In this document: positions 1 to 64,000 of the stretch, piece by piece
Layout: every line of letters begins with the position of its first letter
Numbering within the stretch: position 1 is the stretch's first letter
Source of the DNA: Streptomyces sp. NBC_01717
GTDB taxonomy: Bacteria > Actinomycetota > Actinomycetes > Streptomycetales > Streptomycetaceae
NCBI RefSeq assembly: GCF_036248255.1
Contig: NZ_CP109178.1
Coordinates: forward strand, 8,747,001 to 8,811,000
Direction: 5' to 3'
Length of the DNA stretch: 64,000 bases
The notes under the pieces: model-generated
What the model saw: only the letters and a program-made list of their open reading frames with translations
Database searches by the model: none
What the model was told of the DNA's origin: nothing
Made by a program: the position numbers and the translations under genes

Positions 1-710
1 ACTGTCTCGTATGGCACGGATGACAGAAGATGGGCGATCATGTTCAGTCTGGCCCGGCGCTTGTCGTCGCTCTCGACTACATACCAGGGAGCCTCCGAGA
101 TGTCCGTATGGACGAACATCTCGTCCTTTGCACGGGAGTAGGCCTCCCAGCGGGTGATCGATTCCAGGTCCATCTGCGAGAGCTTCCATCGGCGGGTGGG
201 ATCCTGGAGCCGGCGTCGGAACCGTTCCTCCTGCACGGCGTCACTCACCGAGAACCAGTACTTGCGCAACAGAATGCCGTCCTCCACGAGCATTCGCTCG
301 AAGATCGGGCATTGGCGAAGGAACCTCTGGTGTTCCTCCATGGTGCAGAAACCCATGACGCGCTCGACGCCCGCGCGGTTGTACCAGCTCCGGTCGAGGA
401 GGACCACCTCCCCTGCAGCTGGAAGATGCTCTGTGTACCGCTGGAAGTACCACTGGCTGCGCTCGCGCTCGGTGGGCTGCGGCAGGGCGACGATGCGTGC
501 TACCCGGGGATTGAGGTGTTCAGTGACGCGCTTGATCGTGCTGCCCTTGCCGGCCGCGTCACGTCCCTCGAACACCACGACGAGTCGTGCGCCTTCGGCC
601 CGTACCCACTCCTGGAGCTTCACGAGCTCGGTCTGGAGTCGGTACAGCTCCGGTTCGTACAGCGAGCGTCGCAGCTTTCCGGGCCTGCCTGTGCCTTTCT
701 CGTCTGCCAT
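1..710 (-). CDS. ppk2: Polyphosphate kinase 2 (PPK2), 3' end outside the window
   Basis: Reading the minus strand from the ATG at 710 gives an open frame that runs off the window start, about 236 residues. It has the PPK2 P-loop GRDAAGKGS near residue 50 and the lid/Walker B segment LLDRSWYNR near residue 110, both hallmarks of the family that transfers phosphate between polyphosphate and nucleotides. An N-terminal helix pair (YEPELYRLQTELVKLQEWV) precedes the kinase core, as in family members. The full protein is probably near 270 residues, so only the last part is missing. It sits at the edge of a hydrogenase/stress-protein island, where a polyphosphate-based energy enzyme fits a dormancy role (inference). 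Confidence 0.93.
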   Translation of the reverse strand, partial: MADEKGTGRPGKLRRSLYEPELYRLQTELVKLQEWVRAEGARLVVVFEGRDAAGKGSTIKRVTEHLNPRVARIVALPQPTERERSQWYFQRYTEHLPAAGEVVLLDRSWYNRAGVERVMGFCTMEEHQRFLRQCPIFERMLVEDGILLRKYWFSVSDAVQEERFRRRLQDPTRRWKLSQMDLESITRWEAYSRAKDEMFVHTDISEAPWYVVESDDKRRARLNMIAHLLSSVPYET

Positions 711-989
711 GGGATGACGTTACGGACGGGACCACGCTCGAAGTCAAGCGTCAGCGCCGAACGGACCTCGCCGCGCGGACCCGTTACGGCGTCCGCGTAT
801 GGCTCGGGCGGCAGACAGGTGACGCGGGTGTCTCCGTGGCCGTGCCACTGGCGGGTGTGGTGCCGCCGCCCGCTGAGGGTGGCGGGCGAGCGGCCCGGGG
901 TGCGCCGGGGGACCGGGTGCAGAAGCGCTCTGGCATAGGAGATGGCGGCGCGCAAGGGAACGTACACGTCGCACGCAGCCAATTCGCGC

Positions 990-1493
990 CTATCGGCTGC
1001 CAGCAGAACCCACATGCAGCGCGACTTCTTCCGCGATCCGTTCGGCGAGCGGCTCCACGATGGCTGCGACGGGTGCTGACAGGCCGGTGCCCAGGCTGCT
1101 GTCGGCTCCCTCGATGGCGTAGACGACCAGTTGTCCGGGCAGGCGGTCCAGTTCGCGGGCGAGTTCGACGGCGTCGCCGAGCCCGAGCCCGTGGGAACTC
1201 GTCGCACTGCCTGTCTGCGACAGCTGCCCACCATCCAGTTCCAGGCGATGTAGCCGACCGGGATGCCCGGGGTGTGCGTGTGCGGCGTCCACCACGATGG
1301 CGAGGTCGGCGTCTTCCCACAGGGTGATCAGTCGGGCGGGGTCACCGTCGCACACCAGAAGGGCGGTCCCACTCGGCAGTGGCCATTCCTCGGCTCGTTC
1401 TGTCAGCCGGGCCACGACGGCCCAGCCCACACCGTCGTCGTGGCGGAACTCGTTCCCGACGCCGATGACGGCGATCCGCGTAGTGAGGTTCAC
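990..1493 (-). CDS. [NiFe]-hydrogenase maturation protease
   Basis: A 167-residue protein of the HyaD/HybD/HycI endopeptidase family, which cuts the C-terminal tail off the hydrogenase large subunit after nickel insertion. The N-terminal signature GVGNEFRHDDGVG (residues 11-23) carries the conserved acidic metal ligand, and VIVVDAAHAHPG supplies the middle motif. I chose the GTG at 1493 because an AAGGGG ribosome site precedes it and it is the only start that places the signature close to the N-terminus; the frame stays open further upstream without similarity. It is divergent from the hydrogenase structural operon beginning at 1671, whose large subunit has the matching cleavable tail. Confidence 0.9.
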   Translation of the reverse strand: MNLTTRIAVIGVGNEFRHDDGVGWAVVARLTERAEEWPLPSGTALLVCDGDPARLITLWEDADLAIVVDAAHAHPGHPGRLHRLELDGGQLSQTGSATSSHGLGLGDAVELARELDRLPGQLVVYAIEGADSSLGTGLSAPVAAIVEPLAERIAEEVALHVGSAGSR

Positions 1494-1588
1494 ACGCTTG
1501 CCCCTTCCCGCCGGACAGGCCCGGCAGTTGTACCGGGTCCGCGCGGGGGCCGTACGGGGTGACGGACACCGCCACCTGGACCACGCAG

Positions 1589-1631
1589 GGGCCGGTCGGC
1601 CCATGCCGAGCAGCAGGACCGTGCGCATACT
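1589..1631 (+). promoter_or_regulatory. DosR-box-like palindrome with spaced -10 element before the hydrogenase operon
   Basis: GGGCCGGTCGGCCC at 1589-1602 is an inverted repeat of two 5-base arms around 4 bases. CATACT at 1626-1631 looks like a -10 hexamer. With that hexamer the palindrome is centred at about -42.5, where DosR/DevR-type activators bind. The arm-gap-arm layout equals the mycobacterial core GGGACTTTAGTCCC. Similar sites occur at 6999 and 20698. The assignment to a DevR/OsdR-type regulator is inference. Confidence 0.55.
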
Positions 1632-1670
1632 GGCCGGGAAGGCATCATCGGCGACGTCGGAAGGTTGGCG

Positions 1671-2831
1671 ATGGCGGACGACGGCGGCACGGCCGCAGTG
1701 ATCGGCAAGGACGGCCTGGACGCGCTGATCACGGTCCTGGCCGGGCGTGGCCGTACGGTCGTGGGACCGACCGTCCGCGACGGGGCGATCGTCCTGTCCG
1801 AGATCTCCGGCGGTGCCGAACTCCCCTACGGCTGGGGAGTCGAGTTGGAGGCAGGCGTCTACCGGCTGCGTGCCCGTGAGGACGGCGCCGTGTTCGCTCA
1901 CAGCGCGGGCCCTCAGTCCTGGAAGACGTTTCTGCATCCGCCCCGGGAGCGGCAGTGGACTGCCGATCGCGGTGCCGACGGCGAGCTCATGGTGACCGAG
2001 GACCGGACATCACCGTCGGCGTACGCGTTCCTCGGCGTGCGCCCCTGCGACTTGCGGGCCATCGCAATTCAGGACCGGGTGCTGACCGGCGGGAAGTACA
2101 ACGACCCGGCGTACCGTGGGCGTCGTGAGCGGGCCTTCTTGGTGGCGGCGGAGTGTACCGAGCCGGGTGCCACCTGCTTCTGCGTGTCCATGGGCAGCGG
2201 GCCGGCCGTGGGGCCCGGCTACGACCTGGCGCTGACCGAGGTGCTCGATTCCGACGGCCACCGCTTCCTGGTGCGGATCGGGAGCGAGGAGGGAGAGTCA
2301 GTCCTGGCCGATCTGCCCCACGGTCCCGCCGACGCCGCGACTCGGACCGCGGCGCGTGAGCGTGTCGCCGAGGCGGCGGATCGCATGGGCCGCAGCATGC
2401 CGTTGGTGGACCTGCAGATGCTGATGCGCGAGACGCTCACGGCCGAGCGCTGGGACGATGTCGCGGCCCGCTGTTTGACCTGCGGAAACTGCACCATGGT
2501 CTGCCCGACTTGCTTCTGCACCACCACCGAGGACGTCACGGACCTCACCGGTGAACACGCCGAGCGATGGCGGCGCTGGGAGTCCTGCTTCGACCTGGAT
2601 TTCTCCCATCTGCAGGCGGGGCCTGTCCGCAACTCCTCGCATAGCCGCTACCGGCAGTGGGCCACCCATAAACTCGGCACCTGGTACGACCAGTTCGACA
2701 GCTCCGGGTGCGTCGGCTGCGGGCGCTGCATCGTGTGGTGCCCGGTCGGTATCGACATCACCGAGGAGGCCCATGCGCTGAACCTGGAACGGGAGGCCGC
2801 CCGGCAGGAGCCGGGGGAGAGCCCGAAATGA
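1671..2831 (+). CDS. Hydrogenase beta-type iron-sulfur subunit (sulfhydrogenase HydB-like)
   Basis: A 386-residue electron-transfer subunit of a cytoplasmic, NAD(P)-linked (group 3b-like) [NiFe] hydrogenase. It has a ferredoxin-type cluster motif CLTCGNCTMVCPTCFC near residue 267 and a second, CVGCGRCIVWCPVG, near residue 345, the dicluster arrangement of HydB and related subunits. It would pass electrons between the small subunit and the flavin subunit. The ATG at 1671 follows GGAAGG with 6 bases between; a TTG at 1665 is possible but sits against the ribosome site. It is first in a five-gene operon, and its stop overlaps the next start as ATGA. Confidence 0.88.
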   Translation: MADDGGTAAVIGKDGLDALITVLAGRGRTVVGPTVRDGAIVLSEISGGAELPYGWGVELEAGVYRLRAREDGAVFAHSAGPQSWKTFLHPPRERQWTADRGADGELMVTEDRTSPSAYAFLGVRPCDLRAIAIQDRVLTGGKYNDPAYRGRRERAFLVAAECTEPGATCFCVSMGSGPAVGPGYDLALTEVLDSDGHRFLVRIGSEEGESVLADLPHGPADAATRTAARERVAEAADRMGRSMPLVDLQMLMRETLTAERWDDVAARCLTCGNCTMVCPTCFCTTTEDVTDLTGEHAERWRRWESCFDLDFSHLQAGPVRNSSHSRYRQWATHKLGTWYDQFDSSGCVGCGRCIVWCPVGIDITEEAHALNLEREAARQEPGESPK

Positions 2832-3286
2832 CCGTTGTGCGCCACGGGTTTCTCGGTGCCCTGTCGCCCGGCCACCGCGAGCGGCTGGTCACGTTCGCCC
2901 ACGATGTCTCCTTCCCCGGTGGCACCCGCATCTTCGACGAGGGCGGTGTCGCCGACCGGTTCTGGATCATCCGTTCCGGGCTCGTTGCGCTCGACGTTCA
3001 CGTTCCGGCCCGCCGCGAGGCAGTCCTGGAGACCCTTGGTGAAGGCGATCTGCTGGGCTGGTCCTGGCTGTTCGAGCCGTACCTCTGGCACCTCGGCGCG
3101 CAGGCCCGCAGCACCGTGTCGGCGTCAGAGTTCGACGCGCAGCAGGTCCGAGCCGCGTGCGAGAAGGATCCGTCGTTCGGCTTGGCGTTGACCAACTGCG
3201 TTGCGCAGGTGATCGCAGGGCGGCTGAAGTCCACCCGAATCCGCCTGCTCGACCTGTACGGGCCCCCCGACGCCGGTGAATCGTGA
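2828..3286 (+). CDS. Cyclic-nucleotide-binding-domain protein inside the hydrogenase operon
   Basis: A 152-residue protein consisting of a single cNMP-binding (Crp-type) beta-roll, with the ruler FDEGGVADRFWIIRSGLVAL at residues 37-56 and a glycine-rich GEGDLLGWSWLF segment. It has no DNA-binding helix-turn-helix after the C-terminal helix, so it is not a classical CRP regulator. The start overlaps the beta-subunit stop (ATGA) and its stop overlaps the gamma-subunit start, so it is made together with the enzyme. It probably regulates or is a structural accessory of the hydrogenase; ligand binding is not certain. In archaeal sulfhydrogenase operons the beta and gamma genes are adjacent, so this is an inserted component. 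Confidence 0.85.
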   Translation: MTVVRHGFLGALSPGHRERLVTFAHDVSFPGGTRIFDEGGVADRFWIIRSGLVALDVHVPARREAVLETLGEGDLLGWSWLFEPYLWHLGAQARSTVSASEFDAQQVRAACEKDPSFGLALTNCVAQVIAGRLKSTRIRLLDLYGPPDAGES

Positions 3287-4122
3287 TGACGGCTTCCGCA
3301 ACATTGACTGCTCGGCCGGGAACCGTCCCCATTCCGTACCGGGTGGTGGAACGCGAGGCCGAGACGCCCGACACCGCCACGATCGTCCTGGAACCGGTCC
3401 GCTCGACCCTGCAGCCCTTCACTCCTGGGCAGTTCGCGATGGTGTACGCCTTCGGCATCGGCGACATCCCGTTGTCGGTCTCCGGGATCAACGGGCACCG
3501 ACTGACGCACACCGTCCGCACGGTCGGAGCGGTCTCCGGCGCGCTGCACGGGCTGCGGCGTGGTGACACGGTCGGAGTGCGCGGCCCGTTCGGCACCGGC
3601 TGGGAACTACCCGCCGCAGTTGGGAACGACCTGCTCGTCGTAGCTGGAGGTATCGGTCTGGCGCCGCTGCGCCCGCTCGTACGCGACGCGCTCGCCACCC
3701 CTGAGCGCTACGGACGGCTGAACGTTCTCATCGGAGCCCGCACGCCCCACGAGTTGCTCTACGCCGAGGACGTTCGCAGTTGGCAGTCGGCTGCCCGGGT
3801 CTTGACCACCGTGGACCGCGCGGACCCGCTGTGGCAGGGCGAGGTCGGCGTCGTCACGACCCTGCTCGACCGGGCCGCCTTCGATCCCGGGGCGTCGGCG
3901 GCGTTCATCTGCGGCCCCGAGCCGATGATGCGCGCCACCGCCGGCGAACTGGCGCACCGTGGCGTCGATCCGGAGCTGATTCGGGTCTCGCTGGAACGCA
4001 ATGTGCACTGTGCCACTGGCCACTGCGGGCACTGCCAGCTCGGCCCCCTCCTGCTCTGCCGCGACGGCCCCGTCGTCAGCTGGAACAAGGCCGCACACCT
4101 CCTCATGGTCAGGGAGTTGTGA
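3286..4122 (+). CDS. Hydrogenase gamma-type FAD/NAD(P)-binding subunit (HydG-like)
   Basis: A 278-residue ferredoxin-NADP reductase-like subunit. The FAD domain (about residues 10-100) contains [20 protein letters not shown], the nucleotide domain begins at [15 protein letters not shown] (about 112) and has FICGPEPMM (about 207), and a C-terminal [2Fe-2S] motif [17 protein letters not shown] is like that of PyrK/HydG. It would link hydrogen oxidation or production to NAD(P)H. The ATG at 3286 shares one base with the previous stop and is 6 bases after GGTGA; the GTG at 3283 is the alternative. Two bases separate its stop from the small-subunit start. Confidence 0.9.
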
Positions 4123-4123
4123 C

Positions 4124-4906
4124 ATGACCGGGAGCGATCGTCCGAAACTCGCCGTCTGGAAGTTCGCCTCCTGCGACGGATGCCAGCTCACTTTGCTGGA
4201 CTGCGAGGACGAACTCCTCGGCATCGCCGAGAGGGTGGAGATCTCACACTTCCTGGAGGCTTCCAGCACCGACGCGCCGGGCCCGTACGACCTGTCGCTG
4301 ATCGAGGGATCGGTGACCACCCAGCAGGACGTCGACCGGGCCCGGCACATCCGGGCCGTCTCCAAGCGGTTGGTCACCATCGGGGCGTGCGCGACCGCAG
4401 GTGGCGTCCAGGCGCTGCGCAACTACGCGGACGTCGCTGACTTCCAGGCTGTCGTCTATGCCAGACCGGACTACATCGAGACGCTCTCCACCTCCACACC
4501 CATCAGCGCCCATGTCCCGGTGGACTTCGAACTGCGCGGCTGCCCCATCGACCGAGGCCAACTGGTAGAGGTCATCACCGCCTACCTGGCCGAACGCAAA
4601 CCCGACGTACCCGCACACAGCGTCTGCTTCGAGTGTAAGCAGCGAGGCACGGTCTGCGTGACGGTGGCGCATGGTACACCCTGCCTGGGTCCGGTCACCC
4701 ACGCCGGATGCGGTGCGATCTGCCCAGCGTACGGGCGCGGCTGTTACGGCTGCTTCGGCCCGTCCAACTCGACCAACTTCCCCTCGTTCATTCCCCTCCT
4801 GCGCCGAGATGGCATGGACACTCTCGACGTGGTGAGGGTGCTGCGCACCTTCAATACCGCCGCTCCTGAGTTCGATGCGGCCTCCCGGAAGGAACTGGAA
4901 GAGTGA
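4124..4906 (+). CDS. [NiFe]-hydrogenase small subunit (HydD-like)
   Basis: A 260-residue small subunit carrying iron-sulfur clusters that relay electrons from the NiFe site. The proximal-cluster pair [11 protein letters not shown] lies at residues 17-27, followed by [16 protein letters not shown] and a C-terminal cysteine-rich run ([18 protein letters not shown]). It lacks a twin-arginine signal, as expected for a cytoplasmic group 3-type enzyme. ATG 4124 directly follows the gamma-subunit stop; the frame extends upstream within the gamma gene without similarity. Its stop overlaps the large-subunit GTG start (GTGA). Confidence 0.93.
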
Positions 4907-6270
4907 CCCACCGCGGCTCAAGGGTGTTGAAAGTCGGATCGCTCGCCCGCGTCGAGGGTGAGGGCGCACTGCATCTGCGCATGGGCGGCGGCGAGGTCGC
5001 AGAGGCCAGGCTGGCGATCTACGAACCGCCACGCTTCTTCGAGGCGTTCCTACGCGGACGCTCCTACGCCGAGCCGCCCGACATCACCTCCCGAGTGTGC
5101 GGGATCTGCCCGGTCGCGTACCAGATGAGCGCCTGCCGAGCGATCGAGGACGCCTGCGGCGTCGTCGTGGACGGGCAGTTGGCGGCGCTGCGCCGACTGC
5201 TCTACTGCGGCGAATGGATCGAGAGCCAGACGCTGCACATCTACCTTCTCCACGCACCCGACTTCTTCGGCTGCGACAGCGCCATCGACCTCGCACGCAC
5301 CCGGCGCGCCGACATCGAACGCGGCCTTCGGCTCAAGCAGGCCGGCAACGCGATCCTCGAACTGCTGGGCGGCCGGGCGATCCACCCGGTCAATGTCCGC
5401 CTCGGTGGCTTCCACCGCATCCCGAGCACGACCGAACTGCGCCCGCTGACCGACCGGTTGCGTCGGGCCCGGGACGACGCGGCCCAAACCGTCCGTTGGG
5501 TTGCCGGCTTCGAGTTCCCTGACGCCGGTTGTGATAACGACCTGTTCGCTCTGTCCGAGCCCGGCACCTATGCCATCGAGTCCGGCACCCCGACCGTCAT
5601 GCCCGCGCCGCACACCGGCTGCCTTCCCCCCGAATCCGACCGCGCGCTGCCCACTCGTACCTTTGGGGTCCACGAGTTCGGCGCCCACGTCGCCGAGAGC
5701 CAGGTACCCCACTCCACCGCCCTCCACTCCCTGCTGGACAACCGCCGCCATCTCACCGGCTCACTCGCCCGTTACGCCATCAGCGGCCGCTGGCTGTCCC
5801 CGATCGCCCTCCAGGCTGCCTACGACGCCGGACTCGGCGACCCCCGGCAGGGCACCGTCTGTCGAAACCCCTTCCGCAGCATCATCGTCCGAGCGGTTGA
5901 GGTGCTCTACGCGGTCGACGAGGCACTGCGGATCATCGACGCCTACGAACCCCCGCCGCACCCCTACGTCGACGTGCCCTCACGCGCCGGTACCGGGCAT
6001 GGGGCGACCGAGGCGCCGCGCGGTCTCTTGTACCACCGCTACACCCTCGACTCCGAAGGGATCGTCACCGACGCCAGCCTTGTCCCGCCGACCGCGCAGA
6101 ACCTGGGTGCGATCGAGGAGGACCTCCGCCGAATCGTGCAGGAACGCCTGGGAGACGGCGATCCCACCGACGCGGAGCTGACCGCCCTGTGCGAACGGGC
6201 GGTCCGCAATCACGACCCGTGCATCTCATGCTCGGCCCACTTCCTCAATCTCACCGTCGAGCGGACCTGA
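4903..6270 (+). CDS. [NiFe]-hydrogenase large (catalytic) subunit (HydA-like)
   Basis: A 455-residue catalytic subunit. The N-terminal nickel motif is [17 protein letters not shown] (residues 64-80) and the C-terminal one DPCISCSAH (438-446), giving the four cysteine ligands. The nine residues after His446 (FLNLTVERT) form the tail that the maturation protease at 990-1493 would remove. Together with beta, gamma and small subunits this is the beta-gamma-delta-alpha order of archaeal sulfhydrogenase operons, so I infer a bidirectional group 3b-like enzyme. No hypA-F maturation genes lie in the window, so they must be elsewhere. GTG start overlaps the small-subunit stop. Confidence 0.94.
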
Positions 6271-6554
6271 AAGCCGAACGAGGGCGGTGCGTGAATCGGC
6301 GTGGCAGCGTACTGGGCCAGCGTAGGTCGCCGCGTCGACGCAGCTCGTTCGGCCGTACTGCGACAGTCGCCCCTGCACCTCGATGGAGGTCAGCCGTACT
6401 GGGCAGACAGCAGGGGAATGCCGCACGGCACGCATCGGTGCCGCGTACAGGTGCATCCCGAGGGTCGGACATCGGGCGGCAGCGCGACGGCCGACGCTGT
6501 GCAGCGGCGGACCTTTTCTGTCCACCAGTCGGGGCGGCTGCCCTCGACGCCCGT

Positions 6555-6836
6555 TCAACCGGGCGCGGCAAGGTCACCCGACGCGGAGTCGGCTCTTCCG
6601 GCGCGGAGCAGCTGGTTACCGAGGTCGATCAGGGCCCGGCCGACGGCGAACTCGTCGCCGATCTCGGGAACGGGTGTGTCGTTAGGGTTGCGCTGGGCGG
6701 AGGTGCGACTCCGAAGGGTGGTGTCACCGGTGTCGAGGACGGCGTGAACCTTGGTGATGTCACCTTCCTCGAAGAGGTCCAGACGCACGTCCCAGTGCTT
6801 GCTGCGTGGCTTCTCGGTGCTGGTGTGCAGGGTCAT
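6555..6836 (-). CDS. DUF1876 domain protein
   Basis: A 93-residue protein matching the small DUF1876 family (dsRBD-like fold) common in actinobacteria: HWDVRLDLFEEGDITKVHAVL, then LRSRTSAQRNPNDTPVPEIG and a helix VGRALIDLGNQLL. ATG 6836 follows GGAAGGAAG; an open frame runs further upstream without similarity. The function is unknown; relatives are often found among hypoxia or dormancy genes. A DosR-like palindrome at 6999-7012 with CAGAAT at 6974-6969 provides a plausible promoter. Confidence 0.85.
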   Translation of the reverse strand: MTLHTSTEKPRSKHWDVRLDLFEEGDITKVHAVLDTGDTTLRSRTSAQRNPNDTPVPEIGDEFAVGRALIDLGNQLLRAGRADSASGDLAAPG

Positions 6837-6968
6837 GGCCAAGACTTCCTTCCGTTGAATGGCCCAGCCTGCCGGGGGCGCGACCGCCGTCGGCACGCCG
6901 GTTTCCCACGACGGCGAAGTACGAGGATTCGGCGCGGCAACGATCCTTCTCGAATTGTTCCGGCCTCC

Positions 6969-7012
6969 ATTCTGCGCCGTGTGAGCTGTTCCGGGCTTGG
7001 GCCTACTGGCCC
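6969..7012 (-). promoter_or_regulatory. DosR-box-like palindrome and -10 element before the DUF1876 gene
   Basis: GGGCCTACTGGCCC at 6999-7012 repeats the 5-4-5 inverted-repeat layout seen at 1589. On the minus strand CAGAAT (6974-6969) lies where a -10 hexamer would fall if the palindrome were centred near -41.5. The rest of 6837-7216, the 380-base divergent region between the DUF1876 and SHOCT genes, shows no other gene. Confidence 0.5.
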
Positions 7013-7216
7013 ACAGGGCGTGCCGGACAGGTCCGTCCGGCACGTCCTGCGGGCCGTCCTGCGAGCACGCGGCCGACCGTCCGGCAACCGGGGACCATCC
7101 GGCCCTACACCGGCGGTCAGGGCCGAGGGACCGTGGTAGTGACAGTGACAGAGAACGTGGCAGGACAGCGGGCTCCGCGCCCGGGGCCCCCGGCAACAAC
7201 CGGGAAGTGAAACGCG

Positions 7217-7480
7217 ATGTTTTGGTACGGCCACGGTGGTGGCTGGGGCTGGTTCGCGATGTCAGTGAGCATGGTCTTGTTCTGGGTGGTGATCGTCGGT
7301 ATCGGCGTGCTCATCTTCCGCGCCTTGGGCCGCACCACTGAGCACCCCCACGTCCAGACTGGGCCCTCGCACGAACAGCTGCTTGCCGAGCGGTTCGCCC
7401 GCGGCGAGATCGACGAGGAGGAGTACCAGCGGCGCCTGACGACCCTGCGCGCTTCCCCGCCTTCCACGAAACACGGGTGA
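7217..7480 (+). CDS. Small membrane protein with C-terminal SHOCT domain
   Basis: An 87-residue protein: an N-terminal membrane segment (about residues 14-36, FAMSVSMVLFWVVIVGIGVL), a short linker, and a SHOCT domain at the C-terminus (LLAERFARGEIDEEEYQRRL). SHOCT domains are short modules for oligomerisation or membrane-anchored interactions. ATG 7217 follows GGGAAG about 10 bases upstream. Divergent from the DUF1876 gene, sharing the region with the palindrome at 6999. Confidence 0.88.
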   Translation: MFWYGHGGGWGWFAMSVSMVLFWVVIVGIGVLIFRALGRTTEHPHVQTGPSHEQLLAERFARGEIDEEEYQRRLTTLRASPPSTKHG

Positions 7481-7829
7481 CCCCTGAGGATGCCCTTGCC
7501 GACCGATCGCATCAAGGACGCCGTGACCGCATCAGACGGGGAGGAGCCGTCACGACTATGCGTCCAAGCGCAGCGCCCTCTCCCGCCGGTGCAGCATCAA
7601 CGTCACCCCCGCGGAGCGCGGCCTTGTCTCGTGATGATCTGCGCAGGGAGATCCCACTGAGCCGAACCGCCCCGACTGGTTCTCCTCAAAGCCAGTGTGA
7701 ACACTTCGCATCCCGTACGCATGCCAGGGAAGAAGCCGTGCGGTTCTGCCGCATTCCTGGAATTGCTTTGCGGTGACGGTCAGATCGCGGTCGTGGAACG
7801 CGCGCCGGGCAAGCCGCAGTCCGTGGCCC
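7481..7829 (+). other. Gene-poor stretch
   Basis: Between the SHOCT gene and the convergent DUF1918-HTH gene. No reading frame here has recognisable similarity, and I see no convincing terminator or repeat. Confidence 0.4.
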
Positions 7830-8729
7830 TCATTGATCGGCAGGACTGATGCGACGCCCCGTTAGGCGCGTGGGCCGGATCGACACCCACATCTCGCGTT
7901 GGCCCCCCGCCCAAGGCTTGGTATGGGCGCGAACGGCTAGCCGATGTACCGCGTCGGGCTCCGTAACAACCCGTGCAGGGCCGACTGCGAGCACGCTCCA
8001 GCCCTGGCTCATGGCCTCATCCACATGGTCGACCTCGAATGCGACATCCGTTCCCACAGCTGCTGCGGGCACCGAGGCAGGCGCGGTCCGGAAAACGATC
8101 GCGTCATCGATGACCTCGTAGTTCACCGGGATGACGGCTGGCCCGTCGGGTGTCGACACCGCGACTCGCCCCACGCCATGCGTGGAAAGCCGGGCTCGGC
8201 ATTCGTCTGGGCCTATGTCCTGCAGCCGGGGGTGCACGAGCGCGCGACCTTGGCCTGGCGGCCGGTTGATGCCGCCTCCGCGCAGGACTGCAACGTTGGT
8301 GCCCAGCGCGCCGGCCAGTCTGATGAGACTCGCCACAGTCGGGTCGGCCGGCCGTTCTTCGAGATACGCCAGGTAGGCCGGCGCCATTCCGGCGAGGCGG
8401 GCTGCTTCTGCCCGGGTGAGTCCCTGGCGCTTGCGTTCGAACGCCACGCGCCGACCGATGTCGCCAGGGTTGGGTGCCCTGCCAAGCGAGGTCCTGGCGG
8501 ACTCGGCACCCGCCTCATCCGTGGTTTCTCTCTCGGGCCGGTGTTCGATGTGTTGGACATGCGCGTCGGGGCCCGGGAAAACGAGAGTCACCGCGTCCGT
8601 ATCCGACCAGCGCACGTCGTAGGGAGGGGTTCCGTCCTCGTGGTGGAGTCCGACAATCTCGCCGTCGCGCCTGGTAGCGCCGGTGGCTGGGCTTTCGACC
8701 ACAAGTTGATCGCCGAGGTGAGCTCGCAT
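7830..8729 (-). CDS. DUF1918 / helix-turn-helix / pyridoxamine-oxidase-like fusion
   Basis: A 299-residue three-part protein. Residues 1-60 are a DUF1918 domain (HLGDQLVVESPATGATRRDG). Residues 90-150 are an XRE-type helix-turn-helix (LTRAEAARLAGMAPAYLAYL). Residues 165-290 are a pyridoxamine 5'-phosphate oxidase-like flavin-binding barrel (GRVAVSTPDGPAVIPVNYEV). A DNA-binding module joined to a flavin-binding domain suggests a redox-responsive regulator, but no target is visible. ATG 8729 is preceded by a GAGGAA ribosome site; the open frame extends 46 codons upstream without similarity. Divergent from the CBS-BON gene. Confidence 0.82.
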   Translation of the reverse strand: MRAHLGDQLVVESPATGATRRDGEIVGLHHEDGTPPYDVRWSDTDAVTLVFPGPDAHVQHIEHRPERETTDEAGAESARTSLGRAPNPGDIGRRVAFERKRQGLTRAEAARLAGMAPAYLAYLEERPADPTVASLIRLAGALGTNVAVLRGGGINRPPGQGRALVHPRLQDIGPDECRARLSTHGVGRVAVSTPDGPAVIPVNYEVIDDAIVFRTAPASVPAAAVGTDVAFEVDHVDEAMSQGWSVLAVGPARVVTEPDAVHRLAVRAHTKPWAGGQREMWVSIRPTRLTGRRISPADQ

Positions 8730-8932
8730 GATCGCCGCCGTTTCCTCACTATGTTGCTGTATCCAACGTGCCACGCGCGGCGTGCTGCCGCACGGGGTGA
8801 AACCCTGACCGCCTCGGCTCAACGGGCCAGGCTGGGGCTTCCCCCCAAACGGACCCGGGCGGCTCACCTGTGGGCGATTGGTTCCTGATGCGCCTCACAT
8901 GTGCGTGTCACACCCCCGAAGGGAGAAGCATC

Positions 8933-9607
8933 ATGCACCACCGAACGGTCGCAGAGCTCATGACCCGAGACGTCGTCCGGGCACGGCGTGACATGCCCTT
9001 CAAGGAGATCGTCAAGCTGTTGGCGGAGAACGATGTCACCGCCGTACCCGTGGTGGATGCACGGGACCGCCCCATGGGGGTGGTGTCCGAGGCCGACCTC
9101 CTGCGCAAATCCGCGGACCAGGCCGATCCCTCCGGCCGGACCCCGATCCCACATCTGGAGGCGTGGGAGCGCGCCAAGGCCGAGGGGGCCAGGGCCGAGG
9201 AGCTGATGTCGGCTCCCGCGGTGTGCGCCCGTCCGGAGTGGACCGTAGTTGAGGCCGCCCGCCTCATGGCAGTCCAGAACGTCAAGCGGCTGCCCGTCGT
9301 CGACGAGACGGACAGGCTCCAGGGCATCGTCAGCCGCAGTGACCTGCTGCGGATCTTCCTGCGCCGTGACGACGCCATTCGCGAGGAGATCAACCGGGAT
9401 GTGCTGCAGGGGACGTTGGGCCTCGCTCCCTCGGAGGTGACGGTCGAGGTACGTGAGGGGCAGGTCACCCTCAATGGATCTGTCGAGTTCAAGAGCCTGG
9501 TCCCCATCATCGAGCGGTTGTGCCGGAGCGTTGACGGCGTGGTCTCGGTCTCTGAGCACATCGCGCACCGCACCGACGACGCCCGGAATTCCCCCACCGG
9601 CACGTGA
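8933..9607 (+). CDS. CBS-pair and BON domain protein
   Basis: A 224-residue cytoplasmic protein with two CBS domains (residues 5-65, starting TVAELMTRDVVRARRDMPFK, and 88-145, ELMSAPAVCARPEWTVVEAA) and a C-terminal BON domain (about 155-215, VTVEVREGQVTLNGSVEF). CBS pairs bind adenine nucleotides, so it may sense energy charge; BON domains bind membranes or ligands. ATG 8933 has a strong GAAGGGAG site. Such CBS-BON proteins recur in streptomycete and mycobacterial hypoxia regulons, in keeping with its neighbours. Confidence 0.88.
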   Translation: MHHRTVAELMTRDVVRARRDMPFKEIVKLLAENDVTAVPVVDARDRPMGVVSEADLLRKSADQADPSGRTPIPHLEAWERAKAEGARAEELMSAPAVCARPEWTVVEAARLMAVQNVKRLPVVDETDRLQGIVSRSDLLRIFLRRDDAIREEINRDVLQGTLGLAPSEVTVEVREGQVTLNGSVEFKSLVPIIERLCRSVDGVVSVSEHIAHRTDDARNSPTGT

Positions 9608-9631
9608 GCCATTCAGGACCGGGGCGGCGAC

Positions 9632-9645
9632 GGGACCGTCGGCCC
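9632..9645. promoter_or_regulatory. Imperfect DosR-box-like palindrome in a gene-free gap
   Basis: GGGACCGTCGGCCC has the same 5-4-5 layout with one arm GGGAC as in mycobacterial boxes. It lies between convergent gene ends (9607 and 9832) with no well-placed -10 element on either strand, so it may be a relic or chance. No gene is seen in 9608-9831. Confidence 0.25.
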
Positions 9646-9831
9646 TTCGCGCAACGGGTGAACGCCGGTCCGTGTTGTCTGCACAGACCTTGACGGCTGG
9701 GTTCGCGCCACTTCAGCCGATGATCTTGATGAGGAATGGCCGGGCCCTTTCGTGGCTTGCGGGACGCGCACGCGCGGTGTGGACTCCGTCGGCCAGCTCG
9801 CACTGATTGATCGGGGAGCGGTGACTGTCCG

Positions 9832-11238
9832 TCAGATCGGCAATGGCGGGTCCCCTGGGCCGCGTTCCTGACGAGCGTTCGACGGACGGTGTTCGTCCGG
9901 AGTCTCCCCGGGGCTTGGCGGGGTTCGCAGGGCGAGGATGGCCATGTCGTCGTTGCCGTCGCTGGGGTGGTTGTCGGCCAGTGCTTGCACGAAGTCGTGC
10001 AGGGGCATGGCGGCGTGGGCGACAGCGATAGCTGCGAGGCGTTCCAGCCTCTCTTCAATCGGGTGCTCACGGTGTTCGACGAGCCCATCGGTGAAGAACA
10101 TCACCACCGCTCCAGGGGGCAGAGGGTAGGTGTGGTCGTGGCGTGACTGGGCGATGTCGACGCCGAGGGGCAAGTCAGGGTCGGCATGAAGATAGCGAGC
10201 CCGGTGGTCTGGGGTGATCAGCAGTGGTGGGGGGTGGCCTGCGGTGCTCCAGCGCAGTGTCCAACCAACCGGTTGTCTGGGTTCGATGCGTGCAAGGCAT
10301 GCGGTGGTGACGGGGCTGTCTGTGATGGCTTGGAGGGTGCGGTCGAGTCGACTGAGGACGGCGCTGGGCGGGGTGTGTCGGTCGTAGAGGAGGGCGCGCA
10401 GCATGTTGCGGGTCTGGGCCATCGCGGCGGCGGCCTGGAGATCGTGGCCGACGACATCGCCGATGACTGCGGCGCAGGCTTGGTCAGGGACCAATAGAGT
10501 GTCGTACCAGTCTCCGCCGACTTGTCCGGGTGTGCTGGCAGGAATATAGGCAGCGGCAGCCTCGAACGGCTCCAGGTGCTCGGGAAGCCTCGGTAGCAGG
10601 AGCCGCTGGAACCGCTCGGCGTCGAGGCTGGCCTGCTCGTACAGGCGGGCGTCGTCGATGGCCAGGGCCGCGGCGCCGGCCAGCGCGACGATCAAGACTT
10701 CGTCGTGGGCATCAAAGGGCCGGTCGTCGAGCCGCTCGGAGACATACAGATCCCCGTAGATCTTCCCGCGGATGCTGATCGGCGCTCCCAACAGGGTCCG
10801 CAAGGCCGGATGGCCGGGCGGGAAGCCTGCTGAGTCAGGGTGGTCGGCGATGTCATCGACGCGCAACGATTGAGGGTGGGCGATCAGATGCCCGAGCAGA
10901 CCGCGCCCGCGAGGGAGCTCCACGCCGACCAGGTCTGCCCGTTCCTGCTCGGACAGGCCCACGGGGACGAACAGTTCAAGGTTTTCGCCCTCCTCGTCAA
11001 GCACGCCCAGCGCGCCGTAGCGGGCGCCGACCAGTTCCATCGCTGTGGACACGATCAGACCCAGCACGACGGGCAGCTCTACGTCGCGGCTCAGGACGGC
11101 TTCGTACAGGTCATGCAACTGGTCCTGGGCCCGGGCCAACGATCTGAGCTGCTCGGCGATCCGCTCCAACTCAGTGCCCAGACGCAGGCGCAGCGTGGGG
11201 TCAGGGTGCTGCTGGGGGGCTTCGGCATTCCCGGTCAT
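9832..11238 (-). CDS. GAF domain PP2C-type (SpoIIE/RsbU-like) serine phosphatase
   Basis: A 468-residue soluble signalling protein. A coiled N-terminus (residues 15-50) leads into a GAF sensor domain (about 50-200; VARYGALGVLDEEGENLELF type) and a PP2C/SpoIIE phosphatase domain (about 225-445) with the metal motifs VGGDWYDTLL, VIGDVVGHDL and FFTDGLVEHR. Such phosphatases dephosphorylate anti-sigma-factor antagonists in actinobacterial stress pathways. It lacks a PAS domain and a C-terminal anti-sigma kinase domain. ATG 11238 is preferred over the GTG at 11241. Confidence 0.92.
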   Translation of the reverse strand: MTGNAEAPQQHPDPTLRLRLGTELERIAEQLRSLARAQDQLHDLYEAVLSRDVELPVVLGLIVSTAMELVGARYGALGVLDEEGENLELFVPVGLSEQERADLVGVELPRGRGLLGHLIAHPQSLRVDDIADHPDSAGFPPGHPALRTLLGAPISIRGKIYGDLYVSERLDDRPFDAHDEVLIVALAGAAALAIDDARLYEQASLDAERFQRLLLPRLPEHLEPFEAAAAYIPASTPGQVGGDWYDTLLVPDQACAAVIGDVVGHDLQAAAAMAQTRNMLRALLYDRHTPPSAVLSRLDRTLQAITDSPVTTACLARIEPRQPVGWTLRWSTAGHPPPLLITPDHRARYLHADPDLPLGVDIAQSRHDHTYPLPPGAVVMFFTDGLVEHREHPIEERLERLAAIAVAHAAMPLHDFVQALADNHPSDGNDDMAILALRTPPSPGETPDEHRPSNARQERGPGDPPLPI

Positions 11239-12262
11239 CACGGCCGCCTGGTGATTCGATTTCGGTTCGGTGGCCCTCAGCTCATCAGGAGTCGGTACCA
11301 GTGTGGATCAGACTGCCTTGCAGGTGAGTCGGGAGGGGCTGCCGCACGAAACCTCGCGTTGGTCGAAGGCCTTGCGTCACTGCTTAAGGAGGTGTTGACG
11401 GCTTCTTGTCCAGGTTCAGGTACCCCAGCTCCGGCGACACCGGCGTCTGTGCTGTTCCGGCACCCCTGGGCCAACGCCGGGCTGTGACAGTGGGATCCGC
11501 GTGGCAGGCACGACGGATCGGCTCATCACCCACTCACGCGAGCGGTGCATCTCGGGCTCCTGACACGACCGTGATCAAGCAAGATCACAGCGTGACACGA
11601 TCAAATAGCCCAACCCGCTCATTACTCCGAAAGCGGCACGCCACACCTGGCGCAGCTCGGGCAGACCGGTCCGCGTTCGCGGGAACGTCGCTGCGTATTC
11701 CGGTTGGCACCATCGCTGGGAAGGTTTTGTGACGGCAGCGGTGCGCCGGCCGACGGCGGGCCTCCGTGCCGGTTTACAGCAGGGCGATCAGCCCTGTCGG
11801 CGGGGGTCGGCCTCCGAGCCGATGCTTACCGGGATCGGTGCCATCGTCGTGCTCACCGCTCCAACGCGGGCCGAACGCGCGGCACGGCCCCAACCTCGAC
11901 CCCACGGACGGCGAGAACATCTCCCCGGAAGGGGTCGACTCGCTTTGCGCGAGAGCGAGCTCTGAGAAACGATCCGAGCGACGCCCCGGTGACCCGATTT
12001 TGATCTTGCTCCGGGAATGGATCGTTGTGAGAAGCAGCCGTTGTGCCACCGGCGCTTCGCGGCTACGGGGGTCAGTTCCCCGTGTGGTTCGCGGTGTGAT
12101 CACAGGGACCGACCGCGTGAGCCGAGCAGTGGTGCTCGGGCATGTCCTGGACCTCCTGCTTTTGGTTTTGGTGCTCAATGCGCATCAAGCAGAAGGGCTG
12201 GATGCTGTGTGGTTGTCAACGAGCGCGGTCCCCGGGCTGGGGTGCCCCCCGACGGATGCCGG
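11239..12262. other. About 1 kb without a recognisable gene
   Basis: Lies upstream of the PP2C gene and downstream of the DUF2231 gene. Several frames are open by base composition but none resembles a protein family. The only structure noted is CAGGGC-GATCA-GCCCTG near 11779-11795, a 6-bp inverted repeat around 5 bases. The stretch may be degraded sequence. Confidence 0.4.
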
Positions 12263-12778
12263 TCAGTCACGGTTGGAGTGCGCGGTGGAGGAGTAGGCGT
12301 CGTGCCAGGCGGCTTTGGCACCGGACTCGCCGATTCGGTACACCTGTACGCCCGCGCCGACTCCGACGACGAGGGACAGAACCGCTGCGGTGATGCGCAG
12401 CGGGATGGCCACCGTGCTGGTGGATCCCCCCGCTTCGGGGGTGCGGTGGGCGGTGTGGTGGTAGGACCACCACACCGCCGTGGCCGCCAGGAAGAGTGCG
12501 ACGACCCAGGGAAGGAGTTCCTCGCCGAGTTCGGTGTGCTTGCGGACCAGGGCGTTGCTGTCCACGTGCCGCTCCAGCCACTCGCCGGCGTTTGTCGTCA
12601 ACGGCACGCTAATCAGGGACACCAGGGCGAGGGCCGGGAGTGCAAGTCCGAACCGGCGCATGACCGAGGGGAGGGCGGCGCACAGGATCAGAGCGAGAGC
12701 AGTGAGGGGTACCAGGATCACGACGAAGTGCACGAACAAGACGTGCGCGGGAATGCCGTTGATCAGGTCGGGTCCCAC
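12263..12778 (-). CDS. DUF2231 four-helix membrane protein
   Basis: A 171-residue integral membrane protein of the DUF2231 family with four predicted membrane helices (about residues 10-34, 41-60, 88-107, 128-148). The signature GIPAHVLFVHFVVILVPLTA at residues 8-27 includes the two histidines common in this family, which may bind haem (family knowledge, not shown here). It lies next to a ferric-reductase/flavinylation module, which supports a membrane redox role. The gene has its own start at ATG 12778 and is separated by 138 bases from the ApbE stop. Confidence 0.87.
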   Translation of the reverse strand: MGPDLINGIPAHVLFVHFVVILVPLTALALILCAALPSVMRRFGLALPALALVSLISVPLTTNAGEWLERHVDSNALVRKHTELGEELLPWVVALFLAATAVWWSYHHTAHRTPEAGGSTSTVAIPLRITAAVLSLVVGVGAGVQVYRIGESGAKAAWHDAYSSTAHSNRD

Positions 12779-12916
12779 AGCGGGGCTCCTTCGGGGTTGG
12801 TGTTCAACGCTGGACAGGGAACAAGTAGAGCTTCTACGGCGCCTTCGGTGGCGAAGCCGCGGCCGTGACCGGGAGGCGGCCGTTCCCTGCGAGCGGGAAT
12901 GAGTCCGCGCCCTGTC

Positions 12917-13684
12917 TCATGATCCATATCGCCGGAATCCTGGGGTACGCCATTCCTGGCCGTCGGGCAGCACCGCGAGTGCTTCGTATCCGTCCAGTGT
13001 TTCCACCCAGCCCTGTGCCCCGTCGCCTCTGGCGAATGCGGCGGTGGCGTAGGTGTCGGTGAGCGTCAGGCGGGGCCCGACGAGGGTGAGGGAAGCGAAC
13101 GCCGCGGCGGGTGTACCACTGTGCGGGTCGACGATGTGAACGCCGCGTTCGGCAGTGCCCGAGGTGGCGACGGCCAGGTCGTGGCCGGCGGTGATGACGG
13201 TGGCCAGTTCGCCGGGGCGCAGCGGGTGGGCGATGCCGATGCGCCACGGAGTGCCGGGGCCGGCCTGACCGCGGAGCTGCAGGTCACCGCCGCCGTTGAC
13301 GCACGTGTGGTGCGCGCCCGCGTCGTAAAGAAGCTGGGACGCCGTTTCGGTGGCCCAGCCTTTGACGAGACCTGAGGGGTCGAGGGTGCCGGAGGGGGTG
13401 ATGCTGAACCAGCCGTCGCTGTCGTGGGTGGCCTGTGCGCACAGGGACAGGACTTCGTGGACTTCGGCCGGACAGTCCTGAAGGCGGATTTCGCCGCGGT
13501 CGAGGCGGCTGATGTAGCTGTCGGGCCGGTAGGTGGAGAACACGGCGTCGACCCGGTGGAGGTGGTGCACAGCCTCGGCGAGGGCACGGTGGATGGCGGT
13601 GGTGGGCTTGTCACGGAGGTCGAAGGAGAAGACGGTGTCCATGACGTGCTCGACGTGGCGCAGCCCGCGCGCGGGGTCAGGCAT
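12917..13684 (-). CDS. apbE: FAD:protein FMN transferase (ApbE family)
   Basis: A 255-residue flavin transferase that attaches FMN from FAD to a Ser/Thr of partner proteins. Family features: HVEHVMDTVFSFDL near the N-terminus, DPSGLVKGWATETA (about residue 120), VNGGGDLQLRG (about 145) and the metal-binding TLTDTYATAAFARG (about 215). No lipobox is seen, so it may act in the cytoplasm or use an unrecognised signal. ATG 13684 overlaps the end of the FMN-binding gene by 8 bases, giving translational coupling with its substrate. The frame is open far upstream inside the neighbouring gene. Confidence 0.93.
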   Translation of the reverse strand: MPDPARGLRHVEHVMDTVFSFDLRDKPTTAIHRALAEAVHHLHRVDAVFSTYRPDSYISRLDRGEIRLQDCPAEVHEVLSLCAQATHDSDGWFSITPSGTLDPSGLVKGWATETASQLLYDAGAHHTCVNGGGDLQLRGQAGPGTPWRIGIAHPLRPGELATVITAGHDLAVATSGTAERGVHIVDPHSGTPAAAFASLTLVGPRLTLTDTYATAAFARGDGAQGWVETLDGYEALAVLPDGQEWRTPGFRRYGS

Positions 13685-14108
13685 GGGCCCGGTCCAGGGC
13701 GCTTTGGAGGGACTGGATGTAGCCCTGGCTGGTGTAGCTCGCACCGGAGACGGCATCGATGTGCGCGCTCTGAGCCCCGATGGCCTCCTGGGTGAGGCGG
13801 GGCAGGGCGTAGGCGGCGATCTGCTGGTCGCGGCCGTTCTGGTCCGGTGCCTGAAGAACCTTGACGGAGGTGATCTTTCCCTTGGAGAGGACGGCGGCGA
13901 CCTGCACGGCTCCGTACTGGGTATCGATGGGATCTCCGGTGAATGTGCCCGTCCCCGTGGACGCACCGGCGGGGGTGTGTGGCGATGCGGAGGCTGTTGG
14001 GGACCTGGGGGCCACTCCTGCGAGGGCGGGGAGCTGGTGAGGTTTGAGGGCGAGCAGGGTTACGACGAGGGCGCTGATCCCGGTGGTGGCGAGGACGGCT
14101 GGGCGCAT
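13677..14108 (-). CDS. Membrane-anchored FMN-binding domain protein (flavinylation substrate)
   Basis: A 143-residue protein with an N-terminal signal anchor (residues 4-21), a Pro/Ser/Thr-rich linker (30-55) and an FMN_bind domain (60-143). The motif DAVSGASYT at 118-126 fits the ApbE flavinylation consensus, with Thr126 the expected FMN attachment site. It would carry a covalent flavin outside the membrane and receive electrons from the ferric-reductase-like protein encoded just upstream. ATG 14108 is 12 bases from the previous stop. Confidence 0.92.
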   Translation of the reverse strand: MRPAVLATTGISALVVTLLALKPHQLPALAGVAPRSPTASASPHTPAGASTGTGTFTGDPIDTQYGAVQVAAVLSKGKITSVKVLQAPDQNGRDQQIAAYALPRLTQEAIGAQSAHIDAVSGASYTSQGYIQSLQSALDRAHA

Positions 14109-14119
14109 GGCGGTTCTCC

Positions 14120-15484
14120 TCAGAACGCGAAGGACTCGTGGTGGATACGCCGTGCCGGCACACCGGCGTCGCGCAGGGCTGTGATCGCGGCCTGGGTCAT
14201 GCCGGGAGGGCCGCAGAGGTAGACGTCGTGTGCGGCCAGGTCCGGCACCAGATCGGTCAGGCCCCGGGCGGTGAGGGGTGAGGAGTAGGCGGCCGGTTCG
14301 TCGACGACGTAGTGCACGCCGGCGCGCCGGCGGGCGGCTATCGCGTCGAGTTCACTGCGCAGGGCGAGGTCGGCCGGGCGGCGGGCCCGGTAGACGAGGG
14401 TGACCTGGCCAGGCAGTGTCTCGAAGAGCGCGCGCAAGGGGGTGATGCCGACACCGCCGGCCAGAAGAAGGACCTTGGGGGCGGTGCGGCGCCTCGCGGT
14501 GAAGGCGCCGTAAGGTCCCTCGGCCCAGACCCGGGTGCCGGGTGCCAGGCGGGCCAGCGCGGCGCTGTGCCCGCCTGCCGTCTTCACGGTGATGCGCAGG
14601 TGGCCGGATTGCGCGGGGGCGGAGAGGGAGTAGGGGTTGGCGGTCCACCACAGCCCGCGGGCCAGGAAGCGCCAGCGCAGGAACTGCCCCGGCTCACCGC
14701 CCAGCTCGTCCAGGTGGTCGCCGGTGAGGTGGACGGAGACCACACCCGGTGCCTCGGGATGGACCGCGGCCACGCGCAGTCGGTGGCGCAGTCCGCGCCG
14801 GACGGGTACGGCGAACCGGTACCAGGCGACCAGCGCCGCGACGCCGAGGAACAGCGTGTACCAGGCCGCCTGGGCGGAGCGGTTACCGACGAAGTCGGCG
14901 CCGTTGGAGAGCTGGTGCCCGAAGGTGAGGAAGACGGCCAGGTAGGTGGCGAAGTGCAGGTAATGCCAGGTCTCGTAACTCATTCGGCGGCGGGCCGCGC
15001 GGGCTGAGAGGATTCCGGTGGTCAGGAACAGCAGGAAGCCGGCGGTGCCCTTGAGGAGGTCGGGGTAACGTAGGACGAGCGTGGAGGTCTGGCTGACCAC
15101 GTTCGTGTGCGAGGTCAGTGAGTAGCCCCAGTTGATCAGCAGGGTGTGGGTGAGGGCCAGGGAGATGGTGCAGCGGCCGCCGAACGCGTGCCAGCGGGCG
15201 AGCCGGTCCGTGCCGATGGTGTGGTCCAGAAGCGGCATGCGGGCCATCAGCGCGAGGAGGACCGCGCAGCCGTAGCCGGCCAGGAGCCCGGTGATGCGTC
15301 CCGCACCGGTGAGCCAGCCCGCCGGACCGACGACCGAGGTCGTGTCGCTCCACCACAGGGCCAGCACCCCGGCAGCGCTGGCCCAGATCACGAGCAGCGC
15401 CAGAATCGGCACGATGCTGCGGCGCGGGCGCCGGTGGCGCATCCCACGGCTCGCGTACGTGGTGGTGGATGTGGTGGCGGTCAT
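14120..15484 (-). CDS. Ferric-reductase-like transmembrane flavocytochrome
   Basis: A 454-residue protein with about six membrane helices (residues 25-225) carrying paired histidines for two b-haems (FGGRCTISLALTHTLLINWG; WHYLHFATYLAVFLTFGHQL). A cytoplasmic FAD domain (about 230-320; NPYSLSAPA) and NAD(P) domain (GGVGITPLRAL; YLCGPPGMTQ) follow, ending in ESFAF. It should move electrons from NAD(P)H through FAD and haem across the membrane, probably to the covalently flavinylated partner downstream. First gene of a three-gene operon; divergent from the two-component system, with shared control region 15485-15654. Confidence 0.93.
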   Translation of the reverse strand: MTATTSTTTYASRGMRHRRPRRSIVPILALLVIWASAAGVLALWWSDTTSVVGPAGWLTGAGRITGLLAGYGCAVLLALMARMPLLDHTIGTDRLARWHAFGGRCTISLALTHTLLINWGYSLTSHTNVVSQTSTLVLRYPDLLKGTAGFLLFLTTGILSARAARRRMSYETWHYLHFATYLAVFLTFGHQLSNGADFVGNRSAQAAWYTLFLGVAALVAWYRFAVPVRRGLRHRLRVAAVHPEAPGVVSVHLTGDHLDELGGEPGQFLRWRFLARGLWWTANPYSLSAPAQSGHLRITVKTAGGHSAALARLAPGTRVWAEGPYGAFTARRRTAPKVLLLAGGVGITPLRALFETLPGQVTLVYRARRPADLALRSELDAIAARRRAGVHYVVDEPAAYSSPLTARGLTDLVPDLAAHDVYLCGPPGMTQAAITALRDAGVPARRIHHESFAF

Positions 15485-15540
15485 GGCGCTCCTCCGGAAG
15501 AGACACGCTCCGGTGATGGGCGGCCAGCCTCACAGTCCAA

Positions 15541-15604
15541 CTTCTGTGTACCTTCTGAAACGGCCCTGGCGGCCGCCCTCAGCGCCGATTCAGAGGAAAC
15601 TCAG
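15541..15604 (+). promoter_or_regulatory. Direct repeats typical of an OmpR-family response-regulator binding site
   Basis: CTTCTG occurs at 15541 and 15552 (11-base step), and the series CTCAG (15579), TTCAG (15589), CTCAG (15600) recurs at 10-11-base steps. One-turn-spaced direct repeats are the usual target of OmpR/PhoB-type regulators. The series lies between the divergent ferric-reductase operon and the response-regulator gene, so one site could control both. Functional assignment is inference. Confidence 0.5.
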
Positions 15605-15654
15605 AGACACGGCGCGCCCTGCTGTGGCCTGTGCCGGGGGATGCTGAAGGAACC

Positions 15655-16389
15655 ATGGACGAGCCACGTAAGACCTCGCTACTGCACCGCCCCGACGGAG
15701 AGCCCGTACGGATCCTCGTCGTCGACGACGAGCCCGACGTCACGGACGTGCTGGCCGGGGTCATGACCGGGGAGGGCTGGCAGGTCCGCACCGCCGCAGA
15801 CGGCGCGACCGCGCTCACCACGGCCCGTGATTTCCGGCCCGATGCGGTGGTCCTGGACTGGATGCTGCCCGACCTCGACGGCCTGCACATCCTGCGGGCC
15901 CTTCGGCGCGAGGCACCCAGCGTGTGCGTGCTGTTTCTGACCGCCCGCGACGCCGTCGAGGACCGTATCGCCGGCATCACCGCCGGCGGCGACGACTACG
16001 TCACCAAGCCCTACAGCCTGGAAGAAGTCCTGGCCCGGCTGCGCGGGCTGCTCCGGCGGGCCGGGATGACCGCCGAGCCGGGCACGAACCGGCTCACCGT
16101 CGGCGACCTCGTCATGGACGAGGAAGCCAGGGAGGTCAGACGCGGCGGGACCAACGTCGACCTGTCCCGCACCGAGTTCGAACTCCTACGCTTCCTCATG
16201 CGCAACCCGCGCCGAGTGCTGTCCAAGGACCAGATCCTCGACCGGGTCTGGGCCTACGACTTCGGCGGACGCGCCCATGTCGTCGAGCTCTACATCAGCT
16301 ACCTGCGCAAGAAGATCGATGCCGGACGCACCCCGATGATCCACACCGTGCGCGGCGTCGGCTACGTCCTCAAGCCGGACTCCCCATGA
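15655..16389 (+). CDS. OmpR/PhoB-family response regulator
   Basis: A 244-residue two-domain regulator. The receiver (about residues 18-130) has the acidic pocket VDDEPD, phospho-acceptor Asp68 in LDWMLPDLDG, and the conserved lysine in VTKPYS. The winged-helix output domain (about 145-240) has DLSRTEFELLRFLMRN and RVWAYDF. ATG 15655 follows GAAGGA; an earlier ATG at 15631 has no good ribosome site. It overlaps the kinase gene (ATGA). Its divergence from the flavinylation operon makes that operon the first candidate target. Confidence 0.95.
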   Translation: MDEPRKTSLLHRPDGEPVRILVVDDEPDVTDVLAGVMTGEGWQVRTAADGATALTTARDFRPDAVVLDWMLPDLDGLHILRALRREAPSVCVLFLTARDAVEDRIAGITAGGDDYVTKPYSLEEVLARLRGLLRRAGMTAEPGTNRLTVGDLVMDEEAREVRRGGTNVDLSRTEFELLRFLMRNPRRVLSKDQILDRVWAYDFGGRAHVVELYISYLRKKIDAGRTPMIHTVRGVGYVLKPDSP

Positions 16390-17810
16390 GGCGCCTGCCG
16401 CCCCGCACCCTGCGCGGTCAGCTCACCGCCGGACTCGTCACTCTGCTCGCCCTCGCCTGCCTCGCCGTCGGCCTCACCACCGCCGTCGCTTTGAGAGGCT
16501 TCCTGATGGGGCGGCTGGACGAACAGCTCTCCGCCTCCGGCGGCCGGTTCGCCGCCAGCTTGGAACACGAGGCCGAACCCGACGCGGACAACCGTCCCGA
16601 CACGCGCGGTCAGGCCGAGGCGACCTTCGGTGCCCGCCTCCTGAACGGCACCGTCACCCAGGCGGCCGTCGTCGATGAAGCCACCGACCAACCCCTCCAC
16701 CTCACCCCCAGTGATCGCCGCGCCCTTGCGGGAATTCCCGTCGACGGAAGCGGGCACAGCATCCGCCTCTCCACACTGGGGGGCTATCGCGTCACGGCCG
16801 TCCAGGGCGACGACCAGGACATTCTGATCACCGGCCTGCCCCTGCACCCGGTGGAGGAGACCCTCCACCGCCTCGAAGCGGTCGAAGCCGTACTGTTCGG
16901 TGCCGCCCTCGTAGTCACCGGCATCGCCGGTGCCCTGTGGGTGCGGATCTCCCTGCACCCCCTCCAGCGGGTCACCGCCCGGGCAGCGGAGGTTGCCGGG
17001 CTGCCGCTCGCCAGCGGCGAGGTCGCCATGCCCGGGCCGCTTCCCGACACCGACCCGCGCACCGAAGTCGGCCAGGTCGGCACCGCCCTCAACCACATGC
17101 TCGGCCACGTCGAAGACGCCCTCACCCGACGTCAGGCCAGCGAGGAGAGGCTCCGGCACTTCGCCGCCGACGCCAGCCACGAGCTACGTACCCCCGTCGC
17201 CAACATCCGCGGCCACGCCGAACTCGCCCTGCGCCACCACGGCCCCGTCCCCGCCGAAGTCCGCCACGCCCTGGAACGCATCGATGCCGAGGCCCGGCGC
17301 ATGACTCGCCTTGTCGACGACCTGCTGCTCCTCGCCCGCCTGGACGCCGGACGCCCCCTCGAACACGAACCGGTCGATCTGACCCTGCTGATCCTGAACG
17401 CGACGGAGGACGCACGCGCCGCTGGCCCCGGCCACCGCTGGCTCCTCGACCTCCCCGAAGAACCTGTCACCGTCGCCGGAGACGCCCACCGGCTCCAGCA
17501 GGCCATCGGTAATCTCCTCGCCAATGCCCGTACCCACACCCCGCCGGACACCGACGTGACCATCGCCCTCACCACCGATCGGGCCAGCGTCTCCCTCAGC
17601 GTGAGCGACAACGGGCCAGGCATCCCCGAAGAGCTTCAGCCCGAGGTCTTCGGCCGCTTCGTACGTGCCGACCATGCCCGCTCCCGCAGTACGGGAAGCA
17701 CCGGTCTGGGCCTCGCCATCGTCCATGCCGTCATCACCGCCCACGGCGGAACCGCCACCGTCACCAGCAGTCCCGGACACACCACCTTCCGCCTCACACT
17801 CCCCAACTGA
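16386..17810 (+). CDS. Sensor histidine kinase
   Basis: A 474-residue membrane kinase: membrane helix 1 (about residues 12-36), an extracytoplasmic sensor loop of about 120 residues without a recognised fold, helix 2 (about 160-182), a HAMP linker, dimerisation domain with the phospho-His in ASHELRTPVANIRGHAEL (His about 264), and a HATPase domain with N-box IGNLLANARTHT and G-boxes SDNGPGIPEE and TGLGLAIVHAV. Translationally coupled to the response regulator by a 4-base overlap. A much longer open frame starting upstream inside the regulator gene is an artefact. Confidence 0.95.
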   Translation: MRRLPPRTLRGQLTAGLVTLLALACLAVGLTTAVALRGFLMGRLDEQLSASGGRFAASLEHEAEPDADNRPDTRGQAEATFGARLLNGTVTQAAVVDEATDQPLHLTPSDRRALAGIPVDGSGHSIRLSTLGGYRVTAVQGDDQDILITGLPLHPVEETLHRLEAVEAVLFGAALVVTGIAGALWVRISLHPLQRVTARAAEVAGLPLASGEVAMPGPLPDTDPRTEVGQVGTALNHMLGHVEDALTRRQASEERLRHFAADASHELRTPVANIRGHAELALRHHGPVPAEVRHALERIDAEARRMTRLVDDLLLLARLDAGRPLEHEPVDLTLLILNATEDARAAGPGHRWLLDLPEEPVTVAGDAHRLQQAIGNLLANARTHTPPDTDVTIALTTDRASVSLSVSDNGPGIPEELQPEVFGRFVRADHARSRSTGSTGLGLAIVHAVITAHGGTATVTSSPGHTTFRLTLPN

Positions 17811-17927
17811 CACCGCTCGCCTGGCCCGAACACCGATGGAGCAGGCCCGTTCGCTCGCTACGGTGCGCATGGCGGCGCCGATCTTCGTGGGTCCGTGGCC
17901 GGTCTCCTTCAATCTGTGGGGACCGTG

Positions 17928-20615
17928 TCAGCGCAGCCGACGCAGATACGGGTCGTGGGCATGGCGCGGGACGAGCCGGACGCGGGCGTCGAGCGTCGTG
18001 ATCCCGTGCGCCCCGGCGAGGACCGGGTTGAGGTCGACGTCGGCCAGCTGGGGCAGGTCCGAGGCCATTCGCGACAGCCGATGCAGCAGCTGCTCCAGAG
18101 CACCGAGGTCGGCGGTGGGACGGCCGGCGTAGCCGAACAGCAGCGGGGAGCAGCGTGGCGAGGTCAGCAGGTCGTGCGCGTCGAGCTCCGTCAGCGGGGC
18201 CAGCCGGGCCGCATGGTCGGCGAGCAGTTCGGTCGCCGTACCGCCCAGCCCGAACACCACGAGGGGTCCGAAGACCTCGTCCTGGACGACCCCGGCGAAC
18301 AGTTCGGTGCCGCGTTCGGCGAGTGGCTGGATGACCACCCCAGTCATCCGGTCACCGAACCGGGTGACCAGATCACGGTGAGCGGCTCTGATCTGGGAGG
18401 CGTTGTGCAGGTCCAGGTGGAGGGCGTGCTGCTCGCTCTTGTGCAGCAACCCTGGCCAGTAGGCCTTCATCACGACGCGCCCGTCAGGCCCTGCGAGTCG
18501 CTCGGCCGCGTCGACGGCCTCGTCCTCGTCCCGGGCCCACGCCCAGGGGATCTGAGGGATGCCATAGCAGGCGAGGAGCGCCGCGGTCGCCTGCGGATCC
18601 AGCCAGCCACCTTTCGGGTTGCCGTCCAGATATGCGGCGGCGAGATCCCGTGCGCGGCCGGTCTCCACGCTCGGCAAATCGGGTACTGAACTCGGTAGCC
18701 GGGAGAGCCAGTCGGCGCGGGCGGCGGTGTGGGCGAGGGCACGGGCGGCGTCCTCGGCGTCCGAGTACGCGGGGACGGTGCTCTCGTCGGCCGCCGGTAG
18801 AAGTTCGACACGGGCCGCCTGGGCAGGCAGGACCGCGACGACCGGACGGGGGAGCGGCTCTGGGGCCGATGTCAGGGCGCGTACCAGGTCCTCGCCGGTG
18901 GCCGCGGCGACAGCAGTGGGGACCAGCGCGACGAGCACGGCGTTCACGGCGCCGTGCCGGGCCAGGAGGCTGACGCACGCCTGTAGTTGCTTTTCGCCGA
19001 CCGCCGCAGTGACGTCCACGGGATTGGTGGCGGTGGCACCATCCGGCAGTAGGCCAAGAAGCTCGTCCACCAGGTCGGCGCTGAGCGCCGGGACGACGAG
19101 CCCGGCGTCCGTGCACGCGTCCGCGGCCAGGACTCCCGCTCCCCCTGCATTGCTCACAACAACGACCTTGGTACCTGCGGCCAGGGGCTGTGCATGCAGC
19201 AGGGCAGCGGTGTCCAGGAGCTCGCCGATGGTGCGGGTGGCAGTAATACCCGCCTGGGTGAACAGAGCCTGCCGGGTCATGGTCGGGGTGGCCGCCGCCG
19301 CGGTGTGGGAGGCTGCGGCGCGCCGGCCGGCCTCGGATCGGCCGGCGTCCACGGTGAGTATCGGCATTGCCCGGGCCACTCGGCGGGCAGTGCGCGAGAA
19401 GGCACGGGGGTTGCCGAAGGATTCCAGATGCAGCAGCGCCAGGTCCGTGTGCCCGTCGCTCTCCCACCACTGGAGCATGTCGTTACCGCTGACGTCGTAC
19501 TTGTCGCCGAGCGAGACGAAGCTGGACGCGCCGATGCCGAGGCGGGCGAGGCCGTCCAGCAGCGCGATGCCGACACCGCCTGATTGCACGGCGACTCCAG
19601 CGGTTCCCGGTCCGGGATGGCGGGCAGCGAAGGTCGCGTCGAGACGTACGCGGTCCTCCGTGTTGGCGAGCCCTAGGCAGTTGGGACCAACCAGTCGCAT
19701 ACCGTGGCGCCGGCACGAGCCCATCAGGCCCGCGGCCTGGTGCGTGTTCAGTCCCGCAGAGACCACGAGCAAGGCTCGCACGCCAGCCTTCCCGCACTCC
19801 TCTGCCACTCCGTCGACGTACGCGGCCGGTATGGCGATCACGGCCAGGTCAGGCACCTGCGGCAGATCGGCGACGGAGCTGTAGGCGTGTACTCCGGCGA
19901 CGGCTGCCGCTTCGGGGTGTACGGCGTAGACCAGCCCGGTGTAGGAGCTGGTGCGGATGTTCCTCAGGATCGCCCGCCCTACGGAGCCTGGCTTGCGTCC
20001 GGCACCGATCACCACAACGGCCCTCGGCCGCAGCAGCGGCTGCAGGCTGACGACGTCGGCGACCCGGCCCCGGATCTCGACGGCATTCAGGTAGGTGTTG
20101 TCCTCGGTGAGTTCGACCGTGCAGTGCACCTCAGGACCGTCGAAGTGACTGGTGACGCGCAGCCCCAGGTCGTGGAAGACCTTCAGCACATCGTGATTCT
20201 CGGCCAGGGCCTCCGCGCTGAACGCCGTCACCCCTGCCGTACGGGCCGCGTCCGCCAGGTGTTCCAGCAACAGCGTCGCCACACCCCGGCGGTGCCACCC
20301 ATCGGCGACGGCCACCGAGATCTCGGCGGTGCTTCCTGGTGGCAGGACCTCGTATTCCGCCAGGCCTACCAGATGTCCCGCGTATTCAGCTGCTAGCGCG
20401 CGGTAGCCAGGCCGCTCACCCGCTGCCACGCGGTCGGCGGCCTTCCCTGCGGAGGCGGGGTTGGCGGAGAAGAACCGCAGCCGCAGATTCTCCGGCGACA
20501 TCTCCTGGTACAGCCGTAGCACTTCTTCGCGGTCCGCCGACCCCGCCTGGCGAATCCGTACGGTGGTGCCGTCGCCTAGCAGTGCGTGCACCGGGGCTTC
20601 CTTGGTGCCGGTCAT
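17928..20615 (-). CDS. GNAT acetyltransferase fused to ADP-forming acyl-CoA synthetase-like protein
   Basis: An 895-residue fusion. Residues 10-165 are a GNAT acetyltransferase (MSPENLRLRFFSANP; GWHRRGVATLLLEHLADAAR is the acetyl-CoA loop). Then come a CoA-binding domain (about 185-285; VVVIGAGRKPGSVGRAIL), succinyl-CoA-ligase-like domains (about 300-610, with AASHTAAAATP), and a C-terminal ATP-grasp domain (about 670-895; GGWLDPQATAALLACYGIPQ). Related Pat-type proteins acetylate lysines of acyl-CoA synthetases; the ligase part often serves as a sensor. Here the GNAT domain is N-terminal. ATG 20615 has a GGAAGGAG site. A DosR-like palindrome lies at 20698. Confidence 0.9.
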   Translation of the reverse strand: MTGTKEAPVHALLGDGTTVRIRQAGSADREEVLRLYQEMSPENLRLRFFSANPASAGKAADRVAAGERPGYRALAAEYAGHLVGLAEYEVLPPGSTAEISVAVADGWHRRGVATLLLEHLADAARTAGVTAFSAEALAENHDVLKVFHDLGLRVTSHFDGPEVHCTVELTEDNTYLNAVEIRGRVADVVSLQPLLRPRAVVVIGAGRKPGSVGRAILRNIRTSSYTGLVYAVHPEAAAVAGVHAYSSVADLPQVPDLAVIAIPAAYVDGVAEECGKAGVRALLVVSAGLNTHQAAGLMGSCRRHGMRLVGPNCLGLANTEDRVRLDATFAARHPGPGTAGVAVQSGGVGIALLDGLARLGIGASSFVSLGDKYDVSGNDMLQWWESDGHTDLALLHLESFGNPRAFSRTARRVARAMPILTVDAGRSEAGRRAAASHTAAAATPTMTRQALFTQAGITATRTIGELLDTAALLHAQPLAAGTKVVVVSNAGGAGVLAADACTDAGLVVPALSADLVDELLGLLPDGATATNPVDVTAAVGEKQLQACVSLLARHGAVNAVLVALVPTAVAAATGEDLVRALTSAPEPLPRPVVAVLPAQAARVELLPAADESTVPAYSDAEDAARALAHTAARADWLSRLPSSVPDLPSVETGRARDLAAAYLDGNPKGGWLDPQATAALLACYGIPQIPWAWARDEDEAVDAAERLAGPDGRVVMKAYWPGLLHKSEQHALHLDLHNASQIRAAHRDLVTRFGDRMTGVVIQPLAERGTELFAGVVQDEVFGPLVVFGLGGTATELLADHAARLAPLTELDAHDLLTSPRCSPLLFGYAGRPTADLGALEQLLHRLSRMASDLPQLADVDLNPVLAGAHGITTLDARVRLVPRHAHDPYLRRLR

Positions 20616-20697
20616 CGCAAGATCTCCTTCCGGACGCTTCCTCTCCAGTGTTCGGCGCGTGCTCCGTGGGCCACAGGGGCTGAGCGGGTAAGCGGCG

Positions 20698-20711
20698 GGG
20701 CCGAGTGGCCC
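20698..20711. promoter_or_regulatory. DosR-box-like palindrome upstream of the GNAT/acyl-CoA ligase gene
   Basis: GGGCCGAGTGGCCC is the third copy of the 5-4-5 palindrome, 83 bases upstream of the ATG at 20615. I do not see a clear -10 element at the expected spacing, so the promoter geometry is less convincing than at 1589 and 6999. The surrounding gap 20616-21070 holds no gene. It contains a GGGGC-AA-GCCCC hairpin near 20935 that could terminate the transposition operon. Confidence 0.45.
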
Positions 20712-21070
20712 CAGTGCCCCGCCTGTGCGGTCCACACCGAGGCGCATTGGCCGGGCGGGCTTGGTAGACGTGGCAGCCGTGTCTGCGGAGAGGCTCACCC
20801 GGGGTGATCGTTAGGAGCACCGGTCGAGCCGAAGCCAGGCTGTCGGTGGCGCCTGGCCGGATGGGGCATGCAGTACCGGTGAAACTATCCGCACACGTTC
20901 CCAAGATTCGAGAAGGGTGTTCCCGGGGCAGTCTGGGGCAAGCCCCTGATCTGCTGCTTCGTAATTTTCATCAAGGCCCGCCGGTGTCCTGGGCGGCGCA
21001 CACAGCAGCTCCACCGCGGAACACCGCCCAGGTGAAAGGCACTGTCAAGTGTCGGGTTCAGTGGCCGATC

Positions 21071-22963
21071 TCAGCAGGTTTCGGCCGGGTACGGCTGGAT
21101 TGGACCATGGTCGAAGGTAGTGGCGAGATGCTCGGCGTAGTGGTCGATTCGGCGCAGGAGCTCGATTTTGCTGCCCTTGCGGTTGGCCGGTGTCACGAGC
21201 TGGGCGATCGACGCGGTCAGGGTCTGGGTGCTCTGCTGGGCGGCGCGCAGGGCGGTGGTCATGGGACTGTGCAGGTGGTCACCCTGGGTGACCACCGTCC
21301 AGATCAGGACGGTACCGGTGTCCCCGGTGGGAGAGCTGGCGCCGCAGCCGAGCCGGAGGTTTTGGGTCAGCACGGCCCAGTCGGAGTCGGGAAGCCGCCA
21401 GGGGGCCAGGGCACGGCGGCGTTCGGCGTAGTTCACACGGTCGGCGAGGGCGTCGAGGTCGTGGGCCACGGCCTCGACGGCATGGTCGAATACTGGCCAC
21501 AGCTTGCCGGGAGAGAGTTCGCGCTTGAGGACCTTGAGGCTCTGCTGGGCGGTGTTCCATGGGATCGCCAGAGTCTCGGCGCAATCGGGCCAGGCGCCTC
21601 CGGCCGCCATCTCGACCAGTTTGAGTGACGCTGCCCGGCGTAGGTGGCGGGCAGTCCAACTGCCCAAAGGTGCCAGTTGTCGAGTGACCTCGGCAAAGTG
21701 GGCGTCGAACCAGAGTGTGGGCAGGAGCGCGGGGACCTCTTCGGAAGTGAAGCCGTCGGCGCGTGAGGGCAACCGGAGGCCGGATGAGCGGTGCCCACCC
21801 GCGTGGTAAAAGCCGTTGGTCTTGCGGGCGACGGCACGGGCCATGGCCGGGGTGAAGTCCCACCGGCGGAAGGCTGCCGCCGTGTTGGCGGGAATACGTT
21901 CGAACGCGGCTTCTGCCAAGGGCTGGACACGGTCTCGCAGGGCGGTTTCGTCGGCAGGGTCGTTGCCGAGCAGACTCTTGGCGGCCAGCAGGAGGGCTCC
22001 GCGTAGGGAACTGTCGGCTGGGGCGGCCCAGCGCGAGGTACGCCCCGGCCCTGGCCCGGGCCTGCCGGGGACGGTTGGCGCGGCGGATGCCACCACGTGC
22101 AGGTCGACCAGGGCGGCCAGGGCCGGGGAGCCGAGCAGGTCCGCGCCGGTTGGCCAGCTCAGCGTGATCAGGTGGGCGGCAGCGACCAGGTCGGTGAAGA
22201 AGGAGCCGGGTGCTCCGGGGGAAGAACTCCCGGGCGTGAGATGCCGGTCGATCAGCTGCTGCAGCGCAAGCAGGGACCGGAGATCGCCCGCCGTCAGGGT
22301 GCCGCTGCGGCTGGGGACCTGGTCCAGACGCGCCCCGCAGGTGCCCTTGGCCCACGCGGGGTGGGAGTGGCCCTTTGGACGTTGGCGGCATTGGGCGGGG
22401 TGAAGGTTGGCGAGTGAGTGCTGTGTGATCAGGCCGAGACGCTCGCCGCTGGCGTGCGCGTTGGCCGGGGTGTCGCAGCCGGGGCAGGCGGAGGTGAGCA
22501 GGCTGTGATGGTTGAGGCAGGCGAAGACGACGGGGAGGTGCCAGCGCAGCTTCCAGGCGCCGCCGAGGGCCTGTTGGGCCGGACTGCTGTCGCCGGCTAG
22601 GCACGAGGGGCAGTAGCGGCTGGAGAGGTCCCAGGCCCAGTGCCGCTGCGCGGCGGCGTGGTTGCGGCCGAAAGCCGCGGTGCCCTTGGCCAGCGGCGGG
22701 TAGGCGTCGGCCAGGTCAGCCAGGGTGAGCGCACGGGCTTCGCCGACGGTCAGGCGAGCGGCGCGGGCCAGGACGACGGCCCGGTCCTCGGGCAGCCCGG
22801 CAAGGTACCCGGCAGGCACCCGCCGTTGCGCGGTAACGAGTCCGCACAGGTGGGCGACGCGGCTTGGAGGCAGGTTCAGGCGGTAGGACAGCCGCAGCAG
22901 GAAGCCGCGCAGGGATTCCTCTGGCAGTGGGGCGAGGCTCCTGGCCAAGGCGCGGCCGGTCAT
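21071..22963 (-). CDS. tniQ: TniQ/TnsD-family target-selection protein (second copy)
   Basis: A 630-residue TniQ-domain protein, last gene of the transposition operon. The N-terminal segment ARSLAPLPEESLRGFLLRLS matches TniQ, followed by a zinc-ribbon pair YCPSCLAG and CLNHHSLLTSACPGC (about residues 110-155). The long C-terminal part probably includes DNA-binding helices that recognise the insertion site, as in TnsD. It is only distantly similar to the upstream TniQ, though the N-terminal layout is the same. ATG 22963 overlaps that gene's stop (ATGA); the frame is open for 102 codons upstream without similarity. Confidence 0.85.
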   Translation of the reverse strand: MTGRALARSLAPLPEESLRGFLLRLSYRLNLPPSRVAHLCGLVTAQRRVPAGYLAGLPEDRAVVLARAARLTVGEARALTLADLADAYPPLAKGTAAFGRNHAAAQRHWAWDLSSRYCPSCLAGDSSPAQQALGGAWKLRWHLPVVFACLNHHSLLTSACPGCDTPANAHASGERLGLITQHSLANLHPAQCRQRPKGHSHPAWAKGTCGARLDQVPSRSGTLTAGDLRSLLALQQLIDRHLTPGSSSPGAPGSFFTDLVAAAHLITLSWPTGADLLGSPALAALVDLHVVASAAPTVPGRPGPGPGRTSRWAAPADSSLRGALLLAAKSLLGNDPADETALRDRVQPLAEAAFERIPANTAAAFRRWDFTPAMARAVARKTNGFYHAGGHRSSGLRLPSRADGFTSEEVPALLPTLWFDAHFAEVTRQLAPLGSWTARHLRRAASLKLVEMAAGGAWPDCAETLAIPWNTAQQSLKVLKRELSPGKLWPVFDHAVEAVAHDLDALADRVNYAERRRALAPWRLPDSDWAVLTQNLRLGCGASSPTGDTGTVLIWTVVTQGDHLHSPMTTALRAAQQSTQTLTASIAQLVTPANRKGSKIELLRRIDHYAEHLATTFDHGPIQPYPAETC

Positions 22964-24837
22964 TGCGGTGCTTCCTGCACGGCCACGGAGATCGGCAGAT
23001 CGAGTCCTTGGTCGCAGGCCGTCGCGAGGCGTTCTGCGTGCCGTTGGAGGCGGTCGAGGAGCATGCGCCGTGACCGGCGGCAACGGTCGGGGTTGTACAG
23101 CACGGTGACCTGACGGACCAGGTTTTCCGTCGTGGGAGCGGTACGTCGGCTGGTCAGGGCAGGGCTGCAGAGGTAGCTGGCCTGGTTCACGGCGCTCCAG
23201 ACGACGGCTTCGCCCAGGCGCGGGTCCCCCTTCTGTGCCAGTTGTTCGAGACGGGGAAGTCCAGCGCACAGCCGCTGCCAGTCCTCAGTGGTCAGCTTCC
23301 AGTCCGCCGTCAGCCGCCGCCGACGGGCGTAGTCGATGCGCTTGTCGCAGGCGTCGAGGTCCCGGGCCACCCGGTCGACCGACTCTTCGAACGCCAGCCA
23401 TAGGCCGGAGTCCGCCAGCTCGCGGCCCAGGACGTTCATGGTGCGCTTGGCGCTCCCTGCAGGAATCCCCAGGGCAGGTGCGCAGTCGCGCCATTTCCTG
23501 CCGCATGCCAGCTCGGCGAGCCGGAGTGACCCGCCCTGCCTCAGTTGATGCTCCAACCGTCTGGTCATCCGGGGCATCTTCTGTGTCAGAGCCGGGAAAT
23601 GTACGTCGAGCCAGCTTTGCGGCAGAAGGGGTGGGACCTCCTCGATCCGGAACAGGTGACCGGGCAAGGAGTACCGATTGGCGACGCGCCGCTGGAAGCC
23701 GTGGATCCGCGGCGCGGCGGCGCGCAACAGAACAGCAGAGACGTCGCTGCGGGTGAACAGCTTGTCGGCGATCGAGGTCGATCGCCGGTACGCCTCGCGG
23801 GTCAGCGGCTCGATGCGCTCGCGCAGCGACGCCAGAGTTCGGTTGCCCAGGACGGTGTCGGCGGCCACGAGGAGGGCCGCGCTCCGGGCGGGTTCGCCGG
23901 GTGCGGACCGTCGCGCAGCGAACCCGGCGCCGGACCGGGCTCCCGAGTCGGAGATGTGCGCGTCGACCAGGTCGGCGAGGGCCGAGGACGGCAGGAAGGC
24001 GGCGCCCAGGGGCCAGGTCAGCGTGACGAGGTGTGCTGTCAGGACCAGGTCGGGGAAGAACGAGCGGTCCGCCGCTCCAGCGCTCCCACGCTGCTGCCCG
24101 GACTCCAGGTTCAGGTTCAGGTAGTGCTGCAGGGAAAGGACGCGTTCCAGATCCTCCTCGTGCAGAACAGTTGTGGAGGCGGCGGGCACGTCGAGGCGTC
24201 CGCCGCACGGTGTGTTGCGGGCACGCGGCGCGCGGGGTAGGCCGGGGGCGGGACTGCGGCACTGCAGCGGGTGCAGGCCCGGGACGTGCGGGAGCTGGAG
24301 CAGGTTGTAGCGACGGATGACGCGGCCGGTCAAGGGCTGCGCGCAGTGCGGGCAGGCGCACTCCAGCAACTGGCGGTGTACGGTGCAGGCGAAGACGATT
24401 GGCAGGTGCCAGCGTAACTGCCAGGGGCCGCCGAAGGCGGACTGTATCGTGCTGCCATCGCCGGCCAGGCACTGTGGGCAGTAGCGACCGACCGGGTTCG
24501 TGGCCCAGTTGACGTGGGATTTGAGCCCGGGGGCCGAGGTGGCGCAGGCCCGCAGTTTGGCCAGCGGGGGGTATGAGGCCGTGAACCCCCGAAGGGTGAG
24601 GCCCTCGACCTCCTCGTCGGTCAGGTGCGCGGCGCGGGCGAACTTGCGTGCGGTGTCGGCGGGTAGTCCGCGCAGTTGCTCCTGGGGGATGCTGTCGCTG
24701 CGGCAGGCTAGCCCGCACAGGGTCGCTACACGGTGGGGAGTCAGCCTCAGCCGGTAGGACAGCCGCAGCAGGAAGCCGGCCATGGACTCTCCCGGTAGGG
24801 GGGCAAGACTTCGGGCCAACGGCCCCGGCTGGGTCAT
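22960..24837 (-). CDS. tniQ: TniQ/TnsD-family target-selection protein (first copy)
   Basis: A 625-residue TniQ-domain protein beginning ARSLAPLPGESMAGFLLRLS, with zinc-ribbon motifs YCPQCLAGDGS and CTVHRQLLECACPHC. The C-terminal half has helix-rich repeats, including the GRKWRDCAPALGIPAGSAKR segment that also has a counterpart in the second TniQ (GGAWPDCAETLAIPWNTAQQ). Both copies therefore come from an old duplication and may act as a pair or recognise different targets. Starts at ATG 24837, overlapping the ATPase gene by 4 bases. Confidence 0.86.
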   Translation of the reverse strand: MTQPGPLARSLAPLPGESMAGFLLRLSYRLRLTPHRVATLCGLACRSDSIPQEQLRGLPADTARKFARAAHLTDEEVEGLTLRGFTASYPPLAKLRACATSAPGLKSHVNWATNPVGRYCPQCLAGDGSTIQSAFGGPWQLRWHLPIVFACTVHRQLLECACPHCAQPLTGRVIRRYNLLQLPHVPGLHPLQCRSPAPGLPRAPRARNTPCGGRLDVPAASTTVLHEEDLERVLSLQHYLNLNLESGQQRGSAGAADRSFFPDLVLTAHLVTLTWPLGAAFLPSSALADLVDAHISDSGARSGAGFAARRSAPGEPARSAALLVAADTVLGNRTLASLRERIEPLTREAYRRSTSIADKLFTRSDVSAVLLRAAAPRIHGFQRRVANRYSLPGHLFRIEEVPPLLPQSWLDVHFPALTQKMPRMTRRLEHQLRQGGSLRLAELACGRKWRDCAPALGIPAGSAKRTMNVLGRELADSGLWLAFEESVDRVARDLDACDKRIDYARRRRLTADWKLTTEDWQRLCAGLPRLEQLAQKGDPRLGEAVVWSAVNQASYLCSPALTSRRTAPTTENLVRQVTVLYNPDRCRRSRRMLLDRLQRHAERLATACDQGLDLPISVAVQEAPQ

Positions 24838-26096
24838 ACGGCCGACTCCGCTGCCGGGCCGTCGTCGTCGAAGACGGTGTTGCGACTCCGCGCCTTTTGG
24901 GGCGGCTTGGAGCGCACCGGCGGGATCACCGGCTGCTCACCCGATTCCGCGTCCAGGTCCGCCAGGTCGGTGGGGGAGATCGCGCAGCGGTCCAGGAGCG
25001 TGCGGGTCAGCCGCTCGCTGCCATTCTCGATAGCCAGCCGACAGCCCCTCTGAATGAGCTTCTCCAGCAGCCCGACGACTCCGTTGGTGCGTTGGAAAAG
25101 GTACTCCGGCATGTCCTGCTCGGTCAGCATGCCTGCTGTGTCGTGCAGCAGCCGCACGCACTTCTCCAGCCCCCGCAGATGGACGATCCAGGCGTTGATT
25201 CCGGCCGGGGTCTCGTAGCTGAACGGGTCCAGGTGGACCAGTTCGAAGCGGCGCTCGTGCTGGGTAGCGGCCAGGTCGTTGGGGCTGCGGCCGCGGTCCT
25301 TGATAGGCGGGAAGACCCACTGCTTGGTGGCCGGGTCCAGGCGCCCCCGGCGCAACAGGCCGGAGGTGGGGATGCCGACGCCGACCAGGATCAGGGTCAC
25401 AGTCATGCTCATCATCTCCAGCAGCAGGTCCAAGACGTCCTGGTCGGCCTCCCGATGGAGCTTGAGACGGGTGATGTCGTCGATCACCAGCGCTTTGGTG
25501 CCGTGCTCGGCGAGGGCGTCGTGGACAGTGCGGACCAGGTCCTCCAGGCGCATTCCCTTGTAGTCCTCGCCGAAGTAGTCCAGGATCCGCTTGCAGGTGG
25601 AGATCGGCGTCGCCTTGACCGGGCAGCGCACATAGGCGACCGGCGCGACCAGGTCCCTGGTGCCCATGACGGCGCCCGGGTTGAGGTAGTTGTTCACCTT
25701 CAGCCACTCCTCCTCGAAAGCTGCCAGCGCCTCGCAGACCGTCTCGGTCTTGCCCTGCGCTCCACCGCCGTTGACCATGACCCCGGTGCGGATACCGGCC
25801 TTGTGACTGAACGCCCCGTCCTCGATCCGGGCCTTCACCGTCCACCCCACCGCCTCGCTCATCGGAGTGCCCTGCACCGGCAGACTGCTGTGAGTGGCCA
25901 GCCGGTGCAGGTTGTGGATATGGCGCCGACGCGGAGTCAGATCGGCGTACTGGGCCATCGTCAGCACGGGGGCCGGCACGAACAGGTCGCGGGTGCACCG
26001 CCAGCGCTGGAACCCCTCGACCCGGGTGCGGTCGATCGGGGGACCGGGCAGGAACGAGGCCCCGGCTCGGGGTTCTTGGTCCTTCAAGTCGCTCAT
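24834..26096 (-). CDS. tniB: TniB/TnsC-like AAA+ ATPase
   Basis: A 420-residue ATPase that in Tn7-like systems links target selection (TniQ) to the transposase. Walker A is NGGGAQGKTET (about residues 109-119) and Walker B KALVIDDITR (about 201-210); a sensor segment LILVGVGIPTSGLL follows. The N-terminal 100 residues may contact TnsB and the C-terminal tail is basic and disordered. Two adjacent ATGs are possible (26099 and 26096); the second is better spaced from AGGGAG. Eight bases after the tnsB stop. Confidence 0.88.
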   Translation of the reverse strand: MSDLKDQEPRAGASFLPGPPIDRTRVEGFQRWRCTRDLFVPAPVLTMAQYADLTPRRRHIHNLHRLATHSSLPVQGTPMSEAVGWTVKARIEDGAFSHKAGIRTGVMVNGGGAQGKTETVCEALAAFEEEWLKVNNYLNPGAVMGTRDLVAPVAYVRCPVKATPISTCKRILDYFGEDYKGMRLEDLVRTVHDALAEHGTKALVIDDITRLKLHREADQDVLDLLLEMMSMTVTLILVGVGIPTSGLLRRGRLDPATKQWVFPPIKDRGRSPNDLAATQHERRFELVHLDPFSYETPAGINAWIVHLRGLEKCVRLLHDTAGMLTEQDMPEYLFQRTNGVVGLLEKLIQRGCRLAIENGSERLTRTLLDRCAISPTDLADLDAESGEQPVIPPVRSKPPQKARSRNTVFDDDGPAAESAV

Positions 26097-26104
26097 CATG
26101 CTCC

Positions 26105-28438
26105 CTAGCGCCCGTCCCGGGCGTCTGCGTGGTCCGCGTCTGTGTCTGCGTTTTCGGTTTCGTGTTCGTCCGGTAGGGCCAGCAGACTGCGTTCGCGCAG
26201 CCGCTGGCTGAGCACTGGGGGCGCGGCGGTCTCCTCCGGGGTTGCCGCTTCGCGCCTGCGTCGGCGCTCGCCGTCGACGGCGGCTTGGCCCTGCTCGGCG
26301 CGCTCGCGCCACTGCAGCGGCACCACATTGCTCGGCTCAATGTCGCTGACGTCATGGGGCGCGGGGACGCCGACCGGGGCGGGCACGGCGGTCGCCAGGG
26401 CAGGTTTAGGCCGGTCGGCTGCTGCCGCTGCCGCCTGGGCCTCCTCGCGGGAGTGCTCGGTGCGCTGCGCTTTTGTCAGCCGGGTCGGCCACTGGTCCAC
26501 CGGTACCCGGCCGCCGATCAGGTCCAGCAGCAAGGGCAGCAGTTCCGCGTCGGACTTCGGCGCCAGCCCCCGGCTGCGCAGGTCTCGCAGCACCTGCCGC
26601 ACCCGTGCGTCGCTGAAGGCCGGCACCCGTCCCTCCTCGGGCAGGCCGACCCAGCGCAACTGGTGCCAGTCGTGCGTCAGCGGGTCCTGGAAGTAGACGA
26701 AGCACGGATCACGGGGATCGCGGTGGATCACGTACTTGTTCTTCGAGACCCCGCCCCGCCCCGAGAGACCGAAGCGGTAGTCATCCAGGGCGGACCCGTC
26801 GTACCACAAATTCTTGATCTTCACGCCCCGCCTACCGTGGATCATCACCCGGTGCGAGGGCAGAAGCTGGTAGTACAGCTCAGCCGGCGGGATCTCCAGC
26901 GCGAAGCCGCTCTGCGCCATGGACGCGGCGAACAGGGAATTAGGGCTGTGGTCCCCGGACGGATCCCAACTGGGCGCGTAGGAGGCGAACTTGCGGTTCT
27001 GCCAGATCTTCACGATCCAGGACGCGATCAGGTGCTCCATCTCCGTGACGGTCAGGCACGCGTCCCCCTCGGGGTCCACCCCGCGGTCCGCGGTGTCGAC
27101 TCCCTGGTAGCCCGGCAGGATCCGGAACAGCAGCGACTGGATCGCCCCGAACGCACGCTCCACCGCGTGCTTGTCAGTCGGACGAAGAACCCGGCTGGGG
27201 CGGATGTTCGCCCCGATCACCCGCTGGACCTCGATCAGATAGTGGTTCTTGTACACCGAGCCGTGGTCGGTGGTGACGGTCTCCGGCGAGAAGAACGGCA
27301 GCCCGGCCACCTTGTGTCCGCTGAACTCGGCGACCATCGTGGCGGGTACGCCGGGATAGGCCCACTCCATCTCCTCGCCCCAGTCCGGGCGCATCGGCAG
27401 CGGCATCATCACGTCCCGCAGCACCATGGCGATGTCCACCGAGGTGTCGGAGACCAGGGTCAGCCGGAACGCGACGATCGAGTGCGTGTATACATCCAGG
27501 GCCAGACTCAGATGAACCGAGACCGGGTCGCCGAACATCTCCTCTCGCACCTTCACCGGCAGCACCGTCGTGTCCAGGGCCACCACCTGCCCTGGCCGCG
27601 ACGCCACCACATGCCGGCCCGTCGCATGCTGCTGCATCCGGGCCGCCGAGCGCGCGTAGCGGCTGCGGGAACCCGAGGAGCCGAACCACTCCAGCCACAA
27701 CTGCCGGAGCGTGTCGTAGGCGGGAACGGGCTCCTTCTCCCCGTACTCCTCGCGAACGTACTGCTTGATCAAGCGCTCGCGGTCCTTCGCCGTGAGCTTG
27801 GAGCGGTGCAGAGTCTCCTGCCGCACCACGAACAATGCCTCCCGCACAGCCGGAGTGACGCGCCGTCCAGTTGCCCCCCGCAGCCAGCGGTCGTCTGCAC
27901 AGCCCACCGGACCGAAACGATGGCGGTCGCGGTCCCAACGGACCAGGGTCCGGTAGCTGACCTTGTCCATGCCCTGCTCCACCGCCAGGCCGGGGTTCCG
28001 CGCCGTGGCCTGCCGTAACTCCCGGGCCTTGGCCTGGCGCCGCTGCGTCAGCGTCGTGACCGCCGGGTCGTACTGCGGCTTGGGCTCCTCCGGCAGTGCC
28101 ATCAGGTAGTCGCCGCTGCGATACCCGGTCTCGACCTCGCGCAGGTGTTCCATCCGAAGCATGACCAGCCGCTGCTTCTCCGGCGGGAGGTCGAACATCG
28201 CCTTCGGCTGCCGGCCGCGATTGGCCGCGGGTAGGTCTCTCCGAGTCTTGGTCGAGGGCCGGAAACTCGGGTGGTGCATCAGCTGGCGCACCGAGGTCTT
28301 CCAGGGCTCTCCTTCGGCCGGGACCAGGACGACCTTCCCTACCTGGGGCTCGAACGCCGACACCGTCCACACGGCGCCGTTCACGATGAACTCGCTTCCT
28401 GGGGAGAGGTCCCAGGCGATCGGTCCGGTCACCGTCAC
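26105..28438 (-). CDS. tnsB: TnsB-like DDE transposase with Mu-type C-terminal domain
   Basis: A 777-residue integrase-fold transposase. The catalytic triad is visible: Asp289 (VVALDTTVLPV), Asp391 (TVTTDHGSVYKN) and Glu427 (DKHAVERAFGAIQ). N-terminal residues 100-270 hold the helix-turn-helix DNA-binding domains, a beta-barrel follows the core (about 560-640), and the tail after 670 is charged and probably contacts the ATPase. It would join the 3' ends of the element to target DNA. The GTG at 28438 overlaps the tnsA stop (GTGA), matching the coupling of the other genes. Confidence 0.9.
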   Translation of the reverse strand: MTVTGPIAWDLSPGSEFIVNGAVWTVSAFEPQVGKVVLVPAEGEPWKTSVRQLMHHPSFRPSTKTRRDLPAANRGRQPKAMFDLPPEKQRLVMLRMEHLREVETGYRSGDYLMALPEEPKPQYDPAVTTLTQRRQAKARELRQATARNPGLAVEQGMDKVSYRTLVRWDRDRHRFGPVGCADDRWLRGATGRRVTPAVREALFVVRQETLHRSKLTAKDRERLIKQYVREEYGEKEPVPAYDTLRQLWLEWFGSSGSRSRYARSAARMQQHATGRHVVASRPGQVVALDTTVLPVKVREEMFGDPVSVHLSLALDVYTHSIVAFRLTLVSDTSVDIAMVLRDVMMPLPMRPDWGEEMEWAYPGVPATMVAEFSGHKVAGLPFFSPETVTTDHGSVYKNHYLIEVQRVIGANIRPSRVLRPTDKHAVERAFGAIQSLLFRILPGYQGVDTADRGVDPEGDACLTVTEMEHLIASWIVKIWQNRKFASYAPSWDPSGDHSPNSLFAASMAQSGFALEIPPAELYYQLLPSHRVMIHGRRGVKIKNLWYDGSALDDYRFGLSGRGGVSKNKYVIHRDPRDPCFVYFQDPLTHDWHQLRWVGLPEEGRVPAFSDARVRQVLRDLRSRGLAPKSDAELLPLLLDLIGGRVPVDQWPTRLTKAQRTEHSREEAQAAAAAADRPKPALATAVPAPVGVPAPHDVSDIEPSNVVPLQWRERAEQGQAAVDGERRRRREAATPEETAAPPVLSQRLRERSLLALPDEHETENADTDADHADARDGR

Positions 28439-29322
28439 CACCCCGTCCGCAGCCGGCGCCCTGCCTCGGGGGCTAGACGGACCGTGCTCGCGTCCGCCAA
28501 GGGGCCCGACATGTCCAATCCCAGCCGTCGGTGCCACAGCAGGTGGATCGCCTGGGCTCGGCCGACCGCCGGAACGCTGCACTGCTGCACCAGCGACCCG
28601 AACGGCATCGGCCCTTGGGCAGCCGCCGACAGCAGTTGCTGCTGCAGGCCCAGGCGGTCGGACAGCGGCCGCCTTCCAACGGAGAAGCTGTCGACCAGGC
28701 CCACCGCGTGCCGCCGCCAGCCCGACACCACGCTGTAGTTCCACCCGACGGTCAGCGCGACCTCCGCCGAGGCGGCGAACTTGACCTCGTCTTCGGGGGC
28801 GATGCGCTCGGCCGGGCGCACATCTACCAACCAGGGCGTCCCGCGTGTCAATAGCAGGAAGTCGGGAATGTGGTCGACGGCTCCGTCTGTGGTCAGGAAC
28901 CGCAGCCGGAAGGGCTGAGCCAGGGCTTCGATCAGCCGACCGGCGAAGTCGGCGGCCAGCAGCAGCAACTCCTCCTCGAAACTCTCGAACCCGTGGTGCC
29001 GATCGGTACTGACCAGGTATTCGAGCCCCGGTCGGTGCCACTGCCCGGTCCGCCAGGTGAAGCGGCGTACAGGCACAGTGCGCGCCATGTCCACCCCGTT
29101 CAGATCCCGGACCGGGCAGGTCACCAGCTCGCGCCCGAGCCGCCAGGACGTGGTCCAGCGGGAGCTCCACCCCGAGGGCATGGCCAACCGCTCGACGGCA
29201 TCGGGGCTGAGAGCGTACGGGCGCGCGAGATCATGCAGCGTCGACACATCCGACCAGCGCGTCGCAGGAAGCGTGACGTCGACCGGCACGCTCTCGTGCC
29301 GTACAGAGGCCAGCGAAAGCAC
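28435..29322 (-). CDS. tnsA: TnsA-like transposase endonuclease subunit
   Basis: A 295-residue protein of the actinobacterial TnsA-like family, expected to cut the 5' strands so the element moves by cut-and-paste. The nuclease core includes acidic residues in GFESFEEELLLLA (113-125), Asp154 in HIPDFLLL and Asp167-Val-Arg169 in WLVDVRP. The usual lysine of the PD-(D/E)xK site is an arginine here. The C-terminal region (about 230-295) is helical and could bind the ATPase. GTG start at 29322 follows GGTGGAG closely. Confidence 0.83.
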   Translation of the reverse strand: MLSLASVRHESVPVDVTLPATRWSDVSTLHDLARPYALSPDAVERLAMPSGWSSRWTTSWRLGRELVTCPVRDLNGVDMARTVPVRRFTWRTGQWHRPGLEYLVSTDRHHGFESFEEELLLLAADFAGRLIEALAQPFRLRFLTTDGAVDHIPDFLLLTRGTPWLVDVRPAERIAPEDEVKFAASAEVALTVGWNYSVVSGWRRHAVGLVDSFSVGRRPLSDRLGLQQQLLSAAAQGPMPFGSLVQQCSVPAVGRAQAIHLLWHRRLGLDMSGPLADASTVRLAPEAGRRLRTGW

Positions 29323-29701
29323 AGCTCCACCCTTTTATCCGAACCCAACTGAAGAGGTTTCCGGCGAGGAGCATGGTGGAGTCGCAGCCGAGCGGCAAAT
29401 CGCGTCAAATGCACCAGTGTTGAGCTTCTGCAGAGCGCCTGTAGTAGCAATACCGGGCCCCTGCTGTCCTGTTGTGGACTCGGATTGGATCCGCGTGGAC
29501 TTGGGAAGAGGTGCAGGCAGGGAAACTCCGCACCGAGGGTTCGCCCGATCGGATGAACGATGCCATCGATAGGGAGCCGAAGGAATCTGCGCGGTCCTAC
29601 AAGCGCAAGAACCTGTACCCAGGTGCCAAGAAGACTCCGCAGCCGGCCCGAGGTCGTGCTGATGCCATCTGGCAAAAGCCGAGGTGGTTGGGGCGCGTCA
29701 A

Positions 29702-30012
29702 TGTCAACTACCGTCAGCGGTCACACGGGTTGTGACCAGGCTTTTCAGTTGGCACAAAAGCAGGCTGGTCGGCACAGGGCGTTGCGCTCGTTCTGGTCGG
29801 CGCCGAGCTTGTCTCTGCGTACGCTTGGGGGCGCTGAACTGCCCCTTTGGCCGGCCGGTCACGGCTCGGACGCTTCGTGAATGCTCGTCCTGGGGACGAC
29901 GGCGGGCACTGAGGCGTACGGCGGCAGGTTGTGGTCGCAGGCCACCCCCCGGCAGTGTCAACGAGAAAGCCCGGAAACAGGCTGTGACGAGGGTTTGTAG
30001 TTGGTGCGAAAG
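29702..30012 (+). repeat. Two ~58-bp imperfect direct repeats, candidate transposase-binding sites
   Basis: Copy A is 29702-29760 and copy B 29956-30012. Both begin TGTCAAC and about 28 bases later continue with TGTGACSAGG, then AGTTGGYRCRAAAG; the last 34 bases (29727-29760 and 29979-30012) match at 25 positions. They lie in the otherwise gene-free 29323-30059 region upstream of tnsA, where Tn7-type elements carry TnsB-binding repeats. The element end itself is not identified. Confidence 0.5.
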
Positions 30013-30059
30013 CTGCGGCGGGCGCGGTACCGGTGACGTCGGCCGGATACAGGGAAAGG

Positions 30060-30380
30060 TCACGGCCTTTCGACGCGGGTGAGGATGATCGCATAGCGGC
30101 ACTCGGCATCGCTGGTGTTGGCGAAGACGTGCGGGACGGGTTCGTCGACGTCGATCGAGTCGCCCGGGTTGAGTTCGTGCACTGCATCGCCTTCGTGGAA
30201 GGTCAGCCGGCCGTCGAGTACCCAGACGGCCTCCCGTTGGAAGGCCAGGGATGCTGCCGGATACGGCACGCGGCCCGGTGATCTGGCGACGACGATATCC
30301 GGTGGCAGGATCGTGCCATTCCGTGGCGTCGGCCATCCGGTGTCCGAGTAGATTCCCGGCGGCATACGGCCGCGGCGCAT
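30060..30380 (-). CDS. Small cupin-domain protein, possibly a truncated regulator
   Basis: About 106 residues with a cupin beta-barrel: AVWVLDGRLTFHEGDAVHEL, then NPGDSIDVDEPVPHVFANTS. This layout resembles the C-terminal sensor half of XRE-cupin transcriptional regulators, but no helix-turn-helix precedes it, and the next gene starts 78 bases away on the other strand. It is either a stand-alone cupin or the remnant of a regulator whose 5' part was lost near the transposon. Start uncertain: ATG 30380 or 30365. Confidence 0.55.
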   Translation of the reverse strand: MRRGRMPPGIYSDTGWPTPRNGTILPPDIVVARSPGRVPYPAASLAFQREAVWVLDGRLTFHEGDAVHELNPGDSIDVDEPVPHVFANTSDAECRYAIILTRVERP

Positions 30381-30457
30381 TACCGGCCGCGTCCTGGTAT
30401 CGCTGACTCGTCGGGACTGCGATCTCTGACAACCCGATTCCACCTGTTGGAGGACCT

Positions 30458-31421
30458 ATGGAACTCGGTCTGGCACTGCCCACCGCCGGGCCGCAGACCT
30501 CGCCGGAGACGATCGTCAAGGTCGCCAAGGAGGCCGAACGGCTCGGCTACGCCGCCTTGTGGACGTTCGAACGCCTGCTCCGCCCGATTGACAAGGTCGT
30601 GCTGTGGACGGGGCGTGAACCCGAGATGGTGCCGGAGTTCTACGGCTCGACATACGAGCCGCTGGAGACGCTGAGCCATATCGCCGCCGTGACCGAGCGG
30701 ATCAAGCTTGGCACCGCGGTCCTGGTGGCGCCGCTGCACGTACCCGTGATGCTCGCCCGCCGGCTCGCCACCCTGGACCGGGTCAGCGGCGGTCGGGTCA
30801 TTGCCGGCCTGGGACAGGGGTGGCAGCACAACGAGTTCGAGACGGCGAACGTGTCGATCGGCCGCAAGGGCGCCCGCACGGAGGAATTCATCGCGGCGAT
30901 GCGGGCCGCGTGGGGCCCGGACCCGGTCCGGCACGAAGGCGAGTTCTACCGGATCGCGCCGTCGCAGGTGAACCCCAAGCCGTTCCGGGCCCGCATTCCG
31001 GTGCTGCTGGCCGCGAATGCGCCGGCCGCCGTCAAGCGCGCACGGACGGATCGCGGACGGCCTGATCCCGATCGCCTCTTCGGCGCAGGAACTGCGCGAC
31101 ATCGTGTCCACGCTCCATGACGCCGCCCGGGAGACGGGCCGCGACCCCGGGGACCTCATGGTGGTCAACCAGGTGCCCTGGCCGACCCCGGTCACCCGTG
31201 AGCCGATCGGGGAAGGCCGGCCCTTCCTCGGCGGATCGCCCCGGCAGATCGCCGAGGACCTCATGGCCGCCCGCGAGAGTGGTGTGACCCAGGTGTACCT
31301 CGCCGGCGGCCAGGGCCTCGGGCTCGACGTGGGCCTACAGGCCGCCGACGTGGACCAATGGCTCGGGCTGCTCGGTGAGGTGATCGAGGCGGCCGACCGC
31401 CTCGGCGTCCTCGCGCCGTGA
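30458..31421 (+). pseudogene. Luciferase-like (LLM class, probably F420-dependent) oxidoreductase, frameshifted
   Basis: The N-terminal 195 codons (from ATG 30458; MELGLALPTAGPQTSPETIV) and the C-terminal part (ending at 31421; IADGLIPIASSAQELRDIV onward) match one luciferase-family TIM barrel but lie in different frames. The break is at about 31040-31055, where AAVKRA should continue directly into RIADG; the second frame is shifted by +1, equal to one extra base. The intact product would have about 320 residues and act on a coenzyme F420 or flavin substrate. It could be a real loss of function or an assembly error; both halves are otherwise well preserved. Confidence 0.85.
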
Positions 31422-31777
31422 GGATCGGCATGCAGCGGGCGCCGACGCCCACCGGACCGACTTCCGGTCTCAGCGCCTCAAAGCCCCCTCAGCGCGCGAG
31501 CGGGCAGCGACGGCTGCTGTCATCGGGGGCTGTCACGTTGCTCAAGAAGGGACTTCCGACTCCCAGGCGCCAATTCTCAGCTGCTCGCTTTCTCGCTCTC
31601 CGGCCACAGCGTCGGCCGCATGCGTGAGGTCGCCGGCCGACGTGCCGTAGTCGAAGGTCTGGTGGCGGCAGGAGCCTGGGGAGGCAATCAAGCCTCCTGT
31701 TCGATATCGGCATGACCCCTCGGCGCTCGGCGGCCGGCGCGAGGGCATGAGACCGCGCCGGTTCGAACGCATCGAAG
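31422..31777. other. Gap without recognisable gene
   Basis: Between the frameshifted luciferase-like gene and the convergent TDT transporter. Frames are short and show no family resemblance; no strong terminator hairpin was identified. Confidence 0.4.
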
Positions 31778-32743
31778 TCATGGGCGCACAGCGGGCGGCT
31801 TGGGAAGAAGCTGGCGGCGGCCCAGAGCAATCAGCGTGCGCAAGGCGATTGCGCCGATGAGCGCGGTGACCGCAGCAAGCACGAGGTAGGTGTAGGCGAG
31901 GTGACCCGCGGGGCGGCCGGTCTCGATCCAGTGCAGTGCCACGGTGCAGACCGCGGCCCAGGAGAACGTGAACGCCCACGTGCTGGGTGTGAACTTGAGG
32001 GGGAGGAACAGCGGCAGCAGGCGCAGTTGCGCCAGAACCATCAGCAGTCCGTACCCGGCCAGTCCGGCGGCGAAGATGTCGAGGCCGCCGTTGATAGCGA
32101 AATAGGCCAGTGATGCCACTGCGGCCGGTGCCACCTCAATGGCGAGCGTCGGCAGGAGCGGCGCCGGCAGGGACGGACGAAACAGCAACCGGGTCAGGAT
32201 CATCGAGCCAAGAATGAGCCAGCAAATCAGCCCGAGTCCGAACATGACTTCAGCCAATCGCTGTTGTCCGACATCGGCCGCCGAAGCAGCAGCGATCAGG
32301 CCGCCTGCGACAGTGGGCAGAAAGTACCCCGGGTGCAAATGGTCCAGTTCAAGCGGGCCGTAGACCCACTGTCCAGTGAACCATCCGCCGAGCAGCACGG
32401 TCAGCACGAGGAAGACGTCGACCACGATCTTCCCTGCGTTCGCGGCATGCGGAGCGAGGCCCTGGGCGGCCAGGATCATGGGGGTGATCAGGGCAAGCGA
32501 GGCAAATGGCCCGGCAACAGCGTCCGTCAGGTCGGCTTTCAGCCGCCCGGCGCCGGCTCCCACGTACCGCAGATAGCCGACAACGGTAGCCAGCCACACC
32601 AGTGCTGCGATGACCAGCAGGACAACTCCCACCGTGTCGGGCGCATGGCCCTGCTGGGCGGCGGTCAACCACGTCTCGGCCAGACCGGCCAGGCCGAAGG
32701 ACATGCCGAAGAAGTTGAGCGGGATTCGAGGGGCTAGCATCAT
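31778..32743 (-). CDS. TDT/SLAC1-family anion or dicarboxylate transporter
   Basis: A 321-residue membrane protein with about ten hydrophobic helices of the tellurite-resistance/dicarboxylate (TehA-SLAC1) fold. Signatures include PLNFFGMSFGLAGLAETW at the N-terminus and ALITPMILAAQGLAPHA in the middle. The substrate (malate, sulfite, nitrate-like anions or tellurite-linked) cannot be read from sequence. Two adjacent ATGs (32743, 32740) follow GGAG; the frame remains open further upstream without similarity. Confidence 0.87.
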   Translation of the reverse strand: MMLAPRIPLNFFGMSFGLAGLAETWLTAAQQGHAPDTVGVVLLVIAALVWLATVVGYLRYVGAGAGRLKADLTDAVAGPFASLALITPMILAAQGLAPHAANAGKIVVDVFLVLTVLLGGWFTGQWVYGPLELDHLHPGYFLPTVAGGLIAAASAADVGQQRLAEVMFGLGLICWLILGSMILTRLLFRPSLPAPLLPTLAIEVAPAAVASLAYFAINGGLDIFAAGLAGYGLLMVLAQLRLLPLFLPLKFTPSTWAFTFSWAAVCTVALHWIETGRPAGHLAYTYLVLAAVTALIGAIALRTLIALGRRQLLPKPPAVRP

Positions 32744-33011
32744 CGACTCCTTCGGTGCCGACTGCGGCACCCGTTTCCACCAAGACCGCCCCACACGCCC
32801 ACTCCACACTGCAGCAGCGCAAAGTACCGAACCGGAGCACGTACATTGGAGGCGGTGGTGCGACGAACTGGCGGGCGTGACACGCCGCGCCTGACTCTTC
32901 TTCGAGGGTTTTCGATCTTCGTCGCACCTCCGCCGCCGACCTGACCACGGTCCAGGCCGAGTGCCCGCGACCGACCACTGCCGCGGGTGCGAATATACGT
33001 AGCCGCGCAGC

Positions 33012-33025
33012 GCGATGCGCATCGC
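33012..33025. promoter_or_regulatory. Perfect 14-bp palindrome in a divergent promoter region
   Basis: GCGATGC/GCATCGC lies between the TDT transporter (start 32743) and the HD-domain gene (start 33216). The 470-base gap has no gene. A dimeric regulator may bind here; the nearby GlxA-type regulator is one candidate, without direct evidence. Confidence 0.3.
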
Positions 33026-33215
33026 TCCGCAGAGCTGTCCGTGCCCGCCCACGACGCCATGGCCGGATCCACCGGATGAGCCCGCCTGACGGCCTTCTTG
33101 CTGGATGTCTGTATCTGTGGGCTGTATGGCCTCGTGGCCATGGCGGAGTCGTGGCTTGGTTCGGAGACTGGAGGTGCGCCGGAAGTGCCGGCGGACGAAG
33201 AAGCAGGTGGTAGCG

Positions 33216-33860
33216 GTGGCGAACGACTTTTCCGCGGCTGGAGTGCAGGTCCCGGATTCAAAACTGGCGGGTGAGGCGACTCAGCTCGTCCGGGACACTA
33301 CGAATGATCTCATCTACGATCACTCGCGGCGGGTGTACTTCTTCGGCAGCCTTCAAGGCCGCAACCGGGATCTCAGCTTTGACCCGGAGCTGCTCTATGT
33401 CGCGGCGATGTTCCATGACCTTGGGTTGGGCGAGCCGTTCCACGACAGTGGGCGCCGGTTCGAGGTGGACGGGGCCGACGAGGCCCGACGCTTCCTGCAG
33501 GCAAGGAGCGTGCCCGAGGACAGCATTCGCCGTGTGTGGACCGCTATCGCCCTGCACACCACTCCGGGCGTCCCGGAGTTCATGGAGCCGGAAGTAGCTC
33601 TGGTGACGGCGGGCGTGGAGACCGACGTGCTGGGCATCGGTTATGACGAGATTTCAGAGGCGGAGCGTTCCGCAGTGGTGGCTCTGCATCCCCGCCCCGA
33701 CTTCAAGCGCCGCATTCTGGACGCCTTCACCGAGGGCGTGCGGCCCAAGCCGGAAACCACCTTCGGTAACGTCAAGGCCGATGTCCTCGCCCACTATGTG
33801 CCTGGCTTCGAGCGTGGTGACTTCGTCCGCACCATCCTGGACTCCCCGTGGCCCGAGTAA
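33216..33860 (+). CDS. HD-domain hydrolase (cyanamide-hydratase-like)
   Basis: A 214-residue metal-dependent HD-fold protein. YDHSRRVYFFGSLQGRNRDL supplies the first histidine, LLYVAAMFHDLGLGEPFHD the HD pair (about residues 70-80), and IALHTTPGVPEFMEPEVALV the later histidine. The spacing matches small HD proteins related to cyanamide hydratase; the natural substrate is unknown. GTG 33216 is preceded by AGGTGG. Its end overlaps the GlxA-type regulator by 13 bases, so the two are probably co-expressed. Confidence 0.82.
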   Translation: MANDFSAAGVQVPDSKLAGEATQLVRDTTNDLIYDHSRRVYFFGSLQGRNRDLSFDPELLYVAAMFHDLGLGEPFHDSGRRFEVDGADEARRFLQARSVPEDSIRRVWTAIALHTTPGVPEFMEPEVALVTAGVETDVLGIGYDEISEAERSAVVALHPRPDFKRRILDAFTEGVRPKPETTFGNVKADVLAHYVPGFERGDFVRTILDSPWPE

Positions 33861-34837
33861 GCGCAGGTCCACCGGATCGAGTGGTGGCCATCACCGCATT
33901 CGAGGGCGTGCAGTTGTTGGATGTGACCGGCCCCGCCGAGGTGTTCGGGACAGCCAACCTGTTCGGTGCCCGCTATGACGTCCGGGCAGTCTCTCCGAGC
34001 GGCGCAGACGTGCGTACCTCCTCAGGGGTACGGATCGGCGTGGACAGCGCCGCGAGGAGTCTGCCGGCGCGGCTGAGTACCGTCGTCGTGGCCGGCCGAC
34101 GCGACTGGCGGCGAGCGGTCGCCGACGTCGATATCGTGGAATGCGTCACCGAGTTGGTTCACCGCTCCGACCGTGTCACCTCGGTGTGCGCTGGAGCCTT
34201 CCTGCTCGCGCACGTCGGCGTGCTGGACGGGAGACGAGCGGCCACACACTGGCGGCTGGCCGACGAACTGGCGGCAGCCTATCCGCTGGTCAGCGTGGAA
34301 ACGGATCCGCTCTTCGTCAGGGACGGGCACGTCACCACCTCCGCCGGCATCACCGCAGGCATCGACCTGGCGCTCTCCTTGGTCGAGGACGACCACGGCC
34401 CCGACCTGGCACGCGAAGTAGCACGCGAACTCGTCGTATTCATGGCCCGTCCGGCGGGGCAGTCTCAGTTCAGCGTCCGCCTGACTCCGCGTGAGGCCAG
34501 GCATCCCCGGCTGCGACGGGCCATGGACACTGTCGTGGCCGACCCAGCAGCCCCGCACAGCCTGGACACACTCGCCCGGGACGTCGGCGTCAGCCCCCGC
34601 CACCTGACTCGCCTGTTTCGCGGCGAAACCGGAATGTCGCCAGGTCAGTACCTCGAATCGGCGAGGCTGGAGAGCGCTCGAGCCCTGCTTGAGGCTGGTG
34701 ACGAACCCGTCGAAGCCGTAGCGAGCCAGTCCGGTTTCGGTTCTGCGGAGACCATGCGCCGCGCTTTCCACCACACGCTAGGAGTCGCACCCACCACCTA
34801 CCGGGCGCGTTTCCGTTCCACCAAATCCGCTCGCTGA
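33848..34837 (+). CDS. GlxA-type transcriptional regulator (DJ-1/PfpI domain plus AraC helix-turn-helix)
   Basis: A 329-residue regulator. Residues 10-185 form a DJ-1/PfpI amidotransferase-like sensor domain (FEGVQLLDVTGPAEVFGTA; nucleophile-elbow cysteine in TSVCAGAFLLAHVG). Residues 225-325 are an AraC-type double helix-turn-helix (LDTLARDVGVSPRHLTRLFR; SGFGSAETMRRAFHHTLGVA). GTG start at 33848 lies inside the HD gene end. Such regulators sense small metabolites and commonly control adjacent catabolic genes. Confidence 0.9.
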   Translation: MARVSAGPPDRVVAITAFEGVQLLDVTGPAEVFGTANLFGARYDVRAVSPSGADVRTSSGVRIGVDSAARSLPARLSTVVVAGRRDWRRAVADVDIVECVTELVHRSDRVTSVCAGAFLLAHVGVLDGRRAATHWRLADELAAAYPLVSVETDPLFVRDGHVTTSAGITAGIDLALSLVEDDHGPDLAREVARELVVFMARPAGQSQFSVRLTPREARHPRLRRAMDTVVADPAAPHSLDTLARDVGVSPRHLTRLFRGETGMSPGQYLESARLESARALLEAGDEPVEAVASQSGFGSAETMRRAFHHTLGVAPTTYRARFRSTKSAR

Positions 34838-35126
34838 AGGCGCTGGTGGATTCCTTACGTGCAGAACGCATCGCGCTCCGGCCGCACATAGCTCTCATAC
34901 GGAGACCGTCAGGAACAACGAGATTGTCGCGTTCTTCCTTTCGGGATGGTTGTCCAGTCGCAACAGGGCGAACGGTGTCTGATGCGGCACTCGTCGGCCC
35001 GGATGGGAGCTTTGGGTGGCTCGCAAGTGAAGGTCGTGGCCGGGCCGTATCTGAAGGATGCGCGGGTGGGGCGCGGACATGGGGATTCTCCCGGATCGGA
35101 GAGTGTGCTGGTCAGCGGCCAAACCG

Positions 35127-36269
35127 TCACGCACCCGCCGGGCCGGTGGTGAAGAACTCGATCGTCTTCTCCAGGCCGCCCTCGCCGAACATGGTCTCCA
35201 GGCTGCTGGCGGACTCGGCGGCGGACGCCTCGCTGCGGGGGAAGAGTGCCTCCTCGTACGCGGCCAGGCCGGCCTCGACGTCGCCTGCGTGAGCCGCGAT
35301 GGCCCGGCCGAGTTCCGCGCCGTCGAGCATGGCCAGGTTGGCGCCCTCCCCGGCGAAGGGGGACATCAGGTGGGCGGCGTCGCCCAGCAGTGTCACGCCC
35401 GGCACCCGGTCCCAGCGGTGTCCGATGGGCAGGGCGTGGATGCGGCGGGGAGTGAGCGGGCCGTCGGCATCGGCGACAAGGCCACGCAGGCCCTCGTCCC
35501 AGCCCTCGAAGTGTGCGAGGACCGCCGCCTTGGCGGCTGCCGTGTCGCCGAAGTCGACCGTGTCCAGCCAGCCCTCGTCGGCCTTGAGGGCGGTGTAGAC
35601 GTGGAGGCTGCCGTCGGTCTCCCGGTGGGCGAGGAAGCCGCGCTGGTCGCCGAGGCAGATGAAGAACCCGCCACCGATGGCGGCGGCGCTGCGCGGGTGG
35701 CGGCCATCTGCGTCCAGGAGGTCGGTCTCCACGAACGAGATGCCGGTGTAGGCAGGCCTGGCGTTCGAGACCAGTGGCCGGATCCGCGACCAGGCGCCGT
35801 CGGCGCCGACCAACAGGTCGGTGGTCATGGTGGAGCCGTCGGCGAAGGCCACCTCGTGGCGTCCGTCGCCCAGCGGACGCGCGCCGGTCACCTTGCTGCC
35901 CCAGCGGATCATGTCGCCCGGCAGGGAGTTCAGCAGCAGGTCGCGCAGATCGCCCCGGTCCACCTCGGGGCGGTCACCGCTGTCGTCGTCCTCCTTGGAG
36001 ACGTGGACAGTGCCGTCGGCGCCAACAAGGCGCATGGCCTGGCCGCCCTCGTGGATGATCTTGCAGAAGTCGTCGTAAAGGCCGGCGGCATGCAGTGCTT
36101 TCTGGCCGTTCTCCTCATGGATGTCGAGCATGCCGCCCTGCGTGCGGGCCTCCGCGGACGCCTCCAGCTCGAAGAGCGTCGCCTCGATGCCGGCCGTGTG
36201 CAGGACCCGGGCGGCGGTGAGGCCGCCGAGACCTCCGCCGATGATCGCGATGGGGTAGTGGGTGCTCAT
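35127..36269 (-). CDS. TetX-like FAD-dependent monooxygenase
   Basis: A 380-residue class A flavin monooxygenase. The dinucleotide fold IGGGLGGLTAARVL is at residues 10-23, GGMLDIHEENGQKALHAAGL at 45-64, DRGDLRDLLLNSLPGD at about 104, and the second FAD motif LLGDAAHLMSPFAGEGANLA at about 295. The GGxLDxHxxxGQ and INRxDLRxxLLNSL patterns are those of TetX tetracycline-inactivating enzymes, but chain length and motifs do not prove tetracycline as substrate. ATG 36269 has a GGAGG site. Divergence of operators and a TetR gene upstream indicate drug-type induction. Confidence 0.85.
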   Translation of the reverse strand: MSTHYPIAIIGGGLGGLTAARVLHTAGIEATLFELEASAEARTQGGMLDIHEENGQKALHAAGLYDDFCKIIHEGGQAMRLVGADGTVHVSKEDDDSGDRPEVDRGDLRDLLLNSLPGDMIRWGSKVTGARPLGDGRHEVAFADGSTMTTDLLVGADGAWSRIRPLVSNARPAYTGISFVETDLLDADGRHPRSAAAIGGGFFICLGDQRGFLAHRETDGSLHVYTALKADEGWLDTVDFGDTAAAKAAVLAHFEGWDEGLRGLVADADGPLTPRRIHALPIGHRWDRVPGVTLLGDAAHLMSPFAGEGANLAMLDGAELGRAIAAHAGDVEAGLAAYEEALFPRSEASAAESASSLETMFGEGGLEKTIEFFTTGPAGA

Positions 36270-36408
36270 GAGGGCCTCCGAAAGGGTGTGCGGGCGTGCA
36301 GGAAGCGGACCACTGGGAAGGGTGTGGGGGTGGGCACCCCCCGGTCCGCCACGGGGCGGCGAGCCAACGGCTACGTCGGAGTGGGTCCCGACCGAACACT
36401 TTGACTCT

Positions 36409-36438
36409 AACGAACATGTTCGTTGCGAACAAGTTCGC
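36409..36438. promoter_or_regulatory. Tandem TetR operators before the TetX-like monooxygenase
   Basis: AACGAACATGTTCGTT (36409-36424) is a perfect 16-bp palindrome, and GCGAAC-AA-GTTCGC (36425-36438) is a second inverted repeat directly after it. Both share the GAAC...GTTC arms with a third site before the tetR gene at 37213. They lie about 140 bases upstream of the monooxygenase start, downstream of the tetR stop. Confidence 0.8.
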
Positions 36439-36503
36439 CAGCGCGCACGTGATCGGCCCGGCGGGACGCGGACGCGCCTGCCGGGCCGCCGGTGAAAGGC
36501 GCC

Positions 36504-37199
36504 TCAGCCCCCAGCGCCGCGGACGGGTGTGTGCGTGATGCCGTTCACGAGTACGTCGAAGCTCCAGCGCGTGCGGTCCCTGACGGAGCCGCTGAGCAGA
36601 GCGGGCATGTGCGCCTTGATCGCCGGGTGGGAGGTCTCGTCCACGGCGTGCAGCGCCCGGGTGAGTGCGTTCCAGTCGTCCTCGGCCGCGGGGTCGTGCT
36701 CCCGTGTCGACTGCTCGGCGGCGGTGGCCGTGGCGTCTTGGAGCAGCTTGTCGACCCCCCAGGCGACCTGCTCGCGGGATGCTCCGCTGCGGGACAGCAG
36801 ATCCAGGATGCGCTCCACCAGCCGCAGGTAGTTCTCGCCGTTGGGTCGCGCCACAAGAGCCGACCTGGCGAGCTGCGGATGCTCGAACAGCACGAGGGTG
36901 TAGGACGTCAGCACGGCCAGGAGCTGGTCACGCCAGCCGTTCCCGGCTCCTTCGCCGGCCAGGTCGACATCCCCCAACAGGGCGTCCAGCACGGCCGCGT
37001 GCAATTCGGCGGTGTTGGCCACGTAGACGTAAAGCGAGGCCGGACCGGTGTCCAGTTCCTGAGCCAGGCGGCGCATGGTGACCTTCTCCAGCCCCTCGGC
37101 GCGCATGACCCGCACGGCGGTGTCCACGATCCACCGCTGGGAAAGGGCGGGCTTGGCTGGACGCTCCCGGCGACTGATCGGCTCTCTTCTCGCAGTCAT
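36504..37199 (-). CDS. TetR-family repressor with tetracycline-repressor-like C-terminal domain
   Basis: A 231-residue regulator. The N-terminal helix-turn-helix spans about residues 22-66 (RWIVDTAVRVMRAEGLEKVT; RRLAQELDTGPASLYVYVAN), and the C-terminal ligand domain (85-225) resembles the TetR_C group. It lies directly upstream of the TetX-like enzyme on the same strand. Operators with the same arms precede both genes, so it probably represses itself and the monooxygenase. ATG 37199 is chosen because the operator lies just upstream; an open frame upstream is spurious. Confidence 0.92.
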   Translation of the reverse strand: MTARREPISRRERPAKPALSQRWIVDTAVRVMRAEGLEKVTMRRLAQELDTGPASLYVYVANTAELHAAVLDALLGDVDLAGEGAGNGWRDQLLAVLTSYTLVLFEHPQLARSALVARPNGENYLRLVERILDLLSRSGASREQVAWGVDKLLQDATATAAEQSTREHDPAAEDDWNALTRALHAVDETSHPAIKAHMPALLSGSVRDRTRWSFDVLVNGITHTPVRGAGG

Positions 37200-37212
37200 A
37201 CCGGGATCGTAA

Positions 37213-37224
37213 CGAACGCGTTCG
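37213..37224. promoter_or_regulatory. TetR autoregulatory operator
   Basis: CGAACGCGTTCG is a perfect 12-bp palindrome, 13 bases upstream of the tetR start at 37199. Its arms (AACGAAC...GTTCG) equal those of the operators at 36409-36438. Confidence 0.75.
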
Positions 37225-37329
37225 GCGTGTGGGGCCGTCCGGTGCCCGCTTCGGGTGCCGACGCAGACGACGCCGCGCGTCCCACCCGTTGCCGCTACCG
37301 GACGCGAAATCGGCACCGGTTCTACGGGG

Positions 37330-37470
37330 CCCCTTCTCGCGCAGGTGGACCAGGGTGAGCAGAGCCTGCTGACAGCAACCGAGCTTGAGCCACAGGATTT
37401 GAGTTCACGTCCTTGGGCGCAGATGAGCCAGGAGACGTACTCAATGACATCGTGCGGGACATCGAGCATG
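37330..37470 (-). pseudogene. N-terminal relic of an IS5-type transposase
   Basis: From the ATG at 37469 one frame reads MLDVPHDVIEYVSWLICAQG, the usual start of streptomycete IS5-family transposases. After a frame change it continues as LKLGCCQQALLTLVHLREKG near 37330-37385. The rest of the transposase, and any flanking inverted repeats, are missing. The remainder of 37200-37753 shows no gene. Confidence 0.7.
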
Positions 37471-37753
37471 GCTCGATACGGTTGCTCACCGCTCCGGACC
37501 ACTGCGCACGGCCGGGGCTTCGGCTCCGAGGTCGGATGCTCCCGTGGGGCCGACATATACGGGCGCGATCGTGTACCGAAGCGCCATGTATCTCTCTGAA
37601 TTTTGCCCTGTACGTGCTGAACCTCATTGGCATCACTGCGGGTCAGGGGCGTCAGCAGGTGCCGGCTATGAATCATGGCCACACCGGTGGTGACCAGGAT
37701 TCGGCGGTTCAGGGGACGAGGGCGGCTTCTGGCCACCGCCCTCGACGCGGCTG

Positions 37754-38722
37754 TCAAACGGTGGAAGCCGTCGGGGCGGGACCCCTCTCCTGGGGAATCG
37801 GGCCGGCGGTGCCGTTGTGAGCGGCCAGCGCCTTCTCCAGTCGCTTGATGTGGTAGTACTGCACCCGCGTGGTGCGCTGCAGGGCCATGACTGCCGTGAG
37901 GAACTGATCCATCTCGGCGGCTCGGGTGAGGATGTCGTCGGGCACGTGCTCGTCGTGCAGGCCGGCTTCCGCGTCCTGGCTGAGGACGGCTTGCGCCCAG
38001 CCACGGGTGATCGGCTTGAACAGGCCTGGGTGGTTGGCGACGATGCGCGCGCGGATGGCCAGGTCGTTCTCGGCGGCTTCCAGGTGCAATCCGGTGTCCT
38101 TGTTGCGGGCCCCGAAGAGTGCCTCATGGGTGTGGTGGGCATCGAAGCCGTGCTCGACGCAGCCGATCCAGAAGTCCCAGTCCTCTCCGGCCCGCATGCT
38201 CTCGTCGTACCCGCCCACGGTCTGCCAGGCGACACGGCGGTACAGCGAGCAGTAGAACATGATCAGTCGCTGGAGCAGCAGTTCTCTGCTGTAGGCGGGG
38301 AGGGGCATCGCCTGCGGGGGCAGGTCGTCGTCGGTGAAGGTGAACACATCGGTCGAGGCGATGGCGATGCCGGGGTCGCTGTCCAGTACTCCGACGGTCT
38401 TCTCCAGCATGGTGGCCGCGATCACGTCGTCGGCGTCCAGCGGAAGGATGTAGCGGCCGGTACTGGCCTCGATCCCGGTGTTGCGGGCGGCGGAGACCCC
38501 GGCATTGGGCTGCTGGAGCAGCCTGATGCGCCGGTCGCGGTGGCGGGCGATCAGGCCCTGGGTCACCTCGACCGTGTCGTCGGTGCTGCCGTCGTCGACG
38601 ATGACGAGTTCCCAGTCGCGGAACGTCTGGGCAAGGACGCTGGACACCGCCTCGGGAAGATAGCGGGCGTAGTCATGACAGGGGATGACCACCGAGACCA
38701 CAGGGTCGGAACCGTGGGGCAT
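37754..38722 (-). CDS. Family 2 glycosyltransferase
   Basis: A 322-residue GT-A fold enzyme. The N-terminal nucleotide-sugar domain has VSVVIPCHDYARYLPEAVSS (about 9-28), WELVIVDDGSTDDT, NAGVSAARNTGIEAS and the DxD-type PLDADDVI (about 96). MRAGEDWDFWIGCVEHGF (about 180) supplies the acidic catalytic region. No membrane segment is visible, so it is a soluble transferase. ATG 38722 is chosen because upstream codons have no similarity. Same strand as the secreted repeat protein and the three-domain glycosyltransferase, forming a glycan-type cluster. Confidence 0.9.
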   Translation of the reverse strand: MPHGSDPVVSVVIPCHDYARYLPEAVSSVLAQTFRDWELVIVDDGSTDDTVEVTQGLIARHRDRRIRLLQQPNAGVSAARNTGIEASTGRYILPLDADDVIAATMLEKTVGVLDSDPGIAIASTDVFTFTDDDLPPQAMPLPAYSRELLLQRLIMFYCSLYRRVAWQTVGGYDESMRAGEDWDFWIGCVEHGFDAHHTHEALFGARNKDTGLHLEAAENDLAIRARIVANHPGLFKPITRGWAQAVLSQDAEAGLHDEHVPDDILTRAAEMDQFLTAVMALQRTTRVQYYHIKRLEKALAAHNGTAGPIPQERGPAPTASTV

Positions 38723-38859
38723 GCGTCGTCTTTCGCTTCGGAACGGGAAGGAGATGGATTCAGGGGGGATACGGCTGGTCGGACGGATTCCGGCATGTCG
38801 GGTGGCGCCCCCCCGGCGTTCGAGAGCCACCCGCCGGGCCGGACCCGCTGGACCACGTC

Positions 38860-39246
38860 CTAGCTGTGCTGCTGTTGGAACCAGGGGGAGTAGTTGTCGT
38901 AGTCGTCGTATCCGTGCTGGTGGTGGTGCCCGTAGTAACAGACGGTCAGGTTGCCCACCGGCGTGCTGTACTGGCCGTAATCGGTAACGGTCATGTTGCC
39001 CACGGGGGTGCAGCACCGGTGGCCGTAGTCGGTGATCGTGACGTTGCCCATCGGCGTGCAGGGGTGTACGGATCCGGGGGTGAGGGTGACGTCGCCCATC
39101 GGCTGTTCCTGGTACCCGTACTTCGCCGACGTTGTCAGCGTGTCCGAACCGGCGGTGGCGGCGTAGGCGGCCTCCGCGGTGTTGAGCAGTCCGGCGGTGG
39201 CCAGCGCCGCGGGGAGCGCCAGGGAGGTGATGACACGGGCCTTCAC
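38860..39246 (-). CDS. Small secreted protein with four short repeats
   Basis: A 128-residue protein I do not recognise. Residues 1-29 form a signal peptide (KARVITSLALPAALATAGLL, cleavage likely after an Ala-rich AEAAYA). The mature part has four repeats of about 15-17 residues with the core P[MV]G[DN][VML]T[LIV]: MGDVTLTPG, MGNVTITDYG, VGNMTVTDYG, VGNLTVCYYG, with cysteines between. The tail is His, Tyr and Gln rich. Alternating residues suggest a small beta-stack. GTG 39246 follows AGAAAGGG, and a strong promoter lies at 39323-39352. Confidence 0.75.
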   Translation of the reverse strand: MKARVITSLALPAALATAGLLNTAEAAYAATAGSDTLTTSAKYGYQEQPMGDVTLTPGSVHPCTPMGNVTITDYGHRCCTPVGNMTVTDYGQYSTPVGNLTVCYYGHHHQHGYDDYDNYSPWFQQQHS

Positions 39247-39322
39247 AGTGGGGCCCTTTCTCTCGGGGGGTGGGGGAGCTGCCCGGTCATGCCGGCGAAC
39301 TTCACGGCGGGGCAGTAGCGTT

Positions 39323-39352
39323 ACCGTAGGATTTGCATACATAACGTGTCAA
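39323..39352 (-). promoter_or_regulatory. Vegetative-type promoter for the secreted repeat protein
   Basis: On the minus strand TTGACA (39352-39347) and TACGGT (39328-39323) are separated by 18 bases in an AT-rich stretch, a good match to the major streptomycete sigma-factor consensus. Transcription would start near 39316, about 70 bases before the GTG at 39246. Confidence 0.6.
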
Positions 39353-39408
39353 AACGATTACTCCTTGTTGCGTAATGGCTGTGTCGGCGTCTCTGCGGCC
39401 CCTGTTGG

Positions 39409-41808
39409 TCAGGCAAGGGACGTGGCCCCGGCGTGCGCAGGCTCCGGGACGTGGTGCGGGTGCACGACTTCCAGGTCCGGCAACGCCCAGCAGGCGGTGC
39501 CCATGTCCCGTGCCATCGCGGCCAGGCCCTCGGTCTCGATGAGGTGCAGATAGGGGAAGGGCGGGAAGATCAGGCCGTCGCGGTGCAGGTCGGCGCGGAC
39601 CAGCAATGCGGTGCCGCCGACCGAATCGACGCGGACGAGTCCCTGTCCGCGCAACTCGTCGAGGTACGTCCGACCGAACCCCTTGGGGGGCTGGAGGATG
39701 CCGTCGCGAAGCCATTGGGACCAGTTGAGCGTGCCGGCTCTGGGCTGAAGGACGAAGGTGTTGAGGTCGTACGTGGGCCCACCGGGCGCGGCGGCACAGT
39801 GCGGGACGACGATGTCCTTACGCGTGCCGAGCAGGCGCTGGACGAGGTCGGCCGGATAGTCGGTGACATCGACGTCGAGCCATAGCACCCACTCCTCGTC
39901 GACGAGGGCCCGGGAGAGCAACTGGTTGCGCACCTTGGCCAGCACGGATCGGCGTCGGCGCTGGATGCCGGCCTCCCAACGGGGCCCGGCCAACTGGAGG
40001 CCGAAGTCACGGCGTACGAGGGTGACCCGCCGGTACTCCGCCTCGAGGCGGGGCAGGACATGCTGGAGCAGTTCCGGTGTCGTGTCCTTGCTGTCGCCCT
40101 CCAGAAGTCCCAGCGAGATCGCCTCGCGCGGGTAGTCCAGGGCGCGAAGGCTGTCCAGATAGCCGGGCAGGAACGCGGAGGCGTCCTTGAGGGGGGTGAG
40201 CACCAGCACCAGGGGCCGCTCACCAGCCGGGGCCGCGGCGGGCTCCACGACCGCCTGTGGTCGCCCGGAGGTTCGAGTGGCGGCGGGGCCGGTCTCGGCG
40301 TGGGCGATGTCCCCCGGCTCGATCGGCAGCCGGGTCGCCATGGCCAGCAACCGTTCGGCGTAAGCGCCGGGTTCGGCCCAGATCTCGGTCGCCACCGCGA
40401 AGTGCTCCGCGAAATGGGACTCGTTGAACGTGTTGTTCCCATGGCACACATACGTGTACAGCTCGGGCGCGTCGATCGATACGACCCGGCAGCTCCGGAC
40501 CACCCCTTCCGCTACCGGGGTGTCCTCGCCGCGGCGTTGCGCCGGGTAGCGCGGGAGCCGGTCCTTCGCGCACACCATCGACCCTTCCCAGACCCGCGCA
40601 CAGGAGACCGCGAGCTTGCGGCGGGCGGGCCACCACAACCGCTCGCGGGCGAGGAAGCACGCCTCGGCGCCGAGCGCGAGAATCGCGGCCATCTGCGTCT
40701 CGACCCGCTCCGGGTCATACAGGTCGTCGTCGTCCCACTGGCACACGTAGGGCCCGGTGGCCCGGTCCACCGCCTCATTGCGCAGTTCGCCCAACGTCCG
40801 CCCCTCCGGGGGGAGCCGGTGATGGCGGATCCGAGGGTCGCCCAGGTCGCGGATGTGCTGTGCGAGGGCGTCATCGGTGCCGTCCTCCACCACGACCAGT
40901 TCCAGGTTCGGGTAGGTCTGGGTGAGGAAGCATCTGATCGCACGTCGCGCCGTCGCCGAGCGGTCCTTGGTCACCATCAGACAGGACACCGTCGGCGCGG
41001 GCGCGCCCGAGGCCCAGCGGCGGCGCTGCGCGTCGAGGCTCATCGAGCCGTCGGCGACCGGTTGCATCTCCTGGCTCACCCAGAACGGGAACCGTTTGCC
41101 GGCCGAATTCCGTGGCGTCCCGGAGGTGTTGTACGCCCAGCTGCCCGACCAGTGGTGTACGGCGTACGCACGGTCGTAGTCGGCTTCCTGCGGCCCGAAC
41201 AGCTCTGTCGCGTACGGGCTCACCTCGGGGTACAGGATCTCCGCTTCGAGAACCGTGATCGACTCAGGCTCCGGGGCGCTCTCGACCGCTCTGGTGAGGA
41301 AGAACGGCCCTGTCACGTCCAGAGTGCTGGGCAGCTTGTGGGTGGCAACCATCTGGCGGTGTACATGGGCCCAGAACGGGTGGCCCGGCCGTGACGCGAT
41401 GAACGCGTTGCCGACGATGCGGTCGAATCCGCGTTGGCGGGCCAGCAGTAGCCGGGTGTGCGCGTCGGGCTCGCAGCCGAGGACGAGATCGTGCCCGTCC
41501 AGGATTTCGGTGACCGGCTTCCGGCACTCGAAATCCAGATCCACATAGAGGCCGCCGAAATGGTCGAGCAGGAAATAGCGAATTGCGTCGGCCCGCATGA
41601 TCGCTTCGGGATAGCCGTCGTAGACCGGCAGGAACCACGGATAGTGCTCCTGGAGGAATGCGCGGTTGTCCGCGTCGGTCCACAATCGGTAGCCCCAGCC
41701 GGGATGCTGGATGCGCCAGGAATCGGCCCATTTCTGCCATTCCGGGGGTACGTCCGTGTCTTTCCAGGTCTGGTGAATCAAGGCAGGAATTCTAATATGC
41801 GCAACCAT
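39409..41808 (-). CDS. Three-domain glycosyltransferase (GT32-like, GT2, Anp1-like)
   Basis: A 799-residue fusion. Residues 5-250 are a GT32-type domain (IPALIHQTWKDTDVPPEW; sugar-binding HFGGLYVDLDFE with Asp90-Leu-Asp92). Residues 270-480 are a GT2 domain (SCLMVTKDRSATARRAI; CQWDDDDLYDPERV). Residues 545-790 resemble the Anp1/GT62 group (WVLWLDVDVTDYPADL; GGTALLVRADLHRDGLIFPP). It may build several linkages of one glycan. ATG 41808 sits in the loop of a hairpin; GTG 41874 is the alternative start. Overlapping function with the nearby GT2 is likely but the product is unknown. Confidence 0.85.
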   Translation of the reverse strand: MVAHIRIPALIHQTWKDTDVPPEWQKWADSWRIQHPGWGYRLWTDADNRAFLQEHYPWFLPVYDGYPEAIMRADAIRYFLLDHFGGLYVDLDFECRKPVTEILDGHDLVLGCEPDAHTRLLLARQRGFDRIVGNAFIASRPGHPFWAHVHRQMVATHKLPSTLDVTGPFFLTRAVESAPEPESITVLEAEILYPEVSPYATELFGPQEADYDRAYAVHHWSGSWAYNTSGTPRNSAGKRFPFWVSQEMQPVADGSMSLDAQRRRWASGAPAPTVSCLMVTKDRSATARRAIRCFLTQTYPNLELVVVEDGTDDALAQHIRDLGDPRIRHHRLPPEGRTLGELRNEAVDRATGPYVCQWDDDDLYDPERVETQMAAILALGAEACFLARERLWWPARRKLAVSCARVWEGSMVCAKDRLPRYPAQRRGEDTPVAEGVVRSCRVVSIDAPELYTYVCHGNNTFNESHFAEHFAVATEIWAEPGAYAERLLAMATRLPIEPGDIAHAETGPAATRTSGRPQAVVEPAAAPAGERPLVLVLTPLKDASAFLPGYLDSLRALDYPREAISLGLLEGDSKDTTPELLQHVLPRLEAEYRRVTLVRRDFGLQLAGPRWEAGIQRRRRSVLAKVRNQLLSRALVDEEWVLWLDVDVTDYPADLVQRLLGTRKDIVVPHCAAAPGGPTYDLNTFVLQPRAGTLNWSQWLRDGILQPPKGFGRTYLDELRGQGLVRVDSVGGTALLVRADLHRDGLIFPPFPYLHLIETEGLAAMARDMGTACWALPDLEVVHPHHVPEPAHAGATSLA

Positions 41809-41815
41809 TTGCGCA
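41798..41815. promoter_or_regulatory. Inverted repeat enclosing the start codon of the three-domain glycosyltransferase
   Basis: TGCGCAA-CCAT-TTGCGCA: 7-bp arms around 4 bases whose complement contains the ATG at 41808. It could be a protein-binding site or an RNA hairpin that hides the start codon. If translation begins at GTG 41874 it is merely inside the coding region. Confidence 0.35.
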
Positions 41816-41971
41816 GTATGCCGGTCGGCCTGGCCGACGGGATTTACGGTAGGACCCGGCGGGAGAATATTCACCCGGGCGGCCCACCCACTGGGGCCCC
41901 GGCGTATGACCGGCGCCCACGTGGGCGATGTGGGCGAGTGTCAACGGGAAACCCGGTCCGGCGCTCCGGTC

Positions 41972-42280
41972 TCAGGCCGGGGCGGTCAGGGAGGCGGCGG
42001 CTGTCTCCTTGAGGACGTCGAGCAGGTGTCGCAGGCCCGGGCGGCCGGTGGTGCCGGTGCGGCTGGCGGTGTCGATCGTCCGGGTGACGGGCTGCATCAG
42101 CGGGTGCAGGCTCAGTGGTGCGTTCGCCTCATGCAGGGCAGGCGGGGCACGAGCGCGACTCCGGCTCCGGCGGCCGCGAGCGAGGTCAGCACGGAGGAGT
42201 CGCTGCTGCGGACCCGGATGCCGGGGACGAATCCGGCGGCGGCGCGTTCGGCGGCGATCAGCTTGTTGACCGGTGTTCCT
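41972..42280 (-). pseudogene. Decayed LysR-family regulator, C-terminal part
   Basis: On the minus strand VNKLIAAERAAAGFVPGIRV and SSVLTSLAAAGAGVALVPRL match the effector-binding domain of LysR regulators. A one-base loss near 42130-42145 shifts the frame, after which LHEANAPLSLHPLMQPVTRT and the terminal helix LLDVLKETAAA continue to a stop at 41972. The N-terminal helix-turn-helix is absent, cut off where the DUF427 gene end begins (42258-42280). Confidence 0.75.
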
Positions 42281-43067
42281 GCTCCCAGAGGGCTCTGGTG
42301 ACGGCGGCAGGCCGTGGAAGAAGTTGCCCGTCGAGGTAGAGGTCCACGTGTTCGTTGTAGAAGGCGACCAATCCGGCGACGGGCATTACCTGCCGGGTCG
42401 GGAAGTCGTACGCCCAGGCGAGGTCGGGGTAGGTGGCCGTGTCGGTTGTGACAGACCAGTAACCGCTGGTCCTGCCTTTATAGGGGCAGTCGGTGACGGT
42501 GTCGGTGGGCTGCATGCGTGTCCAGTCGATGCGCACGCGGTCGAGGTAGTAGCGCGTCGGGAGGCCTGTCTCCAGCACCATCACCGAGGACGGCGCGTCG
42601 GCGAGCACGGCTCCGTCGAGCATGACGCGGACACTGCGGCTCGACCGCAGCGCGTCGACGCGGGTGTAGGGGCTGCGAGGGTGGACGAAGACCTGCTCGT
42701 CCTCCTCGAACCATGTGTCGAGGGCCTCCCAGCGGAAGCTGACGGAGCCGGAGATGGCGGGTGGAGCGTCGTCAGCCCATTCCCAGGCCGCGCCCGAGCG
42801 GGTGAGCGAGCCCAGTCGGAGGGTGTGGCGGCGCGCCGTGCCGATCCGTAGTGCCACGTTTCGGCCCTCGTCGAGGAGCACCCCGTCCCGGATGTCCGCC
42901 CGAGGGATGCAGTACTGCGGGTAGCCCGGCCACAGCCACACATATCGCGCTCGCACGGTGTCGAGGACGGGAAGGTTTGCCGCGTAGCCGCGGATGCGGC
43001 GCGGAACAGGCTCGACATGGCCGACCGGGACGATCATTTCCGGGTAGTCCGGTGTGTACTGCGTCAT
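42258..43067 (-). CDS. Double DUF427 domain protein
   Basis: A 269-residue protein with two DUF427 domains. The first (about residues 20-115) contains WLWPGYPQYCIPRADIRDG, the second (about 140-245) contains TVTDCPYKGRTSGYWSVTTD and AWAYDFPTRQVMPVAGLVAF. DUF427 proteins are small beta-fold proteins of unknown function. The last 20 or so residues run into LysR-derived DNA, so the natural C-terminus may have been replaced. ATG 43067. Confidence 0.83.
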   Translation of the reverse strand: MTQYTPDYPEMIVPVGHVEPVPRRIRGYAANLPVLDTVRARYVWLWPGYPQYCIPRADIRDGVLLDEGRNVALRIGTARRHTLRLGSLTRSGAAWEWADDAPPAISGSVSFRWEALDTWFEEDEQVFVHPRSPYTRVDALRSSRSVRVMLDGAVLADAPSSVMVLETGLPTRYYLDRVRIDWTRMQPTDTVTDCPYKGRTSGYWSVTTDTATYPDLAWAYDFPTRQVMPVAGLVAFYNEHVDLYLDGQLLPRPAAVTRALWEQEHRSTS

Positions 43068-43214
43068 GATGCGTGTCCTCGTGGCGGTTCATGCCGTCTC
43101 TGCGGGGCCAGAGACGCTGAACAGCCCATCGGCACCAGGCAATCACGGGGGCGGCTGTCGAGCATCTTGGCCTGGCCTGCCGAGTAGGGCATCCGGCCGG
43201 GCTCCTCGTGATGA

Positions 43215-43826
43215 TCAGCAATGGACCCGCGCCACAGGTGTCTCGTCCCGGCGCAGGGCATTGAGCGCCTGGTCGAGGGAGGTCTCGAGGTAGGTCAGGG
43301 AGTCGGTGGCCTGGAGCAGGGTTGCGCCGCCGGTGACAGCGGTCAGAACGGCCGTTGCCGCTGCGTCGGCATCCAGGTCCGCGTCTGCCTCGCCCGAGTC
43401 CTTCAAGGCCTGTACGCCTTCGGAGAGATGGGCGTGCCAGCGGTCGTACAGCCGCGTGATGATGCCCTGCGTGGCCGGCCGGGCGACGTCGAGTTGGGCG
43501 GTGAGCGCGGACAGTGGGCAGCCGGCGCGCTGGGCGTCGTACTTCTCGATCACGCGGTCGCGCCAGTCCTGCCACTTCTGCCAGTTGGTGAGGTCGCCGA
43601 GCATCGGCTGCTGGTCGGCGAGGACCTGTTCGGCCTCGTACTCGGCCACTGCGAGAAGCAGGTCGGACTTGCCCTGCGGGAAGTAGTGGAACAGCTGGCT
43701 CTTGCTGGTGGAGGTGGTGGCGCGGATGTCGTCGAGGCTGACTCCGGCGACGCCGTGGTCGCGGATCAGGGCTGCCGCGCCGGTGATGATGCGCTGACGG
43801 GTGGCGGCTCCACGGGTGGTGAGCAC
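43215..43826 (-). CDS. TetR-family repressor of the divergent SDR gene
   Basis: A 203-residue TetR regulator. The helix-turn-helix lies at about residues 8-52 (RQRIITGAAALIRDHGVAGV; DIRATTSTSKSQLFHYFPQG), followed by a ligand domain with the conserved GCPLSALTAQLD. GTG 43826 follows an AAGGAGGT site; an earlier start at 43892 would place residues over the operator region. Three copies of one inverted repeat lie between this gene and the divergent SDR, so control of both is likely. Confidence 0.9.
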   Translation of the reverse strand: MLTTRGAATRQRIITGAAALIRDHGVAGVSLDDIRATTSTSKSQLFHYFPQGKSDLLLAVAEYEAEQVLADQQPMLGDLTNWQKWQDWRDRVIEKYDAQRAGCPLSALTAQLDVARPATQGIITRLYDRWHAHLSEGVQALKDSGEADADLDADAAATAVLTAVTGGATLLQATDSLTYLETSLDQALNALRRDETPVARVHC

Positions 43827-43892
43827 GATGTCGGTGACCTCCTTGCCGGCCCACCTTCCGGGAGGCGTCGAGGGTGACCAGGCTAACTCCAT

Positions 43893-43960
43893 TGGACTTG
43901 ACAGTCCAGTTTCGTGGGTTCACATTGGACCTCGCAGTCCACTCTGGACCTCGCGGTCCA
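43893..43960. promoter_or_regulatory. Three copies of a TetR-type operator
   Basis: TGGACTTGACAGTCCA (43893-43908), TGGACCTCGCAGTCCA (43926-43941) and TGGACCTCGCGGTCCA (43945-43960) share arms TGGAC.../...GTCCA around a 4-6 base centre. Copies are 33 and 19 bases apart, in the divergent region between the TetR gene and the SDR gene. Confidence 0.85.
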
Positions 43961-44041
43961 CTTTGCCGCTTTGCGGCAGCCCGGACCAGTTCATCCCGCG
44001 CGCCGCGACGACGCCGCACCGACGAGAAGAGACACCGCATC

Positions 44042-44815
44042 ATGGGTACTCGCCTGCAACACAAGACCGCTCTGGTCACCGGAGCCACCAGCAACATCGG
44101 ACGTGCGATCGCCGAGGCATACGCCGCCGAGGGGGCACATGTCGCCGTCTCCGGCCGGAACCACGAGCGCGGACAGGAGGTCGTCGACGGCATCCGGGCC
44201 GCCGGTGGGCGCGCCGACTTCGTCGCCGCCGACCTCGACGGCAGTGCGGCGGCCTCCCGGGCCCTCGCCGACGAGGCGACCCGGGTGCTCGGCGGGCGGG
44301 TCGACATCCTGGTCAACAACGCCGGCATCTACCCCGGCTCGACCACCCCGGCCACGGACGAGAAGACGTTCGACCAGGTCTATGCCGTCAACGTCAAGGC
44401 GCCCTTCTTCCTGACCGCCGCCCTCGCCCCCGCCATGGCCGAGGCGGGCGGCGGCGCGATCGTCAACCTCGGATCGTGGATCGCCCGCCTCGGTATTCCC
44501 GTCGGAGCCCTCTACAGCTCCAGCAAGGGAGCGGTGGAGACACTGACCCGGGCGTGGGCCGCCGAGTTCGGCCCGTCCGGCGTGCGGGTCAACGCGATCT
44601 CGCCCGGTGTGGTGCGCACGCCCGCCCCGGACGAGACCGAGGCGCACCCCGGCGACATCATGATGAAGGGCACTCCGGCCGGCGGGGTCGGCAGCCCCGA
44701 GTCCATCGCACAGGCGGCGGTGTACCTGGCCGGCGACGAGGCGGCGTTCGTCCACGGAACCGTGCTCGACGTCGACGGCGGCCGGGTCGGCGTGGCGGTC
44801 ATCGCCGGGATGTGA
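44042..44815 (+). CDS. Short-chain dehydrogenase/reductase under TetR control
   Basis: A 257-residue classical SDR: cofactor motif TGATSNIGRAIA (about residues 14-25), NNAGIYPGS (about 93), catalytic Ser in NLGSWIARLG and the YxxxK motif in ALYSSSKGAVETL (about 158-166), and SPGVVRTP. It reduces or oxidises a keto/alcohol group with NAD(P)H; specificity unknown. ATG 44042 has a GAGAAGAGA site. The preceding operators suggest induction by a small molecule. Confidence 0.92.
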   Translation: MGTRLQHKTALVTGATSNIGRAIAEAYAAEGAHVAVSGRNHERGQEVVDGIRAAGGRADFVAADLDGSAAASRALADEATRVLGGRVDILVNNAGIYPGSTTPATDEKTFDQVYAVNVKAPFFLTAALAPAMAEAGGGAIVNLGSWIARLGIPVGALYSSSKGAVETLTRAWAAEFGPSGVRVNAISPGVVRTPAPDETEAHPGDIMMKGTPAGGVGSPESIAQAAVYLAGDEAAFVHGTVLDVDGGRVGVAVIAGM

Positions 44816-44918
44816 CCGATCAGGAGCCGGAACGTGGAGCATCAGCCCGGTACCAGCGCATCCTGTGGGTGCAGACGTCATATGTAGGGACGCGGCCGAG
44901 CGGGAGGTAGGAGCAGAC

Positions 44919-45806
44919 ATGGCGCACGCCGATCCGGGGCTCTTCGGACCCGAAACCGTCACCTGGCAGCTGCACGGCGACCCGATGATGTGGATCGCCG
45001 GCGTGCGCGCCCTGTACCTGCAGGCCCTGCACCCCCGCGCCGTCCGCGGAGTCATGCAGAACTCCGACTTCCGCAAGGACGCGTGGGGACGGCTGATGCG
45101 CACGGCCGGCTTCGTCGGCACCATCACCTACGGCACCACGGAAGCCGCCGAGAAGGCGGGCGGCCGGGTCCGCAGGATCCACCGGCTCCTCAAGGCCACC
45201 GACCCGGCGACCGGCGAGACGTACGGTGTCGACGAACCGGAACTGCTGCTGTGGGTGCACTGCGCCGAGGTCGACTCCTACCTTCAGGTGCAGCTCCGCT
45301 CCGGCCAGTCCCTCACCGCCGTGCAGGCCGACCGCTACATCGACGAACACCGCACGAGCGCCCGACTGGTGGGCCTCGCCCCCGACGACGTACCCGCGAC
45401 CACCGCCCAGCTCGCCGCCTACTTCGACCGGGTGCGGCCCGAACTCGCCGCGGGGGCCGAGGCACTCGACGTCGACGACTTCCTCCGCCGTCCGCCCGTT
45501 CACGCCCTGCTGATCCCGGCGCGCGAACTGCTGTGGCGGCGCGTCGCAGCACTGGCCTACCAGTCACTGCCCCCGTACGCGCATGACCTCTACGGCAGGC
45601 CCGCGCCACCCCTGCGCACCGTCGACCGGCGCCTGCGTGCCACCGGAACCGCCCTGCGCTGCATCCCGTCGCGGCTGCGCTGGCAACTCCCGCCCGGCCA
45701 CATCGTGCAGGCGATGGAACGACTCGGCGCCGGTAGCCGCCCCGCCCCCTCCAAACTCCGTGACGCGGCAGCCATACTGGACGGGCCGGGGAGGGCGCAG
45801 CAGTAG
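44919..45806 (+). CDS. MpaB-like (DUF2236) oxygenase-family protein
   Basis: A 295-residue protein of the latex-oxygenase/MpaB family. The N-terminal DPGLFGPETVTWQLHGDPMM and the segment ALYLQALHPRAVRGVMQNSD supply the conserved histidine region; TAGFVGTITYGTTEAAEKAG and LLLWVHCAEVDSYL follow. Family members bind b-type haem (family knowledge). ATG 44919 follows AGGAG. A kinase gene begins 28 bases after its stop, suggesting joint transcription. Confidence 0.88.
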   Translation: MAHADPGLFGPETVTWQLHGDPMMWIAGVRALYLQALHPRAVRGVMQNSDFRKDAWGRLMRTAGFVGTITYGTTEAAEKAGGRVRRIHRLLKATDPATGETYGVDEPELLLWVHCAEVDSYLQVQLRSGQSLTAVQADRYIDEHRTSARLVGLAPDDVPATTAQLAAYFDRVRPELAAGAEALDVDDFLRRPPVHALLIPARELLWRRVAALAYQSLPPYAHDLYGRPAPPLRTVDRRLRATGTALRCIPSRLRWQLPPGHIVQAMERLGAGSRPAPSKLRDAAAILDGPGRAQQ

Positions 45807-45833
45807 GCGAAGCAACGGGGGCGACAGCACGCG

Positions 45834-48122
45834 ATGGCGGAAACCAGGCTGATCCAGAGCCGGTACCGGCTGCTCGATGTGATCGGGCGCGGGGGCATGG
45901 GCGAGGTGTGGCGCGCCCGCGACGAGTCGCTCGGCCGCCACGTGGCCGTCAAATGTCTCAAGCCGATGGGGCCCCAGCACGATCAGTCGTTCACTCGGAT
46001 CCTGCGCGAACGGTTCCGCCGCGAGGCCCGGGTGGCCGCCGCCCTCCAGCACCGAGGCGTCACCGTCGTCCATGACTTCGGCGAACACGACGGCGTGCTC
46101 TACCTGGTGATGGAACTCCTCGACGGCCGCAACCTCAGCCAGCTCCTGGACGACAACGAACAGCACCCGCTGCCGGTGCCCGACATCGTCGACATCGCCG
46201 AGCAGGTTGCCGACGCGCTCGGGTACACCCATCAACAGGGCATCGTGCACCGCGACCTGAAGCCCGCCAACATCATGCGGCTGACCGACGGCACGGTGAA
46301 GATCTGCGACTTCGGCATAGCCAGGCTCGGTCACGACATCGGCTTCACCTCGCGCCTCACCGGTACGGGCATCGCCATGGGTACCCCGCACTACATGTCG
46401 CCCGAACAGATCAGCGGCGGCCATGTCGACCACCGCAGCGACCTCTACTCACTGGGCTGTGTGCTGTACGAGATCGCCACCGGAGTCCCGCCGTTCGACC
46501 TCGACGACGCCTGGGCCGTCCTCGTCGGGCACCGCGACACCCAGCCCGAACCGCTGCGCACCCACCGCGCCGAACTCCCCGGCTTCTTCGACCGGGTCGT
46601 CCTGGAGCTGCTCGCCAAGACACCGGAGGAGCGGCCCGCCGACGCGGGCGACCTGCGGCAGCGGATCGCCGTCGGACGTACCGGTGAACAACGCCACCTC
46701 CCGGCGGCAGGGCATCCCCAGCCGTCGGGGCAGGTCCGGCTCGCCCCGCCGGTTCCCGTCCTACGCCCCGGCCGGCAGCCCCACGGCCCCGGGCCGCGAC
46801 TGCCGTCCTGGACCCGCGGCATGACCGTCGGACACAGGGCATCCGGGGCCACGCACCTCGGCGTCGCCCCGCCCGACCACTCCGCAGGCCTGACCGGCGA
46901 ATGGACCACCGGTACCGACCTGCGAGCCCTGACCGGAGGCGTCCCGCTCGCCCGGCCCGAGCGGCCCACACCCTCGCCGGAACTGCTCTCCACCCTCGCC
47001 AACCGGCACAGCGCGGGCCTCAACCTGGGCCGGCTCGGCCACTGGGAGGAGGCCGGCGAGGTGCACCGCGCGGTCGCCGCCGAACGCGAGCACGCCCTCG
47101 GTCCCGACCACCCCGACACCCTCTCCAGCCGGTTCGAGGTCGCGTTCACCCTCAGCCGCACCGGCCGCGCCGCGGACGCTCTGCGCGAGTTCGACCGGGT
47201 TGCTCAGGGCCGTGAACGGACCATGGGCCCCGACCACCCCGAGACGCTCGCCGCCCGGCAGGAGGCGGCGTACGTACTGGGCCAGCTCGGCCGCCACTTC
47301 GAGGCCCATCAGGTGTACGCCGCGGTCCTCGCCTCCAGGGAGCGGTCGATGGGCCCCGACCACCCCGACACCCTGCGCTGCCGGCACAACCTCGCGTTCA
47401 ACCTCAGCAGGCTCGGGCGTCTGGAGGACTCGTACCGGATGGCCCGCGACGTGGCACACGCCCGCAGCCGGCTGCTCGGCGCCAGTCACCCCGACACCCT
47501 GGTCACCCTTTACGAAGTCGCGTACACCTTGGGCCAGTTGGGGCGCTGGTCGGACGCGCTGCAGACCTATCGGCAAGTCGCCCAGGCCCGCGCGGCGGCG
47601 CTCGGCGCGGACCATCCCGACACGCTCTCCGCACGCTACGAGGTCGGCATCAGCCTCGGCAGGCTGGGCCGCAGCGCGGAGGCCCTGGAGCTGTACCGGG
47701 CCCTCGTCGACGACCGGACCAGGGTGGGCGGCCCCGCCGACCCCGAGACGCTCCGCGCCCGCCACGGCCTCGGCGTCAATCTGGGGCGACTGGCCCGCTG
47801 GGAGGAAGCCCTCGCCGAGTCGCGCGATGTGTGCACGATCCGGGAGCGCATCCTCGGCCCCGACCACCCCGACACCCTCGTCAGCCGTCGCGAGGTCGCG
47901 GTCGGCCTGGGCTGGCTGGGCCGCTGGGCCGATGCCCTCACCGTGTACCGGACGGTCGCCGAGGCCCGCGAGCGCGTCCTCGGCGCCGACCACCCCGACG
48001 CGCTCGCCAGCCGGAACGACGAGGCGCACTGTCTCGAACAGCTCGGGCGCGGCACGGAGGCGGTCGAGCTGTACCGCAAGGTCGCGGCGCTGCGCCGGCA
48101 GCGGGGCGTCGAACCGCACTGA
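45834..48122 (+). CDS. Serine/threonine protein kinase with C-terminal tetratricopeptide repeats
   Basis: A 762-residue soluble kinase. The kinase domain (about residues 8-275) has the glycine loop GRGGMGEVWRA, Lys in HVAVKCLKP, HRDLKPANIM and DFGIARLG. A Pro-rich linker (280-380) leads to about nine TPR-like repeats (385-760), each around a G.DHPDTL..R core, of the type in NB-ARC/kinase TPR proteins. No membrane helix or PASTA domain is present. The repeats probably bind substrate or partner proteins. ATG 45834. Confidence 0.93.
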   Translation: MAETRLIQSRYRLLDVIGRGGMGEVWRARDESLGRHVAVKCLKPMGPQHDQSFTRILRERFRREARVAAALQHRGVTVVHDFGEHDGVLYLVMELLDGRNLSQLLDDNEQHPLPVPDIVDIAEQVADALGYTHQQGIVHRDLKPANIMRLTDGTVKICDFGIARLGHDIGFTSRLTGTGIAMGTPHYMSPEQISGGHVDHRSDLYSLGCVLYEIATGVPPFDLDDAWAVLVGHRDTQPEPLRTHRAELPGFFDRVVLELLAKTPEERPADAGDLRQRIAVGRTGEQRHLPAAGHPQPSGQVRLAPPVPVLRPGRQPHGPGPRLPSWTRGMTVGHRASGATHLGVAPPDHSAGLTGEWTTGTDLRALTGGVPLARPERPTPSPELLSTLANRHSAGLNLGRLGHWEEAGEVHRAVAAEREHALGPDHPDTLSSRFEVAFTLSRTGRAADALREFDRVAQGRERTMGPDHPETLAARQEAAYVLGQLGRHFEAHQVYAAVLASRERSMGPDHPDTLRCRHNLAFNLSRLGRLEDSYRMARDVAHARSRLLGASHPDTLVTLYEVAYTLGQLGRWSDALQTYRQVAQARAAALGADHPDTLSARYEVGISLGRLGRSAEALELYRALVDDRTRVGGPADPETLRARHGLGVNLGRLARWEEALAESRDVCTIRERILGPDHPDTLVSRREVAVGLGWLGRWADALTVYRTVAEARERVLGADHPDALASRNDEAHCLEQLGRGTEAVELYRKVAALRRQRGVEPH

Positions 48123-48182
48123 CCAGGAACCTCCGACCCGCCGCCTCTGGTCAGAGGCGATCGTCCCGTGTTACCAAGGGCC

Positions 48183-49727
48183 ATGCCCGCACCTGACACG
48201 TATGACGCAGTGATCGTGGGCGGCGGCCACAACGGTCTGGTCGCCGCCGCCTATCTCGCCCGCGCCGGACAGTCCGTCCTCGTCCTCGAACGCCTCGGCA
48301 CGACCGGGGGAGCGGCCGTCTCGACCCGTCCCTTCGACGGAATCGACGCCCGGCTGTCGCGCTACTCGTATCTGGTGTCCCTGCTGCCGCAGAAGATCGT
48401 CCGCGATCTCGGGCTGGACTTCGCCGTACGCAAGCGGACCGTCTCCTCGTACACACCGACCGTGCGGGGCGGCCGCTCCACCGGACTGCTCGTCGGCGGG
48501 GACACCACCCGGGAGTCGTTCGCCGCGCTCACCGGGGGCGAGCGCGAGTACGCGGCCTGGCAGCGCTTCTACGGCATGACGCAGCAGGTCGCCGAGCGGG
48601 TCTTCCCGACCCTCACCGAGCCGCTGCCCAGCCGGGACGCGCTCCGCGACCGGATCGGTGACCCGGACGCCTGGCGGATGCTCTTCGAAGAACCGATCGG
48701 TGTGGCCGTCGAGGAGAACTTCGCCGACGATCTCGTACGCGGTGTCGTGCTGACCGACGCCCTGATCGGCACCTTCGCGGACGCGCACGACCCGTCCCTG
48801 CTCCAGAACCGCTGCTTCCTCTACCACGTGATCGGCGGCGGCACCGGCGACTGGGACGTCCCCGTCGGCGGCATGGGCGCGCTCACCGACGCCCTCGCGC
48901 AGGCCGCCCGGACGGCGGGCGCCGAGATCCGGGTCCGGCACGAGGCGACCCGGGTCGAGACCGACGGCACCCGGGCCGAGGTCACCGTCCGCTCACCCGA
49001 CGGTGAACACCGGGTCGCCGCCCGCCGGGTCCTCGTCAACGCATCGCCGCAGGCCCTCGCCGCACTCCTCGGCGACGAGCCGCCGGCCCCAGCCGAAGGC
49101 GCCCAGCTGAAGGTCAACATGTTGCTGCGCCGACTGCCCCGGTTGCGCGACCGCTCCGTCGATCCACGCCAGGCGTTCGCCGGAACCTTCCATATCGCGG
49201 AGGGGTACGGGCAGCTGGCCGACGCCTACCGGGACGCCGCATCGGGCCGGCTGCCGACGGCGCCCCCGTCCGAGATCTACTGCCATTCACTGACCGACCC
49301 GTCGATCCTCGGTCCCGACCTCGCCGCCCGCGGCTACCAGACCCTCACTCTCTTCGGCCTGCACACGCCCGCCCGGCTCTTCGCAGCGGACAACGAGGCG
49401 ACACGCGCCGCCCTCCTCAAGGCCACGCTCGCCGAACTCGACACGCATCTCGACGAGCCGATCGCCGACTGTCTGGCCGTCGACGGGAACGGCGAGCCGT
49501 GCATCGAGGCGAAGACCCCGCTGGACCTCGAACGGGATCTGCGGCTGCCCGGCGGCCATATCTTCCACCGGGATCTCGCCTTCCCGTACGCCACGGAGTC
49601 CACCGGTCGGTGGGGCGTCGAGACGGCGCACGCCAATGTGCTGCTGTGCGGGGCGGGCGCCGTGCGCGGTGGCGGGGTCAGCGGGGTTCCCGGCCACAAC
49701 GCCGCGATGGCGGCACTGGGCCGGTGA
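48183..49727 (+). CDS. Phytoene-desaturase-like FAD-dependent oxidoreductase
   Basis: A 514-residue flavoprotein: FAD fold AVIVGGGHNGLVAAAYLARA (about residues 9-28), ERLGTTGGAAVS, and a C-terminal FAD motif LLCGAGAVRGGGVSGVPGHN (about 490-509). Related to carotenoid desaturases and the eukaryotic PYROXD2 group; the substrate is not known and no carotenoid genes are near. ATG 48183 follows AAGGG; a GTG at 48168 is possible. Convergent with the polysaccharide operon. Confidence 0.9.
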   Translation: MPAPDTYDAVIVGGGHNGLVAAAYLARAGQSVLVLERLGTTGGAAVSTRPFDGIDARLSRYSYLVSLLPQKIVRDLGLDFAVRKRTVSSYTPTVRGGRSTGLLVGGDTTRESFAALTGGEREYAAWQRFYGMTQQVAERVFPTLTEPLPSRDALRDRIGDPDAWRMLFEEPIGVAVEENFADDLVRGVVLTDALIGTFADAHDPSLLQNRCFLYHVIGGGTGDWDVPVGGMGALTDALAQAARTAGAEIRVRHEATRVETDGTRAEVTVRSPDGEHRVAARRVLVNASPQALAALLGDEPPAPAEGAQLKVNMLLRRLPRLRDRSVDPRQAFAGTFHIAEGYGQLADAYRDAASGRLPTAPPSEIYCHSLTDPSILGPDLAARGYQTLTLFGLHTPARLFAADNEATRAALLKATLAELDTHLDEPIADCLAVDGNGEPCIEAKTPLDLERDLRLPGGHIFHRDLAFPYATESTGRWGVETAHANVLLCGAGAVRGGGVSGVPGHNAAMAALGR

Positions 49728-49748
49728 CCCGCACCTGCTGATCCGTAC

Positions 49749-50723
49749 CTATTGACCGAACACGCCGCGCAGCGCGCCCAGTTTGCGCGGCAGGTCGTAC
49801 TCCGCTCCGCCCTCGTGTCCGTTGTACGTGAACACCTCGATCGCGGCCGGTCCGGCGTAGCGGTGGTAGGCGGCGAACACCGTCGACGACGGGCAGATCT
49901 TGTCCATCAGGCCCACCGAGAACCACGCCGGAGCGGTCGCGCGCGCCGCGAAGTTGACCCCGTCGAAGTAGGACAGCGTCTCCATCGCCTCGTCGATCCG
50001 GAAGCGGTGCCCGGACAGCCAGCGGGCGATCTCCGCGTACGGGCCCGCGTCCGTGATCTGCGAGGCGCGCCGGTAGTGGCAGAGGAACGGCACATCGGCG
50101 ACCGCCGCCACCACATCGTCGCGCAGCCCCGCAGCGGCGAGGGCGAGCCCGCCGCCCTGGCTGCCCCCGAGGACCGCGATCCGCGATGCGTCCACGGCCT
50201 CGTGCGCCTTCGCCGCATCGACGGCCCGCACCGCGTCCGTGATGAGCCGCCGGTAGTAGTGCCGGTACGGATCCTCGATGCCGCGCGTGAGGAAGCCGGG
50301 GGACGAGGAGCCGTGGCCGTCAGGGCCGATGTCCGGGGTGTCCGCGGTGTTCTTGCCCCCACCGCCCTGCCCCCGGTTGTCCATGATCAGATGCGCGTAG
50401 CCGAGGGCGCTCCAGGTCAGCCAGGAGTACGGAATGCCCCGGCCGCCGTTGTAGCCGATGTACTGCACCACGGCGGGCAGCGGCGCCGAGCGTGCTCGCG
50501 GCAGCATGAGCCATGCCTTCACCGGTTGCCCGCCCCAGCCGCGGAACGTCACATCGAAGGCGTCGACTGTCGCGAACCCGGCGTCGTAGGGGACGAACTC
50601 GGCGTCCAGCTCGTGACGGGCCGTCTCGGTGAGCGTCTTCGCCCAGAAGGCGTCGAAGTCCGCGGGCTCCTCCGGCTCCGGCCGGTACGCCCGCAGCCGC
50701 TCCAGGTCCATGTCGAACAGCAC
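49749..50723 (-). CDS. Acetyl-xylan esterase / cephalosporin-C deacetylase family esterase
   Basis: A 324-residue alpha/beta hydrolase of the AXE1 (CE7) family. Nucleophile serine lies in LGGSQGGGLALAA (about residue 182), the oxyanion region in VVQYIGYNGGRGIPYSW, and the catalytic His in YNGHEGG (about 302). It has no signal peptide, so it likely removes acetyl groups from imported oligosaccharides. GTG 50723 follows AGGAG; it is the last gene of the long operon, 4 bases after the PL8 gene. Confidence 0.9.
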   Translation of the reverse strand: MLFDMDLERLRAYRPEPEEPADFDAFWAKTLTETARHELDAEFVPYDAGFATVDAFDVTFRGWGGQPVKAWLMLPRARSAPLPAVVQYIGYNGGRGIPYSWLTWSALGYAHLIMDNRGQGGGGKNTADTPDIGPDGHGSSSPGFLTRGIEDPYRHYYRRLITDAVRAVDAAKAHEAVDASRIAVLGGSQGGGLALAAAGLRDDVVAAVADVPFLCHYRRASQITDAGPYAEIARWLSGHRFRIDEAMETLSYFDGVNFAARATAPAWFSVGLMDKICPSSTVFAAYHRYAGPAAIEVFTYNGHEGGAEYDLPRKLGALRGVFGQ

Positions 50724-50727
50724 GGGT

Positions 50728-53136
50728 CTAGCTCCTGTTCAGGGTGAGGGTGAGGGTTGCGCCGTGGCGTTCAGCGGTGTCGGCCGTGATCCGGATGCCC
50801 GTTGCCGTGGCCGAGACGCTGACGCCCGGATCGGCGGAGACGACGGTCAGACCGCGCTGCGCGAGGTGGAGCACAACCGAGGACCGTAGCTGGGTCGGAT
50901 CGGACAGGGACACCGTCACCGTCTTGCCATCGGGCCGCACCAGCACCGACGCGGGGCCGTCCGAGGTGAGGTCCTGAGCGGTGCCCGCGGTCCAGAAGTT
51001 CGCCGCGAACAGCCCGTCCGCGCACCGGCGTACCGCATGCACGGCCGTGGAATCGGCGACCAGCCTCACCGGCGGTGCGTCCGACCAGAGCCTGGTGCGT
51101 GCGGCGGACGCGGCGGGCGCCTGCAGCCAGAAGTAGCCGGCCCCGTCCGGTGCCGTTCCGTGGTCCTGCCACAGCGTCAGATAGGGGCGGGTGACGGGGG
51201 TGTCGGTGCCGTACTTCAGGTTGATCTCGCGCCAGGTCGCGGTGCGCTCCTCGCGCACGCCGTCGACCGTGGTGGCCCTGGGGAAGATGTAGCCGCCGGT
51301 CCCCGCGAGGTGCAGCCAGCGGACCCGGTCGAGCCGGTCCGACCAGCCCGCGCCGGCCGGAACTGCTGTGCCGTTGACGAGCAGAGCCGCCTGCGGGTCG
51401 CGCAGTTTGCGGTTCTCCACGACCGTCTCTGCGGTGCCCGCGTCGGCGGTGATGCCCGAGCCGACACAGGCGATCACGTCGTCCAGGCAGAACCAGCTCT
51501 TCAGACCGCGCAGCGAACTCCCGAACGCGCGCAGCTCCATGCCGTACGCGCCGAGCGTCGTTCCGGGCAGTGCCGCACCGCCCGCCCAGTCCGCCGTGCT
51601 GGTGGTGCGCTGGCCGGCCGCATCCCCGGGGCGGCCGGCGATGACGGTGGTGCCGGGCAGCCGGGCCGGGTCGACGGTCGGCCAGTAGTCCTCGCTGTAG
51701 TGCCCGAGATCGTCCGTGTAGAGCAGGACCATGCCGTCGGAGAGATGCCAGGCGTGCAGGTTCTCGTTCTGGATCGACTCGTAGTTGTAGATCCTCGAGG
51801 AGTACGCGGAGATGCCGAGCGCGAACGACGGCCGGTGGTGGGCCGCCTTGTCCATCCGCGGGTGCTGCTTGTGGGCGACCAGCGAGCCGCGCGCCGGGAC
51901 GGGCGAGGCGATGATCCGCCGGGCGGCGACGAGTGTGGCCAGGTCGGTGACGGCGAGGAAGTCCCGGTAGGTGTCCTCGGCGATCCATTGCTTGACCAGC
52001 GCCGTGAACCGGTCGGCGGTGTCCCCGGGGAAGCTCGGGATGAGCCGCACCACGGCCTCGATGACCGTCTGTGCCGAGACATGCCCTTGTTTGCTGGGGC
52101 GGGCGATCTCGCGCCCGCAGACCGACGCCATCACGTCGCCGCGGGCGATCAGCGGGTCGAAGCCGTCGTCGACCCAGTGCCGGACGTTGTCGAGATCGGG
52201 GTCGGTGACCGTCCACGGCGTCCCGGCGAGCAGGTTCAGCAGCCGCGAGAGATTGCCGAGCAACTCCTTGCCGTAGCCGCCGTTGTACGGGTGTTTGTAG
52301 TGCTGGAGGAACGAGCCGTCGGAGTAGAACCCCTCGCCGGTCCCCTCCGCGGCCGCACTGGTGTCGTTGAACGCCAGCACACTGTTGGCCCCCGAACCCT
52401 CGACGTCCGAAAGAGCGTCACGGACCCGGACGAGATCGTCGACGTTGTCGCGCAGTACCGCGTTGACCGCGACGACGGTGGAGATCCACACCCGGTTGGC
52501 ACCGGTCGCGATCTGCCGGTCGGCCCGCCACAGGTTCGGGTCGGGCGTGTAGTGCCGGACGGCCGTGCTGATCCGGTCCAGCCGCCCGGTACCGAGGGCG
52601 TCGTACAGCAGGACGGACGCGTCGTTGAGGGCGAGCGCGGAGCCGATCTCCCAGTCCCAGTCGTTGTCGAACCTGGTGTGCTCGGGGCCGTAACGGTTCG
52701 TCAGCATCCAGTCGATGCCGGCCAGCAGCAGATCACGCAGCGCGGTGTCGCCGTGCTGCGGGGTGCCGGGGACGGCCCACGCGGTCGCGACCGTGGCGAG
52801 GCGCTTGAACGACGTGGTGACGTGGTTGGAGAGCGTGGTACTGGTCAGATCGGGGAACAGCCCGTCGGTTCGGGTCGGGTCGAGGCCCTTGACGGACGTG
52901 GTCGCGGCTTTGCCGATCCTGGCCACCGTCGCCGCGATCTGCGGGTCCGTGAGATCGAGACCCGGGCCGCCGGTGAGGAGGGTGTGCCAGCGGGTGCGTA
53001 GCGCGGCGGCGTCACCCGCTGCGGCGGACGCGGTCCCTCCGGCGGACGTGACAGGCAGCGCGGCGGCTGCGCCGAGCGCCGCCGCCCCGGCGAGAACAGT
53101 GCGTCGGGTGGCGCCACGGGTAGTGCCTCGGTTCAT
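50728..53136 (-). CDS. Polysaccharide lyase family 8 (hyaluronate/chondroitin/xanthan lyase type), secreted
   Basis: An 802-residue lyase with a twin-arginine signal peptide (RRTVLAGAAALG, about residues 11-22). The alpha/alpha-toroid domain has family landmarks NDWDWEIGSALALND, the catalytic Asn in ATGANRVWIS (about 213), His in DGSFLQHYKHP (about 279) and Tyr in YNGGYG (about 288). The C-terminal half carries the beta-sandwich domains. It cleaves uronic-acid-containing glycans by beta-elimination; the exact polymer is unclear. ATG 53136 is preferred because of a GAGGG site; GTG 53151 overlaps the previous stop. Confidence 0.92.
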   Translation of the reverse strand: MNRGTTRGATRRTVLAGAAALGAAAALPVTSAGGTASAAAGDAAALRTRWHTLLTGGPGLDLTDPQIAATVARIGKAATTSVKGLDPTRTDGLFPDLTSTTLSNHVTTSFKRLATVATAWAVPGTPQHGDTALRDLLLAGIDWMLTNRYGPEHTRFDNDWDWEIGSALALNDASVLLYDALGTGRLDRISTAVRHYTPDPNLWRADRQIATGANRVWISTVVAVNAVLRDNVDDLVRVRDALSDVEGSGANSVLAFNDTSAAAEGTGEGFYSDGSFLQHYKHPYNGGYGKELLGNLSRLLNLLAGTPWTVTDPDLDNVRHWVDDGFDPLIARGDVMASVCGREIARPSKQGHVSAQTVIEAVVRLIPSFPGDTADRFTALVKQWIAEDTYRDFLAVTDLATLVAARRIIASPVPARGSLVAHKQHPRMDKAAHHRPSFALGISAYSSRIYNYESIQNENLHAWHLSDGMVLLYTDDLGHYSEDYWPTVDPARLPGTTVIAGRPGDAAGQRTTSTADWAGGAALPGTTLGAYGMELRAFGSSLRGLKSWFCLDDVIACVGSGITADAGTAETVVENRKLRDPQAALLVNGTAVPAGAGWSDRLDRVRWLHLAGTGGYIFPRATTVDGVREERTATWREINLKYGTDTPVTRPYLTLWQDHGTAPDGAGYFWLQAPAASAARTRLWSDAPPVRLVADSTAVHAVRRCADGLFAANFWTAGTAQDLTSDGPASVLVRPDGKTVTVSLSDPTQLRSSVVLHLAQRGLTVVSADPGVSVSATATGIRITADTAERHGATLTLTLNRS

Positions 53137-53147
53137 GATGCGGGCCC

Positions 53148-54299
53148 TCACAGGAGGTGTCGGCGGTCGACGGCCGCGGCGAGCGCCGCATGGCCGGAGG
53201 GGTTGGGGTGCAGTCCGTCCCCGCTGTCGTGCGCGGGCAGCATCCGCGAGGGGCGGTCCGGGTCGCGGACCGCGGCGTCGAAGTCGGCGACGGCGTCGAA
53301 GACCCGGCCGGTGCGCACCGTCGCGTTGATCCGCTGCCGGACCGCTTCGAGCCCGGGCGTCCAGCGGGCCCAGCCTTCGAACGGCGTGATCGTCGCGCCG
53401 ACGACCCGCAGCCCGGCGCCCCTGCCGCGCAGGACGAGCTGCCGGTAGCCGGCCAGGACGAGCGTGGGATCCGTCTGACCGGGCGGCTGCTGAAGATCGT
53501 TGACCCCGAGATGTACGAACACGGTCCGCAGTCCGGGCAGCGACAGCACATCGCGGTCGAAGCGGGCCTGTCCGCTCGGACCGAACCTGGCGTCGTCCAG
53601 CAGCACCCGGTTGCCGCTGATGCCGAGATTGGCGACGGCCGAGCCGGGAAGGCGTCGCGCCAACTGGTCCGGCCAGCGCAGATCGGCGTCGTCCGGGGTG
53701 CCGACACCCTCGGCTATGGAGTCGCCGAGCACCGCGATCACCGGTCCGTGCGCGTCTGTCACCTCGACGGCCGTCAGCAGGAACACGGAGGTCGTGCGGA
53801 CGCCGTCGACACTGTGCGAGGCATGGGTGTTGCGGTGGAAGGAGAGCGGTCCGGTGGGGCCCGGCAGCCGGGTCTCCACGGTCAGCAGGGCCGCTTCGGT
53901 GGTACGCAGACCGGCGACCGGATCACTCGTCAGCGAGGCGCCCGCGGCGATCCACGCCCGCGGCTGCCCGCCGAAGGTCACGGCGTGCCCGCCCGCGGTC
54001 ACCGGCCCGACCAGGACCGGCACGGTGCCGAAGGCATGCCCGTACCGCAGCCGGACCTGTCCGCCGGCGGACAGCCGCACGGCGGCGGTGAACGTCCCGT
54101 CGGTGAGTCCGGCGCTCGCCAATGTGTCGGTGGCGGTCGGCGCGGTCTGCGCGGCCGCCCAGGAGGTCGTCCAGCGTGAACGGCCCGCCTCGCGACTCGG
54201 CGCCGCCACGGCCTGCGGACCTGGCGCCGTCGCGGCTGCCGCGGCCAGTCCGGCCGCCGCCGTCAGTACCCCGCGTCTCGCAGGTCCCCGGCCGCTCAC
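53148..54299 (-). CDS. Secreted SGNH/GDSL hydrolase
   Basis: A 383-residue esterase with a signal peptide (ARRGVLTAAAGLAAAAAT, possibly twin-arginine type). An N-terminal beta-domain (about 45-175) precedes the SGNH hydrolase domain: block I VIAVLGDSIAEG, block II LGISGNRVLL, block III VHLGVNDLQQ, block V GDGLHPNPSGH. It probably deacylates the polysaccharide outside the cell. GTG 54299 overlaps the beta-helix gene stop (GTGA). Confidence 0.9.
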   Translation of the reverse strand: MSGRGPARRGVLTAAAGLAAAAATAPGPQAVAAPSREAGRSRWTTSWAAAQTAPTATDTLASAGLTDGTFTAAVRLSAGGQVRLRYGHAFGTVPVLVGPVTAGGHAVTFGGQPRAWIAAGASLTSDPVAGLRTTEAALLTVETRLPGPTGPLSFHRNTHASHSVDGVRTTSVFLLTAVEVTDAHGPVIAVLGDSIAEGVGTPDDADLRWPDQLARRLPGSAVANLGISGNRVLLDDARFGPSGQARFDRDVLSLPGLRTVFVHLGVNDLQQPPGQTDPTLVLAGYRQLVLRGRGAGLRVVGATITPFEGWARWTPGLEAVRQRINATVRTGRVFDAVADFDAAVRDPDRPSRMLPAHDSGDGLHPNPSGHAALAAAVDRRHLL

Positions 54300-55375
54300 T
54301 GCGGGCACGCACCCGTCGGCGTGTACTCGCTGCCGTAGGTGCCGACGGCGTCGCCGCCGGTGTTGCCGCTCATCGTGTTGGTGCACACCGGTCCCTGCGG
54401 AGTGCGCATGAACTTGATGCCGCCGCCCGCGTTGCCGGTGATGGTGTTGCCGTAGACGCTGGTGTCGATACCGTCCGTCGCGGTGTCACCACCGAGCCTG
54501 ATGCCCGCGCCGACGTTGTCGTGAACTGTGTTGTAGCGGAAGATGTTGCCGCTGCCGCGCGCGTCGAGACCGCCCGAACTCGAGTCCTTCTGGCCGCTGC
54601 AGTCGTTGTACTCGACGTAGTTGTTCGTCGAGTTCTCCTTCAGGTCGACGCACTCATTGCCCTGGGTGGCGATGGTGTTGTGGTGGATGCGGTTGTTCCT
54701 GCTGATGTCGGGTGCCGCGTCCGGGGCGCCGTTCGCGCCCTGCTGCTCGGGGGCGGTGCCGAGGTAGATGCCCTCACCGTTCTTGCCACCGCCGCCGAAC
54801 TTGAAGTCTGCGACGCCACAGTTGGTGATGGTGTTGCCGGAGATGTCGGCGCCGGTGACGAGATAGCGCACCCGCAGGCACTCGTCGGCGGCGTTCTTCA
54901 GCGTCATATCGGTGATGTGCAGCGTGCCCACACCATTACCGGGGGTCGTGCTCATGACATAGATGAGCTTCAGGCGGTAGCCCGACACATCGGTGGACGA
55001 CCCGTGCAGCCCGTCCACGGTGAAGCCGCTCAGTGTGGTCGAGTCGTGCTGCACCTGAATGATCCGGGCGTCGCCCGCCCCGTTCACCACCGCCGTCGAG
55101 GGTCCGGTGATCGTGACGCCGGCCCGCCTCGTCACCACGTCCTGCGCGTACGTACCGGCGGCGAGATGCACCACCGCGCCCGTCGGCGCCAGGTCCACTG
55201 CCTTCTGGATCGTGGCGAGCGGAGCACTCGCCGACGTCCCGGCGTCGGAGTCACTGCCCGACGGCGACACGTAGTAGGCGGTCGCCGACTCCGCCGCGAC
55301 GGACGGCGGCGGGAAGGCGAGCGGAGCGCCGGCGGCGAGGGCGGCGACGAGGGCGGTGCGCAGTAAACGGCTCAT
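54296..55375 (-). CDS. Secreted right-handed parallel beta-helix protein
   Basis: A 359-residue protein with a Sec signal peptide (residues 1-28) and a pectate-lyase-like beta-helix. YYVSPSGSDSDAGTSASAPL is the DUF1565-type N-cap, with coils such as ISGNTITNCG, RNNRIHHNTIA and VYGNTITGNAGGGIKF. Such proteins are polysaccharide lyases or binders; a definite catalytic site was not recognised. ATG 55375 overlaps the next upstream stop (ATGA). Confidence 0.88.
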   Translation of the reverse strand: MSRLLRTALVAALAAGAPLAFPPPSVAAESATAYYVSPSGSDSDAGTSASAPLATIQKAVDLAPTGAVVHLAAGTYAQDVVTRRAGVTITGPSTAVVNGAGDARIIQVQHDSTTLSGFTVDGLHGSSTDVSGYRLKLIYVMSTTPGNGVGTLHITDMTLKNAADECLRVRYLVTGADISGNTITNCGVADFKFGGGGKNGEGIYLGTAPEQQGANGAPDAAPDISRNNRIHHNTIATQGNECVDLKENSTNNYVEYNDCSGQKDSSSGGLDARGSGNIFRYNTVHDNVGAGIRLGGDTATDGIDTSVYGNTITGNAGGGIKFMRTPQGPVCTNTMSGNTGGDAVGTYGSEYTPTGACPQ

Positions 55376-56001
55376 GGGGTGTGCCTCCTGGGATCGGCGA
55401 AGGACAGGGCGAGCAGTACCGGAATGCTCGGGCCGAGAAGCAGTGGGCCCAGCGGTACGACGAGGGAGAGCAGCGCTGCGGAGATCACCGCGCCGAGCAG
55501 TGCCGTGCCACGGGCCGCGGACCCGAAGCCGAGCACCAGCGCAGCCCGCGACCAGGAACGGACCGTCCCCCGTGGCGAACGGCCTGCCTCGGCCGCCAGC
55601 GCCACATGGTGGATGACCGCGGCCGCCGCGATGCCCACCTGAGCGGCGAGTACCACGAACGTCCAGGGCTCCGAACGGCCCAGCAGGTGGGTGATGTTGG
55701 CGGTGAGGACGAAGGCCGCGACAGTGGACACCAGCGAGTGCAGCCACAGCTTGCGCCAGTACTGCGGGAACGCGGTGAACGCGCGGGTGAAGCAGCGGGT
55801 GTCCCCGTCGGTGCGCCACCGCTGCAGGGCGTAACCCATCGTGGCGAGCGCGGGCAGCCACGTCACGACGCCGAGGGACAGTACGGCGAACGCGGACCCA
55901 GCAGCCGCCGGGTAGGCCACGAACTCCAGCCGGCGCAGCAGTGTCGGCCACCCGGACGAGGCGGCGGCCCGCTGTTCCGGGGGCGGGAGTGTTGCCTGCA
56001 T
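55372..56001 (-). CDS. DUF624 (YesL-like) membrane protein
   Basis: A 209-residue protein with about five membrane helices and the DUF624 arrangement (RTDGDTRCFTRAFTAFPQYW between helices 2 and 3). YesL-type proteins accompany carbohydrate ABC transporters and lyases in many Gram-positive operons; their function is unknown. It starts at ATG 56001, three bases after the heparinase stop. Confidence 0.82.
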   Translation of the reverse strand: MQATLPPPEQRAAASSGWPTLLRRLEFVAYPAAAGSAFAVLSLGVVTWLPALATMGYALQRWRTDGDTRCFTRAFTAFPQYWRKLWLHSLVSTVAAFVLTANITHLLGRSEPWTFVVLAAQVGIAAAAVIHHVALAAEAGRSPRGTVRSWSRAALVLGFGSAARGTALLGAVISAALLSLVVPLGPLLLGPSIPVLLALSFADPRRHTP

Positions 56002-56004
56002 GGG

Positions 56005-57993
56005 TCAGCCGACCTTTCCTGTGTACGGCTCCGGGACATCGAGGAGCACGCGTCCGTTCAGCTCCAGCCGCGTGGCCGCGACGACGTACGGTGCGTGGGC
56101 GTCGTCGCGGAGGAGCACGGCCGCGGCATCGGCGGACACAGCGGCGGTACGGATCCGGCGCGCGACGGGGGAGAGCAGCACCGTTTCGCCGTGGAAGGTG
56201 ACGCCGTGCCCGTCCGTGCACTCGGCCCGCTCGCCCGGGTCCGCCGCACCGGGCGTGATCGCCGTGAGGAACAGCCCGTGGACGGACCGCGAGGATGTCG
56301 ACCGGAGAGTGTGCAGTGTGCGGGTGAGACGCAATTCCGGTGTGCTGGACGTCGGATTGGCCTCGACCTCGGTGACCTCCGAGGCGACCGATGCGTCGAG
56401 CGGGGCGAACTGCCGTACCCCCGCCACGGCCGAGCCGGACCGGATCAGCCGCGTACCGTCCGGCTGCGGCTCGGTGGGCCGGTCGGTCTGGAGGAGGAAC
56501 GTCCATTCCCGCCCCTCGCCCGGCTCCGATTCCGCCAGGTCGAGCAGCACCAGCCGCCCCGACGGGGTGAACACCAGCGTCCGGTCGAGCCGTCGCACCC
56601 CGAGCCCCGGGTCGTACATCGCGGCGATCTCCGCTGTCGCGTGCACCCAGCCGCACTCGTCGCCGACGAGCACATCGCGCTGCCGGGCCTGCCGCTCGAA
56701 CGGAAGGTCCTTGTAGACGTGGTACCGGTCCTCGTCCGCGTAACCCTGCCCGTCCACCAGCAGCAGATTGTGGTGCGCGGCCCGCTTGCGGTTGCTGTAC
56801 CCCTCGTCGATCGCAAGGAACTCACCCTGCGAGACCATCACGAAGGAACCGGAGTCCGGGTGATGGTGCCCCTGGTTGAGGGTCTCCCAGCCCCGTTCGG
56901 CCCGGTGCTTCGCAGATGTCTCCCACGCCTTGTGACCGCCGCCCGGACTCGCCTTGAACGAGACGAACGTGGCATCGTCGTCCCATCCCGTACGCGCCGC
57001 CAGCAGCCCCAGATCCGGGAAGAACGCCCGGGTCCCGGTGGGCCGCGTGGCCGGCACGGACGGGTCGTACCAGAGGTATTCGAGATGGGCCTCCGGCAGG
57101 ATCCCCGGTCGCACCCCGCTCTCCGACGCCTCCTGCCAGAGCAGCTCGCCCGACGCCAGATCGCCCATCCACTGAGCCTCCGGGATGCCGTACTGGGCGG
57201 CCAGGCGGTAGTACAGGGCGGCGCTGTGCCCGCTGCGCCGGTCGTGGCAGTCGCCGTGGTCGACATTGCGGGCGAAGCCGGGGGCGGTCTGGTGCAGCCG
57301 GTAGTGGAACGTACGGGAGAGAAAACCGCCCCGGTCCCACCAGTCGATGCCTTCCGCCTCCTGGAGGAGATCCAGATGGATCGCCAGGAACGGCACACCG
57401 TATCGCCAGTAGACGACCCCCTCGGCGTGCGAGCCGTCCTCCGGCATCAGATCGAGGACCGTACCGAGGTTCTCCTTGGCGCGCTCGGTCCACTCCTCCT
57501 TGCCCAGCACGTACCCGGCCGTCGCCAGCCCCGCGTAACAGATCCAGTTGTGGTTCTGCCAGTACGACGACGACCACCAGCCGCCCTCGCTCGCCACCGC
57601 GAACTCGTACATCCGCCGCCCCTGGAGCAGCAGTTTGTACCGGAGCAGCGCCCGCAGCCCGTCCGGCAGATCGTCACCGATCCACCGATGGGCGAGCGAC
57701 AGATGGTGCAGCAGCCAGCCGGCGTCCAGGTCGTGGTCCGGCATATGGGCCTTGCCCCAGTGCGGCAGTCGGACCGCCGCCTCGATCCAGCGACGGCTCT
57801 CCGCCAGATGGGCCGGATCGCCGCCGACCCGGTGGGCCAGCGCCGGATTGGACGCGGCGGGACCCAGCCAGGTGATGCTGGCCAGAGGGTGGGTGCGGGG
57901 CGGGGTCAGGCCGCGCAGGCGGGCGGCCTCCTCGTACAACCGCGCCTGCTGGGCGGGGCGCGGACCGGGCGGCGGGGTCGCCGAGAGCAACAC
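56005..57993 (-). CDS. Heparinase II/III-family polysaccharide lyase
   Basis: A 662-residue protein. The N-terminal toroid has WWSSSYWQNHNWICYAG (about residues 138-154), DGSHAEGVVYWRYGVPFLA and MEDGS-type motifs. The C-terminal beta-sandwich contains LNQGHHHPDSGSFVMVSQGE (about 378-397), the characteristic metal/catalytic histidine loop, and LLVDGQGYADEDRYH. No signal peptide, so it likely acts on imported oligosaccharides. GTG 57993 follows the previous stop by three bases. Confidence 0.88.
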   Translation of the reverse strand: MLLSATPPPGPRPAQQARLYEEAARLRGLTPPRTHPLASITWLGPAASNPALAHRVGGDPAHLAESRRWIEAAVRLPHWGKAHMPDHDLDAGWLLHHLSLAHRWIGDDLPDGLRALLRYKLLLQGRRMYEFAVASEGGWWSSSYWQNHNWICYAGLATAGYVLGKEEWTERAKENLGTVLDLMPEDGSHAEGVVYWRYGVPFLAIHLDLLQEAEGIDWWDRGGFLSRTFHYRLHQTAPGFARNVDHGDCHDRRSGHSAALYYRLAAQYGIPEAQWMGDLASGELLWQEASESGVRPGILPEAHLEYLWYDPSVPATRPTGTRAFFPDLGLLAARTGWDDDATFVSFKASPGGGHKAWETSAKHRAERGWETLNQGHHHPDSGSFVMVSQGEFLAIDEGYSNRKRAAHHNLLLVDGQGYADEDRYHVYKDLPFERQARQRDVLVGDECGWVHATAEIAAMYDPGLGVRRLDRTLVFTPSGRLVLLDLAESEPGEGREWTFLLQTDRPTEPQPDGTRLIRSGSAVAGVRQFAPLDASVASEVTEVEANPTSSTPELRLTRTLHTLRSTSSRSVHGLFLTAITPGAADPGERAECTDGHGVTFHGETVLLSPVARRIRTAAVSADAAAVLLRDDAHAPYVVAATRLELNGRVLLDVPEPYTGKVG

Positions 57994-57996
57994 GAT

Positions 57997-59784
57997 TCAG
58001 TCCTCCGTCCGGAACCACGCCGTGCTGCCGTCGGCCAGACCCACCGTCAGCCCGTCACCGCCCAGCTGTACGTGGGTGACGGGGGGCCCCGCCGACGACG
58101 CCTGGTACACCGAGGCGAACGTGACCCGCTGCGTCTGCGCAGTGAAGTCGACCCGGGTGCAGATCCGCTGCGGATCGTCGGCCGGGCCGGGGCCCGGCCG
58201 GGTGACCGGACGGACCGGTACGCCGGCGGTGTGCGTGTGCCAGCCGTGCAGCGTCTCGTCGCCGTACCACGTGGTGCGTACGGGGCCGCCGGCCTGCAGC
58301 TGGACGTCCAGCGCGACGCCGGGGCGCAGCTGCTCGGTGAACTGTCTGGAGTCCTCCGCCGTGACCGTCAGCACATCGACGAGGTAGCCGTCACCGACCG
58401 TGATCCGCCGTACCGCGCGCACACCTTCGTAAGCTTCGGTCACCTCGGCGCGGACGGAGGCGCCGTCCGAATCGAGCAGCTTCCCGGTGCACTCCGCCTG
58501 TTCGGCGCGGTCCACCCGGAAGGCGGGATGCGCCTCGGTGGACGCGTACAGATCACGGAACTCGGCGTGGCCATAAGGGACCTGACCGGGATCGGGTTGC
58601 CATGGGGCGGTGTCCCCGTACAGATACAGCGACAGCTTGTCGCGATGTCCGTGCGAGCCCCCGTGCGGACCGAAGTCCAGCAGCGCATGGATCCCTGCCC
58701 CGCGCAGCACCGCATATCCGGTCGCGCGGAACACAGTGACCCGACCCGGCGCCGGACGCTCCGGCAGCGGCGGGCCCGCGAACCAGCCGCCCAGCGCCCG
58801 GTCCAGTCCGTCGTCGTGCGTGCCGAGTTCGGACCGGGCCCACGCCGCCACCGCCTCCAGGGCCGAGGACGGCACCAACTGCTGTGCCAGTGCCACCAGC
58901 TCGAGCCACTCCAGGGCGAGCGGACGGCGCAGATACGGGCCGTCGTGCAGTGCGGGGAGAACGCCGCCGGGTGTTGCGACGGTCGCCAGCACATCCGTCA
59001 TTCCGGCGAGTACGTCGACCACATCGGACGGAATGGCCGCCGGATCCGTGGAGCGCAGCGCCAGCAGCGCGGCCCGCAGCACGAACCCGTGGTAGTAGGT
59101 GCTGCCCTCCCACTCCCAGCCGTCGTCGGCGACCGCGACGCGCAGATGCGCGTACAGCCCGTGGTCGCCGTCGAGCCATATCTTCGCACCCTCCCACTCC
59201 TGACCGCGGGCCGCGGCCGCGCCACGACTCGCCGCCACACCTGCGGCGTTGAGCCACGCCGTGTAGTTGGAAGCGAGGTGTCCCTGTCCCGTCAGCACAT
59301 CCCGGGCGTCCAGCGCCGCCCGCTCCAGATCGTCGAGGAGCGGCAGCACCGCTGCCAGACCGTCCGCGGATTCCTCGGCCAGTGAGATGACGGTGTGTCC
59401 GATGTTGACCGCCCAGATGGCGTCGGTCAGCGCCTGGTGGAAGAGCCGGCCGCGCAGCATCCAGGCCTGTGCCTCGCCGTGCCGCTCGGTGGCGAGCTCC
59501 GCGTACAGACCGGCGTACTCGACGAGCCGGGCCACCGCCTCCGCCCGCTCACCCCGGTGGGCGAGTATCCGCAGATGCCGCGCCCACGCCTGGTGCGACA
59601 GCACCAGCCAGGCGCCGCGTACCGCCTCGTCGTCCACCCGGCAGCCGTACGCGCACCGCGCACCACCGTCCGGGAAGGTCCCGGCGAGCAGATCACCGTG
59701 GTCGAGCTCGACCCCGTGTGCCGGGCAGACGTACGCGTGCCACCAGCCGCCGCGCTCCCGGGCGATCCGCTTCAACGCGGCCAT
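57997..59784 (-). CDS. Heparinase II/III-family protein, second type
   Basis: A 595-residue lyase-like protein. Its N-terminus (WWHAYVCPAHGVELDHGDLL, residues 14-33, with Cys and His) is typical of one heparinase II/III subfamily; the toroid has NYTAWLNAAGVAA and GSTYYHGFVLRAAL, and the C-terminal beta domain FGPHGGSHGHRDKLSLYLYG (about 367-386) has the catalytic histidines. It differs strongly from the preceding heparinase-like protein, so the pair probably cuts different linkages. No signal peptide. Start ATG 59784 overlaps the SDR end by 13 bases. Confidence 0.88.
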   Translation of the reverse strand: MAALKRIARERGGWWHAYVCPAHGVELDHGDLLAGTFPDGGARCAYGCRVDDEAVRGAWLVLSHQAWARHLRILAHRGERAEAVARLVEYAGLYAELATERHGEAQAWMLRGRLFHQALTDAIWAVNIGHTVISLAEESADGLAAVLPLLDDLERAALDARDVLTGQGHLASNYTAWLNAAGVAASRGAAAARGQEWEGAKIWLDGDHGLYAHLRVAVADDGWEWEGSTYYHGFVLRAALLALRSTDPAAIPSDVVDVLAGMTDVLATVATPGGVLPALHDGPYLRRPLALEWLELVALAQQLVPSSALEAVAAWARSELGTHDDGLDRALGGWFAGPPLPERPAPGRVTVFRATGYAVLRGAGIHALLDFGPHGGSHGHRDKLSLYLYGDTAPWQPDPGQVPYGHAEFRDLYASTEAHPAFRVDRAEQAECTGKLLDSDGASVRAEVTEAYEGVRAVRRITVGDGYLVDVLTVTAEDSRQFTEQLRPGVALDVQLQAGGPVRTTWYGDETLHGWHTHTAGVPVRPVTRPGPGPADDPQRICTRVDFTAQTQRVTFASVYQASSAGPPVTHVQLGGDGLTVGLADGSTAWFRTED

Positions 59785-60536
59785 ACGCCACCGTCGATGT
59801 CCACCGTGGTGGCGGTGAGGAAGCCGGACGTCGGCGACGCGAGGTGGACGACGGCCGCGGCCACGTCCTCCGGCGTGCCGGCCCGGCCGACGGGGATGCC
59901 CGCCTCCATCGCCTGCTGCGCCGCCGGCGCGGTGAACGTGTCGTGGAAGGCGGTGCCCTTGATGAAACCCGGGGCGACGGTGTTGACCGTGATCCCGGTA
60001 CCGCCGAGTTCCTTGGCCAGCCCCTTGGTGAAGCCGCGGATGCCGGCCTTGGCCGCCGCGTACGCCACCGAACCGGGGCCGCCGCCGTTGTGCGCGGCCA
60101 GCGACGACATGGTGATGATGCGACCGGCCGACGACTGCGTCAGATGCGGCAGCGCGGCCCGCACGGTACGGAACGTCGACGTCAGGTTGGTGGACATCAC
60201 CCGGTCGAAGTGGTCGTCGGTCATCTCGGCGATCGTGGTGCGGCCGATCAGATGGCCCGCGTTGCAGACCAGCACGTCCAGTCCGCCGAGGAACCCGGTC
60301 GCTTCATCGACGACCCGGTCGACATCCGCGGTCACGGTCACATCGGCCTGGAACGCCTTCGCCCTGCGGCCCAGCGCCTCGATGGCGGAGACCGTCCTCG
60401 CGGCCTCGTCGGCCGAGGAGTGGTAGTGGACGGCGACATCGGCGCCGGCCTCGGCGAGGGCGACGGCGATGGCCCGGCCGATGCCGTGCCCCGCTCCCGT
60501 CACCAGAGCGCGGGATCCGTTGAGATCAGCAGACAT
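59772..60536 (-). CDS. Short-chain dehydrogenase in the polysaccharide operon
   Basis: A 254-residue SDR with cofactor motif TGAGHGIGRAIAVAL (about 12-26), CNAGHLIGRT, catalytic SSLAAHNGGGPGSVAYAAAK with the YxxxK pair (about 155-159) and APGFIKGTAF. Given the lyases around it, reduction of an unsaturated-uronate product such as a 5-keto sugar acid (KduD-type role) is likely, but not proven. ATG 60536 is preferred over a TTG at 60545. Confidence 0.86.
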   Translation of the reverse strand: MSADLNGSRALVTGAGHGIGRAIAVALAEAGADVAVHYHSSADEAARTVSAIEALGRRAKAFQADVTVTADVDRVVDEATGFLGGLDVLVCNAGHLIGRTTIAEMTDDHFDRVMSTNLTSTFRTVRAALPHLTQSSAGRIITMSSLAAHNGGGPGSVAYAAAKAGIRGFTKGLAKELGGTGITVNTVAPGFIKGTAFHDTFTAPAAQQAMEAGIPVGRAGTPEDVAAAVVHLASPTSGFLTATTVDIDGGVWPR

Positions 60537-60581
60537 GGGAGACAACCCTTTCGATGACCGGCCGCTCGGGACCGGAACCGG

Positions 60582-61502
60582 TCACTTGAGACCGGCAGTT
60601 GCGAAGCCCTGCACGAAATAGCGCTGGCCGATGAGGAAGAGCACGACCATGGGGAGGGTGGCGAGCGTCGTGCCCGCCATCAGGAAGTGCCACTGGGTGC
60701 CGTTCTCCGTCTTGAAGACGGAGAGCCCGACCTGGATAACCCGCAGGCTGTCCGTGCGGGTCACCAGCAGTGGCCAGAGGAAGTTGTTCCAGGACGACTC
60801 GAAGGTCAGCAGCGCCACCGTGGTGAGTGCGGGCTTGACCTGCGGTGTCATGATCCGTGCGTAGATCCGGAACTCGCCGAGCCCGTCCAGCCGGGCCGCC
60901 TCCTCCAGCTCCACCGGAAGGTCCAGATAGAACTGGCGGAAGAGAAAGACGGCGAACGGGGTGACGGCGCCGGGGACGATCAGCGCCCACCAGGAGTCCA
61001 GCCAGCCGCTGCCGCCCTGGCCGAAGATGTCGTTCCCGCCGGCCAGCGGCATGAAGCGGACGATCAGGAACTCCGGCAGCACCTTCGTGTACGTCGGGAT
61101 CATCAGCGCGGCGATGAAGAGATAGAAGATGACCTCGCTGCCACGGAACCTGATGCGGGCCAGGGAGTACCCGGCCATCGACGCCACCAGCACATTGAGC
61201 ACCGTGTGGCTGATGGCGATGATGAAGCTGTTGCGGGCGTACGTGGCGAACGGCGCCGCCTTCAGCGCGTCGAGGTAGTTACCGAACTCCCAGTGCTGCG
61301 GCAGCAGTCCGGCGTTTTGCGAGGCGATCTCCGCCGGTGTCTTGAGCGAGGTGAGCACCATCCAGATGAACGGCACCACCATCAGCAGCGAGATGACGGC
61401 CAGCGTCACGTAGAGCGCGATCCGCCCGGCGGAGACCATTGTGGACGGGCCACGCGCGGGACGTGGCCGGGCGCTCGACTTCTGCAGCTCAGCTGTGGCC
61501 AC
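60582..61502 (-). CDS. Sugar ABC transporter permease (MalG type)
   Basis: A 306-residue inner-membrane permease with six helices and the EAA loop ELEEAARLDGLGEFRIYARI (about residue 198) that docks to the ATPase. It partners the permease encoded upstream. GTG 61502 is preceded by GGAGG and overlaps the previous gene by 14 bases. No ATPase gene is in the operon, so a shared MsiK-type ATPase encoded elsewhere is probably used. Confidence 0.93.
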   Translation of the reverse strand: MATAELQKSSARPRPARGPSTMVSAGRIALYVTLAVISLLMVVPFIWMVLTSLKTPAEIASQNAGLLPQHWEFGNYLDALKAAPFATYARNSFIIAISHTVLNVLVASMAGYSLARIRFRGSEVIFYLFIAALMIPTYTKVLPEFLIVRFMPLAGGNDIFGQGGSGWLDSWWALIVPGAVTPFAVFLFRQFYLDLPVELEEAARLDGLGEFRIYARIMTPQVKPALTTVALLTFESSWNNFLWPLLVTRTDSLRVIQVGLSVFKTENGTQWHFLMAGTTLATLPMVVLFLIGQRYFVQGFATAGLK

Positions 61503-62457
61503 GGGTGCCTCCCATGATCCGCCGGTTGACCAGGGTGAACCCCATGAGCAGCACGAACAGCACCAGTGACTGCGCACAGGCGTAGCCGACGCGGAACTCC
61601 CGGAAGGCGGACTTGTAGATCTCGTACGTCATCATCGTGGTGCTGTTGGCGGGGCCGCCGTCGGTCAGGATGTAGATCTGGTCGAAGGACTGGAACGCGC
61701 TGATCATCGACGTGATGAGCACGAAGAACGTGGCGGGTTTCAGCAGCGGCAGCGTGATCGAGAAGAACTGCCGCACCTTGGAAGCACCGTCCACCGAAGC
61801 GGCCTCGTACAGCTCCTTCGGCAGGGACTGCAGTGCGGCCAGGTAGATGAGCATCTTCATGCCGATGCCCTGCCAGATTCCGACAAGGATCACCGAGGGC
61901 ATCGCCCACGTCGTCGACGAGAGCCAGGCCGGCCCGTCGATCCCGAGGAACGAGAGCAGCGCGTTCAGCAGCCCGTTGCCAGGGTTGTAGATCCACAGCC
62001 AGACCAGTGCGATCGCGACGGTCGCCGTCACCTGTGGCAGGAAGATCGCGGTACGGAAGATGCCGCGGGCTCGCAGTCCGGTGTGCAGCGCCAGGGCCAT
62101 CAGCAGCCCCAACGCCATCCCGAACGGCACGGTGAAGAAGGTGTAGACGACCGTGTTGACGATGGACTTTCGGAAGACCGCGTCGTCCAGCATGTCCCGG
62201 AAGTTGTCCAGGCCGACGAACTGTGGCGCAGTCAGCACGTCGTACTTCGTGAAGGCCAGGACCACCGAGGCGACGACCGGCAGGCCGATCCAGAGCGAGG
62301 CGTGCAGCAGGGCGGGCGCCACCATCAGCATTCCGGCCCGGCGCCGACGGCGCCCCGGACCCGTCGGGACCCTGCCGGTACGCTTCGGCACCGTCTTCTT
62401 CTCAGGCGGGGAAGGCGGCCGTGCGGGCCTGGCCTTCACTACGGATGTCGTTCCCAC
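61489..62457 (-). CDS. Sugar ABC transporter permease (MalF type)
   Basis: A 322-residue permease with a basic N-terminus, six membrane helices and the EAA motif ELYEAASVDGASKVRQFFSI (about residue 219). Works with the second permease and the solute-binding lipoprotein to import oligosaccharides. GTG start at 62457, 12 bases after the binding-protein stop. Confidence 0.93.
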   Translation of the reverse strand: MGTTSVVKARPARPPSPPEKKTVPKRTGRVPTGPGRRRRRAGMLMVAPALLHASLWIGLPVVASVVLAFTKYDVLTAPQFVGLDNFRDMLDDAVFRKSIVNTVVYTFFTVPFGMALGLLMALALHTGLRARGIFRTAIFLPQVTATVAIALVWLWIYNPGNGLLNALLSFLGIDGPAWLSSTTWAMPSVILVGIWQGIGMKMLIYLAALQSLPKELYEAASVDGASKVRQFFSITLPLLKPATFFVLITSMISAFQSFDQIYILTDGGPANSTTMMTYEIYKSAFREFRVGYACAQSLVLFVLLMGFTLVNRRIMGGTRGHS

Positions 62458-62469
62458 AGTGACGGGTCC

Positions 62470-63738
62470 TCACATCCTGCCGATGGCGGCCTCGGCGAGC
62501 CGGCCGAGTTCCGCGATGGCGTCCTTCGCGGACTGACCGCCCACGATCGCGGGCTCCAGCGTCGGCTTGATCTTCTCGCGTATCTCCATCCAGGCCGCAG
62601 TGCCGCCCTCCGAGCAGGCATCGCCCATGCTCTGCAGAGAGAGATCGACGAACTTGTTCTCCTTCACGTAGCTGGTGTCGTTGAGGTCCTTCAGCCCCGG
62701 CACCGAGCCCCGCTGCTCGGCGGCGCCGAGGATCGACTCGGGCGTCGCGAGGTGCTCGACGAGCGCACGGGCCGCGGCAGGGTGCTTGGAGCTTGCGGAC
62801 TGGGAGACGAGCGTGCCGCCCTGAAGCATCGCCGGCTTGCGGTTGGCGAGGATGAACGCACCCACCTTGTCACCCTCGATCAGCTCCGGATTGGTGTCCT
62901 TCAGCTGATTCCACAGGGCGCTGGTCGACATCATCATCGACGCCTTGCCGGTCTGGATGTTCGACGGAGCACCGAGGTCGGTCTTCTTGGCGTAGTCCGA
63001 CGAGCCGTCCTTGATCAGGTCCTTGAAGAACTGTAGCGCCTCCACCCCACGGGCGTTGTTGAACAGCACCTTCTTGCCGTCCGCGCTGAAGAGCCGGCCG
63101 CCGTTGGCGAAGAGGAACGTCTCCCAGCACTGGCGCAGATCGATCGAGAACGGGTCGAAACCGAGGTGACCATCCCTCGTCAACTGCCTTGACACAGCCC
63201 GCAGTTCGGCCCAGTTGGCCGGAGTCTTCTTGATTCCCGCCTCGGCGAAGTGGTCCTTGCGGTACACGACGATGCGAGTGTCGAGGACGACCGGCAGCGC
63301 GTACAGCCTGCCGTCGTACCGCGACGGCTCCAGCACCCGCTTCTCGTAGTCGTGCGCGGAGGCCAGCTTCTCCGGCAGCTCGGCGATCGCCTTCTTGGCG
63401 GCGAACGGCGGGATCCAGCCGACCCCCATCATCAGTACATCGGGCAACAGCCCGCCCGCGAGGCCCGTGGTGATCTTCTCGTTGAGCTGGGCGTACGTGG
63501 TGTAGTCGACGTTCACCTTGACCTTGGGATGCTTCTTCCTGAAACCCCCGAGGATCTCCTTCTCCAGCAGCGACTTGCCGTCGGCGCCTTCGTAGATCGG
63601 GGTGAGCAGCGTGATCTCGCCCTCGGCGGGGCCGTCGGCGGAGCCGGCCGTCGATGTGCCGGTACCGCATCCGCCGAGCGCTGCGGCAGCGGCGCCCGCA
63701 CCGATTGCGGCGAGCAGCGACCGTCTGTTGAGTTCCAT
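62470..63738 (-). CDS. Sugar-binding lipoprotein of the ABC transporter
   Basis: A 422-residue extracellular solute-binding protein. The N-terminus has NRRSLLAAIG and lipobox LGGC (Cys24), giving a twin-arginine-like lipoprotein signal. The two-lobe domain includes EITLLTPIYEGADGKSLLEK and LLPDVLMMGVGWIPPF. It captures the oligosaccharide released by the secreted lyase. ATG 63738 is the first gene of a ~14-kb operon with the promoter region facing the LacI gene. Confidence 0.94.
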   Translation of the reverse strand: MELNRRSLLAAIGAGAAAAALGGCGTGTSTAGSADGPAEGEITLLTPIYEGADGKSLLEKEILGGFRKKHPKVKVNVDYTTYAQLNEKITTGLAGGLLPDVLMMGVGWIPPFAAKKAIAELPEKLASAHDYEKRVLEPSRYDGRLYALPVVLDTRIVVYRKDHFAEAGIKKTPANWAELRAVSRQLTRDGHLGFDPFSIDLRQCWETFLFANGGRLFSADGKKVLFNNARGVEALQFFKDLIKDGSSDYAKKTDLGAPSNIQTGKASMMMSTSALWNQLKDTNPELIEGDKVGAFILANRKPAMLQGGTLVSQSASSKHPAAARALVEHLATPESILGAAEQRGSVPGLKDLNDTSYVKENKFVDLSLQSMGDACSEGGTAAWMEIREKIKPTLEPAIVGGQSAKDAIAELGRLAEAAIGRM

Positions 63739-63810
63739 GGGACACCCCTCTGGAGGTGGAAGCTGTAGATCGATCCAGCGATGGCAACCCGGCCACTACT
63801 GGGAAGCGCT

Positions 63811-63931
63811 AGTAAATCGATGCACTGATGCTAGGAACGCCTCAAGAGAGACGTCAACAGCTGATGCACGAGAATTTTCAAGGGAGTTAACAGGTGTACC
63901 GGTGAAGAGTGTTCAGTAAATCGGTACACTG
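63811..63931. promoter_or_regulatory. Two LacI-type operators in the divergent promoter
   Basis: AGTAAATCGATGCACTG (63811-63827) and AGTAAATCGGTACACTG (63915-63931) match at 15 of 17 bases, in the same orientation, 104 bases apart. The second has CAGT...ACTG outer arms. One lies just before the binding-protein gene, the other just before the LacI gene. Confidence 0.8.
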
Positions 63932-63963
63932 GATCGTCGAATGGGTTCCGAACCGGAGGTGGC

Positions 63964-64000
63964 ATGAGCGGGGTAACGATCCATCAGGTCGCGGAGGCTG
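63964..64000 (+). CDS. LacI-family transcriptional regulator, 5' end only
   Basis: Only the first 12 codons lie in the window. They read VTIHQVAEA, the start of the LacI helix-turn-helix. GGAGG at about 63956 precedes ATG 63964. It is divergent from the polysaccharide operon and likely represses it through the sites at 63811 and 63915, with an oligosaccharide as inducer (inference). Confidence 0.8.
   Translation, partial: MSGVTIHQVAEA

Follow-up and report, generated by a model that had tools for sequence, protein, structure and literature searches.

We found that a five-gene operon in Streptomyces sp. NBC_01717 is the engine of a 68-kb Tn7-like transposon, in which two TniQ proteins would serve as independent, swappable TnsD-like homing selectors rather than as a heteromer. 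We give this reading as a whole a probability of about two in three. The analysed stretch of DNA, called the window below, comprises 64,000 nt (NZ_CP109178.1 8,747,001-8,811,000; the chromosome is coded G000:C1). The operon occupies window positions 21071-29322, with all five genes on the minus strand in the order tnsA-tnsB-tniB-tniQ-tniQ, and the gene coordinates bear out the order and place given by a sequence-only reading of the same DNA.

The tnsA-like endonuclease gene (28435-29322, minus strand) scores 121.4 bits against the NCBIfam actinobacterial TnsA model NF033179, above its cut-off of 110, and only E=0.014 against Pfam PF08722. Its acidic residues are kept in 16 aligned sequences, save for a D154 to N change at locus L013. 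The tnsB gene (26105-28438, minus) encodes a DDE transposase, identified by an rve match that lies below its cut-off (E=0.0016) together with the DDE residues: D391 and E427 are found in all 17 aligned sequences, whereas at D289 L013 has an E and L133 lacks the residue. The tniB/tnsC gene (24834-26099, minus) encodes an AAA+ regulator with Walker motifs (AAA_22, E=2e-9; the score for the TniB Pfam family, 22.1 bits, is just short of that family's cut-off of 22.4). The two tniQ genes both match PF06527 at about 1e-18 and encode Qa (22960-24837, minus; 625 aa), a proposed selector, and Qb (21071-22963, minus; 630 aa), the putative selector of the 3′ end of an acyl-CoA dehydrogenase gene (ACAD). 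All five window genes have unbroken reading frames, and the Walker motifs of TniB and the catalytic residues of TnsA and TnsB are intact. The 4-base overlaps noted earlier for the whole operon hold for tnsA/tnsB, tniB/Qa and Qa/Qb, but not for tnsB/tniB, since tniB with its ATG at 26099 begins 5 bases past tnsB. A DDE TnsB, a TnsA-type endonuclease, a TnsC/TniB AAA+ protein and TniQ/TnsD-family selectors are all present, as in Tn7-like elements.

The ends of the element were located by comparing relatives, as a motif upstream of the window tnsA recurs at ends in other genomes. We call the tnsA-side end the A-end and the end far from tnsA the D-end. The A-end, TGTGACCGCTGACGGTAGTTGACAT, lies at 29701-29725 (minus strand; 1 mismatch to the pattern, with homologous ends in relatives) with its tip at 29725, and a pattern search of the window's own genome placed the D-end at G000:C1:8708691, 38 kb left of the window. 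The element therefore measures 68,035 bp (G000:C1:8708691-8776725). Window positions 1-29725 (minus) are wholly inside it, and what had been described as the transposition module is its tnsA-side part only. Both flanks, read directly, carry a perfect 5-bp duplication, CGGGT, one copy immediately before G000:C1:8708691 and the other at 29726-29730. With a slash marking the tip, the junctions read ...CGCTGA-CGGGT/TGTGACTAGG... at the D-end and ...GGTCACA/CGGGT... at the A-end. The stop codon of the neighbouring gene, which we take from its translation to be ACAD, lies 5 bp before the start of the D-end. We searched for an orthologous empty site of the window element and found none. TGT...ACA ends with a 5-bp duplication are present in the window element, its relatives and the plasmid elements described below; as for candidate TnsB sites, there are two strong repeats at the D-end, and one together with a weak one at the A-end.

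The duplication at the A-end is adjoined by the D-end tip of an older element (29731-29755, plus strand, 0 mismatches). Two possible relic tips follow, one A-type-like (29955-29979, minus, 3 mismatches) and one D-type (29983-30007, plus, 2 mismatches); the window search gave 6 tip matches for 2.4 expected by chance, and a 3-mismatch match is weak by itself. Abutting tips like those at 29731 are seen in relatives too, and in genome G292 CTCGC occurs both next to the ACAD-sited D-end and next to the A-ends of a tandem pair of elements. Taken together, the older tip, the abutments in relatives and the tandem elements indicate that the same gene end was struck more than once.

We scanned 29 ORFs inside the element (from a rough list of 41) against Pfam. 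The cargo families include universal stress proteins, CBS-BON proteins, a response regulator, a histidine kinase, pyruvate phosphate dikinase, a P-type cation ATPase, a family 65 glycoside hydrolase, a beta-CASP nuclease and a multicopper oxidase. A nickel hydrogenase-type operon (NAD-binding reductase, small subunit and large subunit) lies at 3283-6270 on the plus strand, and a gene for an acetyltransferase plus CoA-ligase protein (17928-20798, minus) directly downstream of Qb. This cargo (window 1-20798 and loci L102 and L103) looks like an oxygen-stress/dormancy island on a site-specific transposon, and resembles what we take to be the gene set of this kind under OsdR control in Streptomyces. 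In the histidine kinase gene (15924-17810), the stretch 16500-17810 has a 94% identical copy about 190 kb off in the same arm (G000:C1:8574732-8576042). No CRISPR-like array (exact 20-mers, at least three, 45-90 bp apart) was found in the 68,035 bp, and no Cas family among the 29 scanned ORFs. As far as these scans reach, the element has neither the Cas effector nor the CRISPR array of a CRISPR-associated transposon (CAST), and its description as Tn7-like and CRISPR-free stands on this search and on the family matches (PF06527, NF033179).

Qa and Qb are 44% identical over nearly their full length (418.6 bits), so the earlier statement that they have little sequence in common is wrong. Across 22 aligned TniQs the conserved Cys/His positions in the zinc region do not vary, and the predicted structures of Qa and Qb both match TnsD and TniQ structures, so that, as far as models tell, neither protein appears to lack the TniQ fold. 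We named clades Qa to Qe in our own tree of 39 TniQ rows; these are not published names. Clade Qb consists of 13 proteins, a single one for each of 13 elements, and clade Qa of 14 rows, one per element, with 3, 3 and 2 rows in Qc, Qd and Qe. Most of the complete close relatives carry exactly two TniQs, the second gene of which may sit upstream of tnsA, even divergently, or about 88 kb away. At three more distant elements (L014, L015 and L016), the second TniQ gene lies several kb downstream of the first.

The clade of the TniQ is linked to the insertion site. Nine of the ten Qb elements with a known D-end flank are at ACAD: the window element, L008, and those of G456 (L010), G115 (L143), G125 (L145), G248 (L146), G292 (L144), G253 (L147) and G108 (L139 and L138). 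The exception, on contig C36 of G266 (L142; Qb + Qc), is at the 3′ part of fxlM. Three further Qb elements without a located far end (G022, L132; L004; G085, L133) are outside this count. By comparison, none of the four intact elements without Qb whose target gene is known is at ACAD: that of G068 (L136; Qe + Qa) sits at a PotD-like gene, and those of the plasmids pFRL3, pFRL4 and pFRL6 (Qc alone) at fxlM. We left out contig C165 of G266 (Qc alone), the D-end of which abuts another element's tip, and L007 and G146, the far ends of which were not found. For the association of Qb with ACAD the Fisher p is 0.005, uncorrected for relatedness, with the caveats that the nine in ten are not phylogenetically independent and that, of the four cases without Qb, the three on plasmids are copies of a single element. 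This correlation suggests that Qb directs insertion to one gene end.

A competing explanation is that Qa or its counterparts read ACAD and that Qb has the role of the other selector or of an accessory. A Qa-clade TniQ is also present in 7 of the 9 ACAD elements with Qb, and because of this overlap only two elements exclude Qa as reader of ACAD, those of G125 and G248, which are at ACAD with Qb + Qd and no Qa, and whose Qbs are 98% identical (one lineage). In G179 (Qa clade) and G262 (a broken TniQ, outside the tree, with its best score to Qa), both at ACAD, a Qa-like gene is the only one seen near an end, which is not in Qb's favour; no tns genes of either were found in the stretches fetched. 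Conversely, G068 has Qa and no Qb, and sits elsewhere than ACAD. We therefore regard a Qa-type reader of ACAD as unlikely. No Qa-specific insertion site was identified among the elements compared, and the correlation of each TniQ with its own site, put forward as a check by the sequence-only reading, is accordingly present for Qb with ACAD and for Qc with fxlM on plasmids, but not for Qa.

The plasmid elements provide the case of Qc. A TnsB search of 72,556 plasmids gave 140 records with a match, of which the best three, with a TnsB identity of 76.5%, are linear plasmids: pFRL3, pFRL4 and pFRL6. On each of them lies a nearly identical element made up of tnsABC-tniQ and genes for phosphate uptake and arsenic, and in all three its D-end faces fxlM (annotated 'methyltransferase, FxLD system') at the 3′ end of that gene. 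Three different duplications (GGTGG, GCCGA and GTGCC) and the divergence of the sequences at the A-end tip indicate separate insertions on the three plasmids. The sole TniQ of this element is about 80% identical to Qc of G266 C36, and in its pFRL3 version it groups within clade Qc. The distance from the CTCGACAAG codons of fxlM to the tip beyond them is 74 bp in pFRL3 and pFRL4 and 26 bp in G266 C36, where the tip is 48 bp nearer. We looked for the A-end and duplication of G266 C36 and did not find them; because of this and of the tip offset, it is chiefly the plasmids that support the link between Qc and fxlM.

The tniQ genes act like interchangeable cassettes, and such exchange is strongly supported by comparisons of sequences and trees. 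Among L010, L139, L142 and L143, TnsB is 91-95%, TniB 92-97% and Qb 78-92% identical, compared with only 38-42% for the second TniQs (27 pairs compared; L139 was paired with the distant TniQ in L138). L142, whose second TniQ is Qc, is the one of these four at fxlM. For G022 and G292, TnsB is 66% and Qb 81% identical. The Qb tree conflicts with the TnsB tree, and the Qb data reject two supported TnsB groups: forcing together the Qbs of L144-L147 costs 182 log units (p-AU 2e-5), and forcing together those of the window, L132, L004 and L008 costs 248 (p-AU 2e-113), for groups picked after the trees were seen and with some rows on long branches.

This bears on the suggestion that the two TniQs may work as a heteromer. 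Such an obligate heteromer, in which Qb and a partner jointly bind one site and the partner gene is merely fast-diverging, is in keeping with the adjacency of Qa and Qb with a 4-base overlap in the window and with the presence of exactly two TniQs in most of the complete close relatives. Nevertheless, the single-TniQ element, close kin by its TnsB, has moved between plasmids, the partner of Qb can be Qa, Qd or Qc, and the second gene may lie upstream of tnsA or far from the operon. We found no support for the heteromer and consider it quite improbable. The alternative suggestion of separate target selectors is supported by the clade-site link and by cassette swapping: Qb probably picks ACAD, Qc probably picks fxlM, and the two TniQs would not need each other. 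Decay is recurrent in the family (tniB of G085 is split by about 5.5 kb, and L013 and L006 have frame breaks in tns genes), yet a dead element with the operon as a mere relic in the chromosome arm is very improbable, as none of the five window genes has a broken frame, their catalytic residues are conserved and the CGGGT duplication is still perfect.

To describe the sites more broadly, we took a census of tips in Streptomyces genomes. Of 392 genomes, 67 have one or more end-like matches with up to 3 mismatches; D-type, A-type and third-family ends are pooled in this count. A reversed pattern, used as control, gave 0 in the genomes listed. The census covers 65 distinct D-type tips with flanks read, from most but not all matched places. 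Of these, 37 are 5-8 bp past the ACAD stop codon (5 bp, n=24; 6 bp, n=4; 7 bp, n=7; 8 bp, n=2), 9 follow a gene for a PotD-like solute-binding protein and 9 adjoin another tip (both by rule), and 10 are elsewhere. One more tip, L169, resembles the PotD-sited tips by eye but was placed by the rule with those that adjoin another tip. None of 18 A-type tips is at ACAD or PotD; the D-end faces the target gene in the ACAD, PotD and fxlM cases. Insertion at one fixed place would have spoken against the sequence-only reading, and the sites do vary: ACAD, the PotD-like gene, fxlM and others.

Matching, non-abutting 5-bp duplications were found in seven more genomes (G248, G292, G253, G108, G456, G101 and G173), with the two ends on different contigs in G456 and G173, and contig C165 of G266 has the matching duplication GCACC. 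The flanks read in G262 and G098 share no 5 bp, and several genomes gave offset matches only. The element of G108 spans 167,958 bp tip to tip. This apparent 168-kb element (L138-L140, G108:C1:10305139-10473096) has matching CTGTG duplications, one tniQ beside its D-end and a tnsABC-Qb operon about 88 kb away. The PotD-sited loci L237-L245 have good ends and no tns or tniQ gene in the stretch fetched; they may be non-autonomous or decayed islands, perhaps moved in trans.

Two other types of ends were observed. A different Tn7-like type, TGTGACTGAGC...AGTTGGCC (up to 2 mismatches), is found in the same chromosome as the window as a facing pair about 2.95 kb apart (G000:C1:2423003-2425957) and an abutting pair (232502-232555). 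Beyond the D- and A-type tips, the census has 8 tips of a third end family, TG[TC]GAC[CG]GAG...TTTTAGTTGGCAC. This family was noted at loci L106, L123, L152, L179, L180, L188, L197, L205 and L217, with several copies near TTTATGCAA-like sequence; four are in genomes with more distant TniQ hits (G180, G281, G338 and G256).

For the independent-selector reading we infer all of the biochemistry, against a background of genes, ends, 5-bp duplications, repeat insertion at the same gene end, predicted TniQ folds and tree conflict that come from the sequence. Qb would bind the conserved 3′ end of ACAD and recruit TniB, an AAA+ relay, which would in turn recruit TnsAB. TnsA and TnsB would cut and join, and the element would be cut and pasted about 5 bp past the ACAD stop codon. 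Another TniQ could be used in Qb's stead for another site, and Qa may be a second selector for a further site, acting separately from Qb. The weak points of this reading are the site of Qa, the offset in G266 and the shared ancestry of the counted elements. We also propose, tentatively and at somewhat less than even odds, a two-slot, protein-only retargeting: one slot would home to a conserved chromosomal gene end (Qb to ACAD, or Qe instead), and the other would hold a fast-swapped cassette opening new sites, including plasmid genes such as fxlM.

Like Tn7, in which TnsD directs insertion to glmS and TnsE to plasmids, the window family has two selectors, a heteromeric transposase, a 5-bp duplication and homing just past a conserved gene. 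It differs from Tn7 in that both selectors are TniQ/TnsD-like. In Tn7 the end facing the target gene is on the tnsA side, whereas here it is the D-end. CASTs of types I-B1, I-B2, I-D and parE-type I-F3 with TniQ + TnsD likewise have two TniQ-family proteins and two pathways, as outlined in PMC11406308, but the window element is without a Cas family (29 ORFs scanned) and without a CRISPR-like array.

To describe such systems as poorly known is justified for this family in Streptomyces, yet loci with dual TniQ/TnsD already form a recognised class: passages of Faure et al. 2023 (PMC10293859) report 998 of them, many without Cas, with two TniQ/TnsD proteins beside TnsC, and propose duplication and division of labour. 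According to these passages, one protein is usually >400 aa and the other substantially smaller, whereas both are >600 aa in the window family; and only few loci hinted at tniQ exchange between transposons, compared with the strongly supported exchange here. Part of PMC11406308 notes tniQ exchange in one branch of Tn7-like elements. The string 'acyl-coa' has 0 occurrences in the main text of PMC10293859. Judged by host, the family probably belongs to the Actinobacteria-dominated TnsB clade 2 of Benler et al. 2021 (PMC8649781), of which, according to that paper, no member had been characterised experimentally; its passages on the subject list acyl-CoA dehydrogenase as cargo rather than as an attachment site. 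A class of CRISPR-free dual-TniQ elements is thus already known, to which this analysis adds a large-TniQ family, mapped homing sites and swapped selectors.

These elements are natural experiments, in which near-identical transposases occur with different selectors, one of them at a different gene; thereby the DNA code of large TnsD-like proteins becomes testable. Ends, duplications and homing sites are also mapped here for an actinobacterial family of Tn7-like elements, and for genome engineering in its hosts it is important to be able to move gene islands of 30 to 170 kb. If the two-slot reading is true, plasmid-borne sites such as fxlM would carry the element between cells, and cassette exchange would serve as new spacers do for CRISPR-guided transposons.
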